Source: Lachnospiraceae bacterium (GTDB lineage: Bacteria > Bacillota > Clostridia > Lachnospirales > Lachnospiraceae). From it: a stretch of DNA of 64,000 nt. The notes beneath the pieces were generated by a model. It worked only from the letters and a program-made list of their open reading frames with translations. It was not told where the DNA came from and did no database searches. Positions 1 to 64,000 of the stretch are shown piece by piece (the first letter of the stretch is position 1; each line of letters begins with the position of its first letter). The stretch covers positions 124,001 to 188,000 of the forward strand of contig JALCKY010000005.1 in NCBI GenBank assembly GCA_022647575.1. Reading direction: 5' to 3'. The translations under genes were made by a program, and so were the position numbers.

Positions 1-2381
1 TCGCACCAGATGGGTACGGAAGGATCCATTTCAGAATCCGTTTCAAAACGGATGTGCTTCAGTTCGGCAGTCGGCTTCAGGGCTGTCGTGACGGCCGGGA
101 TCAGGTCCTGAGGCATGACCGCCTCCGTGTCCAGCCTGAATTTCCCGCTCTCGATGCGCGAAAGTTCCAGCGTATCGTTGATCAGATCCCTCAGCAGCTT
201 CCCGGAGGTATCGATTTTGCGGAGATAATCCTGCTTCTTTTCCGGGTCATTTTCCTGAAGGGCAAAAGAAGTAAAACTGAGGACTCCGTTCAGAGGCGTG
301 CGCAGGTCATGGCTCATTCCGGATAAAAATGCCGACTTCGCATCGTTTGCCGCGTCTGCTTCATTTTTCGCTTTCTCCAGGGCCAGGATCTGCTCCTGCT
401 CTTTCCTGTAGGTTTCCGTGACATCCTGCTGGACGCAGAGGATCTCGCTTCTATTTTCATCCAGCCAGCTGAAGACGATCTGCTTTTTCAGCAGCAGCCC
501 GTCAGCTGCGGGATCCAGATAATCGTAGGCGATGACATACTGGGCCTTCTCCTTCAGTCCTTCCTCCAGCGCATCCGGGCGGCTGGCATCCAGAAAGGCT
601 TCGCGCTTGTCTGAAGGAATATAGTCCTCCGAAAGCATTTTCCGGAGGGACTCATAGGGTGCTTTCTCCCCGGCCGCAAGCGCCGTGCAGTTCCAGTTCA
701 CGGTATGCATCCCGAACACTTTGCCGGCAACATCCAGTACGCCGATGTAATCGCATCCGGTGCTGGAAATCCTGCCCACGATTTCATTGGTTCTCTTCTG
801 CTCCGTGCAGTCTTTTGAATAAGTGATTCCTTCGACATCTCCCGTAGTGGGGTTCTGCATCAGATGCAGGGTCGAATGGATCCAGATCATTCCGCCTTTT
901 ATGCTTCTGAGCGGATAGGTCACATCCAGCTGCTGCTTCCCGTTCCGGAAAAGCTCCGTCAGATGCGCACAGCGGAATTCCTTCAGGACATAGTCCCGGA
1001 TCCGCTGATCCGTAATGGTTGCTGCTGCCGCAGCAAAATGTTCATCCGCCGTTTCCCTCTGCAGCGATTTCACGATTTCCGGATAGGGACTGTATCCGCT
1101 GATATAGCGGTTTTTGGAAAGATTGAGCTGGAAGCTTCCCACGACGTCCGTCAGATTTCCGGTGAGCTGCGCCCGCAGGCGGTCGTATTCCGCCTGTTCC
1201 ATTTTCCGTCTCGTGATGTTCCGTCCGATTCCGTAGGCCTTGACGGGTTTTCCGGAATCATCAAAAACCGTCGTATAGGAAATGTGTTCGCAGCGCGGTT
1301 CCCGACCGGGCTTCAGCTTGTACCAGACTTCGCAGGATGCGCTCGGCTCCCCTGCTTCCACCTTCCGGTACATTTCCAGAAAGACGCCGGTGCTGGAATC
1401 GTCAATGTAGGGCACCAGTGAATCCGGGGCATTTTCCGTGATCTTCGGCAGGCCGAATTTCCGGTAGTCATACTGCGTGAATTCATTCTCGGCCATGATG
1501 ATCCGGCGGTTCGGGATGTCGTATTCCCAGACGACAAGATTCGTGTCCTCAACCGCTGCCTCATACATTCTTCTTGCTTCATTGTGGGCCTGTTCCGCTT
1601 TTTTCAGTTCGTCCAGATCGGTAAAGGAAGCATAGAAACAGGATACCCCGTTCCGCACATAGGCAAAACAGAACTGATTGTTGACCCAGTGGATACAGCC
1701 GTCCTCGCCGGTAACCCGGTAGGAAGCATCCCCCATTTTCTGACGGCCTTCGCTGACCTCCCGGAACTGATTCCAGAAGATTTCCCTGTCTTCCGGCAGG
1801 AGCCAGTCCACCGGATTCGGACTCTTGCTGCCCCAGTATTCCCTGCTCCCGTGATGCAGCCGGTAAAAGCCGGCATTGGCATATTCCAGGCGGACTTCCC
1901 CGCCGTCCTGCGAGAACACGGAAACGCCCCCGGGAATATTCCCGAGGATATCATCCAGATTGCTGCTGTATGCTTCCAGCCGGCTGGCTTCGCTGACATA
2001 TTTGTCAACGTTGTAATAGGACGCAAAGAAGCGCTCCGTATTTTCATCCAGTTTTTTGTGCCTGGCCCGGATGCCGATCCACATGTATTCCCCGGCTCCG
2101 TTCAGATTGCGGAAACGGTATTCAAACCGGCGTTTTTCCGCAATGGAATCTCCCGCTTCTTTCAGCAGACCGGGGCGGTCATCCGGATGGACCGAATTGA
2201 TGGTCCCCTTGCTGAAAAAACGGGCACGGTCTTCACGCCGTGCTCCGATCATCCGATAGAAGCCGTCATTGAGAAATTTCATCTCGATCACGGAATCCTT
2301 CAGATCAAAAATACCGACGCCGGAAGGAATTTCATTCAGGGCATCCAGTTCCATTGCCGCCTCATTTGAAAGATCCTGCAT
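1..2381 (-). CDS. Multi-PAS hybrid sensor histidine kinase (C-terminus beyond left edge)
   Basis: The frame stays open from an ATG at 2381 to the left edge (793 residues seen). An AGGGGA ribosome site precedes the ATG by about 8 nt. At least four PAS-like segments come first (about residues 10-110, 120-240, 250-370 and 400-510), followed by a further sensor segment. The HisKA phospho-acceptor box SHDLRTPLNG then follows, with the active histidine near residue 691. The HATPase domain, and any receiver domain, lie outside the window. No membrane segments are visible, so it is probably a cytoplasmic sensor. It belongs to the same broad class as the kinases at 10102 and 60118 but lacks their N-terminal CPFC-containing domain and GAF domain. 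Its ligand is unknown. Confidence 0.9.
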   Translation of the reverse strand, partial: MQDLSNEAAMELDALNEIPSGVGIFDLKDSVIEMKFLNDGFYRMIGARREDRARFFSKGTINSVHPDDRPGLLKEAGDSIAEKRRFEYRFRNLNGAGEYMWIGIRARHKKLDENTERFFASYYNVDKYVSEASRLEAYSSNLDDILGNIPGGVSVFSQDGGEVRLEYANAGFYRLHHGSREYWGSKSPNPVDWLLPEDREIFWNQFREVSEGRQKMGDASYRVTGEDGCIHWVNNQFCFAYVRNGVSCFYASFTDLDELKKAEQAHNEARRMYEAAVEDTNLVVWEYDIPNRRIIMAENEFTQYDYRKFGLPKITENAPDSLVPYIDDSSTGVFLEMYRKVEAGEPSASCEVWYKLKPGREPRCEHISYTTVFDDSGKPVKAYGIGRNITRRKMEQAEYDRLRAQLTGNLTDVVGSFQLNLSKNRYISGYSPYPEIVKSLQRETADEHFAAAAATITDQRIRDYVLKEFRCAHLTELFRNGKQQLDVTYPLRSIKGGMIWIHSTLHLMQNPTTGDVEGITYSKDCTEQKRTNEIVGRISSTGCDYIGVLDVAGKVFGMHTVNWNCTALAAGEKAPYESLRKMLSEDYIPSDKREAFLDASRPDALEEGLKEKAQYVIAYDYLDPAADGLLLKKQIVFSWLDENRSEILCVQQDVTETYRKEQEQILALEKAKNEADAANDAKSAFLSGMSHDLRTPLNGVLSFTSFALQENDPEKKQDYLRKIDTSGKLLRDLINDTLELSRIESGKFRLDTEAVMPQDLIPAVTTALKPTAELKHIRFETDSEMDPSVPIWC

Positions 2382-2432
2382 CTGCTGTTCCCCTCTTTAT
2401 CCCTGATTCCCAAACGGGTTCATTTCGCTTCT

Positions 2433-2462
2433 ATCTTACCCCACAGGCATGCAGGTGCGCAA
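2433..2462 (-). promoter_or_regulatory. Candidate promoter of the left-edge kinase
   Basis: On the minus strand TTGCGC (2457-2462) and TAAGAT (2433-2438) are separated by 18 bp, about 50 bp upstream of the kinase ATG. The TTGCG start resembles the -35 boxes of the two related kinases, but the spacer is not conserved. Confidence 0.45.
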
Positions 2463-2512
2463 GTTCTTCTGAATGAGTTTATCCGGTTTCCGGCGGATTT
2501 CCCCCTGCTGTT

Positions 2513-2540
2513 TTGACAGATCTTTCCGATGCATTATAAT
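2513..2540 (+). promoter_or_regulatory. Consensus promoter of the ABC-F gene
   Basis: A perfect TTGACA (2513-2518) and a perfect TATAAT (2535-2540) are separated by 16 bp. Transcription would start near 2547, giving a leader of about 67 nt before the ABC-F ATG at 2614. I see no leader peptide or attenuator that I can support. Confidence 0.8.
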
Positions 2541-2613
2541 AAATAAAAACAGTCTGCCCCTCCGGTATTTTCCGTCCGGCTGCAGCAGGCCTTTTACAGA
2601 ATCGGTGAGGATC

Positions 2614-4449
2614 ATGCCAAATACACTTCTTTCAATCGAGCACTTCAGCAAAACCTACACGGAGCGGATGCTGTTTGACGATACGGATTTTTCTCTTCTG
2701 GAAGGCGAGAAGGTCGCCGTCATCGGCATCAACGGAACCGGGAAGTCGACGCTTCTGAAAATTGCCGCCGGACTGGAAGAGCCGGACACCGGAAATGCCG
2801 TGCGGAGACGGAACCTGGAGATCCGCTATCTTCCCCAGAATCCCGAATTCAATCCGGAATCAGGGCTACTGGAAGCCATCCTGCAGGAAAATGAAGGTCA
2901 TCCCCACATTGCCGAAATGGAGACAGAAGCCAAAAAGCTGCTGAACCGTCTCGGCATTGACAATCTTACGCAGAAAACGAAAACCCTCTCCGGCGGACAG
3001 AAAAAAAGAGCCGCCCTGGTCAGCTGTCTCCTTTCGACAGCAGACCTGCTGATTCTTGACGAACCGACAAATCATCTGGACGGAGAAATGTCCGAATGGC
3101 TGGAGGATTATCTGAAGGCCTTCCGCGGTACCCTCCTCATGGTTACCCATGACCGCTACTTTCTGGATCAGGTCTGCGACCGGATCGCGGAAGTGGACGG
3201 AGGCAAGATCTACAGCTACAAAGCCAACTATGAAGGCTATCTGGAACTGAAGGCCGAACGCCTGGACATCCTGAAGGCCCAGGAGGCTACCCGGCAGAAT
3301 ATCCTCCGCAAGGAGCTGCAGTGGATCCGCCGCGGTGCCCGTGCCCGCACGACCAAACAGAAGGGCCGGATTCAGCGTTACGAAAAGCTGTCCTCCCTGC
3401 ACGGTCCGGAAGAAGAACAGGAACTCGTTCTTTCTTCCGTTTCCGCACGTCTCGGCCGTACTACCATCGAGATTGAAAACCTCAGCAAGGCTTACCGGGA
3501 AAATGAACCCCTGATCCGGGACTTCACCTATTTCTTCCTGCGGAACGACCGCATCGGAATCATCGGTCCGAACGGTGCCGGGAAAACAACCCTGATGAAG
3601 CTGATTGCCGGCTGGGAGAAACCGGACAGCGGGACCATTACCGTGGGCCAGACCGTCCGCATCGGCTATTTCTCGCAGGAAAATGAAAAGCTGAAAGAAG
3701 ACGAGCGCGTGATAGACTCCGTCCGTTCCATCGCCGAATATCTCCGTACTTCGGACGGACTGATCAGCGCCGGCGCGATGCTCGAACGTTTCCTGTTTCC
3801 TCCGTCGCAGCAGTTCATGCCGGTCAGCAAGCTTTCCGGCGGAGAAAAACGCAGGCTTTATCTGCTGCGGATCTTGATGTCCAACCCCAATGTCCTGCTG
3901 CTCGACGAGCCGACCAACGATCTCGACATCCGGACGATGACCATTCTGGAAGACTATCTGGACCACTTCAGCGGTATCGTCGTCGCAGTCTCCCATGACC
4001 GCTATTTTCTCGACCGCGTCGTGAACCGCATCTTCGCCTTTGAGGGAAACGGTCTCATTTCCCAGTATGAGGGCGGCTTCACAGACTATCAGGTGGAAGT
4101 TCTGCGGCGCCATCCGGAGGAACCGGAACGTCCTGTCAGGGATTCCGCAAATACGAAAGACACGCGGGCGGAGAAAGCCGCCGACCGGCCGCGGGAGCTG
4201 AAGTTCACATATAAGGAACAGCAGGACTGGGAGAACATCGAATCGGAAATCGACGTTCTGGAAAGAAGGCTTAAAGAGATCGAAAAAGAGACATCGGAGA
4301 ACAGCTCCGACTATGAAAAGCTTACGGAACTTGCAGCCGAACAGGAAAAGCTGAACCAGAGTCTCAGCGAAAAAATGGACCGTTGGGAATATCTGTCTGA
4401 TCTGATGGAACGCATTCAAGATTCACATGGGCATTCCAAAGTGCTATAA
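2614..4449 (+). CDS. ABC-F family ATPase, Uup-like
   Basis: This is a 611-aa soluble protein with two ABC cassettes and no membrane segments. Cassette 1 has Walker A GINGTGKST (about residue 38), signature LSGGQ and Walker B LLILDEPTNHLD. Cassette 2 has GPNGAGKTT, LSGGEKRRL and LLLDEPTNDLD. Between them lies the charged ABC-F linker. The last 90 residues form a coiled coil rich in Glu, Lys and Leu, as in Uup-type members. ABC-F proteins act on ribosomes; Uup relatives have also been tied to replication and ribosome assembly. The ATG at 2614 was chosen over an upstream in-frame ATG (2473) because it lies after GGTGAGG, follows the consensus promoter and begins with the family-typical sequence. 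Antibiotic resistance cannot be inferred from sequence alone. Confidence 0.93.
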   Translation: MPNTLLSIEHFSKTYTERMLFDDTDFSLLEGEKVAVIGINGTGKSTLLKIAAGLEEPDTGNAVRRRNLEIRYLPQNPEFNPESGLLEAILQENEGHPHIAEMETEAKKLLNRLGIDNLTQKTKTLSGGQKKRAALVSCLLSTADLLILDEPTNHLDGEMSEWLEDYLKAFRGTLLMVTHDRYFLDQVCDRIAEVDGGKIYSYKANYEGYLELKAERLDILKAQEATRQNILRKELQWIRRGARARTTKQKGRIQRYEKLSSLHGPEEEQELVLSSVSARLGRTTIEIENLSKAYRENEPLIRDFTYFFLRNDRIGIIGPNGAGKTTLMKLIAGWEKPDSGTITVGQTVRIGYFSQENEKLKEDERVIDSVRSIAEYLRTSDGLISAGAMLERFLFPPSQQFMPVSKLSGGEKRRLYLLRILMSNPNVLLLDEPTNDLDIRTMTILEDYLDHFSGIVVAVSHDRYFLDRVVNRIFAFEGNGLISQYEGGFTDYQVEVLRRHPEEPERPVRDSANTKDTRAEKAADRPRELKFTYKEQQDWENIESEIDVLERRLKEIEKETSENSSDYEKLTELAAEQEKLNQSLSEKMDRWEYLSDLMERIQDSHGHSKVL

Positions 4450-4450
4450 T
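4422..4450 (+). promoter_or_regulatory. Extended -10 promoter of the surface-protein gene
   Basis: TTCACA (4422-4427), a 17-bp spacer and TATAAT (4445-4450) preceded by TGC form an extended -10 promoter inside the last codons of the ABC-F gene. The surface-protein ATG is 64 bp downstream, so that gene can be transcribed independently. Confidence 0.7.
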
Positions 4451-4513
4451 TTTTTTAAGCGTTCATATAATATGAACATGCGGCTATGCCCAGCAGCAGA
4501 TCAGGAGGCGAAA

Positions 4514-7500
4514 ATGAAAGCAACCATCCGAAACAGATCCCTGTCCATCCTTCTTGCAGTCTGTATGATCCTGTCTTTGCCGGGAACAATCCTGACTGTA
4601 CATGCCGATTCATCCGTACGTCTGTCCCCGCTGAACCTGACCGAAACTCTCTTTAATTCCGCAAAAGGATGGGTTGCCTCCGGAACCTCGGACATTTATA
4701 ACTACGTCAGTGCAGAATCCGCAGCACAGGGCTGGCTCTGGCAGTACGACCTCTCTTCCCGGAAATACACGCTTACGCTTTCCGGTGTCCATATTGACTG
4801 CAGCAGCACCGGCTCCAGATCCGGGAAGGCTGTCGATTTCGCTGCTCTTTCGCTGCCGGCCGGATCGACCCTGCGGATTGCCGACGGTACGGTGAACACG
4901 ATTATCGGAGGACTGGGAACTTTCACCAGCGATTCCGCCACTGATTTAAGAAGCTATGCCATTTACAGCCCCGGCGACCTGAACATCCTCGGCAGCGGGA
5001 CTCTTTCCGCAGAATCCATCAAAGCTTTCGGCGAATGGGTTCCGCTCTTTGATGAGCTGCATTCCTATGCCGTTTTCCTCAGCGGGGAAACCCTCCGTAT
5101 CGGCGATGCCGCAAATCATCCGACCGTCAGTTTGAAATCAGGAGATGCCGCTGAAAGCTGGCCAAGCGACCGTTCCTACAGTTCTGCTTTATATGGATCC
5201 TTACAGCTTGAGAATGGGGATGTCAGCCTGACATCGGGGTATGTGACCGGACCCTACGCCCTGTCAGCCGGAGTCCGTTTCGGCCTGATTGATATCAGCG
5301 GAGGCTCGCTGACGATCCGGGCGGGAAAAATCAAGGCCAGCGATCCGGAATCCCGTTCCTTCGGCGGTACGCTCCATTCTTTTACGGGCGGTACGCTTTA
5401 TGCAACCGGATACAGCAGTGCCATCTCCCTTACCGATATCTCCGATAATTCGACGCGTTCCGTGGCATCCTCAGCATCCCTGATGGGAAGCAGCGCTTAT
5501 GACAGCACGCCGGTCGATTCCATCCATGCCGCATACAGTTCCGAAGAAAGTTCCAATCTTTTTTACATGGAATCCGAAGTGCAGCCGACGGAAACAAAAG
5601 CCCTTACAGTCGGCCTCAGCATGAGTCCGTCAATCAAACTGATGCCTGCAGAAGACGGAAATAATACTTCCGAAGTCTATGGGTCCGATGATCCGAAATC
5701 CTTCACGGTAACACTTCAGAATTTCACCGGCAGCCTTACGGATGCTGTCCCGCAGTGGTGCACGGAAACAGGTGAAGCGTCCGCTTCCGGAGCCGGCAGC
5801 AATCTGGAATATCATGAAGACAGCCATACGGTCACCTTCACACCGACTGCTTCCGTCGGAATTTACCATTTGAAACTGACCGGCCGTGACGGGTCCGGTC
5901 CGGATATCCTTTCATCCAACGTCGTTTCCTTTACGATTACAAAGGCCGTTTATCCGCTTGCTGTTGAAAAAACGGTTTCCATTCCCACACTCAAAACCGT
6001 TGACGGCAGTCTTTCCCTGGCTGACATTTTCAGCAGCGATGACCTGCCCGAGGGAGCATCCGCCGTTTCAGCGGAAAGGACAGCTTCTCAGAATGTCATG
6101 AGTTCCGTATCCGTCTCTGCCGACGGCAGCGGACTTCAGTACACCAGCAATTCCAATCCATCAGGGTCAGCGCTTTCAGACAGCTATTCTGTAAAAATCC
6201 AGTCTGCCGACTATGAGGATTTCGCCGCTTCCGTCATTTTTACGACACATGACCAGCTTCCGGTCACATTTGACTTTAACCCGGAAGATGCCGTCTACGA
6301 CGGAAATCCTCACACAGGCTATACAGGCTCCGTGCGCGTCCTTACAGCCGATGAGAAAACCGATGTGACCGCAGCATGCAGTCCGCTCGTCATCCGTTTT
6401 ACCGGCATCAGCGGCAAAGAGGTCTATCCGCTGAATGATCAGGCTCCGACGGATGCCGGTTATTACTTTGTGACCTTCTATTTTGAAGACAATACCTACA
6501 TCGGAAATGAGACCGATATTTTTACGATTCAAAAAGCTGACCAGGCAGCTCCGGCTGCACCGGCTCTCCTGTCTTCTTCAAGAGACTCCATTTCCGTCAG
6601 CACCGTCAGCGGCCAGAAATACATGTGTCAGGGTCCCGAGGGAAATACCGACTGGCAGGATTCCGGTTCTTTCACGCAGCTTTCCACCGATACGGAGTAT
6701 AAGATTTATACCTACCTGACGGGCGACGAAAACCACAATGATTCTCTCCTCTCCGAACCGCTGACCGTAAGAACTTCAAAAGAGGAAATCGTATCCCTGA
6801 CTCCTCCCGAGGACCGGACGCTGAAGGATTTCTGCGAGACTGCTGAAGATGTCATCGGACTGCTTGAAGCTTCCATTGACGGAAAAGACGAGGACGGAGA
6901 TACGCAGCGCCTGACCCTTCAATGGTCAGTCAGCGGTAGCTATGACAGTTCCGACGGAAAAACCAATTCCTTCCTCTGGTCCGCTTCGGCTCCTGCCGGT
7001 TATACTTTCAGCAGCGGTCTGGCAGCAAGCGGCTCCATTCTGGTCACGAATAAGCCCGCCGTACCGGTCATCGCACCTTCCATCAAACTGTCTCCTGCTT
7101 CAAACATTGACGGAACAGAAGAAGTCTATGGGGATCATGATACAAAGACTTTTACCGTAACGCTTCAGGACTTCCGTGATTCACTGACGGGCGCGCTTCC
7201 GCAGTGGTGTACGGAAACCGGAGAAGCCGATACAAAGGCTGCCGGATCCGACCTGGAATATCATGACGACAGCCATACCGTCACTTTTACTTCGACAGCA
7301 CCGGCCGGAACCTATCATTTCAGGCTGACCGGCCATGACGGAACCGGCGCGGAAACCATTTCTTCCAACATCATCACCTTTACGATCCGAAAGGCAAAGT
7401 ATCCGCTTGCCCTGTCGAAAACAGTCGTCATCCCGGCTGATTCCGTCACATCGGGCACCCTTGCCCTTTCCGAACTCTTCGACGGAACGGAAGTCCCCGA

Positions 7501-10063
7501 CGGTGCTTCTTTTTCAGATGCCGCACTCACGTCTTCCGGTCAGGTCATGGATTCCGTTTCGCCTGATTCTTCCGACAGGACTCTCCTGAACTACACCAGC
7601 AAAAGCAGCAGCTCCTCCGAAGTCCGCACGGATACCTTCTCCGTAAAGATCACAGCCTCAAATTACGAAGATTTCAATGTGACCGTGCTTTTCACCAATT
7701 ACGGCAAAAAGACGCCTGTCACCTTCCGCTATGAAAATGAAGATGCGGTCTATGACGGGAATCCTCATCCCGGCTATACCGGCTCCATTTCCGTCATAAC
7801 GGCTGAGGACGGAAAAGATGTCACTTCCCAGTGCAGTCCACTGACCATGCAGTATGACGGCGTTCATGGTCAGGACACTTACCAGTCCGGCCAGGCTCCG
7901 ACCGGTTCCGGCTTCTATTTCCTGACGGTCAAATTTGAAAATGATCAGTATGCCGGGTGCGAAACCAGCGTTTTCGAAATCAGGAAAGCCGGACAGAATG
8001 CACCGTCTGCACCGACTCTTCTTTCTTCGTCATACGACAGTCTTGCTGTCCGGGCTGACCGCGGTCAGCAGTACCGGTGCCAGGGTCCTTATGAATATGC
8101 GAAATGGCAGGATGGCGGAACCTTCACCGGTCTTTCCACTTACACGGAATATAAAATCTACACGTTTATCCCCGGTGACGTAAATCACGAAGATTCTCCT
8201 GTTTCGCAGCCTCTGACGGTAAAAACGGCCAAAGAAAAGATTGTTTCCCTTACTCCGCCGGCCGACCGCAGCCTCAGTGAACTCTGCCGGACCGCCGGCG
8301 ACGTCATCCGGACTCTTGATGAAACCCTGTGCGGAACGGATCAGAACGGAGACACGCAGCTGCTTCCTGTTCAATGGGAAGTCGTCGGATCTTACGACAG
8401 CACGGATGGGAAATCCAATCAGTTCAGGTGGACGGCAAGTGCTCCGGATGGATATGAATTTGACAGTACGCTGGCTTCAGCAGGTACGATCACTGTCACC
8501 AACAGGGCTTCAGCGCCTTTTACGGTCCCGGCCTCCTCTTCCATCGGAAGCACGCAGTTTGATGCGGTTCAGTCCGGTCACGTCACAACTGTCAGTCCTT
8601 CTGCAGGACAGACTGCCGCCATTGTGTCATCGGAAAAAGATACCGGCAATGTAAAAATCGACTTCACCTCCGCGCAGACTGAAACAGCTGTCATTTCCTC
8701 TTCACTGATCAGTTCCGTAAAGAACTCACGAAATCCGCTGGGACTGACTCTCGTTCTGTCCGACGGGACTGTCACGATTGATGAACCGGCAGTGGATTTT
8801 CTCGCCGATGGAAACGATCTGAAAGTATGCTTTGCTGAAATCAGCGCAGCCGCTCTTTCGGCTGTACAGCAGAAATCCTATACTCAGGCATCCGGTGCGA
8901 TTTCCGTCGTCAGCACACGCAAACTGATCCGTTTCAGCATGTCGTCGGGCGATACCGCGATTTCAACCTGCGGGAACGGAACCGTTTCCGTCAGTACTCC
9001 TTATACCCTTTCCGCCGGAGCTGACGGCAGCAAGATTACGGCCTGGTATCTGGATGATTCCGGGAAAATGGGAAAACTGAACGGAAGCTACAGCGCCGGA
9101 ACGAAACGGGCCGGATTCACTTCCTCTTCCGTACGCACTTTCGTCATCGGAAGCCTTGCGGAAGAGCGCCTTTACGGCCCGGACCGCTACGGCACAATGA
9201 CCGAAAACGTCAGGAAGGGTTTCCCGGACGGATGCGATACCGTCGTCCTCGCTTCCGGAGAGAACTGGCCGGATGCTCTTGCGGCATCTGCCCTGGCCGG
9301 CATGTACGAATGTCCTGTCCTTCTGACGGAGCCGAACCGGCTGACCACCCAGACTGCATCGCTGCTTTCATTTATCAAAGCTTCGAAAGTCTATATGATC
9401 GGCGGCACATCTGCCCTTTCGGATAATGTCCGGACGGATCTGATTCGCTGCGGCATTGATGAGAAAAATATTCAGCGCGTATACGGCGCTGACCGCACCA
9501 AAACGGCCGAAGAAATTGAAAAAAAGATCGTGGCATCCGTTGATTCCGATATCTGCATCATTGCTTCCGGCAAAGACTTTGCCGATGCCCTTTCCATTTC
9601 CTCGTATGCCTATTCGCAGAAAGCACCGATCCTGCTGACACAGCAGGATGGCACGCTGTCGGCTGATACGCTGAAGCTGGCACGGAATTTTGAATCCGTC
9701 TGCATTATCGGCGGAAATGCCGCGGTATCCGAAAAAGCAGAAGAACAGCTTTCCGGCGCCAGCATCTGCCGGATCTCCGGTGCAGACCGCTATGCCACTT
9801 CCAAGGCTGTCATCAATGCTTTCTGCCCGGATACCGTCCCGCTCTTTACGGTCTCGTCCGGCGAGAATTATCCGGATGCCCTGACCAGTGCACCTTTGTC
9901 CGGCATGACCGGCGGGTCGACATTGCTGGTCAACGGAAATGGTTCCGTCCTGAATGACGATCAGTCATCCCTCATCGGAAGTGCGGATTCCGTCTGCGTC
10001 ATCGGCGGTACGGCAGCCGTGACCGGCAGCCTGGAAGATGCTGTCATTTCCTCGATGAAATAA
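4514..10063 (+). CDS. Giant secreted surface protein with three CWB2 anchor repeats
   Basis: This 1849-aa protein starts at the ATG preceded by AGGAGG (4503-4508). A signal peptide occupies about residues 1-32 (basic start, hydrophobic core, then VHAD). Residues 35-370 are Ser/Gly-rich and beta-like. Two long homologous units follow (about 371-852 and 853-1333), each opening with SIKL and containing the shared string PQWCTETGEA, an MBG-like module around EDAVYDGNPH and a segment with SYDS. After a linker, three CWB2 repeats (about 1535-1849) show LYGPDRYGT, VYGADRTKT and ISGADRYAT, each followed by a SGENWPDAL-type and an IGG motif. In clostridia CWB2 repeats bind a cell-wall polymer non-covalently. 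It is probably an adhesin or S-layer-associated protein; the ligand is unknown. No LPXTG sortase signal is present. Confidence 0.92.
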   Translation: MKATIRNRSLSILLAVCMILSLPGTILTVHADSSVRLSPLNLTETLFNSAKGWVASGTSDIYNYVSAESAAQGWLWQYDLSSRKYTLTLSGVHIDCSSTGSRSGKAVDFAALSLPAGSTLRIADGTVNTIIGGLGTFTSDSATDLRSYAIYSPGDLNILGSGTLSAESIKAFGEWVPLFDELHSYAVFLSGETLRIGDAANHPTVSLKSGDAAESWPSDRSYSSALYGSLQLENGDVSLTSGYVTGPYALSAGVRFGLIDISGGSLTIRAGKIKASDPESRSFGGTLHSFTGGTLYATGYSSAISLTDISDNSTRSVASSASLMGSSAYDSTPVDSIHAAYSSEESSNLFYMESEVQPTETKALTVGLSMSPSIKLMPAEDGNNTSEVYGSDDPKSFTVTLQNFTGSLTDAVPQWCTETGEASASGAGSNLEYHEDSHTVTFTPTASVGIYHLKLTGRDGSGPDILSSNVVSFTITKAVYPLAVEKTVSIPTLKTVDGSLSLADIFSSDDLPEGASAVSAERTASQNVMSSVSVSADGSGLQYTSNSNPSGSALSDSYSVKIQSADYEDFAASVIFTTHDQLPVTFDFNPEDAVYDGNPHTGYTGSVRVLTADEKTDVTAACSPLVIRFTGISGKEVYPLNDQAPTDAGYYFVTFYFEDNTYIGNETDIFTIQKADQAAPAAPALLSSSRDSISVSTVSGQKYMCQGPEGNTDWQDSGSFTQLSTDTEYKIYTYLTGDENHNDSLLSEPLTVRTSKEEIVSLTPPEDRTLKDFCETAEDVIGLLEASIDGKDEDGDTQRLTLQWSVSGSYDSSDGKTNSFLWSASAPAGYTFSSGLAASGSILVTNKPAVPVIAPSIKLSPASNIDGTEEVYGDHDTKTFTVTLQDFRDSLTGALPQWCTETGEADTKAAGSDLEYHDDSHTVTFTSTAPAGTYHFRLTGHDGTGAETISSNIITFTIRKAKYPLALSKTVVIPADSVTSGTLALSELFDGTEVPDGASFSDAALTSSGQVMDSVSPDSSDRTLLNYTSKSSSSSEVRTDTFSVKITASNYEDFNVTVLFTNYGKKTPVTFRYENEDAVYDGNPHPGYTGSISVITAEDGKDVTSQCSPLTMQYDGVHGQDTYQSGQAPTGSGFYFLTVKFENDQYAGCETSVFEIRKAGQNAPSAPTLLSSSYDSLAVRADRGQQYRCQGPYEYAKWQDGGTFTGLSTYTEYKIYTFIPGDVNHEDSPVSQPLTVKTAKEKIVSLTPPADRSLSELCRTAGDVIRTLDETLCGTDQNGDTQLLPVQWEVVGSYDSTDGKSNQFRWTASAPDGYEFDSTLASAGTITVTNRASAPFTVPASSSIGSTQFDAVQSGHVTTVSPSAGQTAAIVSSEKDTGNVKIDFTSAQTETAVISSSLISSVKNSRNPLGLTLVLSDGTVTIDEPAVDFLADGNDLKVCFAEISAAALSAVQQKSYTQASGAISVVSTRKLIRFSMSSGDTAISTCGNGTVSVSTPYTLSAGADGSKITAWYLDDSGKMGKLNGSYSAGTKRAGFTSSSVRTFVIGSLAEERLYGPDRYGTMTENVRKGFPDGCDTVVLASGENWPDALAASALAGMYECPVLLTEPNRLTTQTASLLSFIKASKVYMIGGTSALSDNVRTDLIRCGIDEKNIQRVYGADRTKTAEEIEKKIVASVDSDICIIASGKDFADALSISSYAYSQKAPILLTQQDGTLSADTLKLARNFESVCIIGGNAAVSEKAEEQLSGASICRISGADRYATSKAVINAFCPDTVPLFTVSSGENYPDALTSAPLSGMTGGSTLLVNGNGSVLNDDQSSLIGSADSVCVIGGTAAVTGSLEDAVISSMK
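5626..8513 (+). repeat. Two tandem ~480-residue homologous units inside the surface protein
   Basis: The segments from about 5626 to 7068 and 7069 to 8513 encode colinear, clearly homologous protein units (shared anchors SIKL, PQWCTETGEA, DGNPH, LTPP and SYDS). They have diverged at nucleotide level, so the duplication is old rather than an assembly artefact. Confidence 0.85.
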
Positions 10064-10101
10064 GAAAAGATTTTCAGAGCTGCAGCCTGCTCATGAACTG
10101 T

Positions 10102-13100
10102 TTACTGTGCAAGCATTTCCGATAAGGTTTTGTAGAGAAGATGCGGATCGATCGGCTTGGCGATATGTCCGTTCATGCCGGCCTGAATGCATTTCTGAAT
10201 ATCATCGGTAAAGGCGTCTGCCGTCATGGCAATGATCGGCACGGTTCCGGCATCTTCACGCTCCATGGCCCGGATCTGTCCTGTTGCTTCGTAGCCATCC
10301 ATGATCGGCATGCGGATATCCATCAGAACGGCATCATAATAACGCGGAGGAGAATCACGGAACATTTCCGCGGCTCTCTTTCCGTCTTCGGCCGTCGACA
10401 CGATGACCTTTCTGTCCTCCAGAAGGGCTTTGGCAATTTCCAGGTTGAGAGGATGATCTTCACACAGCAGGATATGCTTTCCTGCAAGCAGGGGAAGCGG
10501 CTTCTTCCGGTCAGCTGTTTTTTCATCGGCGGATAAACGATCTGCCGTACTGGTTTCGCATACTGCTTCCGACGGAAAGTCCAGGTAGAAAGTCGTACCC
10601 TTCCCGATCCGGCTTTCCACGCGGATCGTGCCGCCCATCCTTTCCACAAGCTGTTTCGTTATAGCCATTCCCAGGCCGGTTCCTCTCTGTTCAGAAGAGT
10701 CATTCCGGTTCTCCTGGGTGAAAGGATTAAAAAGTGTTCTCTGGAATTCTTCGCTCATGCCGATGCCGCTGTCGCTGACTTCGATATGCTGATGCATGCT
10801 TCCGTCCGGATTCATTTCCCCGGCTGCCGTATATCGGATTTTTCCGCCTTCGGGGGTAAACTTTACCGCATTGCTCAGGATATTGAAGACAACCTGATTG
10901 ATCCGGAGCTTGTCCTGAATCGGCACAGCGCTGTCGGGCATCCGGATCTCATAGTTGATGGTCTGTTCTTTTTCTTCCACGAGAGGCATGATGACAGACT
11001 GCATATAGGAAGAAAATTCCTCCGGAGGATACGGCTCCGGATGAAGCTCGATCTTGCCGCTTTCCGCCTTGGACATGTCCAGGATGTCATTGATCAGTCC
11101 GAGCAGGAATTTGGATGAAGTGTCGATCTTCCGAAGATTCTCCTGCGCCTTTTCCGGGAGGTCCATGGCCCGTGTCAGGTATGTCATGCCGATGATGCCG
11201 TTGAGCGGCGTGCGGATATCGTGGCTCATCCGGGACAGGAAATCCGTTTTAGCGGCGTTGGCGCTGTCTGCCTCGTCACGCAGCATTTTTTCATTTTCCA
11301 GCTGTTTCTCAAGTTTCGCCTGCAGTTCCACTTCCCGCTCGACGACCCTGTAGCTTGCATAGAAAATGTGGCCGTCCGGCCGGATCTCCCGCAGGATTGC
11401 TTCCTGATTGATCCAGACGGGACTCCCGTCCTGCTTCAGGATGCGATAGTTTCCTGCATTGAAGTATTCTTTATCATATCCGTCATGAAAAGCCTTTCTG
11501 ACTCTGTCAAGATCATCAGGATGGACCGCGATGAAAGCATTTTTCATATAGGCAGCAATCAGCGGATTGTTCATCAGGATCTTCCGTGCATCCGGTCCGT
11601 CGATTTTCTCCAGGCCCAGGATCCGGAACATCTGCAGGTTGACGAAGATTCCCTCCAGATGATCGGCATCCGGCATGCGGAAGGAGACAATTCCTGCGCT
11701 GACAGAATCGATGATATCCTCGACGTATTCATTTTCCTTCTTCTGGCGAAGGACGGCATTGGTCACATCAGACTGGACCAGCAGGATCGTGTCCCTGCTG
11801 TCATCCAGATAATAATACTGGAGTCTCCTGTACATGAATTCATCCGGCTTCCCGGTATAATGTCCGCGCACCTGATATTCATAATATCCGTCTTTTTCAA
11901 GATGCTCCGCAATGACATCCATCCGGCAGCTTTCAAGATAAAATTCCCTGTCTTCCGCAGCGATGAAAGAACCTGCCGCAAACCGGCATACTTCCTCATA
12001 CGGATAAACCGTATCCGGCTTTCCCAGTTTCTCCTGATATTTGGGAAGAAGCCTGCTGCTCAGATTCAGGAAGCGGATCGTATGATTTTTCGGATCCAGA
12101 AAGGCTTCATAGTCATATTCCCGGTCCGTGATGATGCGGAAGGCACGGTCGCGGTATTTATCCTTCGTGACATTGAGCGAATAAATGATTCCCTCCGTAT
12201 CACCGCTCTCCGGATTCCGGAGCATCCGGGCAAACGTCCGCACCCAGATCATTTTTCCGTCTTCTGCCCTGCGGCGGTAGTCTACGGAATAATCCGATTT
12301 TCCTTCGTGAAAAAGTTCCAGCAGCATTTTCCTGCTGAAGTTTTTTAAGAATGCTGCCCGCTCTTCGGGAATGGAAATCATGCCAGCAGTATTTTCAATG
12401 ATTCCGTCAACCGTATCCGACTGCAGGGAATCCAGGATATATCTGGATATGCCGTGCACCTCCTGGCAGGAATTCTTTGTCAGATTGACGCGGAAGGTAC
12501 AGAGCGATTCCGGATTGGCTGTAAAAAGGGACTGGATCGTATGTCTGAAATCTTCCTCTTCCTTTTTCTGGTCGGTCACGTTGATCCCGACACCATAGGC
12601 AACGGAAGGTTTTCCGTTTTCATCTTTGACGACATTATAGATGACGTGCTCACATCTCTGAGGTGCATTCGGGCCCAGGTTCATCCAGAAGTCTTCTGAC
12701 ACTTTCGGGACGCCCTCTTCGATCTTCCTGAACATCTCCAGCAGTTTTTCCCTGTCCTCAGGACGCGGCATTCCGAGAATCGACTCCGGTACATTTTCAA
12801 TCACATCAGGAACGCCGAATTTTTTGAAAGTATGGCTTTGACTTACGATCCGGTGCTCCCGGATCCGGTACTCCCACACTCCCAGTTCTGCCGCTTCCTC
12901 TGCCAGTTCATAACGCCGCTTGGATTCCCGCAGTTCCTGTTCATTGACTGCCCGGATATAGGCATTGGAGATTGCATAAGACACGGAAAGAAGAAGCTCT
13001 GCCGTGTTCTCGATCTTTTCCGGAGCGGGATTATCCAGACCGACAAAACCAATCAGCTGATCTTCATTGTATAAAGGCGCTTCTGTCGTGCTGCGGATAT

Positions 13101-13806
13101 CCTGCTCTTTCAGCAGCCGGTATTCTTCCGGTCTGCTTTCACGGATCTTCTCGATGTCAGGCGTAACAATCGCTTTGTTCTGTTTGAAATAAGGCATCCA
13201 GCGGTCAATCGAATGAATATCCATATCCTGCAGATTTTCAATCTGCGGCTCAACACCGTCACGGCACCATTCATAGATGTTATCCAGGGATCCCTGCTGA
13301 TTGATCAGAAAGATATAGGCACGGTCTGCCTGAAAGTATTCCCCGGCATTTTTCAGGGCTCCGTTCAGCCGGTCTTCTATCGTACCCTTGCCGTTGATAA
13401 TCTGAATGGCAGCGGCAAGTTCCCGCTGCGTCTCAAGAACGGTCTGCAGTTCATTTTCCCTGAAGATGTGTTCGCTGACGTCAAATACGACTTCAATTCT
13501 GGCACGGTGTCCCTGATAGTCGATCAGATGGTCCTGCAGCTGGTAAGTCATGCCCAGCATTTTGTTTTCATGTTCCCAGCAGTATACCGCATCTTTTTTC
13601 AGCTTTGCGTTCGTGCAGAAGGGACAGGGAGCTTTCAGGCCCTGGACAGCCTCATAGCATTTCTTTCCGGAATAGCTGTCACAGTGCAGCTGTTCCCTGC
13701 ATGCCCTGTTCATGTACAGCATTTCATACGTATCAATGTCTGCCACATAAACAGCCTGCCAGAGTTCCTCGACCAGACAGCTTAAAGCGTTCTCAGAATT
13801 CTCCAT
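10102..13806 (-). CDS. Hybrid sensor histidine kinase with CPFC-PAS, GAF, PAS, HisKA, HATPase and receiver domains
   Basis: This 1234-aa protein starts at ATG 13806 behind GAGGG. The order is: an N-terminal PAS-like domain with the motif APCPFCTNAKL (about 60-70); GAF (about 150-290); a PAS module (about 300-420); three further PAS-like segments (420-820); HisKA with SHDIRTPLNG (His862); HATPase with N box NAVKF and G boxes DSGIGM and GTGLG; and a receiver with acceptor Asp1163 in LMDIRMP. There is no Hpt domain and no DNA-binding output, so phosphotransfer to a separate Hpt protein or regulator is expected. No transmembrane segment is visible. The kinase at 60118 is a close paralog lacking one PAS module. 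The gene converges on the surface-protein gene with 38 bp between stops. The stimulus is unknown; the paired cysteines suggest a metal or redox input, which is only inference. Confidence 0.93.
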   Translation of the reverse strand: MENSENALSCLVEELWQAVYVADIDTYEMLYMNRACREQLHCDSYSGKKCYEAVQGLKAPCPFCTNAKLKKDAVYCWEHENKMLGMTYQLQDHLIDYQGHRARIEVVFDVSEHIFRENELQTVLETQRELAAAIQIINGKGTIEDRLNGALKNAGEYFQADRAYIFLINQQGSLDNIYEWCRDGVEPQIENLQDMDIHSIDRWMPYFKQNKAIVTPDIEKIRESRPEEYRLLKEQDIRSTTEAPLYNEDQLIGFVGLDNPAPEKIENTAELLLSVSYAISNAYIRAVNEQELRESKRRYELAEEAAELGVWEYRIREHRIVSQSHTFKKFGVPDVIENVPESILGMPRPEDREKLLEMFRKIEEGVPKVSEDFWMNLGPNAPQRCEHVIYNVVKDENGKPSVAYGVGINVTDQKKEEEDFRHTIQSLFTANPESLCTFRVNLTKNSCQEVHGISRYILDSLQSDTVDGIIENTAGMISIPEERAAFLKNFSRKMLLELFHEGKSDYSVDYRRRAEDGKMIWVRTFARMLRNPESGDTEGIIYSLNVTKDKYRDRAFRIITDREYDYEAFLDPKNHTIRFLNLSSRLLPKYQEKLGKPDTVYPYEEVCRFAAGSFIAAEDREFYLESCRMDVIAEHLEKDGYYEYQVRGHYTGKPDEFMYRRLQYYYLDDSRDTILLVQSDVTNAVLRQKKENEYVEDIIDSVSAGIVSFRMPDADHLEGIFVNLQMFRILGLEKIDGPDARKILMNNPLIAAYMKNAFIAVHPDDLDRVRKAFHDGYDKEYFNAGNYRILKQDGSPVWINQEAILREIRPDGHIFYASYRVVEREVELQAKLEKQLENEKMLRDEADSANAAKTDFLSRMSHDIRTPLNGIIGMTYLTRAMDLPEKAQENLRKIDTSSKFLLGLINDILDMSKAESGKIELHPEPYPPEEFSSYMQSVIMPLVEEKEQTINYEIRMPDSAVPIQDKLRINQVVFNILSNAVKFTPEGGKIRYTAAGEMNPDGSMHQHIEVSDSGIGMSEEFQRTLFNPFTQENRNDSSEQRGTGLGMAITKQLVERMGGTIRVESRIGKGTTFYLDFPSEAVCETSTADRLSADEKTADRKKPLPLLAGKHILLCEDHPLNLEIAKALLEDRKVIVSTAEDGKRAAEMFRDSPPRYYDAVLMDIRMPIMDGYEATGQIRAMEREDAGTVPIIAMTADAFTDDIQKCIQAGMNGHIAKPIDPHLLYKTLSEMLAQ

Positions 13807-13865
13807 GTCTTTCCCTCATCAGACATTTCAATCAGAAGCTTTCAGAATATTGAATGGTTGTTTAA

Positions 13866-13894
13866 ATTATAGCACCGTACAAAAACAGCCGCAA
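13866..13894 (-). promoter_or_regulatory. Promoter of the 1234-aa kinase, spacer conserved with its paralog
   Basis: On the minus strand TTGCGG (13889-13894), a 17-bp spacer and TATAAT (13866-13871) preceded by TGC form the promoter. Across the 29 bp it matches the promoter at 63640-63668 at 23 positions, including CTG right after the -35 and GGTG in the distal spacer. Confidence 0.75.
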
Positions 13895-13966
13895 TAACTC
13901 ATTTTCCCCGGCTGGAAGCTTGTAAATTGCATAAATAAAAAGAATTTCAGCGTCCACGGTCCGCTC

Positions 13967-13994
13967 TTGACATCTGCTCCCAGGCGTATATAAT
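13967..13994 (+). promoter_or_regulatory. Consensus promoter of the marR-MATE unit
   Basis: TTGACA (13967-13972) and TATAAT (13989-13994) are both perfect and 16 bp apart. The predicted start near 14001 falls inside the TAATTA repeat array, so a bound regulator would block initiation. Confidence 0.85.
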
Positions 13995-14023
13995 TACCTA
14001 TGTTAATTATCTATGTTAATTAT
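13991..14023 (+). repeat. Tandem 13-bp repeats with three TAATTA cores, probable MarR operator
   Basis: CTATGTTAATTAT occurs twice head-to-tail with no gap (13998-14010 and 14011-14023). A third TAATTA overlaps the -10 box (13991-13996), so TAATTA cores begin at 13991, 14004 and 14017, exactly 13 bp apart. The position over the -10 and start site indicates autorepression by the MarR protein encoded just downstream. Confidence 0.7.
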
Positions 14024-14042
14024 TTCAGGAGGGATCTGAGTG

Positions 14043-14492
14043 ATGAAATCTGAAAATGTCAGTGAACTGATCGGTGCCTGTTATGAAGCCCGAAGAATCA
14101 TCGAGCTGATGCCCAGGCTTCCCGAAGGCATGAAGCCAAGCCATATTCATGTCATGGATATGATTTCCCAGCTTCAGCAGAAAAAGGGAGCGGTTCGCAT
14201 CAGCGACATTGCCGCGGCACTGCATGTAACGAACCCGGGCATCACAAGACTGGTAAACGAGCTTACGGAAATGAACGCAGTTAAAAAGATGCAGGACAGC
14301 AAAGACAAAAGAGTTTTTACCGTCAGCCTGACTCCCCTGGGGCAGAAATACCATAAGAAGTATCTGGAAGAATACCATAATGAAATGGCCTGTAAGCTTT
14401 CCGATATTCCTGAAAAAGATATCCGGACAGCCGCAGGGGTAATTCACGAGGCCTACCGTATTCTGTCAGACGGAAATATGAAACTGGGATAA
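14043..14492 (+). CDS. MarR-family transcriptional regulator
   Basis: This 149-aa protein has a central winged helix: RISDIAAALHVTNPGITRLV is the helix-turn-helix, and DSKDKRVFTVSLTPLG is the wing followed by the family-typical T-x-x-G segment. Helical N- and C-terminal arms for dimerisation complete the MarR plan. ATG 14043 is 9 nt after AGGAGGG (14027-14033). A GTG at 14040, in frame, is an alternative start that would add one residue. MarR proteins usually repress their own gene and neighbouring exporters and release DNA on binding small aromatic compounds or on oxidation. Here the tandem TAATTA array and two MATE genes directly downstream fit that pattern. The ligand is not predictable. 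Confidence 0.9.
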   Translation: MKSENVSELIGACYEARRIIELMPRLPEGMKPSHIHVMDMISQLQQKKGAVRISDIAAALHVTNPGITRLVNELTEMNAVKKMQDSKDKRVFTVSLTPLGQKYHKKYLEEYHNEMACKLSDIPEKDIRTAAGVIHEAYRILSDGNMKLG

Positions 14493-14566
14493 TCCCTGAA
14501 AAATAATGGTTCAAACGGACTGCGCTTCACGATAAGCAGGCAGTTCTTCAAAGGAGAAAGATTCTG

Positions 14567-15943
14567 ATGAACAAGCTAAACAAAATGAGTGTAATGCCCG
14601 TACCCAAACTTCTGCTGAACATGGGCGGACCGATGATGATTTCCATGCTTGGTCAGGCACTCTACAATGTCGTAGACAGCTATTTCGTTTCCCATATGCA
14701 GGATACGGCTTCCGTTTCCGCCATGGGCGACAAGGCCGTCAATGCGCTGACCCTGGCCTTTCCCATCCAGATGCTGATCATGGCCGTCGGCGTCGGAACC
14801 GGCGTCGGCATCAATGCCGGCCTTGCACGGAGCCTCGGGAGGAAGGACCGCGACACCGCCGGATGGACGGCAGGGAATGCCCTGTTCATCAGCGCCTGCT
14901 ACTATCTGGCTTTCCTGATTTTCGGCATTTTCGGGGCAGGGTCCTTTATTTCCAGTCAGAGTTCCGATCCTGTGATTTCGGAAATGGCCGTCACCTATCT
15001 GAACATCGTAACCATCTGGTCCTTCGGCACGATCTTCTACATGTGTATCGAAAAGATCATCATGGCAACCGGAAATACCCTCATCACAATGATTGCCCAG
15101 CTGGCAGGCGCCGTTACGAACATCATCCTGGACCCCATCATGATCTACGGCTTAATCGGCTGTCCGCAGATGGGCGTGGCAGGCGCCGCTGCTGCAACCG
15201 TCATCGGGCAGTGCGTCTCACTGGTCATTATCCTGTACATGCATCTTTTTCGGAATGATTCCATCGACAAGGCGCTGCGCTATCTGAAGCCCCGCGCAAA
15301 AATCCTGCGGGATATCTATATCGTCGGCGCGCCTGCCATCCTGATGCAGGCACTCACGTCCTTCATGACCTACGGAATGAACCTGATCCTCGGATCGATC
15401 TCCGTCTCCGCCGTCACAGCCTACGGAATTTATTACAAGCTGCAGAATTTCATCTTCATGCCGGCTTACGGACTGAACAATGCCTCCATCCCAATCATCG
15501 CCTACAACTACGGTGCCGGAAATAAGGATAGGATCCGGGCTGCTGTCAGATACGGTCTCATTTACGTCTCCGTCATCATGGCTGCCGGCATCTTCCTGCT
15601 GCAGGTATTCCCCAATCCGATCGTGGGGGCCTTCTCCCTTACGGAAGAATCACGTCTCCTGTGCGTCACGGCGCTGAGGATCATTACCTGCGGCTTCTTC
15701 TTTGCCGGCTTCAACATCATCCTTCAGGGCATCTGCCAGGCTCTGGGAAACGGGATCTACTCCCTCATCATTTCCATGATCCGCATGCTGATTGTCGTGC
15801 TGCCGATGGCCTGGATCCTGTCGAAGCTGCCGGGTGCCCAAACCGCCGTCTGGTTCTCAATCCCGGCATCCGAACTGGCTGCCTGCATTCTTGCTGTCAT
15901 ACTGACGAAGAAACTTTTCAGGAATTCTCTTCATCTGATCTGA
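14567..15943 (+). CDS. MATE-family multidrug/cation exporter 1
   Basis: This 458-aa polytopic membrane protein has about 12 hydrophobic segments and two homologous MatE halves. It opens with the typical GGPMMISMLGQALYNVVDSY, a first helix ending in a DSYFVS-like segment. An AAGGAGA ribosome site precedes ATG 14567. It probably exports drugs, dyes or metabolites coupled to Na+ or H+. It lies 74 bp behind marR on the same strand with no terminator between, so it is most likely in the MarR-controlled transcript. Its substrate cannot be read from sequence. Confidence 0.92.
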   Translation: MNKLNKMSVMPVPKLLLNMGGPMMISMLGQALYNVVDSYFVSHMQDTASVSAMGDKAVNALTLAFPIQMLIMAVGVGTGVGINAGLARSLGRKDRDTAGWTAGNALFISACYYLAFLIFGIFGAGSFISSQSSDPVISEMAVTYLNIVTIWSFGTIFYMCIEKIIMATGNTLITMIAQLAGAVTNIILDPIMIYGLIGCPQMGVAGAAAATVIGQCVSLVIILYMHLFRNDSIDKALRYLKPRAKILRDIYIVGAPAILMQALTSFMTYGMNLILGSISVSAVTAYGIYYKLQNFIFMPAYGLNNASIPIIAYNYGAGNKDRIRAAVRYGLIYVSVIMAAGIFLLQVFPNPIVGAFSLTEESRLLCVTALRIITCGFFFAGFNIILQGICQALGNGIYSLIISMIRMLIVVLPMAWILSKLPGAQTAVWFSIPASELAACILAVILTKKLFRNSLHLI

Positions 15944-15983
15944 TGCGCAATGCACAGAAATTATTCTTATGCAATGCCTGAAA

Positions 15984-15992
15984 TGATATACT
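15984..15992 (+). promoter_or_regulatory. Extended -10 element placed for leaderless transcription
   Basis: TGATATACT (15984-15992) is an extended -10 box. The ATG of the second MATE gene starts at 15999, 7 bp after the box, where initiation is expected. No good -35 is seen 17 bp upstream (TTCTTA at 15964-15969), and no Shine-Dalgarno sequence lies before the ATG. Confidence 0.55.
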
Positions 15993-15998
15993 GTCATT

Positions 15999-17378
15999 AT
16001 GACAAAATCAAACAGTTCGAATTTTACTGAAGGAAAAATTCTTTCACCGCTGCTGAATTTTGCGATGCCGATTCTTTTTGCACTCCTTCTGCAGGCGATG
16101 TACGGCACTGTCGACCTTCTGGTCGTCGGAAAATTCGCCTCCTCCGCGGATGTCTCGGGCGTCGCAACAGGATCGAAAATCCTCATGACTCTCACGACGT
16201 TCATCACGTCGCTGGCGATGGGGACAACGGTCGTGCTCGGCCAGCGGATCGGAGAAAAGAAAGAGCAGGATGCGGGAGCCACGGTCGGTGCAAGCATTGC
16301 CCTTTTTCTTTCGTTAGGCTTCGTCATCGCATTTGCGATGCAGCCGCTGGCATCTCCGGCTGCTTCTCTCATGCAGGCGCCCACGGAGGCTTTTTCTCAG
16401 ACGGTTGATTATATCCGCATCTGCAGCGGCGGGGCGGTTTTCATCGTTGCCTATAACCTGATCGGCAGCATTTTCCGCGGCATAGGAAATGCACGCATGC
16501 CGCTGATTTCCGTCGCCATCGCCTGTGCGGCAAATATTGCAGGCGATCTTCTCCTGGTCGCGGTCTTTCACATGGGTGCCGCCGGTGCCGCGTATGCGAC
16601 TGTTTTTGCGCAGGCACTGAGCGTTGTCATTTCCATGCTGATCATCCGAAGAACGAAACTTCCGTTTGAATTCGGGCTTCGCATGATCCGCTTCGACAAA
16701 AGGATCATCCGGCGTGTACTGTTTCTGGGAATTCCGCTTGCACTGCAGGATCTTCTTGTCTCGGTTTCGTTTCTCGTCATCATGGCGATCGTCAATACCT
16801 TCGGCGTCACGGCTTCGGCAGGCGTCGGCGTTGCCGGAAAGGCAATTGATTTCATTATGCTCGTCCCTGCCAGTTTTGAGCAGGCAATGGCTGCATTTGT
16901 CGCACAGAATGCCGGCGCGGGGAAATATGACCGCGCCCGAAGGGCTTTGAAATACGGAATCATGGCCAGTTTCTGTTTCGGACTTCTGATGTTTTCCCTC
17001 TCCTTTTTCCGAGGGGACCTGCTTGCCGGTATTTTCTCGAACAATGAAGAAGTCATCGCAGCCGCGTGGGATTATATGAAAGCATATGGAATCGACTGCC
17101 TTCTGACAGCATTCCTTTTCTGCTTCCTCGGCTACTATAACGGGCTCGGACGTACGCGGTTCGTCATGATTCAGGGAATTGCATCCGCCTTCGGCATCCG
17201 GATTCCTGTGTCCTTCCTGATGAGCCGCATCCTTCCGGTATCCCTTTTCCGCATCGGCCTTGCGACGCCCTGTGCCAGCGCCGTGCAGATTCTATGCTGC
17301 TTTATCTATTTTGCGCATGTAAAAAAAGAACAGGAGCACAAAAACGTTCCCGGATATGCTACAATGAAAAAGTCATAA
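15999..17378 (+). CDS. MATE-family exporter 2
   Basis: This 459-aa polytopic protein of the MATE superfamily has an N-terminus with the family-typical LLNFAMPILFALLLQAMYGT and VDLLVVGKFA, then about 12 membrane segments. It is clearly diverged from exporter 1, so this is not a recent duplication. The 55-bp gap behind exporter 1 carries its own extended -10 box and no ribosome site. The mRNA may therefore start at the initiator ATG, although read-through from marR is also possible. The next in-frame methionine is well inside the conserved first helix, so a later start is unlikely. It probably exports a cationic compound; the substrate is unknown. Confidence 0.91.
   Translation: MTKSNSSNFTEGKILSPLLNFAMPILFALLLQAMYGTVDLLVVGKFASSADVSGVATGSKILMTLTTFITSLAMGTTVVLGQRIGEKKEQDAGATVGASIALFLSLGFVIAFAMQPLASPAASLMQAPTEAFSQTVDYIRICSGGAVFIVAYNLIGSIFRGIGNARMPLISVAIACAANIAGDLLLVAVFHMGAAGAAYATVFAQALSVVISMLIIRRTKLPFEFGLRMIRFDKRIIRRVLFLGIPLALQDLLVSVSFLVIMAIVNTFGVTASAGVGVAGKAIDFIMLVPASFEQAMAAFVAQNAGAGKYDRARRALKYGIMASFCFGLLMFSLSFFRGDLLAGIFSNNEEVIAAAWDYMKAYGIDCLLTAFLFCFLGYYNGLGRTRFVMIQGIASAFGIRIPVSFLMSRILPVSLFRIGLATPCASAVQILCCFIYFAHVKKEQEHKNVPGYATMKKS
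17357..17365 (+). promoter_or_regulatory. Candidate extended -10 of the CAP-protein gene
   Basis: TGCTACAAT (17357-17365) sits in the last codons of the second MATE gene, 40 bp before the CAP gene ATG. I see no convincing -35, so this rests on the extended -10 alone. Confidence 0.4.
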
Positions 17379-17404
17379 AACTGCATCATATGAGGGAGGC
17401 TGTC

Positions 17405-18712
17405 ATGAAATTCTGGAAAAGGTTTATTGCTGCACTTGCGGCAGCGGCAATGCTGCTGACTTTGAATCCTGCATCCGTGCTCGCGGATAATTCTTCCACA
17501 GCCATTACACTTTCTTTTGGCTTTAATCAGTCAGAAGCCAGAAGGGGGCTCGACCTGGTCAATGCTTTCCGTACGGGAAATGAAGCGTGGTACTGGGATC
17601 CTTCTTCTTCAAATAAAATCCAGGCTTCAAACCTTTCAGGTCTGATTTACGATTATGATCTGGAAGCTGCTGCCATGCAGCGCGCAGCCGAGATCTCGAT
17701 GAATTACAGTCACGACCGCCTGGACGGTACCGACTGCTTTACTGCTTACCCTTCTGATATCGGCACTGCAGGCGAAAACATCGCCTACGGATTTACTTCC
17801 GTAGACTCCGTGATGGATGCCTGGAAGGAAACCAATGAAGGATATGGCGGCCAGGGACATCGCAGGAATATGCTCAACAGTGCTTTTAATGTTTACGGAG
17901 AAGCCTGCGTCATAATGGAAGGCTGTAAGTTCTGGGTGCAGGAATTCGGATACAGAGCGGCACCGAATACCCGCGCAACATCGGCGGCTGATTCCGCCCG
18001 GAATATTTCAGTTCCCATCCTGAACAGTATGGTGAATACAGCCGAAGCTTCTGACGCAGCCAATCTTCTTCAGATCAGCAATGTCGGCAGCAGCATCGAT
18101 ATGCCTTTGCTCAATATTACGCGTCTGAAAATCAATGCGGATTCCGCATACGATGAAAATGCTGTTTATGCAGGCTGTGTCCCGGTAAACTGGGTTTCAA
18201 ACAACCCTGGAATCGCTGAGATTGAAAACGGCAGAATCACGGGTGTTTCAGCCGGAGTTGCCGTTTTGACCGCTGAAGCATTCGGGAAACAGTTTACCGC
18301 AAAAATCGCCGTCGGCTGCGACATCATGTACCGGCTTTATAATCCGAACAGCGGAGAGCATTTCTATACCGCAAATAAAGCCGAAAAGGATTCTCTCGTC
18401 TCTCTCGGCTGGAATTTTGAAGGTGCAGGCTGGTATGCGCCGCGAAGCGGAAGTCCGGTCTACCGTCTCTATAATTCAATCGGCGGGGAGCATCATTACA
18501 CCTTAAATACAGCAGAAAGAGACATGCTGATCAGCATAGGCTGGAATGATGAAAAAATCGGCTGGTATTCCGGCGGAAGCACGCCTGTGTACCGGGACTA
18601 TAATCCGAATGCATTTGCGAACAATCATAACTATACTGTCAGCCTCGGTGAAAGCAGCAGTCTGGTCAGCCTCGGCTGGAGAGCTGAGGGAATCGGCTGG
18701 TACGGAATGTAA
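17405..18712 (+). CDS. Secreted CAP-domain (SCP/PR1-like) protein with Big_2-like and DUF5648-like repeats
   Basis: This 435-aa protein starts at ATG 17405 behind GAGGGAGG. A signal peptide (about 1-28) ends at VLAD. The CAP domain (about 40-190) shows NYSHDRLDG, AGENIAYG and GHRRNML, the usual signature positions including the His and Glu residues. A Big_2-like module (about 240-310) contains VNWVSNNPGIAEIENGRI. The C-terminus holds three copies of a repeat with YRLYN followed by GEHFYT or GEHHYT and then GWYxxxxGWY spacing; the third is degenerate (YRDYN, NNHNYT). Repeats of this kind occur in secreted Firmicute proteins and probably bind glycan or cell wall. An upstream in-frame ATG at 17294 inside the MATE gene was rejected because the signal peptide begins at 17405. 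Its function may be adhesion, or sterol/lipid binding as in other CAP proteins; no enzyme activity is claimed. Confidence 0.88.
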   Translation: MKFWKRFIAALAAAAMLLTLNPASVLADNSSTAITLSFGFNQSEARRGLDLVNAFRTGNEAWYWDPSSSNKIQASNLSGLIYDYDLEAAAMQRAAEISMNYSHDRLDGTDCFTAYPSDIGTAGENIAYGFTSVDSVMDAWKETNEGYGGQGHRRNMLNSAFNVYGEACVIMEGCKFWVQEFGYRAAPNTRATSAADSARNISVPILNSMVNTAEASDAANLLQISNVGSSIDMPLLNITRLKINADSAYDENAVYAGCVPVNWVSNNPGIAEIENGRITGVSAGVAVLTAEAFGKQFTAKIAVGCDIMYRLYNPNSGEHFYTANKAEKDSLVSLGWNFEGAGWYAPRSGSPVYRLYNSIGGEHHYTLNTAERDMLISIGWNDEKIGWYSGGSTPVYRDYNPNAFANNHNYTVSLGESSSLVSLGWRAEGIGWYGM

Positions 18713-18715
18713 GCG

Positions 18716-20782
18716 TCAGGAAGATTCACAGATCCTGATGATCCGGCCTTCATACCCCTGAAGTGTCATTTTACCGGTCCGGTCTTCTTCGATGATGCGT
18801 ATTCCGCTGTCCAGATCATTGACCGGTTTTTCACCGTTATCGTCATACCATTGATACACTGCCTTATTTTTCAGATTGTCCATGATCCATATGCAGTCCG
18901 TCCGGATCTCTTCAACAGACTGTGCTCCGCGCGTAAGCGGAACAATCTTATCCGGCCGGACAAAGATCAGGACTTCATTCAGCTTTGCAGAGATGAAATA
19001 TTCACCCTGATGATAGTACTTCGTATCGAAATCCGTTTCGCTGCGGAACCGGTATAACTTCATATCTTCCGGAATATAGACATATCTTCCGACGGCATTC
19101 TGCTGATAGACCGGAGCGATCATGATGCTCTCTCCGACCAGCAGCTGGTCTTCTATGCTTCTTGCCCTTTGATCTTCCTGATAATCAAATGACAGAGGCC
19201 TGATGTACATAGTATCCGTCAGGGCCGCTTTCATGAATTCGCTGTACAGATACGGCATCAGCATATAGCGCAGGGATACCATATCCGAAAGTTCCGATGT
19301 CATTTCCGGGAACCTGTTAAGCTCCTGTCTTCTCGACCCTGAAGCGGAATGGTTCCGCATCAGCGGCATAAAGATTCCGAACTCCAGCCATCTCATCATC
19401 AGGTCCGCTGTCGAATCATCGCCGAATCCGCCGATATCAGATCCGCTGAACAGGAATCCGCACATGTTCAGCGACGGCATCTGCCTGATGCTGAGTTCAA
19501 GATGAGACCACCAGGAGCGGTTATCTCCTGTCCAGATTCCGCCATAGCGGTGCATGCCGATATAGGAGGACCGTGAGAATAAAAGGATCCGCCTGTCCGG
19601 AGCCAGGGCCTTAAACTGTTCTGCAGCGGCTTTCGTCATATTATAGCCATAGAGGTTATGCACTTTGTCATGGCGTATTTTCCTGCCGTCCGCCAGATGA
19701 TAGAAAGATGCATAATCCTCCGGATTATTGTCGATTGTTCCGATCAGATCCTTGAATTCGAAGAAAGACTGAATATCCAGATTTCTGCCTTTATAGTCTT
19801 CTATCTTTTCAAACACCTTCTTCAGCCGTCTTTCGGAATAAAAAATGGCAGGCTCATTCATGTCGTTCCAGAAGCCGTCAATTCCTTTATCAATCAGGGT
19901 CTTATATAAGCCGCCGAACCATTCTCTGACTTCCGGCCGCAGAAAGTCCGGGAACATCACCTGCCCCGGCCAGACCGCCGCAACAAAATCATTTCCTTCC
20001 GAGTCCTTGCAGAAATATCCCTTTTCCTTTCCCTCTTCATAGACCGGATATCCTTCCTCTTTCTTGATGCCGGCATCAATGATCGGCACAAGGTGGATAT
20101 GCCTGCTTTTCATTTCTTCCGCGAATTTCTGGAACTCCGGAAAGGTTTCTTCATTGACCGTAAAGTCCTTGTAGCGTTCCATATAGTCAATGTCCAGATA
20201 AATGCTGTCGAGCGGTATATGCTTCTCCCTGTACCGGTCGGCGACTTCACGCACTTCATTTTCATTCATGTAGCTCCAGCGGCTCTGTCCGAAGCCAAAT
20301 GCCCACTTGGGCGGAATGTAGCTTCTTCCGATCATCCCGCGGAACTGATGGACAATATCCGCTGCATGATTTCCGGTAATCAGATACAGGGTAAAATCCG
20401 GTTCTTTCAAAGAAATCTCAAGGACATCCTGCTCTGTATAGCCGATGTCGAAACGGACTTCACCGGGCGTATCCAGGAATAAGCCAAAGTGCTCCTTTCC
20501 GTCGATCACGATAAAGTTGTGTGCGCCATAAAGAGAGTGCTTTCCTTCGGTATGCATCGGATCGTCCGTACAGCTGCTTTCATAAACCCATCCCCGTTTA
20601 TTGATCCCCCGGACCTGTTCCCCGAGACCATAGACGATGTCATCGGTGTCCAGCCTGTATGAAAGATGACGCCTGTCGGATGACAGGCTTATGTATTTCA
20701 TCTGATCAGCTGCGCTTTCCGGAAGCTCCTCTTCCACCGCATAAGTTTGAATCGGACTCCCGAAGATATATTTATCAATCAT
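18716..20782 (-). CDS. GH31 alpha-glycosidase (alpha-glucosidase-like)
   Basis: This 688-aa cytoplasmic enzyme has an N-terminal beta domain with the GLGEQVRG segment, then a GH31 barrel containing KWAFGFGQSRWSY, LDIDYM and the nucleophile motif DGFWNDMNEP (the Asp after WN). The acid/base segment is TGDNRSWW. It lacks a signal peptide, so its substrate is an imported alpha-linked oligosaccharide. ATG 20782 follows AAAGGAT, 4 bp after the stop of the upstream permease gene. It is therefore the last gene of the lacI-led operon, and it converges on the CAP gene with 3 bp between stops. The family includes alpha-glucosidases, isomaltases and alpha-xylosidases; the WNDMNEP form favours alpha-glucosidase. 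Confidence 0.92.
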   Translation of the reverse strand: MIDKYIFGSPIQTYAVEEELPESAADQMKYISLSSDRRHLSYRLDTDDIVYGLGEQVRGINKRGWVYESSCTDDPMHTEGKHSLYGAHNFIVIDGKEHFGLFLDTPGEVRFDIGYTEQDVLEISLKEPDFTLYLITGNHAADIVHQFRGMIGRSYIPPKWAFGFGQSRWSYMNENEVREVADRYREKHIPLDSIYLDIDYMERYKDFTVNEETFPEFQKFAEEMKSRHIHLVPIIDAGIKKEEGYPVYEEGKEKGYFCKDSEGNDFVAAVWPGQVMFPDFLRPEVREWFGGLYKTLIDKGIDGFWNDMNEPAIFYSERRLKKVFEKIEDYKGRNLDIQSFFEFKDLIGTIDNNPEDYASFYHLADGRKIRHDKVHNLYGYNMTKAAAEQFKALAPDRRILLFSRSSYIGMHRYGGIWTGDNRSWWSHLELSIRQMPSLNMCGFLFSGSDIGGFGDDSTADLMMRWLEFGIFMPLMRNHSASGSRRQELNRFPEMTSELSDMVSLRYMLMPYLYSEFMKAALTDTMYIRPLSFDYQEDQRARSIEDQLLVGESIMIAPVYQQNAVGRYVYIPEDMKLYRFRSETDFDTKYYHQGEYFISAKLNEVLIFVRPDKIVPLTRGAQSVEEIRTDCIWIMDNLKNKAVYQWYDDNGEKPVNDLDSGIRIIEEDRTGKMTLQGYEGRIIRICESS

Positions 20783-20786
20783 GCTT

Positions 20787-21614
20787 TTATCCTTTCACTC
20801 CGCCTTCCAGCATGCCCTGCTTAAAGCTGCGCTGCGCCCCGATATATACCAGGATAATCGGCAGCATGGACAGGAGGCTTCCTGCCATCAGGACATTATA
20901 CTGTGTTCCATATTGACCGTTCAGGCTGTTTAATGCAAGGGTCAATGTCATTTTACTCTTATCCGTCAGCATGACCAGCGGCCATAAGTAATCATTCCAG
21001 CTGTCCATAAATGTCGTGATGCTGAGCGTGGCTATGGCTGAACGGCAAAGCGGAAGAATCACTTTCCAGTAGATTCTGAAAAGCCCGGCTCCGTCAATGC
21101 GGGCCGCTTCCATATAATCATTCGGCACGGAACGCATCTGCTGAACAAGCATGAAAATACCGAAAGCCTTAAAGAGCGACGGCAGGATCACACTCGGATA
21201 GGTATTGATGAGGCCCAGCTTATTCATGATGATAAACAAAGGGATCAGCGTCACCTGCGTCGGAATCATCATGGATGCCAGATATACTTTAAATAGTCCG
21301 TTTGAGAACGGAAATTTTATCTTCGTAAAAGCAAAAGCCGCCATGGAGGAAGACAGGATCGTTATTACGGTATAGCATACGGTAATAAACAGACTGTTCA
21401 GAATTGCCCGAAGGAACGGGAACATCGTGAACACCTGCTGATACGCTTTCAGCGTAGGCTGCTCCGGTATCCATTGTATCGGCAATGCCATGATTGCCCC
21501 TTTGCTTTTCAGGGATGTGGAAATCATCCAGAAGAAAGGAATCAGCACAATAATGGCAATGATGACGGAAATCAAATAGAATAATACTGCACTGGCAGTC
21601 TTCTTACGATTCAT
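20787..21614 (-). CDS. ABC sugar transporter permease, MalG type (CUT1)
   Basis: This 275-aa protein has six predicted membrane helices and the EAA loop EAARIDGAGLFRIYWKVILP, which docks to the ATPase. It is the inner-membrane partner of the permease gene overlapping at its start (the ATG at 21614 lies 11 bp inside the preceding stop). No ATPase gene is present in this operon, as is common for CUT1 systems that share an MsmX-like ATPase encoded elsewhere. The substrate is inferred from the GH31 neighbours to be an alpha-linked oligosaccharide. Confidence 0.93.
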   Translation of the reverse strand: MNRKKTASAVLFYLISVIIAIIVLIPFFWMISTSLKSKGAIMALPIQWIPEQPTLKAYQQVFTMFPFLRAILNSLFITVCYTVITILSSSMAAFAFTKIKFPFSNGLFKVYLASMMIPTQVTLIPLFIIMNKLGLINTYPSVILPSLFKAFGIFMLVQQMRSVPNDYMEAARIDGAGLFRIYWKVILPLCRSAIATLSITTFMDSWNDYLWPLVMLTDKSKMTLTLALNSLNGQYGTQYNVLMAGSLLSMLPIILVYIGAQRSFKQGMLEGGVKG

Positions 21615-22507
21615 AATGCACCCAGGCTTTCTGTCCTTTCAGCTGGACAAGTGTCAGAATGAAGATCAGGATGAACAGCAGCCAGGAATATGCGGAAGCA
21701 TAACCCATTTTAAAGTAGCTGAAGCCATAGGTATATATTCTCTCTACCATTACCTGCGTAGCCCCGTTCGGGCCTCCTCCCGTCATGATCATAACCTGCG
21801 GGAACAGCTGGAAAGCATTGATCAGGGACATGATCAGGCAGAAAAACAGAGGACGGTGAAAGCAGCGGCAGGGTGATGGAAAAGAAAAGCTTTATTTTGC
21901 CTGCCCCATCGATACGCGCCGCTTCATAATAGGTGTTGTCGATCCCGTTCAGACCGGACAGGAGAAAAAGTCCGTAAAATCCCATATCCTTCCAGACTGA
22001 AGCCAGAACGATGGCCGGCATTGCCCAAAGCTCATCCGTGAGCCAGTTGGGTCCTGCAATCCCGATCGCGGCAAGAATCTGATTCACCACGCCGTACTGC
22101 GGACTCAGTACCCATTTCCAGATGAGACTGGCAGCCACCCAGGATGTCAGCACGGGAATATAGTAAATGACCCTGAATGCTCCTGCTCCTTTTTTTGCCT
22201 TAAAGAGAATTTCCGCAATCAGAAGAGAAGCAAGGAAAACCAACGGTATATACAAAATGATGAAATAGAGCGTATGGCCAAGAACACTCCAGAATTCACC
22301 GCCGCCGAGAATCTCAGCATAATTCTTAAAACCGACGAAACTGCCGGCAATTGCAGAGAAATCCAGTTTCTCCAGGCCATTCCAGTCTGTCAGGCTGATC
22401 ACGATGGAAATCAATATCGGAAGCAGGCTGAAGACGATCATGCCGGCAAAGCTTGGGAGCATGAATAAGGCTGCCCCGATTCTTTCATTTTTCTTTTTTG
22501 TTCTCAT
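21604..22507 (-). pseudogene. ABC sugar transporter permease, MalF type, with one frameshift
   Basis: From ATG 22507 (behind AAGGAAAT) the first frame encodes about 216 native residues of a CUT1 permease, ending with the EAA loop EAARIDGAGKIKLFFSITLP. The native sequence then continues in another frame as LFFCLIMSLINAFQLFPQ up to the stop at 21604. The shift lies in 21847-21858 and equals one extra base (LLSPS-LFFCLIM if removed). The two pieces together give a full-length protein of about 300 aa. Without repair the product loses its last two helices and the importer should fail. The neighbours on both sides are intact, so a recent mutation or a sequencing error is as likely as true loss. Confidence 0.85.
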
Positions 22508-22527
22508 GGAATTTCCTTTTTAAAGAA

Positions 22528-22560
22528 AAGGGCACAGAAGCTGATGAAATCCGTGCCCTT
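22528..22560 (-). terminator. Attenuating terminator hairpin between binding-protein and permease genes
   Basis: The inverted repeat AAGGGCAC...GTGCCCTT (arms 22528-22535 and 22553-22560) is followed on the minus strand by a T-rich tract. It lies between the binding-protein stop and the first permease. In sugar ABC operons such a site gives more binding protein than permease by partial termination or 3' end protection. Confidence 0.75.
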
Positions 22561-22571
22561 CTCTCCGTGGA

Positions 22572-23957
22572 TCATTTAAGGGTGATTTTCTCCGTGCACT
22601 CCTTCTGAGCCTGTTCCAGTGCCTCATCAGGAGTTATTTTTCCGCTTGCCGCTTCGCCCAGCTTTCCATTGATGATATCGGACATCTGGCTGTAATCCTC
22701 GATAATCGGCGGTGTCACAAGATAGTCCAGGGAATCGAAGACAGCCTGGCGGTTATCCGGCGGTGTCTGCTCAAGATATGCAGAAAGGATATCCTGGTTA
22801 TTGATTGCCGGAAGGTTCCACGATGCTTCAATACGCATTTTGGCTGATTCATCGCTGGATGCAAGCCAGTTGATCCATGTTGCTGCTGCAGCCTGCTTAT
22901 CGGCATCTGCGCTTGCATTAATGACCAGGGCATTGCTGAAGAAATGAGTTGCTTTTTCTGTCCCGCCCGGTTCTACAGCGCAGTCCCACTGAAAACTGCA
23001 GGCATCTTTGAATGTGGAGAACATCCAGATTCCTGTCACAACCATGCCAAGACGGCCGCTCTCGAACAGGTCCGAGTCTCCCATGCCGGCAAGATCCGTT
23101 TCTGAAGGCTGAACATGGGAATCCGTGACTTTTCCGATCATCATTTCAGCTGCTTTCTTATTTGCATCCGTATTGATCGTAAATTCTGTCTTGTCCTCAT
23201 TCAAAAGGCTTCCGCCGTACTGGGCAGCTTCCTTGAAAAATTCATTGTAAGTCGTCGGTGCGAAAATTCCCCAGTAGTCATCTCCCAATGCACGGATTTT
23301 CTTTGCCGCAGCTATCGCATCATCCCAGGTCCAGTCGTTTGTCGGATAGGATACGCCTGCCTTGTCAAAAAGGTCTTTATTGTAGATCAGTACGACATTG
23401 GAGAAATCTCCCGGAAGTCCATACTGCGTGCCTTTTACCTGGAATGCCTTTAAGGCTGTCTCGTTGATATTGGCGGTATCGATTCCTGTAATCGGTGCAA
23501 GGACGCCTTTGTTTGAATAGGACGCAAAATTCTCGATATTCAATTCATAGCAGTCCGGTGCGGTTCCTCCTGCCACTCTTGTCTGCATCTGAGTAAAATA
23601 ATCATCATATCCGATCGTCTCGATGTTTACGGTAATGTTCGGGTTCTCTTTATGGAATGCCTCATACATCTTGTTCAGTATTTCTTCATTCCCGCCGGAA
23701 GCATTAAAATTGCAGTAGCTGATCTCCACCGGCTCAGATGAAGTACTCTCCGCTGCGGATTCGGCAGACTTGTCTGACACGGAAGCCGCTGCTGATGATG
23801 CCTCGGAAACCTCGCTGACGGACGCCGTACCGGCGGCTGCCGTACTTTGTGCAGCTGTACTCTGTGCAGAAGAACCTCCTCCGCATGCTGCAAGTCCAAC
23901 GGTCATGACTGCCGTCAGTCCTAATGCCAAAATCCTGCTAACTACGTTCTTTTTCAT
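22572..23957 (-). CDS. Sugar-binding lipoprotein of ABC importer (CUT1)
   Basis: This 461-aa protein has a lipoprotein signal (MKKN start, hydrophobic core, lipobox GLAACGGG, Cys25). A Ser/Ala-rich tether (about 30-75) joins it to a type-1 extracellular solute-binding domain with EISYCNFNASGGNEEILNKM and the motif GTAPDCYELN. GGAGG precedes ATG 23957. It delivers substrate to the two permeases encoded downstream. Its gene follows a GH31 gene by 38 bp and precedes a hairpin that should raise its relative expression. A maltose-like or isomaltose-like oligosaccharide is the likely ligand, judged only from the neighbours. Confidence 0.94.
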   Translation of the reverse strand: MKKNVVSRILALGLTAVMTVGLAACGGGSSAQSTAAQSTAAAGTASVSEVSEASSAAASVSDKSAESAAESTSSEPVEISYCNFNASGGNEEILNKMYEAFHKENPNITVNIETIGYDDYFTQMQTRVAGGTAPDCYELNIENFASYSNKGVLAPITGIDTANINETALKAFQVKGTQYGLPGDFSNVVLIYNKDLFDKAGVSYPTNDWTWDDAIAAAKKIRALGDDYWGIFAPTTYNEFFKEAAQYGGSLLNEDKTEFTINTDANKKAAEMMIGKVTDSHVQPSETDLAGMGDSDLFESGRLGMVVTGIWMFSTFKDACSFQWDCAVEPGGTEKATHFFSNALVINASADADKQAAAATWINWLASSDESAKMRIEASWNLPAINNQDILSAYLEQTPPDNRQAVFDSLDYLVTPPIIEDYSQMSDIINGKLGEAASGKITPDEALEQAQKECTEKITLK

Positions 23958-23995
23958 TTTTTCCTCCTGATATAGTATCCAAAGACTGATTTTTA

Positions 23996-25954
23996 TTAAT
24001 CATAAATTTCCCAGCTTTCGTCCTCCCTGTCTTCAGCAGTAACGACTCCGGAATCGTCCCAGCTGATTTCAAAATGTCTGCCGCTATCATCAAATGAGCT
24101 GTGACCCTTTTTCCCTGCCAGGATAAAATGAACTCTGGCACGTGCACAGTCCATTGGAGAACCTAATTCAATATCCGTTTCTTTTTTCAGGATAACTGCA
24201 TAGCCATCCCTGATATATACGGGGAACCTCTCCTCACAGGAGTCGATGGTACAAGGCCCTTCATAACCCTTTTTCGAGAAAAAGCCGTGCCATCTGCCCT
24301 TTGGAAGATAAACCGTTCTGGTCATTTCTTTTTCTTCCATCAAAGGTGCAACAAGCAGACTGTCCCCAAACAGATACTCATCTTCGCACAGGACTGCTTT
24401 CTCATCATCCTGCCAGTCAAAGACCAGCGGTTTCATCATCGGTCTGCTTTCTCTGACGCATTCGCCGGCCGTGCTGAAAATATAAGGCATGAGATTCATC
24501 CGAAGCCAATGCCAGTATCTGATTTCATGCAGGTAATCTTCTCCGTATTTCAGGCAGATATTCCACGGACTGCGTTCATTGCTTCCTTCACCGCCCGGCA
24601 TCAGCTTACTGAACTGCCCTCCGTCCGGTTCCGAATGCCACTGCATGACAGGGCTGAAGCAGGCCATCATGGTGGACCGAAGATAAAGGTCATCGGACGG
24701 GAGCGGACCTGCAAATCCTCCGATGTCAAAACTCCAGAAGACAACTCCTGAAACAGACGCAGACAGCCCGGCACTTAAAACTGCCTTGAATTCCTCGTTG
24801 GTTGACTGATGATCGCCTGCCCAATGGATCGGCGTCTTCTGTGCACCGGTAAATCCCGCACGGCTGAACAGAACTCTGCCCTTTCCGATAAAATCATGAT
24901 AAGCATTCAGGTAATCCTGACAGTATCTGTTCTTCTCACGAATGCCCGAAGTTCCGTCATGCAGGATTACATCATCCGAATAAATGAACTCGCCGCCGTC
25001 TGTCTTGAATCCGTCCACTCCGATATCCAGAAGATATTCACGCCTGTCAAACCACGACTTTCTGGCAGCAGGGTTCGTGAAATCAGGTATCAGGGATCCT
25101 TCAAACCAGTGGCCGTCAGGTATGGCGTAGGGCGTTCCGTCGCTGTTCATAACGCACAGTCTCCCGCGTACGGCCGACTCACTGTCCAATTGGTTCTGCA
25201 GGGAAATTCTTCCGTCTTCCATCTTCTTATAGACAGGTATCTGCCACAGAACCAGACGGATTCCTTCGGCATGCAGTGTATCGATCAGTTCCTTCGGATT
25301 GCTCCAGAACCTGCTTTCGGAAAAATCAAAATCTTCATATCTTACCCTGCTGTCTTCCCTGAAAGGACTGTATTTTGCACCGTTGAAAATATAAAATGTC
25401 GATTCATCGGACCATGCCTCAAGTACGAGTACGGCTGCAGGAAACCGGTATTTCTTCAGGCAGCGGACCGCCTCTTCTACATCGCCCTGGCAGTTCCAGT
25501 GATTTGCGGAAATCCAGGTTCCGAATGCATATTCCGGAGGAAGTTCCATTCCGCCGGCCAGTTTCACGTAATCTGCAAACATCTCATCAGCCGAACCGGT
25601 CAGAATAAAGACGGATGCGCCGGATGGGATTCTGCATCTGATTTCTTCATGGAAAATGAATTCCGTCGTTTCATCTGTTTCGACAAAAACACCTATCCCG
25701 CTGTCCGTGATAAAGTACGGTATGGAAAGATATGTCAGCCCGCCCTGACTGCAGAATTTTTCAATGACTTCATTGACGACATGCTTCCCCTTCAGGTTCA
25801 GTCCGTCAAATTTCTCGCCTGCACCATAGGCTGCCAGATAAGGAACGGCTATTACGATTTCATCTTTGCTTTCCGAATGTGTTCTGGTCACCCTTGCCTT
25901 CAGACCATTTGCAAGTTCAAATTCTTCATAATCTCTGGTCCATCTGGTTTTCAT
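23996..25954 (-). CDS. GH31 family glycosidase 2
   Basis: This 652-aa protein contains the GH31 barrel segments AFGTWISANHW, VLVLEAWSDE and the nucleophile motif DGFKTDGGEF. Near the acid/base position is AGDHQSTNEEF, and GVVFWSFDIGGF follows. The KTDGGE form differs from the NDMNEP form of the other GH31 in this operon and is closer to alpha-xylosidase or sulfoquinovosidase-type members. It has no signal peptide. The ribosome site is weak (GTTGGGA), and the gene follows lacI by 17 bp, so it is probably translated from the lacI transcript. Two different GH31 enzymes in one operon suggest a substrate with two kinds of alpha bond or branched units. The exact substrate is not determined. Confidence 0.9.
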   Translation of the reverse strand: MKTRWTRDYEEFELANGLKARVTRTHSESKDEIVIAVPYLAAYGAGEKFDGLNLKGKHVVNEVIEKFCSQGGLTYLSIPYFITDSGIGVFVETDETTEFIFHEEIRCRIPSGASVFILTGSADEMFADYVKLAGGMELPPEYAFGTWISANHWNCQGDVEEAVRCLKKYRFPAAVLVLEAWSDESTFYIFNGAKYSPFREDSRVRYEDFDFSESRFWSNPKELIDTLHAEGIRLVLWQIPVYKKMEDGRISLQNQLDSESAVRGRLCVMNSDGTPYAIPDGHWFEGSLIPDFTNPAARKSWFDRREYLLDIGVDGFKTDGGEFIYSDDVILHDGTSGIREKNRYCQDYLNAYHDFIGKGRVLFSRAGFTGAQKTPIHWAGDHQSTNEEFKAVLSAGLSASVSGVVFWSFDIGGFAGPLPSDDLYLRSTMMACFSPVMQWHSEPDGGQFSKLMPGGEGSNERSPWNICLKYGEDYLHEIRYWHWLRMNLMPYIFSTAGECVRESRPMMKPLVFDWQDDEKAVLCEDEYLFGDSLLVAPLMEEKEMTRTVYLPKGRWHGFFSKKGYEGPCTIDSCEERFPVYIRDGYAVILKKETDIELGSPMDCARARVHFILAGKKGHSSFDDSGRHFEISWDDSGVVTAEDREDESWEIYD

Positions 25955-25971
25955 AAATTCCCAACTTTCTT

Positions 25972-26988
25972 TTATATTGACCGTACACTGTTTCTTTCAA
26001 CGATCTGAACCGGAAGTATGACATCCTTTAAATCCTTGCTTCCCTTGATTTCATTTGCCAGCATTTCCATTGCTTCCTCACCTTTTTCCGAAATCTGCTG
26101 TTTTACGGTCGTGAGGCCCGGCGTTACGTAGTCACAGATCACAATGTCATCAAAGCCTATGATTGAATAGTCATCCGGAATCTTTTTCCCCGCATTGATG
26201 AATCCCTTCATGGCACCGATAGCGAGGATATCTGCCGTCGTGACGATGGCTGTGATTGCCGTATGATCGCTGACAATCTTTTCCGCCATCTCTTTCCCGC
26301 TTTGGAAGTCTACATTTCCTTCGTACAGCCAGGCATCCTTATAAGTGATTCCATTGTCTTCCAATGCTTTTTGATACCCCATGAAGCGTTTCCTCATGAC
26401 GCCGCTGTCGTTCAGGGTTCCGCACATAAATGCGATTTTCCGATGGCCGTGCCGGATCATATATTCGGCTGCCATGTAGCTTCCCTGCACATCATCAATC
26501 CGGATATTTACAAAATCTGTATTCCTGCAGTAACTGTCTACGAGGACAACCGGAATATCCAGCTTCTTTTTCAGTTTGTACAGCCTATCGCTGTACACGC
26601 CGATGGCAATAATTCCATCCAGGTTTCTCTGGTGCGCTATACGGAGAAAATCATCATCCACATCCAGTCCGGAGACCAGTATCTGATATCCTTTTTCCCG
26701 GGCTTTGAATTCGATCGCCCCAAGAATCTCACTGTAGAAATTATTGCTGAAGATCTTATGGTTTTTCTCTTCCGTCTGAGGGATGACAACCCCGATGAGT
26801 TTTGAGTCTTTCATCACAAGGCTTTTCGCACTCATGTCCGTCACATAGTCAAGCTGACGGACAGCTGTCATGACTTTCGTTTTTGTTTCATCCGAGATTG
26901 ATTTTTTCTTGCCGTTCAGGACATAGGACACTGTAGCGGTTGAAACACCCGCTTTTTTTGCAACATCTTTTAACGTAGCTCTTGCCAT
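25972..26988 (-). CDS. LacI-family transcriptional regulator
   Basis: This 338-aa protein has an N-terminal LacI helix-turn-helix, TLKDVAKKAGVSTATVSYVL (residues 4-23), with the hinge region near 50-60. It is followed by a periplasmic-binding-protein-like effector domain containing LIGVVIPQ, DGIIAIGV and the C-terminal TVKQQISEKGEEAMEML. It is the first gene of the alpha-glycoside operon. Two CG-centred palindromes lie just downstream of its promoter, so it most likely represses its own operon until an imported sugar binds. The ATG at 26988 is the only start that keeps the family-typical N-terminus. Confidence 0.94.
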   Translation of the reverse strand: MARATLKDVAKKAGVSTATVSYVLNGKKKSISDETKTKVMTAVRQLDYVTDMSAKSLVMKDSKLIGVVIPQTEEKNHKIFSNNFYSEILGAIEFKAREKGYQILVSGLDVDDDFLRIAHQRNLDGIIAIGVYSDRLYKLKKKLDIPVVLVDSYCRNTDFVNIRIDDVQGSYMAAEYMIRHGHRKIAFMCGTLNDSGVMRKRFMGYQKALEDNGITYKDAWLYEGNVDFQSGKEMAEKIVSDHTAITAIVTTADILAIGAMKGFINAGKKIPDDYSIIGFDDIVICDYVTPGLTTVKQQISEKGEEAMEMLANEIKGSKDLKDVILPVQIVERNSVRSI

Positions 26989-27022
26989 TTTTCAATGCCC
27001 CCCGTGTCTTTCCTTTTTCGAA

Positions 27023-27052
27023 GTTAAGCGGTTAAGTAGTTAATCGCTTAAC
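27023..27052 (-). promoter_or_regulatory. Twin LacI-type operators before lacI
   Basis: Two near-palindromes with central CG, GTTAAGCGGTTAAG (27023-27036) and GTTAATCGCTTAAC (27039-27052), have centres 16 bp apart. Both lie between the -10 box and the lacI start, where a bound LacI dimer blocks transcription. They fit the TTAAnCGnTTAA pattern of LacI-family sites. Confidence 0.8.
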
Positions 27053-27062
27053 CTTTAATCTA

Positions 27063-27091
27063 TATATATTATTTCGCAGTCCTTTTGTCAA
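27063..27091 (-). promoter_or_regulatory. Promoter of the lacI-GH31-ABC operon
   Basis: On the minus strand a perfect TTGACA (27086-27091), a 17-bp spacer and TATATA (27063-27068) form the promoter. It is the only strong promoter seen for the whole 26988-18716 operon. Its start site near 27056 is immediately followed by the twin operators. Confidence 0.75.
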
Positions 27092-27266
27092 CGGATATTC
27101 AAGAACTAATTTGATTTTGTGAAATCAAGACAAAATTAACCTTTGTTAACTGGAAATATTGTTGGTCATCAGTTCGGAAGGTCAGTCGAAAAGTCAGAAA
27201 TAAGGCTAATTGCCTGCAACTGACGCCGATGTTATATTTTTCATATAATCTATGCGGAGGCATTCC

Positions 27267-27569
27267 ATGAAAAAGGAAGAGAAAATTACAGAGTTACTTT
27301 CGAAGCCCGAACTTACGGAACAGCTCAAGGCATGCAGAGACGCTGACAAAATCAGAGATCTGGCAAAAGAGAACGATATTGAAATATCAAAACCCGTGAA
27401 TGTTACTGCCTGTCATGATTTTTTATCCAATCCACCATATCCTCTGCTGTTTCCTCGAGGCTTCGGACTGAATAGCCGAGCTGTCCGACCGCTTTTTTAT
27501 TTGAAAACCGGCTGTTGCTGCGGAGGGTATTCAGAGAGTAGTCCGTATAAAGCGGTCTGCGGTGTGTAA
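27267..27569 (+). CDS. Short Nif11-leader-like protein, 3' part antisense to the epimerase gene
   Basis: ATG 27267 follows GGAGG (27256-27260) and a TATAAT box (27244-27249), so expression signals are good. The first 42 residues resemble a Nif11 leader domain, with LLSKPELTEQLKACRD and LAKENDIEIS. Nif11 leaders precede peptide natural products or occur as short stand-alone proteins. After about residue 45 the frame runs on for 55 codons antisense to the 3' end of a conserved epimerase gene (27403-27569), ending in a chance-looking cysteine cluster GCCCGG. I read this as a real short gene whose original end was replaced when the epimerase end was joined here. No RiPP modification enzyme or exporter lies nearby. 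Confidence 0.5.
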   Translation: MKKEEKITELLSKPELTEQLKACRDADKIRDLAKENDIEISKPVNVTACHDFLSNPPYPLLFPRGFGLNSRAVRPLFYLKTGCCCGGYSESSPYKAVCGV

Positions 27570-28430
27570 TCCCCGCATACATTCTGATAAACGGAACAGC
27601 CGCTTTTGCAAGCGGTATTGGAATAATGCGGACGGTCTTCTTTCCGCAGTATTTTCCTGCTAAAGAAAGAAGATCCCGGATTTCAGAATAATGTCCGCTC
27701 AGGATATATCCTTCCCCTTTACGCCCATTTTCTGCCGCACGGAGACAGCCTTCCGCCACATCCCGTACATCGACAAAATCATATCCGCCCCTGACGCAAG
27801 CCGTAAGCCTTCCGTCCATGAATTCACGAACCATCTGTATCAGATGATTCCTGCCTGTGTCATAGGGTCCCAGAATGCCGGATGGGAAAACGATGACTGC
27901 ATCCAGACCTTTTCCTGCCGCATCCAATACTGCCTGTGCCGCCTCGGCTTTTGTCTTTGCATAGCCTCCGTTTACCGCATCCGCCGAAAAAGAATCGACC
28001 TCCGTTATGATCTTCCCCTGAGGAAGTTCCGGGATGGCGTGAACAGAGCTTACATGGACCATGCGTTTCACATTGTATTCCATGCAGAGACGAAGTACGT
28101 TTTCGTCCCGTTTACATTCACCTGATAAAGCCTTGACGGCATTTTTTCTGCAATGGATATCAAAGCTGCGGTGTGGATCAGAATAACCTCTCTGCCTTCT
28201 GTATCCGCAAACAATTTTCTCAGGGATCCTATATCGCATACATCGCCGTGATAATATGTAATGCATGAATCTTCAACAGCAGGACTTTCATCCGGCAGGA
28301 GCAGCCCCCGTACTTCTCTATGCGATCCCAGCAGACAGCGTATAACCGAAGACCCCAGATGGCCGGCGGCACCTGTGATGATATAGATACGGTTTTGATC
28401 TTTTTCTGCTGCATTCCGGGTTACTTCCAT
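27403..28430 (-). pseudogene. NAD-dependent epimerase/dehydratase (extended SDR) with one frameshift
   Basis: ATG 28430 opens a Rossmann-fold protein with the NAD motif GAAGHLGSSV and the conserved DVCD. The native frame changes at 28100-28103, a run of four T on the plus strand (A on the coding strand). One A is missing: restoring it gives NGTKNVLRLCMEY followed by HVSSVHAI. The second frame contains the segment GGYAKTKAEAAQAVLDA (the YxxxK catalytic pair) and runs to the stop at 27403. Together it is about 340 aa, normal for sugar-nucleotide epimerases or cinnamoyl/dihydroflavonol-reductase-like SDRs. It is separated from aldA upstream by a strong terminator, so it is a separate unit. The substrate is unknown. 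Confidence 0.85.
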
Positions 28431-28481
28431 AGCATCAATCCGGCACTCCCTTCCATTCCGTAAACTTCAGTTTTGAATATA

Positions 28482-28516
28482 AATGAAACCGGGTCAATTT
28501 ACAACCCGGTTTCATT
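28482..28516 (-). terminator. Strong rho-independent terminator after aldA
   Basis: A perfect 13-bp inverted repeat, AATGAAACCGGGT...ACCCGGTTTCATT (28482-28494 and 28504-28516), has a 9-nt loop and is followed by TTTATATT on the minus strand. It ends the larA-aldA transcript before the epimerase gene. Confidence 0.9.
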
Positions 28517-28532
28517 TCCTCTGGTCCAGTTT

Positions 28533-29985
28533 CTATTTCATATCATAATCAACATAGCAGATATGCGTTGCAAGGAATTCATCCAGGCAGTGCTCTCCGT
28601 CGTCTCCGCCAATGCCTGACTTCCGAACGCCCTGATGGAAGCCCTGGAATGCCTCAAAGTGTTCACGGTTTACATAAGTCTCCCCGAACTTAATTCCATT
28701 GAGAGCCTTCAGCATGGTGTCCGTATTTGTCGTATAAATGGAAGACGTAAGCCCGTATTCACAGTCATTCGCCTTCTCGATTGCTTCATCCAGCGTCTTG
28801 AATGTGGTGATCGGAAGTACCGGTCCGAAGATCTCGTCATGGAAGATTTTCATGTCGTGCGTGCAGTTGGTGATGACAGTCGGCTCATAATAGAAGCCTT
28901 TCCCGTCAATCTTGGCCGGCTTGCCTCCGCAGGCGATCCTGCCTCCTTCACTGACCGCACCTTTTACAAGCTCATCGATATGATCGACCTGCTGCTGATT
29001 GATCATCGGTCCCATATCCAGTTCTTTTTTCGGATCCTTTGCCGGATTCCCGTACTTTGTTGCCTTGATTCTCCTGACGATTTTCGCCGTGAACTCCTTT
29101 GCGATTCCTTCCTGAACGTAGACGCGTTCCGCACAGTTGCAGGCCTGTCCGCCGTTGACGATTCTGGACTGCCACACCCACTCCACTGTCTTGTCAAGAT
29201 CACAGTCATCCATTACGATGACCGGTGCCTTGCCGCCAAGTTCCAGCGAGACTTTTGTGATATTCTTTGCCGCAGCTGCCATGATTTTCTCACCGGCCGC
29301 AACACTGCCTGTCATGCTGACAAGACTGACCTTCGGATTTGCGGAAAGGGCCTGCCCGACGACAGCACCGGAGCCGGTGATGACATTGATGACTCCCTTC
29401 GGCAGTGAGCTCTTTGCAACCAGCTTGGCAAACTCATAGCATCCGTTCGGTGTCTCGCTCGACGGTTTCAGGACGACAGTATCTCCTGCGATCAGGGCCG
29501 GCGCAACTTTTCTTCCTATCAGGAACAGCGGGAAGTTCCACGGCATGATACCTGCAACGACACCGACCGGCATCTTGTAAAAATAGATATTTTCGTTCGG
29601 CCGGTCGCTCGGAATGATTTCTCCTTTGATATGACGTGCCATCCCCCGAAAATAATCGATATACTCCGGCAGCCAGCCGGCTTCATCCGCGGACTGGGCC
29701 ATTGTCTTGCCTACTTCCTCGGAATTTGTCTTTGCGAAAAGAGAAACGTTCTTCCCTGACCAGGTCAGCAAGTTCTTTCAGGTAAGCCGCCCGTTTGATC
29801 GGCGGGACCTTTTCCCAGCTCTTCTGTGCCTCATAGGCAGCATTGACGGCATCCTCCACATCTTTCTCCGTAGCCTTCGGCACCTGGGAAATAACCTCTT
29901 CCGTTGCCGGGTTGATGACTTTCATCATCTCCCTTTTTCCGTTCGGGATAAATCTGCCGTTGATGAATAACTGATACGTTTTCAT
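28533..29985 (-). pseudogene. aldA: Lactaldehyde/glycolaldehyde dehydrogenase AldA with one frameshift
   Basis: The two frames joined give a full-length protein of about 480 aa that lines up along its length with E. coli AldA. Piece 1 (ATG 29985) has NPATEEVISQVPKA. Piece 2 has PWNFPLFLIGRK, SMTGSVAAGEKIM, LELGGKAP (catalytic Glu), GGQACNCAERV (catalytic Cys) and the AldA-like ending KSGIGGDDGEH. The shift lies at 29748-29755 and equals one extra base (LADLVRE then SLFAKTNSEEVGK). AldA oxidises L-lactaldehyde to L-lactate with NAD+. It follows larA by 15 bp, so the pair would turn lactaldehyde into either lactate isomer. As written the gene yields only a 100-aa fragment from its proper start. 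Confidence 0.88.
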
Positions 29986-30000
29986 TCTGACACCTCCTTA

Positions 30001-31285
30001 TTATTTTTGTCTGACGATCACGGATATGCCATCCGGAAATAAACTGTCAGCTTTGCATTGGATCCCTTTTCTTTACAGGCGATTTTCCAGGCGTCTTCGG
30101 GCGTTTCCGCCCATGTCATCTTCATTTCTTCAATCTTCCGTCTGACAGACGGATCTGCCACGAAAATCACGTGATGGCCGGACAGAACCCTTGCAAGGAC
30201 CTGTGATTCCCATTGATCGGGAATTGTCTTATCCTGCGGAACCTTCAGGATTTCCTCCTGAAGTGCCCTCGCACTTCTGCACCCGGCAAGCGTTTTATAG
30301 AAGCTGTCTCCTCCCCGTGCCGTCGATGCACGAAGCCGACATGATGATGACTCCGTCTTTTTTGGCTGCCGCTTCCGCAGCCGTCAGGCCTTTCACCGCC
30401 TGGTAGATGTTCTGGTCCATCGGATAGCCGCCGTTTGACGTGATAACGATATCTGCAGGTCTCTTCGGGCATACAGACGCATACTTCATCAGATAATCGC
30501 AACCGCTTCTGTGTGCTTCAATCGGATCTCCGGCAAATGCCGCTGCTGCATGCTTTGATTCATCAATGATGACATTGACGATATACCGCAGGTTTGCCAT
30601 TCGTGCCGCAGCAGCCATGTCTTCATGGATCGGATTCCCGTCGAGGATTCCGGTTCTGGCTTTGGGACTGGCAATGAACTTTGCACAGTGGTTGCCCAGG
30701 ATTTGTCGTCCTGCTGCATACGCCCGGCAGGATGCTTTTTCTTCCGCCCGAAAAACCGGCGAAAAAGTGAGGTTCTATGAAACCTTCCGAAACCAGAAGA
30801 TTCGCTTCTGCTGCCGTTTTATTGATGATCAGCTTCGCACCGGAAGGCAATGTGCCGATCTTTGTCAGCATCGATTCATCGAGACAGTCATGGATGACGA
30901 TGTGTTCCTTTTCGACAATCTCCTTGCCCATTTTGAAGATGAGTTCATCCCGCGTGGTGCGCCGGTGGCATCCCGCCGCGATCAGAAGGGAAATCCGGAT
31001 ATCCGGGTTTCCTTCCCGAAGTTCCCTGAGCATATGAGGCAGAATCTGTCTGCTCGGCACCGGCCGTGTATGGTCGCTGCAGATAATGACCGCCGTTTTC
31101 TTTCCCCGGGCAAGTTCGCACAGCCTGGGGGACCCGATCGGATCTGCCATTGCCGAAAGGACACAGGCATCCCCGGAAGTTCCTTCTGATTGAATCTTAC
31201 GCGCAGTCAGGATTTCGCAGTCCGTTCCATCAGGGATTCGGAATTCCAGATCTGCTCTCCCATATGGCAATCTCAATATGTCTAT
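30001..31285 (-). pseudogene. LarA-family nickel-dependent lactate racemase-like protein, multiply frameshifted
   Basis: The pieces line up as one LarA (DUF2088) protein of about 425 aa: CSDHTRPVP, AAGCHRRTT, GFIEPHFFAGFSGGRKSILP, then in a second frame ILGNHCAKFIASPKARTG and NVIIDESKHAAAAFAGDP, then in a third GGDSFYKTLAGC, and finally FPDGISVIVRQK. Shifts lie at 30701-30706 (+1), 30311-30316 (+1) and 30036-30043 (-1 type). The start is also odd: AGGAG (31293-31297) is 7 nt from an ATA at 31285, exactly where an ATG is expected; the first usable start is a TTG at 31276. LarA interconverts D- and L-lactate using a nickel pincer cofactor. No larB, larC or larE was found here. With three indels and a lost start this gene is very likely dead. 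Confidence 0.82.
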
Positions 31286-31362
31286 TTTTTATCTCCTGCA
31301 ATTCTTATCTGGACTTATATTACAATTACATTTTTTATCTGTTTCCGCTTTTCTTATATAGA

Positions 31363-31376
31363 GGAAAGCGTTTTCT
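31363..31376 (-). promoter_or_regulatory. Candidate catabolite-response element (cre) upstream of larA
   Basis: On the minus strand AGAAAACGCTTTCC matches the palindromic CcpA site TGAAAGCGCTTTCA at 11 of 14 positions, including the central CG. It is about 80 bp upstream of larA and about 200 bp from the divergent regulator gene. Promoter boxes around it are weak, so its action is inferred only from position. Confidence 0.5.
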
Positions 31377-31560
31377 TTACTTTGAATTTGTTCGTCCATC
31401 TGTTTCCCTTGTTTTCAAGCATTCCTGACTGTATTTTTACTTATAAAGCCCCATTTTACTATAACGATTCCATGCTGCAGGGAATAGGATTTTTTGTCCA
31501 TTTCTCTTTAAATTTGTTCGCACTTGCGATACAATATCCCTGTCAGGCATTCATCCGCGA

Positions 31561-32024
31561 GGGAGGACGATTATGGTCTCTTCATTCAATCTGTCGAAAC
31601 TCAATTCTCTTCTGATGGATTTCTACAACATCACAAAAATCCGCATCACCGTATTTGATGAAAATTTCCACGAACTGATTGCCTACCCGCTGGAAGTCTC
31701 TCCATTCTGCCAGCTTCTGCGCTGCGATAAAAATGCAGAAGATGCATGCAGGATCTGCGATGCAGAAGCCTGCAGGAAAGTCATGGGCCGGCATAACGCT
31801 TATACCTATACCTGCCACGCAGGGCTCTGGGAATCCATCGTGCCTCTTTACATGGGCAATATCGTTATCGGGTATCTGCTGTTCGGACATGTTTTCTGCT
31901 ATGAGTCGCATGAAACAGGCTGGGACGTAATTAAAGAAAAATGCAGGAACTACCGCGTCGATATGGAAAAGCTGAAGGATGCCTGCTGGGAGCGGGCCGA
32001 TTATTTCTACGGATTATATTCAAT
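31561..32024 (+). pseudogene. PocR/AraC regulator, 5' part (interrupted by IS)
   Basis: ATG 31573 follows GGGAGG (31561-31566). The 150 native residues form a PocR sensory domain: CQLLRCDKNAEDACRICDAEA (its first 20 residues are CQLLRCDKNAEDACRICDAE), then YTCHAGLWESIVPLYMG and IGYLLFGHVF. PocR domains bind small diols or polyols, for example in the propanediol regulator PocR, and often carry these cysteines. The coding frame enters the left copy of a 31-bp target duplication (31994-32024) and then the IS, which ends it at 32061. It is divergent from larA-aldA and so would have been their activator. See the 3' part at 33853 for the DNA-binding half. Confidence 0.85.
31994..32024 (+). repeat. 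Left copy of 31-bp target-site duplication
   Basis: This 31-bp sequence starts GGGCCGATTATT and ends TTATATTCAAT. It is identical to 33853-33883; the bases before the two copies differ, which fixes the length. Confidence 0.92.
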
Positions 32025-33852
32025 AATACTTTCCCAACCAGTGAGACTATATCGACAATGACATAGTCTCAGATGGATGTTTTCTTCATCGACCTGTTGA
32101 GTCACGTTGATGGTTCTGGCGGAGCTGCCTTCGGCTTATTTTTGCTACCCAGCGGTCTGCCACGTTTACGCTTTACCGGCTGTTCCGTCTGATCAGATGG
32201 TGCCTCAGCCTTCGGACGATTCTTGCTTCCTCTGGGCCTGCCAGGTTTCTTTTTCGGCGGTTCTTCCGGCTTCGGAATGAGATCCAGCTTTTGAAGGATT
32301 TCCAGGTGAGATGGGTTCATCCGTACAAGCTGCCAGTTTTCACTTCCGACACATGCTTTCTTCGCCCGGATTAGTACGGAGAGGATCTTTCTGTAGGTGT
32401 AATCCTCAAGAAGGCCTGCTTTGTCAAAAGCATCGATTAGGCGAAAAGTCAGGAGCGTTGAAAGGAAATCGCAAAACTCACTGCCGATCACAGAGTAATC
32501 GTCCTGCACGCGGGTCTCATCGAATTCACAGGCGGATTTGTAATACCGCATGACGAGCTCGATCTCCCAGCGCTTGTCATAAGCTTTGTAGGCAATCTCC
32601 GGAGGAAGATCCAGATCACACTCCAGCACGATTGTGCCGAACGTCTTCTGCTTCTCCCTGAGTTTTTCAAGGCTGTATGCCTTTTCCTTCTTTGCCCGGT
32701 GCAGCCAGTCGCTTTCTTCTTTGGCGGCCTTGGCACTGCTCCGGTAGGAATAGAGCCATTTGTCGATACCGACGCACTTTTCCTTGCGGTAAGTGATGCC
32801 TTCGAAACCGGCAGAATCGCCGTGAAGTCCAGCATGGAGTGCCGCGTGATCAGCTTGGAATTGCGCTTTATCGGATTAAGGTAATGCAGATCCGGATGGC
32901 TTTCAAACTCCTCGTGGGGCTGCGGATTCCGGAAGCCTTTGTCTCCAACGATGATCCCTTTTGTGATCTGGTTTTCCTTGATGAAGGCTTCGTAGGAAGT
33001 GGCATCCAGCATATTTCCGGGAAAGCACTTGGAGCAGACCGGCTCCATCGCTTCCAGATCGAACGCGAAGAGAACAGAGATATCTCTTGTCCCTTGGTTC
33101 GGGCCTTCCTGGAAAAATCTGAGAGAGAGTTCACTTGGATTCGTCCGACTTGAGCGTTCCATCAACCAGTAATGGTGATCCAGGGAGACAGAGGCAGTCC
33201 GGTTCCTCATAAAGGTAACGATGCGTGACATCGTCTTTCCAAGATCGTTCAGGAAGGTCGATACCGTGTTTTTCGACAAAGATACGCCAGGATACAGTTC
33301 TGACAAAAAGCTGGTCTCATAAGCCTCCTTGAGCTCAAAGTCGCGGATGCCCTTGTCACAAACTCTCAGCAGAGAGATGCAGTAGATCTTCATTGCGTCA
33401 CTCTGGCTGTATACAGCAAACAGTTCGTCCTGGATGCTTTTAAACAATCGATCGCAGAGGACGACACTGGCCCAATCCTTCAGATCAATCGTGAAAGAGA
33501 AACGTCCTGCGGAGCACTCTTTGCGATTGGAACATAGGCACCCATCAACGATGTGACCGATCGTAGGACCGTTCACCGGAAGGTGACGGCCACCTACGTT
33601 TCTGCAGCCGACACGCTGCCGGACAGCGTATAGCTTTTTTGTCGCGTCCATAAGCAATGACAACTGTGTTTTTTGGGCGTGGGACATTCAGAATCTCACG
33701 TTGGAATCGGCATAACAGGCCTCCTTTTATATAGTCCTAATAATATCATATATTAGACTATATTTCAAGATTGGCATGCCTGAAATGTCGACATGATTCA
33801 AGGTGCTTAGTGTCGAAAAGAGGGATTTTCGGCGCTATATCTGGCTGAAACG
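32025..33852 (-). mobile_element. IS1634-like insertion sequence (1828 bp) between 31-bp direct repeats
   Basis: The element is delimited by identical 31-bp direct repeats of host sequence on each side. It carries one DDE transposase gene. IS1634 and IS1549 elements are known for unusually long, variable target duplications, and 31 bp fits. The terminal inverted repeats are weak: CAACCAG followed by ACTATATCG at the left resembles CAGCCAGATATAGCG on the other strand at the right. Internal hairpins lie near both ends: TGAGACTAT/ATAGTCTCA (32042-32050 and 32063-32071) and TATAGTC/GACTATA (about 33730-33762, at the transposase promoter). They probably limit read-in transcription. Confidence 0.88.
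32102..33687 (-). pseudogene. IS1634-type DDE transposase with one frameshift
   Basis: ATG 33687 is preceded directly by an in-frame stop, so it cannot be extended upstream. Frame 1 gives about 290 native residues including SVSLDHHYWLMERSS, ISVLFAFDLEAMEPV (a DDE Asp region) and IIVGDKGFRN. The native frame then changes at 32819-32823 (one base missing; LDFTGDSAGFEGITYRKEK if repaired) and ends at 32102. The second half has AYKAYDKRWEIELVMRYYK, the catalytic Glu region. The tail has two AT-hook-like motifs, GRPRGSKNRPK and GRPLGSKNKPK. The total would be about 528 aa, usual for the family. No slippery heptamer sits at the shift, so programmed frameshifting is not supported. This copy is probably inactive. 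Confidence 0.85.
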
Positions 33853-33883
33853 GGGCCGATTATTTCTACGGATTATATTCAAT
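33853..33883 (+). repeat. Right copy of 31-bp target-site duplication
   Basis: It is identical to 31994-32024. Host coding sequence of the split regulator continues directly after it. Confidence 0.92.
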
Positions 33884-34287
33884 CTGCAGCTCATATTATG
33901 CAGGCTGTTGCCAGTTATCTGTGTCTTGAGAAAATGGCCATCATCAAGCAGGAAGATCTGCCCATCCGGATCGATGAGTATATTGCCAAACACTATATGG
34001 AAGAAATCAATGTGCAGACCATCTGCACCAAATTCCGGATCGGCAAGACAGCACTGTACGACATTGCCGCGCAGAACTACGGGGAGGGAATTGCTGCGCA
34101 TATCCGTTCCCTGCGAATAGAAAAAGCAAAAGAACTGCTGACAGAGGACTGCGACATGAATATCAGTGAGATTTCCGATTTCTGCGGCTTCAGCGACTAC
34201 AATTACTTCATTACAGTGTTCAGGCACCATACCGGAATGCCTCCGAAACAGTACCGGAAACTATATAAAAAAGAGTATTCCAATTAA
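33853..34287 (+). pseudogene. PocR/AraC regulator, 3' part with AraC DNA-binding domain
   Basis: After the right target duplication the native frame reads SAAHIMQAVASYLCLEKMAI. The AraC domain follows with two helix-turn-helix units: VQTICTKFRIGKTALYDIAA and ISEISDFCGFSDYNYFITVF, then RHHTGMPPKQYRK, the family-typical second recognition region. Precise removal of the IS and one repeat copy does not restore the gene: the left frame (ACWERAD) and the right frame (SAAHIM) differ by +1, and the change falls within the 31-bp repeat. An internal ATG at 33898 gives a 129-aa open frame that could make a free DNA-binding domain, but no ribosome site supports it. Confidence 0.85.
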
Positions 34288-34301
34288 TTCCTTTCAGCAA
34301 A

Positions 34302-34345
34302 AAAAAGTTCCGGAGCAGTATCACTGCTGCTTCCGGAACTTTTTA
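34302..34345. terminator. Bidirectional terminator between regulator and binding-protein genes
   Basis: The inverted repeat AAAAAGTTCCGGA-GCAG / CTGCTTCCGGAACTTTTT has one bulged base and is flanked by an A tract on the left and a T tract on the right. It can therefore terminate the plus-strand regulator and the minus-strand binding-protein gene, whose stops lie on either side. Confidence 0.88.
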
Positions 34346-34367
34346 TATATTTCTTTCTTGCTGATAA

Positions 34368-35648
34368 TCAGTCGTACAGGTTCGGTGCAATCTGCGGATC
34401 TTCCATATTGGTGCTGTCATACCAATAACCATCCATCGGCATGTCCTTGACGGTTCCGCCGTTCGCACAGACGGTCAGTGCATAAATGCAGTAATACCCC
34501 ATCAGAAGAGGTGACTGCGTAACGGCACCTGCCATTGTTCCATCCGTGATGGCTCCCTTGATCGTTGCTCCTGCATCGAATCCGATGGCAACCATCCCCT
34601 TCGTCGCGTCAGCGTTTAAAACTGAGAGATTGTTGTTTGCTGCAAGAACACCTTCCGCAGATGTCTGGTTGGAACCGAAGATTCCGATGGTGTCGGATTT
34701 GCTCATGATCTTGGAAGCTTCCGTTGAGCAAAGATCAACCGTTGTCTGAGCAGGAACAGCTACCTCGATCACGACATTCGCGTCAGCTTCTTTCCCGTTG
34801 GCTCCTTCGGCCGCATTGGCATAAAACTCATTGCCGGTGACCGCAACCGTCTTTCCTCCGGCAGTGATATTCTTAATCATCTCATTGATGAACCCGAGGC
34901 CTCTCTGCTGAATATTCGTAGCGGTTGCATCCTGGTTGACTTCGCCAATCCGTACCTGGGACGTGGCTGATGAAATTTTGTCCTTTAAAAATCCATAGAG
35001 CTTATCGGCTGCCAGAGCGCCTGCCTTGGCATTATCCGTAGCAATCGTAGCCGCTACTGTTCCGTCCGGTGCTCCTGCCACCCCTGTGTCGAAAAGGACA
35101 ACCGGTATACTGGCTGTCTTGGCCTGATTCAGAGAATCCTTGACGGATTCGGCATCGCAGGCTGCCAGACCGATTCCGTTCGGTTTTGACGATATGGCAC
35201 TGTTCAGCATATTTACCTGGTCGGCAATATCCGATTCAGAATTCGGTCCCTGTGCGGTATAGGTTATCTTGTCTTTTCCAAGTTCAGAAACAGCCTGATC
35301 CATTCCCTTGAGAGCAGCCTGCCAGTAAGTCGCCTGGAAGCTCTTCACGATGACATCGAAAGTATAGCTGCTCTTGGCTGTGACGCCTTCAAATTCCGTT
35401 CCCTTGAGAAGATCGCTTCCTGAGGATGAAGAGGATGCCGTGGAGGCTGCCGTCGATGCTGCTGTGGATGCCGCCTTGGATGCCGCCGTCGATGCCGCTG
35501 TGGATGCCGCTGTGGATGCTGCCGTCGATGCCGCCTTGGATGCCGCTGTCGATGCTGCCGTCGACGACGATGAAGATGTGCCGCAGCCTGCCAGCAGGGA
35601 AGCGGACATGATGATGCTTAAAGCCATTGCCAGAACTCTCTTTTTCAT
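34368..35648 (-). CDS. Sugar-binding lipoprotein (RbsB-like, LacI-fold) with repeat tether, no partner permease nearby
   Basis: This 426-aa protein starts at ATG 35648 behind AGGAGG. Its lipobox LLAGCGTS places the lipid at Cys22. Residues 23-70 are an imperfect four-residue repeat (TAAS/KAAS), a flexible tether. The rest is a Peripla_BP_4 domain as in ribose- and YtfQ-like binding proteins, with FDVIVKSFQATYWQAALKGM, GLAACDAES and SDTIGIFGSNQTSAEG. It is the last gene of the GH3-GH20-isomerase-kinase region, separated from the kinase gene by 106 bp with a hairpin. No ABC permease or ATPase gene is present here, so it either shares a transporter encoded elsewhere or acts as a receptor. The ligand is probably a monosaccharide or polyol. 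Confidence 0.9.
   Translation of the reverse strand: MKKRVLAMALSIIMSASLLAGCGTSSSSSTAASTAASKAASTAASTAASTAASTAASKAASTAASTAASTASSSSSGSDLLKGTEFEGVTAKSSYTFDVIVKSFQATYWQAALKGMDQAVSELGKDKITYTAQGPNSESDIADQVNMLNSAISSKPNGIGLAACDAESVKDSLNQAKTASIPVVLFDTGVAGAPDGTVAATIATDNAKAGALAADKLYGFLKDKISSATSQVRIGEVNQDATATNIQQRGLGFINEMIKNITAGGKTVAVTGNEFYANAAEGANGKEADANVVIEVAVPAQTTVDLCSTEASKIMSKSDTIGIFGSNQTSAEGVLAANNNLSVLNADATKGMVAIGFDAGATIKGAITDGTMAGAVTQSPLLMGYYCIYALTVCANGGTVKDMPMDGYWYDSTNMEDPQIAPNLYD
35439..35571 (-). repeat. 12-bp tandem repeat array coding a TAAS tether
   Basis: About eleven imperfect 12-bp units (GATGCCGCTGTG type on the plus strand) encode TAAS or KAAS blocks between the lipobox and the binding domain. 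The array keeps the frame on unit gain or loss and is prone to length change. Confidence 0.85.
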
Positions 35649-35685
35649 GATTTCCTCCTGTTCTTTTAAAAAAGTTTATAGTTAT

Positions 35686-35713
35686 AAAGCCCAGGCGTCT
35701 GCCTGGATCTTTA
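35686..35713 (-). promoter_or_regulatory. RNA hairpin between FGGY-kinase and binding-protein genes
   Basis: CCAGGC GTCT GCCTGG (35691-35706), flanked by AAAG/CTTT-type pairs, can form a compact stem on either strand. The following T run is short, so it may be a partial terminator or an mRNA processing/stability element that lets the binding-protein gene be expressed at a different level. Confidence 0.5.
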
Positions 35714-35754
35714 TTGAAGATATGGGTGTTTCCGGATTCCTGTCAGAGATTCGT

Positions 35755-37245
35755 TCAGTTTTTCATCAGCTTCCGGACTGTCTGATAAAGTTCACGGTAG
35801 CGTCCGTAGATTTCCATGTATTGTTCATGCATCTCTTTTCGCGGTGCATAGGTGCGGATTTCCCTGACCAGCACTTTGGATGCTTCTGAGAGATCCCGAA
35901 AGCAGCCGGAAGCGATTCCTGTCAGCATGGCACTGCCCACCGTTCCGGCATCCGCTGTTTCAAGAGAAGTAATCGGCAGATCCAAAATATCCGCTTTCAT
36001 CTGCATCCATTCTTTCGAATGTGCACCTCCGCCGGTCGCCCGCAGAGAACGGAAATGAATTCCGGAGTCTTTCAGATATTCCAGATTCAGCATCATTTCA
36101 TACGCAACGCCTTCCATGCATCCCCTGTAGATATCCGCTGCTGTCGTAGCTGTCGTAAGTCCGAGGATGGCTCCCCGCGAACCGGTATCCATGTAAGGAG
36201 TCGCCGCACCTGCAAAATGCGGCAGGACAAGAAGTCCGGTCGGACTTGCGGATTCTCCTTCAAGAAGTTCATTGACGGAAATTCCCCGTACTTTCGCTTC
36301 TTCTTTTTCCTTTTTGGTCAGCGTGTCAACGCACCACTGTATCAGTGCACCGCCTGTATAAGAGAATGCATAGCACACATATTTTCCAGGAATGACATAG
36401 GGTACGACTGCATAGTTCCCGCGCATCATGATGTTCATGTCCGGAATTCCGTCATAGACAGGTGTCAGGCATTCCACTGTCCCCGCACCGTCAACAGCCG
36501 TATCCGAATCAAAGACGCCTGCTCCGACGGCTGCGGCAATCTGGTCATGGCTGATGCAGACAATCTTCGTCCGGACCGAAAGTCCCGTTTCCGCTGCAGC
36601 GCTTTCTGAAACATTCCCGGCAGCTGACCCGGTCGGTACCGGCTTCGACATGATCGAGGAGTCGATCCCGGCTGCCTCAAATATCTCGCGGCTCCAGACA
36701 AGATTCCGGATATCGAATCCCATTGTCCTCGTTGCCAGCGAATAATCAATCCTTCTCATTCCGGTCAGATGAAAGACCAGAAAGTCTTCCATCAGGAAAA
36801 TGTATTTTGTTTTTTTATAGATTTCCGGGCAGTTCTCCTTCATCCACATGATCTTCGGAAGGCTGTACATCTCATGGGGCTTCATGCCGGAAATGGCGCA
36901 GATTCTTTCAGCGCCGAGTTTTTCGCACAGCTCCATGCACTGCTCTTTTCCTCTGGGATCGGTATACAGCATCGCCCTGTGAAGCGGTTTTCCTTTTTCA
37001 TCCGTCATCACAAAAGTCTCCCCAAAACTCGTGATGCCGATTCCCGCTATTTCTCCGACCGCGGAAGCTGACTCTTTTATAACTTCCAGGGCACCTTCCA
37101 GGACCGCTCCGGCATCGATCTCATGCGCGCCGGATTCCCTGCTTGAAGGATATTCCCTGTAGGATCTGTGGATCTGGTTTCCATTTCCATCGAAAACCGT
37201 CAGCTTGCAGCCGGTAGTTCCGATATCCAATCCTCCGATCAGCAT
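35755..37245 (-). CDS. FGGY-family carbohydrate kinase (xylulokinase-like)
   Basis: This 496-aa protein has the N-terminal phosphate-binding segment GGLDIGTTGCKLTVFD and a second-domain segment GAGTVECLTPVYDG. It also carries the FGGY C-terminal signature region RSLRATGGGAHSKEWMQMKA and the conserved TADAGTVGSAML. It phosphorylates a ketose or polyol with ATP. It follows the isomerase gene by 18 bp, so isomerase then kinase is the expected order of reactions on an aldose. It is similar to xylulokinases, but FGGY kinases cannot be assigned a sugar by motif alone; L-fuculose, L-ribulose or D-xylulose are all possible. Confidence 0.9.
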   Translation of the reverse strand: MLIGGLDIGTTGCKLTVFDGNGNQIHRSYREYPSSRESGAHEIDAGAVLEGALEVIKESASAVGEIAGIGITSFGETFVMTDEKGKPLHRAMLYTDPRGKEQCMELCEKLGAERICAISGMKPHEMYSLPKIMWMKENCPEIYKKTKYIFLMEDFLVFHLTGMRRIDYSLATRTMGFDIRNLVWSREIFEAAGIDSSIMSKPVPTGSAAGNVSESAAAETGLSVRTKIVCISHDQIAAAVGAGVFDSDTAVDGAGTVECLTPVYDGIPDMNIMMRGNYAVVPYVIPGKYVCYAFSYTGGALIQWCVDTLTKKEKEEAKVRGISVNELLEGESASPTGLLVLPHFAGAATPYMDTGSRGAILGLTTATTAADIYRGCMEGVAYEMMLNLEYLKDSGIHFRSLRATGGGAHSKEWMQMKADILDLPITSLETADAGTVGSAMLTGIASGCFRDLSEASKVLVREIRTYAPRKEMHEQYMEIYGRYRELYQTVRKLMKN

Positions 37246-37263
37246 TGACTTCTCCCTTCCCGG

Positions 37264-38684
37264 TCAGATGTCTATATCAACCCAGTCATAATGAAGATAG
37301 GTCGTAAATGCTTCCTTCAGGATTTCCTTCTGATGTCCGACGCCGACCGAAGTATGATGCTTAAAGCCTCCGCGTGCCAGGCGGATCAGTTTATTCTGCA
37401 GATCCGGGATCTTCGCGACTCCTGCACACCCGAAATACCCGTCTTCAATCCTGTCATCGGTGAATTCCGCATCGCTGGCATAAACAACCAGTTTCCCGTC
37501 TTTCGTCTGGCAGTTTGCAAAAGTCATCGGGAACGGACGGATTCTTCCTTCATTCGTACCCCAGCCGGAACCCGGGTCTCCCTTGGCAAACATCTTATGT
37601 TCCGTCACGGTTCCTTTTGCCGTCATGAGTGACTGTGCGACCGGACCGCAGTGGAACAGGATCACCTTGTCTTCGTCATCCCCGTAATTGTTGTTCCAGT
37701 CAAGGACAGCTGACGGCTCCTCGCTTTCCAGCATCATGGCGCGCATCGTTAAAGCTGAGCAGAGGTCAATCTCGCAGGATGCGGGAATGCCTCTGTCGTT
37801 CAGCTCGCTTAAAAGAACGCATGGGCAGACGCGGAGGACGGTCTCCATTTCGTTCCAGCAGCGCAGAGAAAGGGCATCCAGATGATACTCACGGATATAA
37901 TCATCCAGGACTGTGGAAACTTTCGCCAGGGTCTTACGGTTGCTGACCGGGACTTTCGAAAAGTCCGTATAGTCCATCAGGCGTTTTTCCTTAGCCAGGA
38001 CTTTTTCGTCATCATCCTTATACTGTCCGACCTTGTAGAACAGTTCGGAAAGGTCAAATGATTCCACCGTGATTCCGTACTTCTGCAGCGTCAGTTCATC
38101 AAAACGGGTTGTCTTGAAAGCTGTCGTGCGGGCACCGATGCATCCGACCGTGAAGCGCTTCATTCCGTTCACGACACGGCAGACGGCGGCAAAATCCTTC
38201 AGATTCTGTGCAAATGCTTCAGACAGCGGATGCACGACATGCGGCTTCAGAACGGTAAAAGGCAGACCATACTGCGTGAAGACATCTGTCACCGAAAACT
38301 TTCCGCAGAAGGCATCGCGTCTGTGCGCAAAGTCCATCTTTCCGATTTCATCCGGATAGGCCTGCAGAAGAATCGGTACGCCGGCATCCTGCAATGCCGT
38401 TACCGCACCGTTCTCATCGGCAAAAATCGGCATGGAGAAAATGACGCCGTCATATTCCCCTTCATGTTCCTTCAGCCATTTGCATAAAGCCGGCCTTCGT
38501 CCCTCGTCTCGATGCCGCCGTAGCGGGTTGCCTCCTTATCCATCGCGATGTACCCGTATCCGGCATCCGTGACTGCCTTGATCATATCTTCTCTAGCCCC
38601 GTAGATCAGCTCGCCCGGCATGAAGCCGCGGTTGCAGAACGCAAGTGCAAAGGTCATTTTCTTCTTTTCCATTTTAATCGTCAT
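37264..38684 (-). pseudogene. L-fucose/L-arabinose isomerase-like protein with one frameshift
   Basis: The 5' frame has MTFALAFCNRGFMPGELI. The native frame continues after 38479-38481 (a T run on the plus strand; one A missing on the coding strand) as WLKEHEGEYDGVIFSMPIF. It then reads KMDFAHRRDAFCGKF and CNEMETVLRVCPCVLLSELN, the active-site region typical of fucose-isomerase folds, and ends with HHTSVGVGHQ. In total it is about 470 aa, normal for this clade. ATG 38684 is too close to AAAGG, so ATG 38672 (MEKKK) is the better start. It sits 7 bp after the aldolase stop and 18 bp before the kinase, so it is a central enzyme of the operon. As written the product is a 70-aa fragment. Confidence 0.85.
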
Positions 38685-38691
38685 CCTTTCT

Positions 38692-39561
38692 TCAGCTGTT
38701 CATCATTCCGAATGTACGGATCGCCAGTTTTACATTTTCCTTCATAGCCTTTCTTGCCGCGACGGCAAGATCCGTAAAGAAAACAGGCTTTCCTTCGTCA
38801 AGGCTGCGGATCCACTCCGCTGCAGCCGTTCCTCCGGATTTATCCATATAAGTAAAATAGTTGATCTTGCGGACACCGGCGCGGATTGCCGAACGGAAGC
38901 CCTCATCCGTAACGCCTGAGCCCCCGTGCATCACGACCGGAATGCCGCCTGTTTCTTTCCGGACGCGTTCCACGACCGTGAAATCCAGCTTTGGTTCCGT
39001 CAGGTAGATTCCGTGCGTCGTACCGAAGGAGCAGGCGAGCGCATCGATTTTCGTCTTTTCCACGAACTCTTTTGCAAGAACCGGATCCGTATAGATCTTG
39101 GATTCATCCTCTGCGCCGGTATGATCGCCGGAACCGGATTCGCGGCGTCCCATGGAACCCAGCTCAGCTTCGATGGAAGCCCCTGCTGCATGTGCCATTT
39201 CGGAAGCCTTCAGGGTATTCGCCAGATTCTCCTCATACGGCTGCGTCGAACCGTCGTACATGATCGACGTGAAGCCCAGCTCCAGCGCTTCCTTCAGATA
39301 TTCCAGTGTTTCGCCGTGGTCCAGATGCACGCAGACCGGGACGGATGCATTCTTTGCCGCTGCAAGCATCAGGGGCGCCGCTTCCTTCAGGGGTAAAATT
39401 ACTTCATGACACTGCGCATGCTGGATGATGACCGGCATTTTCAATTCTTCAGCTGCTGCGATAATTCCTTCCAGCGCCTCATAATCCGGAGTATTGAAAG
39501 AACCGACCGCATAGGAATTCTCTTCTGCAATTTTCAGGATCTGCTGCAGGTTGACTAACAT
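38692..39561 (-). CDS. Class II fructose/tagatose-bisphosphate-type aldolase
   Basis: This 289-aa protein starts at ATG 39561 behind GGAGGAG, overlapping the end of the DUF4432 gene in ATGTTAG, a translational-coupling arrangement. A longer frame upstream (to 39729) lies wholly inside that gene and is not used. Family motifs are NSYAVGSFNTPDYEA, VPVCVHLDHGET (zinc ligand His), IEAELGSMG, and the phosphate/zinc segment VMHGGSGVTDEGFR. It cleaves ketose (bis)phosphates to triose phosphate and an aldehyde in a Zn2+-dependent reaction. In context it would act after the isomerase and FGGY kinase. If the substrate were a 6-deoxyketose phosphate, lactaldehyde for AldA would be produced, but that is inference. 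Confidence 0.9.
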   Translation of the reverse strand: MLVNLQQILKIAEENSYAVGSFNTPDYEALEGIIAAAEELKMPVIIQHAQCHEVILPLKEAAPLMLAAAKNASVPVCVHLDHGETLEYLKEALELGFTSIMYDGSTQPYEENLANTLKASEMAHAAGASIEAELGSMGRRESGSGDHTGAEDESKIYTDPVLAKEFVEKTKIDALACSFGTTHGIYLTEPKLDFTVVERVRKETGGIPVVMHGGSGVTDEGFRSAIRAGVRKINYFTYMDKSGGTAAAEWIRSLDEGKPVFFTDLAVAARKAMKENVKLAIRTFGMMNS

Positions 39562-40535
39562 GTTTTCTCCTCCTTCTCCATCATCGTGATTTTTACTGAA
39601 TAAGTTTTCTTTTCCCCGGGTGCCAGGAATTTCAGGATTCCTTTCTCCCTCATGATATTCCTTCCGTCCGGATAGGCATTTCCGCATTCCAGGCCGAGGA
39701 CATAATCCCGCACGCCCATCATCTTCCATTCCACGAAGCAGTCCAGTTCTTCCGCATTGTAGTCAATGGCAAGCCCGATTTTTTTCTTCGGCTGGAAAAT
39801 GGAAGCATGTCCGCATTTCTTCATTTCGTGGTAATAGCAGCGTTCCTCATAGCCCGGCGTCGGCTTCTCCATGTTCATCCAGTTTTTGATATCTTCCGCC
39901 GCATGGGTATTTCTCGGCGTGACTTTATCCGATGCGATCCGGACAATACTGTCCTCATCCAGCATCGGGTAGCCCATATTCATGTGATACAGGATCTCAA
40001 AGGGTTCTTTGTGATCCCCTCTGTTTTCGATTACATCCGTAAAGGTGAATTCATTTTTTTCGATGGGAAATGCAAACGTTCTGGAAAGTACAAGCTTTCT
40101 GCCGAAGATCTGCTCATCCGGCGTCCGGGTTCTGATTACAAGATTCCCGTCCTCTTCTTCCCACTGCACATGATCGGCCGGTGTATTGGCAATGGATCCA
40201 TGAAGAGGCAGTACCTCTCCCTGATCGGTGCAGGGATTCCCTACTGCCTGCAGGCCGCAGGTCGTCAGAAAACCCGCTGTAAAAGACTTCAGGAAATTCG
40301 TCCCTTCCGACTCATAGTAAGCCGGCGCGGCATAGCCGCAGGGTGAGAAATAACTCAGGTTCTGTCCGCGGAAACGAAGTCTTGAGATATCTGCATTCCG
40401 GTCAGGGGAAATCACGGCTTCCAGGCCGTTTGCGTTCCTCACTTCAAGGAGGCGCATGCCGTCGCCTTTTCCGCCGACCAGCCGATGCTCCTCTATGCCG
40501 TATACCTGTGTCTCATGACCGAAGTACTGATTCAT
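39555..40535 (-). CDS. DUF4432 / aldose-1-epimerase-fold protein
   Basis: This 326-aa protein starts at ATG 40535, 9 nt after AAGGAG; the ATG at 40544 touches the ribosome site and is too close. It has the galactose-mutarotase-like fold: GLEAVISPDRNADISRL near the start, TTCGLQAVGNP, LHGSIANTPADH (a catalytic His candidate), EILYHMNMGYPML and VLGLECGNAYPDGR. DUF4432 proteins are found in sugar and sugar-acid operons and probably interconvert anomers. It is located between the GH20 gene and the aldolase gene in the same operon. Its exact substrate is unknown. Confidence 0.85.
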   Translation of the reverse strand: MNQYFGHETQVYGIEEHRLVGGKGDGMRLLEVRNANGLEAVISPDRNADISRLRFRGQNLSYFSPCGYAAPAYYESEGTNFLKSFTAGFLTTCGLQAVGNPCTDQGEVLPLHGSIANTPADHVQWEEEDGNLVIRTRTPDEQIFGRKLVLSRTFAFPIEKNEFTFTDVIENRGDHKEPFEILYHMNMGYPMLDEDSIVRIASDKVTPRNTHAAEDIKNWMNMEKPTPGYEERCYYHEMKKCGHASIFQPKKKIGLAIDYNAEELDCFVEWKMMGVRDYVLGLECGNAYPDGRNIMREKGILKFLAPGEKKTYSVKITMMEKEEKTC

Positions 40536-40640
40536 TTTCCGCATCTCCTTTTAAATGAAGGATAATCCTCCCGGAGATTGAAAAATAGTTATGAATGTTT
40601 CAAAAACTTTAAATTCTTCCGTTTTTCATGCTTGCGGAAA

Positions 40641-42212
40641 TCATTTCTGCTGCTTCATCATTTTCAGCAGCACAGGCATATCGCTTAATCTGAAAAACTG
40701 GGTCGCAAACCTGCGTGCAAACTCCCGGCTTGGTTTAGAGCTCTCCACGGTCTTCTCCCGGATTTCCGGAGTCATGGCTGAATTCATTTTCACGAAATAC
40801 GCCATCGTTTCGCTCTGCCTTGCACTGCCTTTCGGATTGCAGGACTCCAAAGGAGTGCAGGATACTCCTCCCTCTGCGCATTTCTGCATAAGGACCGGCA
40901 GCCTTGAAAGGAACGAAGAATAGTTTTTCGAACCGGACCAGGCATTCTCTGCCAGAGCGTAGATCCTTGGAAAGATATGTTTTTCCAGCTCCCCATCCGA
41001 TTCGATATGTTCCGACCAGAGACAGGCTTCCATCCCCCTGAAAGAAGCACAGCCGCTATAGTCTTTTTTCCCGATCTTCGGACGGGATCCGTAGACCTTT
41101 CTCAGCGGGATCATGCTGTGCGGATAATCGAGATAGAGTTCAAACATATCCGAATAAATAAACTTCCCTTTGTCAGAAAAATCCTTCAGCAGTTTTGCCC
41201 TTTGTATATTCCAGTACTGGACAGACATTTCATCCGGCCGAATTTCGGAAATCAGGGTATCGTCCCAGCATACAGGAACCTTTCCGTATTTCTTCAGGAT
41301 TACGGAAATCCGCTTTGAGAAATACCCCTGCAGGTCATCGGACGTCAGGAGATGTTCCTCTTCCATCCTTCTTCGGCAGTCCGGACATGCTTCCCATTCA
41401 TTCTTCGGCGCCTCATCGCCGCCGATATGGAACCGTCCGGAGGGAAAGAGCTCACACACCTCTTTAAGGAGCCGTTCGAGGAAAGTGAAGGTTTCCTCTT
41501 TTCCCGCGCACAGGATTGTACGGTAAATGCCCCCGCATTCCGCAAGCTGCACTTTTTCCCGGCGGCAGCTGTATTCCGGATAAGCGGCAAGGATGCCCAG
41601 GGTATGCCCCGGAAGATCGATTTCGGGAATAATTTCCATTCCGCGTCTGCGTGCATATTCCACGATCTGACGGATCTCATCCTGTGTATAATAGCTGCCG
41701 CCGGTCTCATGAAGAAGCGGGAACTGCCTGGATTCAATCCTCCATCCCTGGTCATCCGACAGATGCCAGTGGAGGACATTGATCTTGGCCAGAGTGCTGT
41801 ATTCAATGATTCTTTTCACTTCCCCCGCGGAGAAAAAATGTCTTGCACAGTCCAGCATCAATCCGCGGTGGGCAAGGGATGGTGCATCCTCAATCCGGCA
41901 GACCGGGAGCATCCCTTCCCGGTCCTTCAGGAGAAAGAGCGTGGTCAGACCCCAGATGGCGCCGCGCTCACAGGAGGCTGCTATCTCCACCTGTTTCTCT
42001 CCGATATTTATCCGGTACCCCTCCTCCGGAAGCTCATTTTCCCGGACAAGTCTTACGGCATCGGATTTCCCGGCGGGGTCGGTTCCTGTCCTTTCGCAAT
42101 AGGCATCGGCACACCATGGGGCGAATTCTCCTGTCTCAATCCCCTTGGGAAACAGGCGTTTCGCTCCTCCGTCCGTCATCCTGCCCCTGACTTCAGGAAC
42201 AATCTTAATCAT
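40641..42212 (-). CDS. GH20 beta-N-acetylhexosaminidase-like glycosidase
   Basis: This 523-aa protein has an N-terminal GH20b-like domain (about 1-105) and a catalytic barrel with HRGLMLDCARHFF, NVLHWHLSDDQGWRIE, EIDLPGHTLG and the Asp-Glu catalytic pair HIGGDEAPKNEW. The Asp polarises the N-acetyl group and the Glu is the acid/base. There is no signal peptide, so it acts on imported glycans or lysates. Its ATG overlaps the GH3 stop in ATGATTAA, so the two are translationally coupled. It would release terminal GlcNAc or GalNAc from mucin-type or N-glycans. Confidence 0.92.
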   Translation of the reverse strand: MIKIVPEVRGRMTDGGAKRLFPKGIETGEFAPWCADAYCERTGTDPAGKSDAVRLVRENELPEEGYRINIGEKQVEIAASCERGAIWGLTTLFLLKDREGMLPVCRIEDAPSLAHRGLMLDCARHFFSAGEVKRIIEYSTLAKINVLHWHLSDDQGWRIESRQFPLLHETGGSYYTQDEIRQIVEYARRRGMEIIPEIDLPGHTLGILAAYPEYSCRREKVQLAECGGIYRTILCAGKEETFTFLERLLKEVCELFPSGRFHIGGDEAPKNEWEACPDCRRRMEEEHLLTSDDLQGYFSKRISVILKKYGKVPVCWDDTLISEIRPDEMSVQYWNIQRAKLLKDFSDKGKFIYSDMFELYLDYPHSMIPLRKVYGSRPKIGKKDYSGCASFRGMEACLWSEHIESDGELEKHIFPRIYALAENAWSGSKNYSSFLSRLPVLMQKCAEGGVSCTPLESCNPKGSARQSETMAYFVKMNSAMTPEIREKTVESSKPSREFARRFATQFFRLSDMPVLLKMMKQQK

Positions 42213-44688
42213 CGGATGATCCTCCCTTATCTTCGCACGGCAGCGGCTGGCTTTTCTCTTTCTTCATGAATTCCGATGCTGCACGCAGCAGATGCCCATT
42301 CGCAAGATCGGTGATGGCATAAGCCATATTCATCTGAAGCCTTCCTCCACCCATCTGGATCATGGCACGGGTGCTGTTCCTCGGGATCAGGTTCAGGACA
42401 AAATCCTGGTTCTTGACCATGGCATCCTTATCTTCCCCTTCCGGCATGGCTGCGATTTTCCTGCTGCTTCCCCACGACACCTTTCATGATCGACCGGTAA
42501 ATGACCCTGCCCATCCCGGTCGTCCTGTAATCTCCGATCGGCGATTCAATCGTGTAGGGCGTAACCGGAGGCTCGGGCGGAATCCTGTGTGCCAGAAGTT
42601 CAGAGAAGACCGCATCTGAAATTGTCCCGCCGGCAATATGCTCATAAGCATCACAGACCGCTTCGGAATACGGCGGTTCCGCGGCCGGATACCCTGACAG
42701 GACAGCCTTTCCGGTCAGACGGATATCACGGCTTGAAGCACCGACAAGAATGGGATAGGTTCCGTTTTCCACGACCCAGTCCCGGATGCCGGCATGGTAG
42801 TAGGCAAGATCCGATTCAGGGAAAGAAAGTTCCGCTGTCTTTTCCTCTCCGGGCTTCAGGCTTATTTTTGCATAGTACCCGCAGTTCCTTTTCCGGTTTG
42901 AACACGGCACTGTTTTCATTTCTTCCGGAATAAAGCTGGACGATCTCCCTGCCCGCGACGCTGCCTTTATTTCGTATCCGTACGGAAACGATGATCCTGT
43001 TTTCTTCCTGTCTGATTTCAAGACTGCTGTATTCAAACTCGGTATAGCTCAAGCCGAATCCGAAGGGATAGCGTATTTTCTCAGGGGCTTTATCGAAATA
43101 ACGGTAGCCCGCGAAAATTCCTTCCCTGTACTGTTCGATTTTCCCTTTGCTGTATTTCTCACCGAACGGGATATCCCCGCACGTCTTCATCCATGTCTCG
43201 CTCAGCTTGCCGCATGGATTGACCTCCCCGTAGAGCAGGCGCCGGCATGCTTCCCCGCCTTCCTCTCCCGGAAGGACCATGTTCAGAATGCCTGCAGCCT
43301 GATCCGCAAACGGCACTTCCATCGGACTGCCCCCGGAAAGAACGACAGCGACTTTCTTCCCTGCCCTGCACAGCGCGTCAATCAGCTCCAGCTGGTTCCG
43401 AGGCATGGAAAGGTCCTCCCGGTCAAATCCTTCGCTTTCGTAACTGTCCGTCAAGCCTCCGAAGAACAGGATGGTATCATAATCCGCAGCCGTTCTCAGT
43501 GCTGAGTTTTTGAGATTCTCATCTGTCTCCCCGGAAGCTTCGCGGTATCCCTGCACATACTCATAAGGAACCCCCGCCCGGTCGAAAGCTGCTTTCGGAC
43601 TTGTCAGATAAGCCGGATTGAGACCGCTTGATCCGGCACCCTGGCAGCGCATCTTCTCAAAAAGTTCTCCCGTTACCAGGACTTTTTTATTTCGATCAAG
43701 CGGCAGTATCCCGTCATTTTTCAGCAGAACCGCACACTCTTCGGCAATCTGTTCCGCAAGCATGCTGTGTTTCTTCAGCAGGGCATCGATTGTTTCGGGC
43801 TTCCTGACTGTTTTCTGTGCATCGGATATCAGCGTCAGCACCCTTCGGACAGACGTATCCAATGTCTCCGCAGACAGGCTTCCGTTTTTCAATGCCTCCA
43901 GAATGGCATTCCGGTTCGCATGAATGCCGCCGGGCATATCAAGATCCAGGCCGGCTTTTACGCCCGCGACGCGGTCGCGTGTCGCGCCCCAGTCGCTCAT
44001 GGCCAGACCGTCGAATTTCCATTCTTTCCGCAGGATATCCGTAAGAAGCTTTTTATTTTCCGAGCAGTGGATTCCGTTGATTTTATTGTAGGCACACATG
44101 ATGGTCCGGGGCTTTCCCTCCCGTACGCAGATCTCGAAACCGCGAAGATAAAGTTCACGGATCGTCCGTTCGTCCGCAACGGAGTCTCCCATGTAGCGAT
44201 GATTCTCGCAGTTATTCAAGGCAAAGTGCTTGGGGCATGCAGCCGTTCCGGATTCCTGGATTCCCCGGGTATAAGAAGCCGCCATCTTTCCGGACAGCAG
44301 GGGATCCTCGGAAAAATATTCGAAATTCCGTCCGCAGCGCGGATCCCTCTTCAGGTTGAGTGCCGGGTCCCAGGAGAACATCGACGCCATAGGCGGCGCA
44401 CTCCTCGCCGATTGCTTTTCCCATTCGCTCTGCATTTTCAGGATCCCAGCTGTCCGCGATGGCTGCAGGACACGGGAATGCCGTCGAAGGACAGGATTTT
44501 CCCAGCCCCGTCATGCCTTCCCCGTCGGAATCCGCTTTCCTTCGGACTCCGAGCGGCCCGTCCGTAAGAGAAACCGAAGGGATGCCGAGCCTCGGCACCG
44601 CATTCGTCATCCACGAATTGTATCCTTCCAGCAGGGCTGCCTTCTCACCGGCCGTCAGTTCTTTTAAAAGCTCTTCCGTCTTCTTCAT
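42205..44688 (-). pseudogene. GH3 beta-glycosidase with three frameshifts
   Basis: The pieces reconstruct one GH3 protein of about 825 aa: an N-terminal domain with LGIPSVSLTDGPLGVR; then LNLKRDPRCGRNFEYFSEDP, CPKHFALNNCE and the nucleophile segment DGLAMSDWGATRD (Asp in SDW); a C-terminal alpha/beta domain with VVLSGGSPMEVPF; and a fibronectin-like domain with GFGLSYTEFEYSS. Shifts lie at 44364-44366 (+1), 42877-42882 (+1) and 42470-42473 (+1 in a G run). ATG 44688 follows AAGGAGAGG. The first intact piece is only 158 aa, so the enzyme is lost as written. It opens the minus-strand operon and is divergent from an AraC regulator. Beta-glucosidase, beta-xylosidase or hexosaminidase activity would all be possible. 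Confidence 0.87.
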
Positions 44689-44799
44689 GCGCCTCTCCTT
44701 AACCCGAACACCTTTGTCAGTAAAATGGTACCGTCATCGGCAGAACATCGTTATCAAATTCCTGCTGTTATTGCCGCTATTTTATTCTGATATTTCCGG

Positions 44800-44829
44800 A
44801 TGACAGAATTTCGATATTTATATCATAAT
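44800..44829 (+). promoter_or_regulatory. Candidate promoter of the AraC regulator
   Basis: ATGACA (44800-44805), an 18-bp spacer and CATAAT (44824-44829) lie 85 bp before the regulator ATG in the 225-bp divergent gap. The AT-rich tract around it (many ATAT steps) could also hold AraC binding sites, but I see no clear repeat. Confidence 0.35.
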
Positions 44830-44913
44830 ATCAATAGTAATATTTCCCGGTTTCTGCTATCATTTATCTCAGGCAGACATCAAACAGGAATGCCTGCAAA
44901 GGAGATCCAAGTC

Positions 44914-46140
44914 ATGTCTGAAAATGCGGAACGCAACTTAAGACTATTCCAGGAATTGATCACCTGCGCGCACAATGTTTATTTCTGGACCTATGACTCC
45001 CATCTGGCAAATACCTATACGAACTGTCCGGATGCCGCCGTCCTCAATCCTCTCTTTCTCGGAAATGAAGAGCAGACGCGCCTTCTTCTGCCTCTCGGTG
45101 AAAAGGACCGTCCGGCGGTGCTTGAGGATTCCCTGGGTCTTTTATGGATAGCCGATTATGAAAAGGATACCGTCGGCGTTCTCCTGTATATCCATGTCAT
45201 CGGTCCGGTCTTCATCGAAGACTTCTCTGAAAGGACTCTGGAGAATGCACTGCGCAGCATGGATATTCCAGCCGGCAGAAGGCAGCCCATCCTCAAAGTA
45301 CTGGAAGCACTGCCCGTGATTCCCGTCACCCGTTTCTATGAATACGGGATCATGCTTCATTACTGCATCTGCGGAGAAAAAATCGCCTTCAGCGATCTGC
45401 AGTATCCCGAATCCCATAAAAGCATGAAAAAGGAAAACGCCTCGCAGCCCGAATCCCACGGGACCTGGGCCATGGAACAGGAACTTCTGCGGCTGATTGA
45501 GGAGGGAAATCCGGATTACCGGAAGAAGGCCGGAAAACTGGTTACCGGCGGAAATGTCGCAAATCTCGGAAGAGGCGATTCTATCCGTCAGGTCAAGAAC
45601 ATCACGATTATCTTCACCGCTTTATGCACGCGTGCTGCCATCCGGGGCGGACTGTCTCCTGAAGTCGCCTATACCCTGAGCGATAAATATATCATCGGGA
45701 TCGAATCCTGCTCCGCCCTGTCCGAAGTAGCCGAAACCAATGATGCGATGCAGGAGGATTTCGTAAACCGCGTACATCAGTGCAGGCTGAAACAGTATTC
45801 CGTGCCGATCCAGAACTGCTGCAATTACATTCAGCTCCATATCGGCGACAGGAATTCCATACCGGATCTTGCCAGACAGACCGGCTATTCCGAAAACTAT
45901 CTTTCCCGGAAGTTCCGTAAGGAAATGGGAATCACGCTGACGGAATATGTCACTGGACAGCGGATCGAGGCCGCTAAGGAAATGCTGATTTCCGGCACGG
46001 AAGAAATACAGGATATCTGCACCAGGCTCGGGTTCGGCTCGCAGAGCTATTTCGGAGAGGTCTTCCGGAAATATACGAAGATGTCGCCCAGCGAATACCG
46101 TGCAAAATGGCGCGAAGCCGGGACAATTCAGAAGGAGTAA
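44914..46140 (+). CDS. AraC-family transcriptional regulator of the divergent glycosidase operon
   Basis: This 408-aa protein starts at ATG 44914, 9 nt after AAAGGAG (44898-44904). The open frame extends upstream to 44800 but has no ribosome site there. The N-terminal 280 residues are a sensor region without a recognised domain (TCAHNVYFWTYDSH at the start). The C-terminal AraC domain has VQ-type motif SIPDLARQTGYSENYLSRKF, DICTRLGFGSQSYFGEVFRK and the ending KMSPSEYRAKW. It is divergent from the GH3-GH20-aldolase operon and convergent (3 bp) with the phosphotriesterase-like gene, so the GH3 operon is its likely target. The inducer is unknown, presumably a sugar. Confidence 0.9.
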   Translation: MSENAERNLRLFQELITCAHNVYFWTYDSHLANTYTNCPDAAVLNPLFLGNEEQTRLLLPLGEKDRPAVLEDSLGLLWIADYEKDTVGVLLYIHVIGPVFIEDFSERTLENALRSMDIPAGRRQPILKVLEALPVIPVTRFYEYGIMLHYCICGEKIAFSDLQYPESHKSMKKENASQPESHGTWAMEQELLRLIEEGNPDYRKKAGKLVTGGNVANLGRGDSIRQVKNITIIFTALCTRAAIRGGLSPEVAYTLSDKYIIGIESCSALSEVAETNDAMQEDFVNRVHQCRLKQYSVPIQNCCNYIQLHIGDRNSIPDLARQTGYSENYLSRKFRKEMGITLTEYVTGQRIEAAKEMLISGTEEIQDICTRLGFGSQSYFGEVFRKYTKMSPSEYRAKWREAGTIQKE

Positions 46141-46143
46141 AAT

Positions 46144-47310
46144 CTATCCTGAAAATTCAGAGGCCAGGATCCTGGCCGGATTTGAAATCGTCAAGGTTCG
46201 GTAATCCTCCGGCTGAAGCTCGCCTTTTTCCTTCATTTCGGCAAGCGTATCCGGCCAGAGAAGATAGCCGCTTCCTCCATTCTGGACTCCCGATCCCACG
46301 CTCATCATGTCGTGCCCGAGAGTGATCTGTGAAATAAATCCTCCGGAGATCAGTTCCAGAAGCATGTTCCTGCGCGCATGCAGGAAAAATCTCCGCACTT
46401 CCGGATTCTCCGAGGCAATCCCCCATGTGTCCAGGCCAACGTTGAATCCCCGCCGGCAGAGTTCCGTCGGAAGACGCAGATTATAGCCATCGGGGCCGAC
46501 CTGTACGGACGGATTGCCGCTGCCGATGTCATAGCTGTCCATGTGGCAGAAAATAACCTTTCGCGGATCGACCCTGATCTCATTTTCCAGCTGATCTGCC
46601 AGTTCCAGAACCATGGGGATTCTCACCGGGAAGGCCGTATGGATATGCAGACTCACGTCATGATGCTTTGCCGCAAAGGCCGCAGCCCTTACTGCTGTTA
46701 TTTCCCACGGGGAAATGGATCCATGCTCCACCGTTCCGATGGCTGACTTTACCAGACCGCACCGCACGCCGCTTGAAGGATCGCCTTCCTCAAGCATCTG
46801 TTCAATCCTCTTCTGCATGACAGCTTCGCCGCCTGCAAAATCTTTCTTTGGAATCATCGTCCTGGTATAGTAGCCTGCCGCCGTGATGATCCGTATGCCT
46901 GATTTTACCGAAAGTTCCCTGATCGGATTCAGCGGCGGGCATCCGGGCAGAAGCGGGCTGCAGTCACAGATGGATTTTCCTCCGTGTTCCGCATACAGCT
47001 GAAGTTCCCTCAGATAGTAATCTTCCTGCGACAGTTTTGCCGCAGGATTGCCCTTCTTCAAACGCATGGAGCGTATGACTTCCCCTATGGATATGGATGG
47101 CAGGATAATTTTTTCAGCATTCCGCCTGGCTTTTTCCTCCCTGATATCGCTGCCGCCTTCATAACTTTTAATTCCGGAAACCATGGCAGGCAGCCCCTTC
47201 AGCATCGTGCCGGCAAGAAGAGAGTTTTTATGAAGCGTATGTTCATGCATGGAAGTAAACCCGAGTTCCTGCGAATCGATTGCGCCTGTCACCGTCATGA
47301 TTTTCTGCAT
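46144..47310 (-). CDS. Phosphotriesterase-family metal hydrolase (lactonase-like)
   Basis: This is a 388-aa amidohydrolase-superfamily barrel. Metal-site motifs are TSMHEH (HxH), CGLVKSAIG (bridging carboxylated Lys), LHIHTAFP, IFCHMDS and LGHDMM (Asp). ATG 47310 is 6 nt after AGGAG; an ATG one codon earlier is too close. Bacterial relatives outside the pesticide-degrading enzymes often hydrolyse lactones, including sugar lactones. As the last gene of a GH2-transporter-GH43 operon, 49 bp behind the GH43-like gene, a sugar-lactone or modified-sugar hydrolase role is plausible. The substrate is unproven. Confidence 0.87.
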   Translation of the reverse strand: MQKIMTVTGAIDSQELGFTSMHEHTLHKNSLLAGTMLKGLPAMVSGIKSYEGGSDIREEKARRNAEKIILPSISIGEVIRSMRLKKGNPAAKLSQEDYYLRELQLYAEHGGKSICDCSPLLPGCPPLNPIRELSVKSGIRIITAAGYYTRTMIPKKDFAGGEAVMQKRIEQMLEEGDPSSGVRCGLVKSAIGTVEHGSISPWEITAVRAAAFAAKHHDVSLHIHTAFPVRIPMVLELADQLENEIRVDPRKVIFCHMDSYDIGSGNPSVQVGPDGYNLRLPTELCRRGFNVGLDTWGIASENPEVRRFFLHARRNMLLELISGGFISQITLGHDMMSVGSGVQNGGSGYLLWPDTLAEMKEKGELQPEDYRTLTISNPARILASEFSG

Positions 47311-47362
47311 CATCGTCTCCTGCCGTCCTGCCCGAAATTTCCTTCAAGAATGCTCATCTTTT

Positions 47363-48826
47363 TTACAGAGCCTTTGGATATTTCTCCATGGTAAAGGAAT
47401 TGAAATCCAGACTTCCGGATCCTCTGAAGACAAAATAAAGCGGCTGTTTTCCGGTAAGAGGAGTCATTCCGGATGTATAGCTTTTCCAGTCTTCGGAACA
47501 GGATACTGTAATTTCCGCCGCAGGCATATCGGCATTTTCCGTATAGACGATCAGTTTGCCGCTGCACTTTCCCCTGATGCTCACCGTGATGCGGTTTTCA
47601 CCGGCAAACAGAAAATACTTGAAGCCGGCCATCGCACCATCCTGCATATTGGCGATATACTGATCTCCGTCCTGTTCGCGGTCCGTACCGCTTTGCGTGA
47701 AATACGGATAGTCTTTTTCCTTATGATGCAGCCGTACATAGGCAAAGGTTCCTTTGGCGCCTCTGAGATTGCAGGCAATGCGAGCCTCATAGGTACCGGT
47801 ACCGGAAAGCGGTCCGCCGTTCAGGCCGCAGCTTGTCATTTCAGCCTGGCGGATGCTGCCGTCCTCCTCAATCCGGATCGGTTCGGCGCATCCCTGCCGC
47901 GCACATTTCTGCCGGTTCGTCTGCCTGTGGTAGAAAATGTACCACTGCCCTTTCACGCACACCATTCCTCCGTGCGTGTTGCCGGTAAAATTCCTGGCAT
48001 TTTCCGCAGTCACGCCGGACAGCCCGATATCGCCGATACTGATCAGAGTCCCGCCGTATTTCCATGGTCCTACAGGAGTGTCCGACACAGCGTAGCAAAG
48101 TTCATGGCTGAGTGCTGAGGAATAGACAAGATAATAGATGCCGTTGATTTTCCGGATGCTGCTGGCCTCAAAAAAGCCATGACCCTCGAAACCTGTTCCG
48201 GCAGCTTCCATTTCCCCCGGAACCGTGCTCATCTCATTGCCGTCAATCGTGAGCATATCCGGCTGAAGCTTCACGACGCTTCCGCCTTCAAAAGTGCCTC
48301 CCCTGATTCCCATCACGAAACGCATCGGTTTATAGGTGGGTGAAAATCCCGTGTACATATAGACGCTGCCGTCGTCATCCATCAGAAGACCCGGGTCAAA
48401 GTTGTAGGCATCTCCTTTCTTTTTCCCGTATAGCACCCCGTCCGCATGCCTGACATGACCATAGAAATCATAGGGTCCTGCCGGCTTCTCAGCCACGGCA
48501 ACCGATGTGACGCATTCAATGTGAAGCTGATAATAAAGATAATAGCGGCCGTCGGCACCGCGGACTACATCCGGTGCATTCATGAAAGCACGGCCTTTCT
48601 GGTTCAGCGGATCCTGCAGCCTGCGGTAGATAACACCCTCATATTTCCATTCTCCGAGACTGTCAGGAGATGCCGACCAGCACACATAATCATTGATGCA
48701 GAAGCCTTTGCCGTTGAAGGCATCATGGCTGCCGAACACATACAGCCTGCCGTCGAAAATATGCGGCTCGCCGTCCGGTACGTATTCGTAGCTTGGCAGA
48801 TACGGATTGAACGCCTGCTGCTTCAT
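47363..48826 (-). CDS. GH43-like five-bladed propeller glycosidase with C-terminal CBM6-like domain
   Basis: This 487-aa protein has propeller motifs with acidic residues at the three expected positions: YVPDGEPHIF (Asp), MNAPDVVRGADGRYYLYYQ (Asp) and GFFEASSIRKINGIYYL (Glu, acid). About residues 345-485 form a beta-sandwich, probably carbohydrate-binding (CBM6-like). It has no signal peptide. Its ATG overlaps the transporter stop in ATGA, so they are translationally coupled. GH43 members cleave arabinose or xylose from plant glycans; the full-length sequence could also fit the related GH117/GH-like clades, so the exact activity is open. Confidence 0.85.
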   Translation of the reverse strand: MKQQAFNPYLPSYEYVPDGEPHIFDGRLYVFGSHDAFNGKGFCINDYVCWSASPDSLGEWKYEGVIYRRLQDPLNQKGRAFMNAPDVVRGADGRYYLYYQLHIECVTSVAVAEKPAGPYDFYGHVRHADGVLYGKKKGDAYNFDPGLLMDDDGSVYMYTGFSPTYKPMRFVMGIRGGTFEGGSVVKLQPDMLTIDGNEMSTVPGEMEAAGTGFEGHGFFEASSIRKINGIYYLVYSSALSHELCYAVSDTPVGPWKYGGTLISIGDIGLSGVTAENARNFTGNTHGGMVCVKGQWYIFYHRQTNRQKCARQGCAEPIRIEEDGSIRQAEMTSCGLNGGPLSGTGTYEARIACNLRGAKGTFAYVRLHHKEKDYPYFTQSGTDREQDGDQYIANMQDGAMAGFKYFLFAGENRITVSIRGKCSGKLIVYTENADMPAAEITVSCSEDWKSYTSGMTPLTGKQPLYFVFRGSGSLDFNSFTMEKYPKAL

Positions 48827-50430
48827 GACTTCTCCTTTTCCGAGGCATCTGTTTTTTCAGCTGTATCCGTTGTTCCTGCATCATCAGTCTTCTCAGCGAC
48901 ATCCGCTGTTCCTGCATCATCAGTCTTCTCAGCGGCATCCGTTGTTCCTGCTGCATCTGTCTTCTCAACTGCATCCGGATTTTCTCTGGCACGGATTTCT
49001 TCATGAATTGCCGGCAGCTTCTTTTCCAGATCAAAGAAGATAAAGATGACGGTGATGATCAGCATGCCGATGGCCGGAACCCCGAAGGTCGCCAGCGTAC
49101 AGAAATTCTGGACGGATGACGACTGTGCCACCCAGCTGCCGTCAGCAGCGGGAGCCACATAACCTGTCTGCGACAGTCCCATATTGAGGAGGCCGAGACC
49201 AAGGCCTGCCGTCACCGTAATGATGATGCTGTAGACCGATGAAGAAAAACCATCGCACCGGTGACCGCTCTGCCATTCCACATGATCCAGTGCATCAGCC
49301 AGAACCGAAAGGGTAACATAGGTAATCGGAAGTGCGCCGATCGAACGTATTGTCAGTGCAATGAGTGCAGCCGGCAGGCTGTGGGCGTAGATGACGCCGA
49401 CCGTTCCGCCGATGATTGCAATAATGCCGCAGGTCACATAGAGTTTCTGCTTGCCCAGTTTCTTGACCAGAGGCCAGATCAGCAGGACGCCGGGGCCGAG
49501 CAGGGCCTGTCCGATAATGTTCAGAAGGGAAAGCGTATGGCCGTCATTATACGTGCCTACGACCCAGTTCGCGTAATAAAGCATGGCATTGACGCTGATG
49601 TTATTGCAGAGCCAGTAGACAAACATGACGACCATCACCATGACCCAGTACTTGCTGGAAAGGCATCCCTTTACCTGCTCGCGGATGGATATTCCCTGGC
49701 TCGCTTTTTCATTGGCCGTCTGAATCTCTTCCGTGACGCGTTCCTTGATAAAGAAGTACTGCAGCAGCGTTCCTGCTTCGGCAAGCAGTGCCATGATTGA
49801 CATCACCATGATCCAGCGGCTCTGGTTCACGCCGATATAGGGAAGGATAAAGGATGGAAATACGACTGCCAGAATCACGCCAGCCACCATGTTGACTCCC
49901 ATCGACTGTGCGATCGCCAGCGTGTCGCGTTTCTTGTTGTCACGCGTGGAAAGCGGCAGGGTAATCACGTTGCTTAAATTGTACATGGTATAGGCGACGC
50001 AGAAAAACAGGTTGTAGCTGCAGGTCACCCAGATGGCCGTCACGGTCATGTTCGATGTGGGAACCGTAAAAAGCAGAATGGCGGAAATCGTCATCAAAGG
50101 TCCTGAAAGAAGGATCCAGGGTCTTGCTTTTCCCTGACGGCTCTTCGTGTTGTCCACGATGTGTCCCATGATGACATTGGTGATCGCATCCAGGATTTTG
50201 GAAAGAATGGGCATCAGCGTAAGAAACAGACCGGCTGCCAGACTGTTCAGATGAAGGACATCGGTATAGAAGCTGTTCAGATAGCTTCCTCCGACAGCCG
50301 CATAGACCGTGGCCACCAGCGCCGGTCCCATGAAGAACCCGATCCAGCGCTCCTTATTTCCAATCTCATCACTCTTGATTCTGGAATCAAAAACCGGCTT
50401 TTCTAACTGCGGGAACCTCCATGTCCTCAT
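48823..50430 (-). CDS. GPH/MFS-type sugar:cation symporter with a repeated acidic tail
   Basis: This 535-aa protein has 12 membrane helices and the GPH-family segments FMGPALVATVYAAVGGSYLN, KILDAITNVIMGHIVDNTKSRQG (first 20 residues KILDAITNVIMGHIVDNTKS) and ALDHVEWQSGHRCDGF. GGAGG is 7 nt before ATG 50430, and the start overlaps the GH2 stop (ATGA). After the last helix the C-terminal 55 residues are a cytoplasmic tail of near-identical 12-residue repeats (AEKTDDAGTTDT-like), which is unusual for this family. It probably imports the oligosaccharide processed by the GH2 and GH43 enzymes, coupled to Na+ or H+. Confidence 0.9.
   Translation of the reverse strand: MRTWRFPQLEKPVFDSRIKSDEIGNKERWIGFFMGPALVATVYAAVGGSYLNSFYTDVLHLNSLAAGLFLTLMPILSKILDAITNVIMGHIVDNTKSRQGKARPWILLSGPLMTISAILLFTVPTSNMTVTAIWVTCSYNLFFCVAYTMYNLSNVITLPLSTRDNKKRDTLAIAQSMGVNMVAGVILAVVFPSFILPYIGVNQSRWIMVMSIMALLAEAGTLLQYFFIKERVTEEIQTANEKASQGISIREQVKGCLSSKYWVMVMVVMFVYWLCNNISVNAMLYYANWVVGTYNDGHTLSLLNIIGQALLGPGVLLIWPLVKKLGKQKLYVTCGIIAIIGGTVGVIYAHSLPAALIALTIRSIGALPITYVTLSVLADALDHVEWQSGHRCDGFSSSVYSIIITVTAGLGLGLLNMGLSQTGYVAPAADGSWVAQSSSVQNFCTLATFGVPAIGMLIITVIFIFFDLEKKLPAIHEEIRARENPDAVEKTDAAGTTDAAEKTDDAGTADVAEKTDDAGTTDTAEKTDASEKEKS
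48845..48975 (-). repeat. 36-bp tandem repeats encoding the symporter tail
   Basis: More than three near-identical 36-bp units encode AEKTDDAGTTD-type 12-residue repeats. The high identity between units, including silent positions, points to recent expansion by slippage. Confidence 0.85.
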
Positions 50431-52829
50431 TCTGTTTCCTCCCTGCGATCTGGAATCGTCTTTATTTCCAACGTCTGCTTTTCAAGTTCGGGTCCGGTTA
50501 CTTCCACCTGAATGATGCCCGGTCCGTACCCCGCACGTATGACGGCAAGTGCCCTTCCATAATAGGTCGTATGTTCCTTACTGATGAAATCCTCCGCCAT
50601 GCACGGCCTTGCCGAACCGAAGGCCTGCAGGGTTCCGTCTCCCGTCACCGTGACGGAAAGCTTCCAGTCGCAGGAGGATTTAATGACTCCGTTCCGGTCC
50701 GCAATCCCGATATCGAGGAAGCACAGATCCTGCCCGTCTGCATGGAGCACTTTCTTATCCGGCACAAGACAGATCACGGTTTCCTTTCCTGCGGAAATAA
50801 GGCGGCTGCGGCCGGTCTCTTCTTTATTTTCCTTCTGCGCAGAAACTTCCAGCACTCCCGGCTGATACGGCACTTTTTTAAAAACCGCACAGTCTTCGAA
50901 GGTCTTCTTCCTTCCCAGACTCACCCCGTTGCAGATCAGCTCCGCATAAGGTGCATCCGAATACACGGTCACATCCGCTTTCTTTCCTTCGCACCCTTCC
51001 CATGACCAGCTGGCAATCGTGTCCTTTTTTCTCCACATGCGTCTGGATTTGAAATGATCGGCATGGGTATAGGGGTCTACGCCGATCACGGGATTCTTTT
51101 CGAGTCCCCAGATGATCCTGTTCCATCCGGCCTCCGGTCTCATTTTCCCGCAGATATCGATCACGCCGGCACCGGAGGTGATGATCAGTCCGGGATCCAC
51201 ATCCTTCTTTGTACGGCGGTCCAGATAGCGGATCGTCCCGATTCCTGACTCGCCCAGATAATCCCAGCCGGTCCACATAAAATCGCCGATCAATGTAGGG
51301 ATCTGTTTTACCAGCTGCCAGTTGCGGAAAAGGGTATGCGTCATGGTCTCGCTGCCGACCTCCGGCTGTCCGGGCACGTTCAGCGCATCTTTTTTGTAGC
51401 GGGATGTCGCATAGTTATAACCGGGGATATCCAAAATTCCGCGGAGGACTTCAGCGATGCGGTCAGCCCGTTTCGTCGAAGCGGCCTTGTCCATCTGATT
51501 TCCGAGATAGTTCGTCAGCTTATTGAAGAACTCGGAGGTCGGCGCTTTCGCCGTATCATCCGTGCCCTGTTCCGATTCATTGGCAAATGGCTTCGACTTC
51601 CTGCTGAAGGATGCCATCTGTGCCAGAGCAAGGTTGACACCCGCCGTGACCGGACGGCTGGGATCCATCCGATGGCAGAAGTCCGTCATTTTCCTGGCCA
51701 TCTTCTGGCCATCCGCCCTGCCGAGTTCCGAGATTTCATTTCCGATGGAATACATCACGACGGAAGGATGGCTGAAATCCTTATCGATCATCGCTGCCAG
51801 ATCATGGCACCACCAGTTTTTGAATGATTCTCCTGCATAATCATAGGGATTCTTGTGTACGAGCCACATGTCAAATGCTTCATCCATGACGTACATCCCC
51901 AAGCGGTCGCAGGCACGAAGCATTGCCTTCGAAATGGGATTGTGTGCAGAGCGCACGGCGTTGAAGCCTGCCTCTTTCAGGATGCGAATGCGCCTTTCTT
52001 CAGCATCCCGGAACGCGCAGGCACCGAGGATGCCGTTGTCATGATGAATGCATGCCCCGCGGAGAAGGACCGGTTTTCCATTTACCAGAAAGCCTTCTTT
52101 CCCCCAGCTCAGGGTTCTCATGCCGAAAGAAGTGACTGCCGTATCCGTCACGCTGCCCCCATTTTCAATGCAGGCTTCGCAGGTGTAAAGATACGGATGC
52201 TCCGCATCCCAATGCCTGGCATCCTGGATCTGCAGGATCACGTCCGTGCCTTCGCCTTCACAGATACAGCTGTCTTCAGAGAGGATCCTCACCCGGACCT
52301 GGCTGCTGCCGTCGATTTTTCCTGACGTCTGAATCCGGATCCGCTCATCGTCAAGCACGGTGATCCTGGGACTGCCGGGTGCGATGTATTCATTTCCGCC
52401 GATATACAGATGCACTTCCCGGTAGATTCCGCTTCCGGAATACCACCTTGTGTTGGGAACGGCGCTGTTGTCCGCGATGACCGTCAGTTCATTCTTTCCT
52501 TCGCGGACCCTGCCGGTTGCATCCGCAGAAAAACCGGTATAGCCATAGGGATGCTCCGCAATTTTTTCTCCGTTGAGAAATACGCCGGCTTTCTGATAGA
52601 CGCCTTCGAATTCGAGAAGAAGGGTTTTCCGGCAGAGCTCTTTCGAAACCTGCCATTCTTTACGATAGGTATATTTGCCGCCGTCAAAAAAAGCTCCCCC
52701 GCTGCCGGATTTGGCTTTCGGGGAACGATTTTCACGAAGCATGGCATCGTCAGGCAGGTCAGTGATCCGGATCCTGTCTGAACCTTCCTTCTGTACAGAC
52801 CAGCTTTGATTCAAGTCACATTCCTGCAT
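50427..52829 (-). CDS. GH2-family beta-glycosidase
   Basis: This 800-aa protein starts at ATG 52829 behind AGGAGAGA; an in-frame ATG at 52874 lacks a ribosome site. Order: sugar-binding jelly roll (YTYRKEWQV, VFLNGEKIAEHPYGY, RWYSGSGIYREV), an immunoglobulin-like domain, then the barrel with RGACIHHDNGILGA, FNAVRSAHNP and the acid/base MYSIGNEISE. The nucleophile region is PEVGSETMTH, and MWTGWDYLGESG follows. C-terminal DUF4982-like and beta domains follow. It is cytoplasmic. It resembles beta-galactosidases and beta-glucuronidases of gut Firmicutes; the sugar is not settled by motif. It is the first gene of the GH2-symporter-GH43-phosphotriesterase operon. Confidence 0.92.
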   Translation of the reverse strand: MQECDLNQSWSVQKEGSDRIRITDLPDDAMLRENRSPKAKSGSGGAFFDGGKYTYRKEWQVSKELCRKTLLLEFEGVYQKAGVFLNGEKIAEHPYGYTGFSADATGRVREGKNELTVIADNSAVPNTRWYSGSGIYREVHLYIGGNEYIAPGSPRITVLDDERIRIQTSGKIDGSSQVRVRILSEDSCICEGEGTDVILQIQDARHWDAEHPYLYTCEACIENGGSVTDTAVTSFGMRTLSWGKEGFLVNGKPVLLRGACIHHDNGILGACAFRDAEERRIRILKEAGFNAVRSAHNPISKAMLRACDRLGMYVMDEAFDMWLVHKNPYDYAGESFKNWWCHDLAAMIDKDFSHPSVVMYSIGNEISELGRADGQKMARKMTDFCHRMDPSRPVTAGVNLALAQMASFSRKSKPFANESEQGTDDTAKAPTSEFFNKLTNYLGNQMDKAASTKRADRIAEVLRGILDIPGYNYATSRYKKDALNVPGQPEVGSETMTHTLFRNWQLVKQIPTLIGDFMWTGWDYLGESGIGTIRYLDRRTKKDVDPGLIITSGAGVIDICGKMRPEAGWNRIIWGLEKNPVIGVDPYTHADHFKSRRMWRKKDTIASWSWEGCEGKKADVTVYSDAPYAELICNGVSLGRKKTFEDCAVFKKVPYQPGVLEVSAQKENKEETGRSRLISAGKETVICLVPDKKVLHADGQDLCFLDIGIADRNGVIKSSCDWKLSVTVTGDGTLQAFGSARPCMAEDFISKEHTTYYGRALAVIRAGYGPGIIQVEVTGPELEKQTLEIKTIPDRREETE

Positions 52830-52896
52830 GATTCTCTCTCCTGTTCCGGATTGGAAACATCCGACTGGCAGCAACGATTCCTTACTTCATGATTGG

Positions 52897-52905
52897 AATA
52901 TAGCA
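52897..52905 (-). promoter_or_regulatory. Candidate extended -10 of the GH2 operon
   Basis: On the minus strand TGCTATATT (52897-52905) lies 68 bp before the GH2 ATG. No good -35 is found at 17 bp. The rest of the 320-bp gap (52830-53149) holds this box and the terminator of the gene at 53150, and nothing else I can support. Confidence 0.45.
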
Positions 52906-53054
52906 AAAAGGATCAGGAGAGTGATATAACCTGAGTGTTTTAATTATGAATATTCTGTCATTATTTGAGCGCAGTGCAGATATTTCGCAAATATGTTGAA
53001 ATTTTGATAGAGGCGGGATGGAAAAAGCATCAAAAAAAGTGTCAAAAAAGACGT

Positions 53055-53088
53055 CAAAAAAAGAGCCGGCACATTCTCGTGTCAGCTC
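53055..53088 (-). terminator. Rho-independent terminator of the ankyrin-like gene
   Basis: On the minus strand a 10-bp stem GAGCTGACAC/GTGCCGGCTC (one mismatch, one G-T pair) with a 6-nt loop is followed by seven T. Confidence 0.75.
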
Positions 53089-53149
53089 CTGCTCGAAATC
53101 ATTCCATTGAAATTGTCAGCCAATTGTCAGCCGGATCCTCAGCTGTCGA

Positions 53150-54178
53150 TTATGAAGATGCAGCTGATGAGTCAGAAGAAACGGATGCTGACTCTGAAGC
53201 TGCAGATGATGAATCAGAAGATGCGGATGCTGATTCAGAAGATACCGATGCCGATTCAGAATCTGCAGCCGCTGATTCAGAAGATCCGGATTCTGCTGCG
53301 GAAGTTGTCGCTTCGGAAACAGTGGAATCATCAGCGGAAGAAGAAAGATTTGCGCGGTTAAGGATGAATGCCGCGATGCAGCAGGCAAGGACCGCGGCGC
53401 CGATGATTCCGTACACGATATACTTCTTTTTCCGTGCTTTCCCTGTCTCTTCCTCGTCGGCCGGTTCCGGGTTCAGCAGGCGCAGAATCCTGCGGTCGCT
53501 TGTTCTTGCAGCATTTCCATCTTTATTGGATTTGTATTTATTCGCCTTGAGCCGTTTGTTTATGCAGTCGAGGACGGTCTCCTGCTTTTCGTTTTTAACA
53601 GACAGATCATAGCCGTCTTCCAGAAGAATCTTCATTTTCTCGACGGCATCCTTTGACTTGCTGACTGCCTCGTAGAAGGCAGCCGGTTCCTTTGCGGATA
53701 TTTTCGACTTGCAGGCAGACGACACAGTGCGAAAAGCATCCGTAGCCAGACAGGAGACATCTGTATAATCCGGAATATCGATGTCGTGACGGATCATATA
53801 TTTCACTGTGTCGTCGTCATTGATTTCACAGGCCATTTCAAAAAAAGATTCGCGTTCTTCCTTAGTGGAAAGATCAAGCGATTTCCGGTATTTTTTCAGA
53901 ATTTCGGAAATGAACACGCGGTTCTGCGTAATGTCAAAATCAAGTTTCAGGCATTCGCTTTTCAGATGGCCTGCATCTTTTACGACGTAATCAACCATCG
54001 GAAAGTTCCTGAGGGAAATGATTGAACGGTAGATTTCAGATTTGTCATCTTCAGCGACCTGGCCGAGCACATTCTTCTTCAGCAGCATCAGCACCTGATC
54101 TCTGTGATACTGCTGAATCTCCCTGCGCAGATTTTCTTCGGTGACATCAAGCGTGTTCTCAATTTTCTGTTTACCCAT
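53150..54178 (-). CDS. Ankyrin-like cytoplasmic domain with single membrane helix and Ser/Ala-rich tail
   Basis: This 342-aa protein is not recognised as a named family. Residues 1-215 are helical and hydrophilic, with degenerate ankyrin-like units (AEDDKSEIYRSIISLRNFPM, CEINDDDTVKYMIRHDIDIP, MKILLEDGYDLSVKNEKQET). Positive residues KARKKK precede one membrane helix (about 248-270, YIVYGIIGAAVLACCIAAFI). The last 65 residues are a repetitive Ser/Ala/Glu/Asp tail (SESASVSSESAS type). The positive-inside rule places the ankyrin part inside and the tail outside. The ribosome site is AGAGAGG before ATG 54178. It has its own terminator, so it is probably monocistronic. A scaffold or envelope-stress role is only a guess. 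Confidence 0.75.
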   Translation of the reverse strand: MGKQKIENTLDVTEENLRREIQQYHRDQVLMLLKKNVLGQVAEDDKSEIYRSIISLRNFPMVDYVVKDAGHLKSECLKLDFDITQNRVFISEILKKYRKSLDLSTKEERESFFEMACEINDDDTVKYMIRHDIDIPDYTDVSCLATDAFRTVSSACKSKISAKEPAAFYEAVSKSKDAVEKMKILLEDGYDLSVKNEKQETVLDCINKRLKANKYKSNKDGNAARTSDRRILRLLNPEPADEEETGKARKKKYIVYGIIGAAVLACCIAAFILNRANLSSSADDSTVSEATTSAAESGSSESAAADSESASVSSESASASSDSSSAASESASVSSDSSAASS

Positions 54179-54268
54179 CTATTGGCCTCTCTTTCTCATA
54201 CAGCATGCGGACAGCACGATAAGAAAAAGAATAAGCCATTTTTGTGAAAGGTCTGTGAAAACAGAAAA

Positions 54269-55903
54269 TTATTGAGTCTCTTTACCGATCATTTCCTTTG
54301 ATTCAGCTTCCTGCTTGATCATCTCAGCCGGCATGTGACCATAATCTTTTTTCATCCATTTCATCCATCCGACAAGGACAATGATCATAATGAAAACAAT
54401 TGGTATCGCTGTTATGATCGCACATGTTTTGATCGTATTAAGGTTTGCATTGATGAAGATCATTGTCAGCGGCACCAGTGACAGCATGATGCACCAGAAC
54501 AGCCTGAGCATCGGGCTGGGTTCTTCGGTGTTTTTAAGCCCCTTCGTTGTTGTCGTCGCCATTGTATAAGCAGAACCGTCAAGCGTGGTTGCCAGGAACA
54601 GTAAAGTGGAAATGCAGAATATCACCATGAAGATCTTACCCAGCGGAAGTGATGACAGGACCTGCACGATTGCGTTATTTGCCTGACCATTTGCCACCAT
54701 GCCGACAACATCGATTGCTCCTGAAATCTGACGCTGCATGGAAAGGCTTCCCAATACGCCGAAGAATAAGAATGTCCCTGCGCTTCCGCTGATTAATGTA
54801 TTGATGATGACTTCCCTGACTGTACGTCCTTTAGAAACTTTGGCTATGAACACTCCGGTAAATGGTGCATACGTAATCCAGTAAAGCCAGTAGAAGATCG
54901 TCCACGCTTCCGGGAATCCGGATTTGCCGATAGGATCGGTAAAAAGACTCATATGAACGAAATTCTGAAGCATCAGGCCAATCGAATTTGTAAAATTACT
55001 TAAGATAAACAGAGTCGGACCCGTAACTAAAACGCCTACTATGAAGATCAGCATCAGTTTGATATTCCAGTCTGACAGCCTTGCCATGCCTTTCTGGAGT
55101 CCGATATAGGAACTCAGCGAATAGATGACAGACAGGATAACAATGATGACCACATTCATCGCAAAGGTTGGCTCAATTCCTATGACCGAGCACAGCACTT
55201 CCGTAACCAGCGGAGAAGAAACACCGAGAGTAATGCTCAATGCTCCGAAGCAAATGAAGATAAAGAGCACATCAATAATTCTGGAAATGATGCCGTCCTT
55301 TTTGAGTCCTGTTATGGAACAGACAATCGAGCTCAAACTTAAGCCATTGTTTTTGCGGACATAGAAATGATAGGCAATCGGCACCCCGATCATGGCGTAT
55401 AAAGCCCATGCGCTGAATCCCCAGTGGAACATTGTATACGGAACACTCATTTCATATGCCTGCTGTGAATAGGCCTCGATGCTTAAGCCGGGTGTCTTAA
55501 TGTAATATGCCCATTCGACAAATGCCCAGTATACCGTTGCGGAACCAAGTCCGCAGCTGATCATCATCGCAACCCACCGGAATGTAGAATATTCGGGTTT
55601 GCCTTCACCCAGTTTGATATTCCCATATTTGCTGATGGCTACAAAGACCAACAGCAGCAGTCCGCCAAAGGTAAACATGAGTACAGGTGCTCCGAAGATA
55701 TTTGTCAGTGTAGTAAATAATGTATTTGCTACATTCTGTGACGCATCAGGAAAAGTATAGAGGCATGCAACAATAGCCAGAACAACAACCAGGCTTATAC
55801 CGATTAAAAACTTATCCAGCGACTTTTTTTCTTTCACAGTCTCTGCTGTATTTTCTTTCACGTTCTCTTTTACATTCTCTTTTACATTCTCTGTCTCACT
55901 CAA
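54269..55903 (-). CDS. BCCT-family transporter (betaine/carnitine/choline type)
   Basis: This 544-aa protein has 12 membrane helices. The N-terminus carries a charged 4-residue repeat (ENVK three times). The BCCT signature region is GSATVYWAFVEWAYYI with SVPYTMFHWGFSAWALYA, and later TIFYWLYWITYAPFTGVFIA, which hold the aromatic-box tryptophans for trimethylammonium substrates. It is 18 bp behind the enolase-superfamily gene, so the two form an operon. The substrate could be a quaternary amine such as carnitine or betaine, but a BCCT paired with a dehydratase might also carry another zwitterion or acid. Confidence 0.92.
   Translation of the reverse strand: MSETENVKENVKENVKENTAETVKEKKSLDKFLIGISLVVVLAIVACLYTFPDASQNVANTLFTTLTNIFGAPVLMFTFGGLLLLVFVAISKYGNIKLGEGKPEYSTFRWVAMMISCGLGSATVYWAFVEWAYYIKTPGLSIEAYSQQAYEMSVPYTMFHWGFSAWALYAMIGVPIAYHFYVRKNNGLSLSSIVCSITGLKKDGIISRIIDVLFIFICFGALSITLGVSSPLVTEVLCSVIGIEPTFAMNVVIIVILSVIYSLSSYIGLQKGMARLSDWNIKLMLIFIVGVLVTGPTLFILSNFTNSIGLMLQNFVHMSLFTDPIGKSGFPEAWTIFYWLYWITYAPFTGVFIAKVSKGRTVREVIINTLISGSAGTFLFFGVLGSLSMQRQISGAIDVVGMVANGQANNAIVQVLSSLPLGKIFMVIFCISTLLFLATTLDGSAYTMATTTTKGLKNTEEPSPMLRLFWCIMLSLVPLTMIFINANLNTIKTCAIITAIPIVFIMIIVLVGWMKWMKKDYGHMPAEMIKQEAESKEMIGKETQ
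55850..55892 (-). repeat. 12-bp tandem repeat at the BCCT N-terminus
   Basis: About three 12-bp units (GAGAATGTAAAA type on the coding strand) encode the ENVK repeats in the cytoplasmic N-terminus. Confidence 0.75.
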
Positions 55904-55921
55904 AGTATTTTCCCCCTTTTC

Positions 55922-57036
55922 CTAGATTTTGTACTTTTCAATCATATCTTCATCAAGTTCCGCTCCCAATCCGATGCAATCCGGCACTGTGACATAACCG
56001 TTTTCAAACGGAATGCGGTTCGTAACCAGATCCTGGAATAAAGGACTAGTCGACTGAGAATATTCCATCAGATTTCCCTGCTCTGTTGCTGCAAGGAACT
56101 GAACGGTTGCCGCCAACAGGATTCCCGTACTGAAACCATGAGGAATCAGTTTCGTGCCGCTCATCTGAGCCATGTCATATATTTTTCTCATCTCGCTGAT
56201 TCCGCCGCAGCGCGTCACATCCGGCTGTACAATATCGACCTGTGATTTCTTTATGAATTCAGCGAATTCATATCTCGTTGTCAATGCTTCGCCGCCCGAT
56301 ATCTTTGAAATACCCATGGCGGCAAGTCTTGCATATCCATCCATGTCATCGCCCATAATCGGTTCTTCTATCCAGTTCAGATGGAACGGTTCCATTCTTT
56401 TAAACATGCCGGCAGCATTTCCGTAGGTTCTCCATTTTGTGGCGAGATCAATCTGCAGTTCAAAATTTTCTCCCACTTCATGCCTGACAGCCTTAACAAT
56501 TTCAACATCGAGATCGGGGTCATCACCCAGGACGCCGCCGCCGAATTTAAGACTGGTAAATCCCTGATTGATCAGATCCCTTGCAATTCTGCAGCTTCCT
56601 TCCGGCGTATCTGCGGGAATGAAAGTCCCATAAGCACGGATTTTATCTCTGTATTTACCGCCCAGCAGCATGTAAATCGGAACTTTGTAATACTGCGAGG
56701 CAATATCCCAAAGAGCAATGTCAATCGCACTGATTACATGGATGCCCAGTCCTCTTCTTCCGTTATAGTTGGAAGACCAGTACATTTTGTCCCACAGCTT
56801 CTGTATTTCCAAAGGATTTTCGCCAAGCAGCAAACGGCTTAATCCTCCGCAGTACAGATTTGATTCAGGCGCCTCCACCATTGCCCTGGCTACAGTCGGG
56901 GAAGTATCGCTTTCACCAAGACCGACAATTCCTTCATCCGTATAAACCTTAACCAAAAAAGCATCATCACCCCATTCGCATGGGTCTTCCCATTTCGGAA
57001 TCCGAAGACATATTGGTTCTACTTCGTAATTTTCAT
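55922..57036 (-). pseudogene. Enolase-superfamily (mandelate racemase/sugar-acid dehydratase-like) enzyme, frame disturbed at codon 5
   Basis: The reconstructed protein is about 371 aa: VEPICLRIPKWEDP, LQIDLATKW (metal Asp), NWIEEPIMG (metal Glu), ISGGEALTT (metal Glu), QPDVTRCGGISE and IPHGFSTG (His of the His-Asp dyad). The best start is ATG 57036, 7 nt after GGAGG (57044-57048), giving MKIT. The frame then meets a stop unless one base is restored near 57022-57026 (MKITKVEPICL). The long open frame instead begins at 57199 inside a neighbouring IS remnant on the opposite strand and is not a native start. Members dehydrate acid sugars or epimerise acids. It forms an operon with the BCCT gene; the upstream promoter region seems replaced by the IS. 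Confidence 0.8.
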
Positions 57037-57048
57037 ATTCCCACCTCC

Positions 57049-58258
57049 GTGCAGGGACTGCGACATCCCCGATGGAACCCGATGTCCCTGCTGCGGTGCC
57101 CCGGCTGAATACATCTACCGGAACAACGGGGGGAAAGGGCCAGTACCAGTGCAAGGTCTGCCATACCCTGTTCTCTCCGGAAAAGAACCGATTCCACAAA
57201 TCCTACGAGCTTCGCTGCCCATTCTGTGGGCATGCCCTCGTACCCGTGAAAAACCGGAAGTTCTTTGTCATCTGGAAGTGTGTCAACAGCAGATGCCCCT
57301 ACTATGCTGACAGACTGAAGAAGGTCCGGGCAGACTCCCCAAACGGGAAATCCGATTATAAGCTCCATTACATCTACCGCGAGTTCTCCGTCGATTTCTT
57401 CAGGATGGAGCTGGGCGGCCCTTCCCGGAAAATCGCATCCATGCGCTTCCGCAAATACGATGCCAACGTCATGGGCCTGTGCCTCACGCTCCGCGTCAAC
57501 CTGCAGCTTTCCCTCCGGCAGACCTCCCAGGCCCTCCAGGACCTGTACGGCTTCCGTGTCTCCCACCAGCAGATCGCCAACTACTGCCGGCTCGCCGCCC
57601 TGTGCGTCAAGCCCTTTGTCGACAGCTACCAGTACCATCCCGGAAGCAGCCTCGTCGCGGATGAGACCTACATCAAGATACGCGGGATCAGGTCCTATAT
57701 CTGGCTCATCATGGATTCCGTCAGCCGTTCCATCCTCGGCTACCGCGTCTCCGGGGACCGTACCGTCGGCCCATGCATCATGGCGATGCGCATGGCCTTC
57801 CGCCATTTCAGGGACGGCCTGCCGAAGGACTTCCGTTTCATCGCCGACGGCTACAGTGCCTATCCGCTTGCCGCTCAGCAGTTCTTCCGGGAGTTCGGGG
57901 AACGGATGAGGTTCGAGATCACCCAGGTCATCGGCCTCAGAAACGGGGGACGCGGTAACGACCGAGTTCCGTCCCTTCAAACAGCTGATCGAGCGTCTGA
58001 ACCGCACCTACAAGTCCTCCTACCGCACAACGAACGGTTACGACGGGATGGATGGGGCTGACTGTGACCTGGTCTTATGGGTGGCCTACTACAACTTCCT
58101 GCGCCCGCACACTTACAACCGGAATAAGGTGCTGAACGCCGTGGATACGATACAGGCTGCGGGCACCATGCCGGGGCAATGGCAGGGTCATGATCTACCT
58201 TGGCCAGAAGGCCATCCTTGAAAGCCAGAAACAGAAGCAGGCACAGGCCTGTTCATAG
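57049..58258 (+). mobile_element. Degraded insertion sequence remnant with frameshifted DDE transposase
   Basis: The left end abuts the ribosome site of the enolase-family gene at about 57049 and begins inside the transposase N-terminus (CRDCDIPDGTRCPCCGAPAE), so the 5' end of the element is missing. The reconstructed protein has a double zinc ribbon (CPCCGAPAEYIY, CPFCGHALVPV), then a DDE domain with VADETYIKI, FIADGYSAYP and FRPFKQLIERLNR, and ends in YYNFLRPHTYN and MIYLGQKAILESQ. This is IS6/IS240-like in the DDE order. Three extra bases fall in G runs at 57128-57133, 57945-57949 and 58185-58187. The right end is not defined; a terminator at 58466-58488 may belong to it. No terminal repeats or target duplication could be identified. 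Confidence 0.8.
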
Positions 58259-58652
58259 ATTCCGATCCCGAGGCGTCTTCCCAGCCACCCCGCAGGGGCC
58301 CGCCCCTTGACCGCATACCGGAGCCGCGCTAAGCTGTCATGGGCTACGACGGGTGGAGTCTGTCTGTTCATGAGTTCTTCACCGTCGGCGCAGTCCGAAG
58401 AGCGCGGATCTGGTATGCTGTCAAGGGTGGCGTCCGCTTCCATCAACGAAATATTTGCTGTTTTCAGGGTCCGTCACGGGCCCTTTTTCAGGCCCAGCGT
58501 TTTCATAGCTTATTTGACACTACCTTGAATTTAAGATGGCTAGAAGATAACATTTGCATTTTGCACTGTCAAATCGGCATTTTCCGCCTAATTTTTGTAC
58601 ATTTTAGACAGTAATTTCAGCTTTTCCTATTTGCAATCTCCTTCACGATGAA
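58259..58652. other. Intergenic stretch without a supported gene
   Basis: Between the transposase stop and the inverted repeat at 58653 I see no coding sequence with a ribosome site. It holds a terminator (58466-58488) and a wide-spaced inverted repeat, ATTTGACA...TGTCAAAT (about 58510-58576). The composition changes from GC-rich (IS-like) to AT-rich near 58500, probably the right end of the IS remnant. Confidence 0.6.
58466..58488 (+). terminator. Rho-independent terminator near the right end of the IS remnant
   Basis: The stem AGGGTCCG/CGGGCCCT has loop TCA and is followed by TTTT. It would end plus-strand transcription from the transposase before the regulator gene. Confidence 0.75.
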
Positions 58653-58705
58653 TTAAAATCAACTCATGGCAATCCGTATGAGTCAATCTCATGAGTTGAT
58701 TTTAA
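58653..58705. promoter_or_regulatory. Perfect 16-bp inverted repeat upstream of the PAS-AAA regulator
   Basis: TTAAAATCAACTCATG (58653-58668) and CATGAGTTGATTTTAA (58690-58705) are exact reverse complements with a 21-nt gap that holds a third copy-like TATGAGTCAAT. It lies about 100 bp before the regulator ATG and has no T tract, so it looks like a binding site for a dimeric or tetrameric regulator rather than a terminator. Confidence 0.7.
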
Positions 58706-58803
58706 CTCGCTAAGAAAAAATCATGATTTTTCAATTTTTTCATTTTCAGCGTTTTGTATATTTTCAATATTCATAATTGTGTAAATTCACAAAGGAGTCT
58801 GCC

Positions 58804-60114
58804 ATGTCAGAATTCTTTTCCACCCCTATTCAGGGCCTTGATTACATGACATTTTTTTCAATCGTTGATCAGTCTTATGATGAGCTTCTGATCTATGATG
58901 ATAATTACAATATCGTATATATCAATCAGGCCTGTTCCCGCCATTATGGCTGCAGTTCAGCAGAAATGATCGGGAAAAATTTTTACGATCTTGTAAGCGA
59001 AGATTGGTGGAATCCCTCTCTGCTGCCCATCGTCTATAAAGAAAAAAAGCCATTTGCTCAACAGCAAATGACCCGAGTGGGTGCAGAACTATTAACAATT
59101 GCCGTTCCTGTTTTTGATGACAAGCAGAAACTGCGTTTTGTCGTCATGAATGTCCGTGACAAAATAAATGAAGCGGATCTCTATCACGCGCCGCAGTATG
59201 AAACTGCCGATTCCGAAGAACCGGAAGCAGATATTGTTTACAACAGTCCGGTTATGCTTAAGATTATTGCTTCTGCAAAAAAAATCGCACAGCTTCAGGC
59301 CCCCTGCATCATTTCCGGTGAAGCCGGCGTCGGTAAATCTACACTTGCAAGATATATACACATGCACAGTCCGCGAAAAGACAATCCATATCTGGTCATT
59401 CACTGCGCATCTTTGTCGGAAGAAAATCTTCAGAAGGAACTGGAGCTTGGCATGACGGATGCCGGTACATTGTCAGCAGTGAAAAACGGCACCCTGGTTT
59501 TTACCAACATTGAGAAACTATCCCTTGCTGCTCAGAATAAGCTTTGTGAATACATCGCCTATCTCCAGAGCAAAGAATCCGGAACTTCTTTCATCGCAAC
59601 AACTTCCAGGGATTTGGCGCAAATGATTACCTATAATCAATTTCACAAAGGGCTTTACTATATTCTTCATGTCTCAGATATTCTTATTCCGCCTTTGAGA
59701 AAACGTCCGGAAGATATCAGCGTGCTGATTTCGACCTTCCTGAATCATTTTTCTGAAAAATATCATTATACGAGATATTTTTCAGAAGCTGCCATGCAGA
59801 TCATGCTGCAGGCAGATTGGAATAATAACGTCCGGGAATTGAAATATGTAATTGAAAGACTGTTCATCAGTTCTGAGACAATCGTAATTGACGTTGATCA
59901 ACTGCCGTCTCTTCTGTTCGGAATTTCACAGAGCGAAAACACGCTGCTTTCAGCCGATTCCGAAATGGGTTTTGATGACAGGGTTGCGCAGTATGAATCA
60001 CTGCTTATCCACGATGCTTATGAAAAATACGGTACTTCAAGGAATGTTGCCTCGCATCTGAAAATAAGCCAGACAAAAGCCAATAATCTGATCAATAAAT
60101 ATATTCACAAGTAG
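58804..60114 (+). CDS. PAS-AAA-Fis-type regulator with degenerate ATPase motifs and no GAFTGA loop
   Basis: This 436-aa protein starts at ATG 58804 behind AAAGGAG. A PAS domain (about 12-120) has LLIYDDNYNIVYINQACSRH. A sigma54-activator-like AAA domain (about 145-370) and a C-terminal Fis/TyrR-type helix-turn-helix (TSRNVASHLKISQTKANNLI) follow. Walker A is intact (GEAGVGKST, 172-180), but Walker B reads GTLVFTNIEKL (229-239), where family members have acidic DE at 234-235. The GAFTGA loop that contacts sigma54 is absent, and the arginine-finger stretch FRxDLYYRL reads FHKGLYYIL (280-288). It therefore probably cannot work as a normal sigma54 activator; TyrR/PhhR-like action with the main sigma factor is the closest known model. 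It lies divergent from the enolase-BCCT pair, with an IS between. Confidence 0.88.
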   Translation: MSEFFSTPIQGLDYMTFFSIVDQSYDELLIYDDNYNIVYINQACSRHYGCSSAEMIGKNFYDLVSEDWWNPSLLPIVYKEKKPFAQQQMTRVGAELLTIAVPVFDDKQKLRFVVMNVRDKINEADLYHAPQYETADSEEPEADIVYNSPVMLKIIASAKKIAQLQAPCIISGEAGVGKSTLARYIHMHSPRKDNPYLVIHCASLSEENLQKELELGMTDAGTLSAVKNGTLVFTNIEKLSLAAQNKLCEYIAYLQSKESGTSFIATTSRDLAQMITYNQFHKGLYYILHVSDILIPPLRKRPEDISVLISTFLNHFSEKYHYTRYFSEAAMQIMLQADWNNNVRELKYVIERLFISSETIVIDVDQLPSLLFGISQSENTLLSADSEMGFDDRVAQYESLLIHDAYEKYGTSRNVASHLKISQTKANNLINKYIHK

Positions 60115-60117
60115 ATT

Positions 60118-63100
60118 TTATTTGCTAATAATCGTTTCTGATAATTTTTTATATAAAAGCTCCGGATCAATCGGCTTCGCAATATGTCCGTTCATGCCTG
60201 CCTGAAGACATTGCTGTATGTCATCCGTAAAAGCATCGGCCGTCATGGCAAGAATGGGCACGGTTTCTGCATCTTCACGTTTAAGGGCCCGGATTGCCTT
60301 CGTCGTCTCATAGCCATCCATGACCGGCATATGGATATCCATCAGAATACAGTCGAAATATCCGATGTTCGATTCGCTGAACGCCCTGACGCCGGCTTCA
60401 CCGTCATCAGCGATTGTCACAATCACATTGCGCTTCTCCAGAACTGCTTTTGCAATCTCCTGATTCAGCGGATGGTCCTCGCACAGAAGCACATGCTTCC
60501 CCGCAAGCAGCATCATCTCTTTGTCTGCCTGCATGCTTTTTTTCAGAGATTCTGAATCGAGTGAAGACGCCGACACCGTATCAAACCGGAGCGTGACATA
60601 GAATGCCGTCCCTTCGTTCGGAGAACTTAGTACCTTGATGGTACCTCCCATCTGATCCACAATCTTTTTCACGATGGCAAGGCCAAGCCCGGTACCGCGT
60701 CGTTCCGAAGCATATTTTCGGTTTTCCTGCGTGAAAGGCTCAAACAGGACTTTCTGAAATTTCTCGCTCATTCCGATCCCGTCATCCCTGATTTCATGTT
60801 CGATCTGCATTTCCCCGGATTCGAGCATTTTACCTGAGACTCTGTATGTAATTGTCCCGCCTTCCGGCGTATATTTCACGGCGTTGGAAAGCAGATTGAA
60901 AATGATCTGATTGCATCGCAGTTTATCCGCGATCGGAACCTCATCAAAAATGGTAAATTCTTCATCAAGGATAAATTTCTGTCCTTTTTCCCGGCATAAC
61001 GGACGGACAATCGCATCAACATATTTATTCAGCTCATCTACCGTATACGGCTCCGGATGCAGTTCGATTTCTCCGCTTTCCGCCTTGGACATGTCCAGCA
61101 CGTCATTGATAAGGGAAAGCAGGAACTTGGATGAGGTATCGATCTTTTCCAGATTCTCCCTGGCCTTTTGTGGGAGTTCCATCTCCTGCGTCAGATAAGT
61201 CATTCCTATGATTCCGTTCAACGGCGTTCGCATATCGTGGCTCATGCGTGACAGGAACTCCGTCTTCGCAGAGTTCGCGCTGTCTGCCGCATCGCGCAGC
61301 AGCTTCTCATTTTCAAGCTGCCGCTCAAGCTTATCCTGCAGTTCCACCTCATGCTCGGAAACCCGGTAGCTCGCATAAAAGATATGTCCTTCGGGACGGA
61401 TCTCCCGAAGGATCGCCTCCTGGTTGATCCAGACCGGACTTCCGTCCTGCTTCAGGATGCGGTAATTTCCCACCCGGAAATATTCCTGATCATATCCGTC
61501 ATGGAAAGCCTTCCTGACCCTTTCAAGATCATCCGGGTGAACCGCGATGAAAGCATCCTTCATATAGGCATCGATCAGCGGATTGCTCATCAGGATCTCC
61601 CGGGCATTGGAACCGTCCGGTTTCTCCATGCCCAGGATACGGAACATCTGCATGTTGACGAATATCCCTTCCAGATGGTCGGCATCCGGCATACGGAACG
61701 AGACAATGCCTGTGCTGACGGAATCCAGGATATCCTCAACATAGGCATTCTCCTTCTTCTGCTTAAGAACTGTATTCGTCACATCGGACTGAACAATCAG
61801 GACCGTGTCATGGACATCATCCAGATAATAGTACTGAAGCCTCCGGTACCTGAATTCATCCGGCTTTCCGGAATCGTGCACACGCACCTGATATTCATAA
61901 AACCCTTCTTTTTCAAGATGTCCGGTGATCACATCATTCCTGCAGCTGTCAAGATAGAACTGTCTGTCTTCGGAAACGACAGAAGTATCTGCCGCAAACT
62001 GCGTGACAGTCTCATGCGTGAAAACGGCATCCGGATTACCCAATTTTTCATGGAATTCCGACAGAATCCTGCTGCTTAAGTTCAGGAAGCGGATTGTATC
62101 GGTTTTCAGATCCAAAAGCGCTTCGCAGTCATATTCCCGGTCCGTGATAATGCTGAAGGCCCGGCTGCGGCATTTCTCATTTGTGACATTGAGCGAATAG
62201 ATAATGCCTTCGATATCCCCGCTTTCCGGGTTCCGGAGCATCCGGACGAACGACCGCACCCAGATCAGCCTTCCGCTTTCTGCCTTTCGCCGGTAGTCCA
62301 CGGAATAATCCGTCTTTCCGTCACGATAGACCTCCAGCAGTTTTTTCCTGTTGAAGTTATTCTGGAACTCTGCACGTTCTTCCGGATTGGGAATCATATT
62401 GGCAGCATTTCCGATCATTCCGTCAACGGAATCTGACTGCAGAGAGTTGAGGACATACCTTGAGACGCCATGTGCTTCATAGCAGATGTTTTTCGTCAGA
62501 TTGACACGGAAAGTACAAAGCGATTCAGGGTTGGCCATGAAAAGGGACTGGATGGTATGGCTGAACATCTCCCGCTGTTCCTGTTCCTTCACCGCCCTGA
62601 TATAGGCATTTGCGACTGCATAGGCCAGGGAGACAAGAAGTTCTCCTGTATTCTCAATCTTTTCCGGAGAGGGATTGTCAATGCCGACAAAACCGATCAG
62701 CTGATTCTCATTGTATAAAGGTGCCTCTGCCATGCTGTGAATATCCTGCTCCGTCAGTATCCGGTATTCTTCCGGCTTACTTTCACGGATCTTCTCGACG
62801 TCGGGCGTGACAAGCGCTTTATTTTCTTTAAAATAAGGCATCCAGCGGTCAATAAAATGGATATCTCCCCCCTGCAGCTTGTCGATCTGCGGTTCGACTC
62901 CGTCCCTGCAGCATTCGTAGGCATTATCCAAAGTTCCGTTTTTATTGATCAGGAAAATATAGGAACGGTCGCCCTGGAAATAATCCACGCTGTTTTTCAA
63001 AGCGCTGTTCAGGCGCTCATCGATCGTGCCGCTTCCATTAATAAGCTGAATTGCCGTAGCAAGCTCCCGCTGCGTATCCAGGACTATCTGCATCTCATGT

Positions 63101-63450
63101 TCTCTGGCAATATGGTCGCTGACATCGAATGCGACTTCAATTCTGGCATGATGGCCCTGATAGTCAATCAGGTGATCCTGCAGCTGATAGGTTCTGTTCA
63201 GCAGTTCATTATAATGTTCCCAGCAGAATACCTCATCTTTTTTCAGCTTTGCATTCGTACAGAAAGGGCAGGGAGCATCAAGCCCCTGGATCAGCTTATA
63301 GCATTTCTTTCCTGCATAATCATCGCAGTGCAGCGACTGCAGGCTGATCCTGTTCATGTACAGAATCTCATAGGTATCGATATCCGCCACATAGACAGCC
63401 TGGTGAAGTTCCTCGACCAGATGGCTGGATTCAACTGCTGAGTTTCCCAT
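60118..63450 (-). CDS. Hybrid sensor histidine kinase, paralog lacking one PAS module
   Basis: This 1110-aa protein starts at ATG 63450 behind GGAGGAAG. The domain order matches the kinase at 10102: N-terminal PAS-like domain with APCPFCTNAKL, GAF (about 150-290), PAS-like segments, HisKA SHDMRTPLNG (His738), HATPase (NAVKY, DDGIGM, GTGLG) and receiver (LMDIHMP, Asp1038). It differs by a clean absence of about 124 residues: EQEQREMFSHTIQSLF joins directly where the other protein has a full PAS module. No Hpt or DNA-binding domain is present. It converges on the PAS-AAA regulator with 3 bp between stops. The two kinases arose by duplication. Different ligand ranges are likely; the stimulus is unknown. 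Confidence 0.93.
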   Translation of the reverse strand: MGNSAVESSHLVEELHQAVYVADIDTYEILYMNRISLQSLHCDDYAGKKCYKLIQGLDAPCPFCTNAKLKKDEVFCWEHYNELLNRTYQLQDHLIDYQGHHARIEVAFDVSDHIAREHEMQIVLDTQRELATAIQLINGSGTIDERLNSALKNSVDYFQGDRSYIFLINKNGTLDNAYECCRDGVEPQIDKLQGGDIHFIDRWMPYFKENKALVTPDVEKIRESKPEEYRILTEQDIHSMAEAPLYNENQLIGFVGIDNPSPEKIENTGELLVSLAYAVANAYIRAVKEQEQREMFSHTIQSLFMANPESLCTFRVNLTKNICYEAHGVSRYVLNSLQSDSVDGMIGNAANMIPNPEERAEFQNNFNRKKLLEVYRDGKTDYSVDYRRKAESGRLIWVRSFVRMLRNPESGDIEGIIYSLNVTNEKCRSRAFSIITDREYDCEALLDLKTDTIRFLNLSSRILSEFHEKLGNPDAVFTHETVTQFAADTSVVSEDRQFYLDSCRNDVITGHLEKEGFYEYQVRVHDSGKPDEFRYRRLQYYYLDDVHDTVLIVQSDVTNTVLKQKKENAYVEDILDSVSTGIVSFRMPDADHLEGIFVNMQMFRILGMEKPDGSNAREILMSNPLIDAYMKDAFIAVHPDDLERVRKAFHDGYDQEYFRVGNYRILKQDGSPVWINQEAILREIRPEGHIFYASYRVSEHEVELQDKLERQLENEKLLRDAADSANSAKTEFLSRMSHDMRTPLNGIIGMTYLTQEMELPQKARENLEKIDTSSKFLLSLINDVLDMSKAESGEIELHPEPYTVDELNKYVDAIVRPLCREKGQKFILDEEFTIFDEVPIADKLRCNQIIFNLLSNAVKYTPEGGTITYRVSGKMLESGEMQIEHEIRDDGIGMSEKFQKVLFEPFTQENRKYASERRGTGLGLAIVKKIVDQMGGTIKVLSSPNEGTAFYVTLRFDTVSASSLDSESLKKSMQADKEMMLLAGKHVLLCEDHPLNQEIAKAVLEKRNVIVTIADDGEAGVRAFSESNIGYFDCILMDIHMPVMDGYETTKAIRALKREDAETVPILAMTADAFTDDIQQCLQAGMNGHIAKPIDPELLYKKLSETIISK

Positions 63451-63639
63451 GCTCTTCCTCCATCATGCGCCTGCGCGGCAGGCCCCTCTCATCTTCCTCA
63501 TGCCATCTCCATCTTTTTCTTCACCTGCCGGGATTTTGCCATCACAGAATCATTCTTTCCAATGGGAAGTCCGTTTCTTCATTCTCAGGTCAGGTATACT
63601 TCTGGTATAAGTGATTTTTTGAGTATTCATTTTAATCAA

Positions 63640-63668
63640 AGTATAACACCATGAAAAATCAGCCGCAA
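63640..63668 (-). promoter_or_regulatory. Promoter of the 1110-aa kinase, spacer conserved with its paralog
   Basis: On the minus strand TTGCGG (63663-63668), a 17-bp spacer and TATACT (63640-63645) preceded by TGT form the promoter. CTG after the -35, a T run and GGTG before the extended -10 are shared with the promoter at 13866-13894. The leader is about 185 nt. The rest of 63451-63747 holds nothing I can support. Confidence 0.75.
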
Positions 63669-63747
63669 TCCTTATTGACTGTTAAGATGTTGCCCGTAAA
63701 AGAATCATTCCCATGACAGCCGGATAAAACCTTTTCTTCTCTATGCA

Positions 63748-64000
63748 TTACGCTATACATTTTTGCAATGCAGAATAAAGCAGCTTCGGATCAATCGGTT
63801 TTGCAATATGTCCATTCATTCCGGCATCCCGGCATTTCTGAATGTCATCCGCAAAAGCATCCGCCGTCATGGCGATAATCGGAATTGTCTTTGCATCCGC
63901 CCGACTGAGTGCGCGGATTGCCTGTGCGGCTTCTAATCCATTCATAACGGGCATGCGGATATCCATCAGGATGCAGTCAAAATATCCAACCGGAGCTTTT
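63748..64000 (-). CDS. C-terminal receiver domain of another hybrid kinase (N-terminus beyond right edge)
   Basis: The frame is open from the right edge to the TAA at 63748-63750 (about 83 codons). It encodes the second half of a receiver domain: FDCILMDIRMPVMNG with the acceptor Asp, PIIAMTADAF, and the ending NGHIAKPIDPKLLY. This ending is almost the same as those of the kinases at 10102 and 60118. It is therefore very likely the end of a further member of the same kinase family, directly upstream of the 1110-aa kinase on the same strand. No terminator is visible in the 297-bp gap. Confidence 0.85.
   Translation of the reverse strand, partial: KAPVGYFDCILMDIRMPVMNGLEAAQAIRALSRADAKTIPIIAMTADAFADDIQKCRDAGMNGHIAKPIDPKLLYSALQKCIA

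Follow-up and report, generated by a model that had tools for sequence, protein, structure and literature searches.

The regulator gene and its surroundings

The window, by which we mean the whole stretch of 64,000 nucleotides analysed from a Lachnospiraceae bacterium, contains near its end a gene for a PAS-AAA+-HTH regulator, P0001, which opens with an ATG at 58804, closes with a stop codon at 60112-60114 and is preceded by a ribosome-binding site that we rated good (AAAGGAG, 58791-58797). On one side the gene is flanked by the remnant of an IS element, an enolase-superfamily dehydratase gene and a BCCT-family transporter gene, and on the other by a histidine kinase gene; no dha kinase genes lie beside it (Table 1). 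The kinase is a large PAS-type hybrid, encoded directly 3' of P0001 and convergent with it (60118-63450, minus strand), and a second receiver-like fragment, also 3' and convergent, is found at 63748-63966 (minus strand). The same window holds glycoside hydrolase genes at 40641-44435 and 50427-52874 (minus strand), comprising GH20, GH3 and a GalB-like beta-galactosidase.

Table 1. Features of the regulator locus, in positions of the window
Feature	Position	Strand	Remark
BCCT-family transporter	54269..55903	-	75% (G543) and 71% (G094) identical to the relatives' copies
Enolase-superfamily dehydratase, body	55922..57025	-	77% (G543) and 70% (G094) identical to the relatives' copies
IS6/IS240-type element remnant	57050..58495 (edges approximate)		between sigma70-like promoter and operon
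Sigma70-like promoter, TTGACA-17-TATCTT	58544..58572	-	reads towards the operon; consensus match only
Operator-like inverted repeat, three ATGAGTYRA half-sites	58650..58708		half-site drawn by eye
P0001, PAS-AAA+-HTH regulator	58804..60114	+	436-aa ORF, domain profiles
PAS domain, residues 18-120	58855..59163	+	without excess change
AAA+ core, residues 143-298	59230..59697	+	sole region with significant excess change
Walker A GEAGVGKS, residues 172-179	59317..59340	+	kept
L1 loop	59437..59490	+	shortened, without GAFTGA
Walker B LVFTNI	59494..59511	+	Asp-Glu replaced by T234-N235
Pre-sensor-I stretch and sensor I	59548..59610	+	8 residues shorter; sensor-I Asn replaced by S268
FHKGLYYIL in place of FRxDLYYRL	59641..59667	+	H281, G283, I287; RxDxxxR to HxGxxxI
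AAA lid, residues 299-380	59698..59943	+	sensor-II R344 kept
TyrR-type helix-turn-helix, residues 388-436	59965..60111	+	without excess change

The domain scores mark P0001 as a genuine member of the sigma54-activator family. Sigma54_activat scored 82.2 bits against a curated Pfam cut-off of 20.2, AAA_lid_14 scored 66.7 (cut-off 27) and PAS 27.6 (cut-off 22.6), while HTH_50, at 26.5 bits, fell just below its cut-off of 27. The top-scoring NCBIfam model was that of DhaR (NF008485), at 169 bits and below its cut-off of 551, and the models of PrdR (NF041552, 159.6 bits, cut-off 795) and TyrR (NF008085, 126.8 bits, cut-off 576) were likewise not reached. With a bEBP fold that has lost GAFTGA, P0001 also falls among the sigma54-independent bEBP derivatives, which are a kind rather than a family.

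Nearest relatives and the control region

Searches for homologs took in 61 relatives together with 392 genomes from the order and 397 from the family. No ortholog of P0001 was counted in 36 same-genus genomes, seven of which gave matches of 23-33% identity that do not cover the PAS domain. The best relatives among the matches listed are L152, from the same family (genome G543), and L022, from another family (G094), both intact in ATPase and GAFTGA and both encoded in genomes that carry rpoN. Quick trees without bootstrap joined the three proteins with SH-aLRT values of 97 (full length) and 98 (AAA core removed). Each of the two relatives stands divergent beside a dehydratase and a BCCT transporter gene, the same pair as in the window. 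P0001 is 41% identical to the G543 relative and 41% to that of G094; between G543 and G094 identity reaches 63% for the regulator, 80% for the dehydratase and 84% for the transporter.

The dehydratase is rare in the order, being found at E <= 1e-130 in 2 of 226 genomes, of which the host is one. In genome G341 an 80%-identical dehydratase stretch adjoins a more distant regulator, L134, without ATGAGTYRA half-sites, so the pairing of regulator and operon is not strict; L134 itself (G341:C1:258000-261300) has a TGA stop inside its search match. BCCT genes adjoin several other members of the clade, and a quaternary amine is a fair guess for the ligand of P0001. Other collections contributed three weak relatives. 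A Priestia megaterium plasmid protein, 36% identical, adjoins a ring-hydroxylating oxygenase operon, and on an IMG/VR contig listed as viral a 35%-identical PAS activator (L183, 2028-3380) adjoins a BCCT gene (3470-5011); plasmid and phage relatives reach at most 36% identity among the best matches listed, and a search of viral contigs with P0001 and A1 returned no relatives.

Between P0001 and the operon, the three ATGAGTYRA half-sites of the inverted repeat are the only ones in the window. The same half-site occurs three times in the intergenic region of one relative (L173), twice in that of the other (L172) and upstream of none of 16 other clade members, figures that are descriptive because the half-site was drawn by eye from the same regions. 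Both relatives carry an exact TGGCRY-N5-TTGCW before the dehydratase (L172, 4304-4319, minus strand; L173, 16744-16759, plus strand), whereas the window has no -24/-12 site at the expected place and a sigma70-like promoter there instead. The region holds four sigma70-like sites against 1.2 expected, and shuffling the 154-bp strand 20,000 times produced an exact TTGACA with such a partner in 36 cases. P0001 shares with L022 and L152 the divergent operon and the half-sites, and differs from them in their intact ATPase and GAFTGA, their rpoN-bearing genomes and the -24/-12 promoters at their operons.

Within the IS remnant, a transposase-like ORF (57072-58061) matched DDE_Tnp_IS240 with 29.7 bits and an IS6 model with 63.4 bits, below the cut-off of 125, and by eye its frame seems truncated or shifted. 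In 60-base steps the GC fraction is 0.47-0.73 in the remnant, 0.23-0.40 past its right edge and 0.40-0.52 to its left; we considered the remnant as a possible promoter donor. Beside it, the dehydratase ATG used in the relatives (57034-57036, minus strand) is, read by eye, out of frame with the body as assembled. This frame break may reflect damage or a fault of the assembly; the relatives have intact copies. Together, the remnant and the out-of-frame start suggest that the former target may no longer be in use.

The ATPase core and the sigma54 status of the host

Residues of P0001 were read by alignment with E. coli PspF and the nearest relatives, and all hydrolysis columns proved to be changed in P0001 and kept in those relatives. 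The L1 stretch is reduced to 17 residues, where PspF has 26 and either of the nearest relatives 27, and the pre-sensor-I stretch has 21 against 29; both losses are in frame. The change from FRxDLYYRL to FHKGLYYIL removes the middle Asp of RxDxxxR too, and the switch Asn is replaced by H200; the sensor-II Arg is retained. The alignment, which the earlier note had proposed for the Walker B, GAFTGA and arginine columns, accordingly agrees with what that note had read from the letters, namely a kept Walker A, a Thr-Asn pair in Walker B, the replacement of both arginines and a missing GAFTGA; the changes at the switch Asn, at sensor I and in the pre-sensor-I stretch go beyond what the note named. 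In PspF, the substitutions N64Q, D107A, E108A, R162H, D164A and R168A lower Vmax from 39.5 to 0.08-1.5 per minute (PMC3419264, Table 1), and P0001 is altered at each of these positions, if not always to the same residue. Catalysis from shifted positions is unlikely: the nearest acid is E237, three residues past T234, in a column that is Ser, Ala or Gly in the relatives.

A profile search for Sigma54_DBD gave no match in the host genome (3.03 Mb) and was positive in 4 of 14 control genomes. In the genus, rpoN scored above cut-off in 3 of 42 genomes, with weak partial matches below cut-off in three more; in G003 and G032 it lies within 5 kb of an intact activator on the same contig. P0001 is the sole PF00158 match of the host at E <= 1e-12 among the matches listed, and three further matches, weak and partial, are taken for other AAA proteins. 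A sigma54 that was missed, with rpoN in the unassembled part of the genome and P0001 working with it in an odd way, is very improbable. The completeness of 94.3% and the scattered rpoN matches in the genus would allow it, but no second PF00158 match at E <= 1e-12 is listed for the host, P0001 has no GAFTGA, and the -24/-12 site is missing from its expected place; the only one-mismatch site nearby (57450-57465, minus strand) points to the operon from inside the IS remnant, and such matches number five in the window, below the chance mean of 8.15. That P0001 has lost ATP hydrolysis and its contact with sigma54, as the earlier note had also proposed, is well supported at the level of sequence by the changed hydrolysis columns and the undetected rpoN.

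P0001 might still bind nucleotide without hydrolysing it and act as a switch, with ATP or ADP setting the oligomer and hence DNA binding. Its Walker A and sensor-II Arg are intact, features retained in 10 and 3, respectively, of the 31 degenerate loci of rpoN-less genomes surveyed below (P0001 included), and for NtrC of Rhodobacter capsulatus ATP binding is reported to be required and hydrolysis dispensable (PMC10274813, a preprint). The same preprint, however, reports that VpsR needs no ATP, and P0001 lacks the switch Asn, the sensor-I Asn and the Arg at the R168 position. In the PspF data, variants of R162, D164 and R168 are constitutive hexamers and all R168 variants tested have a Km >3 mM, so that the ATP affinity of P0001 may be poor (PMC3419264). 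We regard the switch as rather doubtful; it refines the explanation preferred below, and the two overlap.

The distribution of change along the protein was assessed by comparing P0001 with L022, L152 and L023-L026, and then L022 and L152 with L023-L026. Identity in the AAA core was 35-40% for P0001 against 56-60% for L022 and L152, while the ranges were 50-58% against 50-56% in PAS, 34-38% against 38-41% in the lid and 49-55% against 41-56% in the HTH. Relative-rate counts were made for two sister sequences and three outgroups, that is, in six comparisons that share sequences. In the core, 42-50 changes fell to P0001 and 16-20 to the sister sequence, with p from 0.0001 to 0.007 in all six, and PAS, lid and HTH, which as shorter domains give less power, showed significant excess in none. 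The absence of excess change in PAS and HTH fits the suggestion of the earlier note that the former is the input and the latter the output.

These counts bear on whether P0001 is simply a gene in decay, useless without sigma54 and on its way to a pseudogene. The host has no rpoN match, the core is eroded, the IS remnant splits the gene from an operon whose dehydratase start, in the assembly, does not match the reading frame, and 36 congeners have no ortholog, all of which would suit decay. A simply dying gene, however, would be expected to speed up uniformly, so the core-only excess speaks against it; moreover, the frame is open over 436 codons behind a good ribosome-binding site, the L1 and pre-sensor-I losses keep the frame, and Walker A is whole. 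Decay is in our judgement unlikely.

A probable regulator without its motor

We surveyed 104 loci with known rpoN status, chosen by similarity rather than at random among the matches listed, and including nine further places of rpoN-less genomes and 20 of the order search. Four fragments (L114, L105, L106, L119) were dropped before counting, seven loci of unknown rpoN status, all intact, were left out of the Fisher test, and the place in G419 was left out, as were PF00158 places whose frames measure about 545-576 aa and match no further than position 121-122, which we take to be Lon-type proteases. In rpoN-bearing genomes 64 of 67 loci are intact, the others being L020 (in G003, which has an intact one too), L091 (a piece interrupted by stops) and L137 (whose L1 is altered). 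Among the 37 loci from genomes in which rpoN was not detected, 31 are degenerate, counting L086 (G256), which scores 193 bits and was possibly misread by alignment. Per genome, 54 rpoN-bearing genomes have an intact locus and one does not, against four with and 26 without among the 30 rpoN-less genomes scored, so that in these 26 only degenerate activators occur among the loci read. The four exceptions, G231 (94% complete) and G200, G277 and G285 (76-79% complete), are likely due to missing contigs; in the family of G231 (f17), all genomes among the matches listed carry rpoN except G231, G256 and G357. A -24/-12 pattern accompanies 34 of the 64 intact loci with rpoN and none of the 31 degenerate loci without it, and in the latter Walker B is kept once and GAFTGA never. 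In six degenerate loci the third P-loop Gly is Glu (L009, L013, L090, L101), or Glu followed by Thr (L089, L092), giving GxxGxEK or GxxGxET.

The table of rpoN loss against motor loss yields a Fisher p of 1.4e-16 from counts that are not phylogenetically independent. The label changes nine times on the tree, with only two changes forced by starred branches, and the five independent pairs on starred branches give no significant sign test, so an independent correlation is not claimed. One DhaR-like clade, which includes E. coli DhaR (support 84, long branches inside), holds 20 of the 31 degenerate loci, and quick trees with or without the AAA core place P0001 apart from it, with the caution that P0001 is among the long branches of the survey tree. 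The distinct class envisaged by the earlier note did not emerge: P0001 has no ortholog in the 36 same-genus genomes and stands alone beside two intact relatives, the bulk of the degenerate loci belonging to that separate clade. Three members of the clade from the same genus (L015, L016 and L020, in G018, G026 and G003), each about 634 aa long and devoid of working Walker motifs, show dN/dS values of 0.05-0.08 (0.05-0.07 in the dead AAA core and a looser 0.16-0.30 in the C-terminal part), which implies that selection can maintain a core that has lost its motor.

Taken together, we consider it reasonably probable that P0001 is a DNA-binding regulator which responds through its PAS domain, does without sigma54, has a dead ATPase and works in the manner of E. 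coli DhaR. This explanation is based on the residue losses, the lack of an rpoN match, the synteny, the retained operator-like sequence and the excess change confined to the AAA core. The ancestor would have been a sigma54 activator controlling the divergent dehydratase-BCCT operon. With no sigma54 detectable in the genome, its AAA+ domain would have lost the sigma54-contact loops and ATP hydrolysis, with the PAS sensor, the lid and the DNA-binding HTH staying under selection. P0001 would sit on the inverted repeat (58650-58708) and, in response to a signal that is perhaps a quaternary amine or a sugar acid, act on the housekeeping RNA polymerase, presumably with sigma70, both at the promoter of its own gene and at the sigma70-like one (58572-58544). 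Later on, the operon may have been disconnected from P0001 by the IS remnant.

More tentatively, the locus could be a natural record of a sigma-factor switch, in which a whole sigma54 circuit of PAS activator, operator, -24/-12 promoter and transport operon, lodged in a sigma54-less genome, had its promoter turned into a sigma70 type, kept its operator and its sensing and DNA-binding domains, and converted its ATPase into a non-hydrolysing scaffold that still regulates. Because separately derived motorless activators are under strong purifying selection in the same genus, dead bEBP domains may form a standing stock of regulatory material in bacteria that have no sigma54. What defines a sigma54 activator is its motor, and P0001 is a fresh case of an already known rewiring, an activator without motor and sigma54 partner. 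The value of the finding lies in the syntenic before/after comparison, which gives the ancestral circuit, with the operon and the type of operator unchanged, the motor there or gone and a -24/-12 promoter set against a -35/-10 one, and thereby makes the role of the AAA+ domain after loss of hydrolysis testable. For proteins of this sort in rpoN-less genomes, the automatic annotation 'sigma 54-interacting transcriptional regulator' is misleading.

In architecture P0001 equals the intact PAS activators found at BCCT operons, namely L022, L152 and the rest of their clade, and our literature search turned up no publication on a BCCT-operon activator that has lost its motor. VpsR of Vibrio cholerae and NtrC of R. 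capsulatus are, like P0001, bEBP derivatives without GAFTGA; both are response-regulator types, and P0001 has a PAS domain. They act on sigma70 promoters (PMC10274813, PMC3162934). Francke et al. (2011, PMC3162934) list TyrR, DhaR and HupR as sigma70-dependent derivatives with altered GAFTGA, count about 110 homologs with such deviations, and name Fusobacterium nucleatum and Jannaschia as lacking sigma54 with an altered activator present. A study of the Clostridiales sigma54 regulon sought activators in species that have the sigma54 gene (PMC6615313), so cases like P0001 would lie outside its scope. The pilE gene uses sigma54 and an activator in Neisseria elongata, while in N. meningitidis rpoN, which is atypical there, is dispensable for pilE; unlike the P0001 case, the portion of that paper available to us describes no retained motorless activator (PMC6755734).

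The closest parallels are in E. coli. TyrR shares with P0001 a bEBP fold without GAFTGA and a related HTH (HTH_50), but keeps the Walker B Asp-Glu and the RxDxxxR arginines, in line with what the earlier note had said of TyrR-like members. DhaR, like P0001, keeps the glycines and Lys of Walker A and has lost GAFTGA, both Walker B acids, the sensor-I Asn and both RxDxxxR arginines. The two differ in that DhaR has lost the sensor-II Arg and kept the switch Asn, the reverse of P0001, and in size (639 against 436 aa); DhaR adjoins dhaKLM and P0001 the dehydratase-BCCT pair, and they belong to separate clades.
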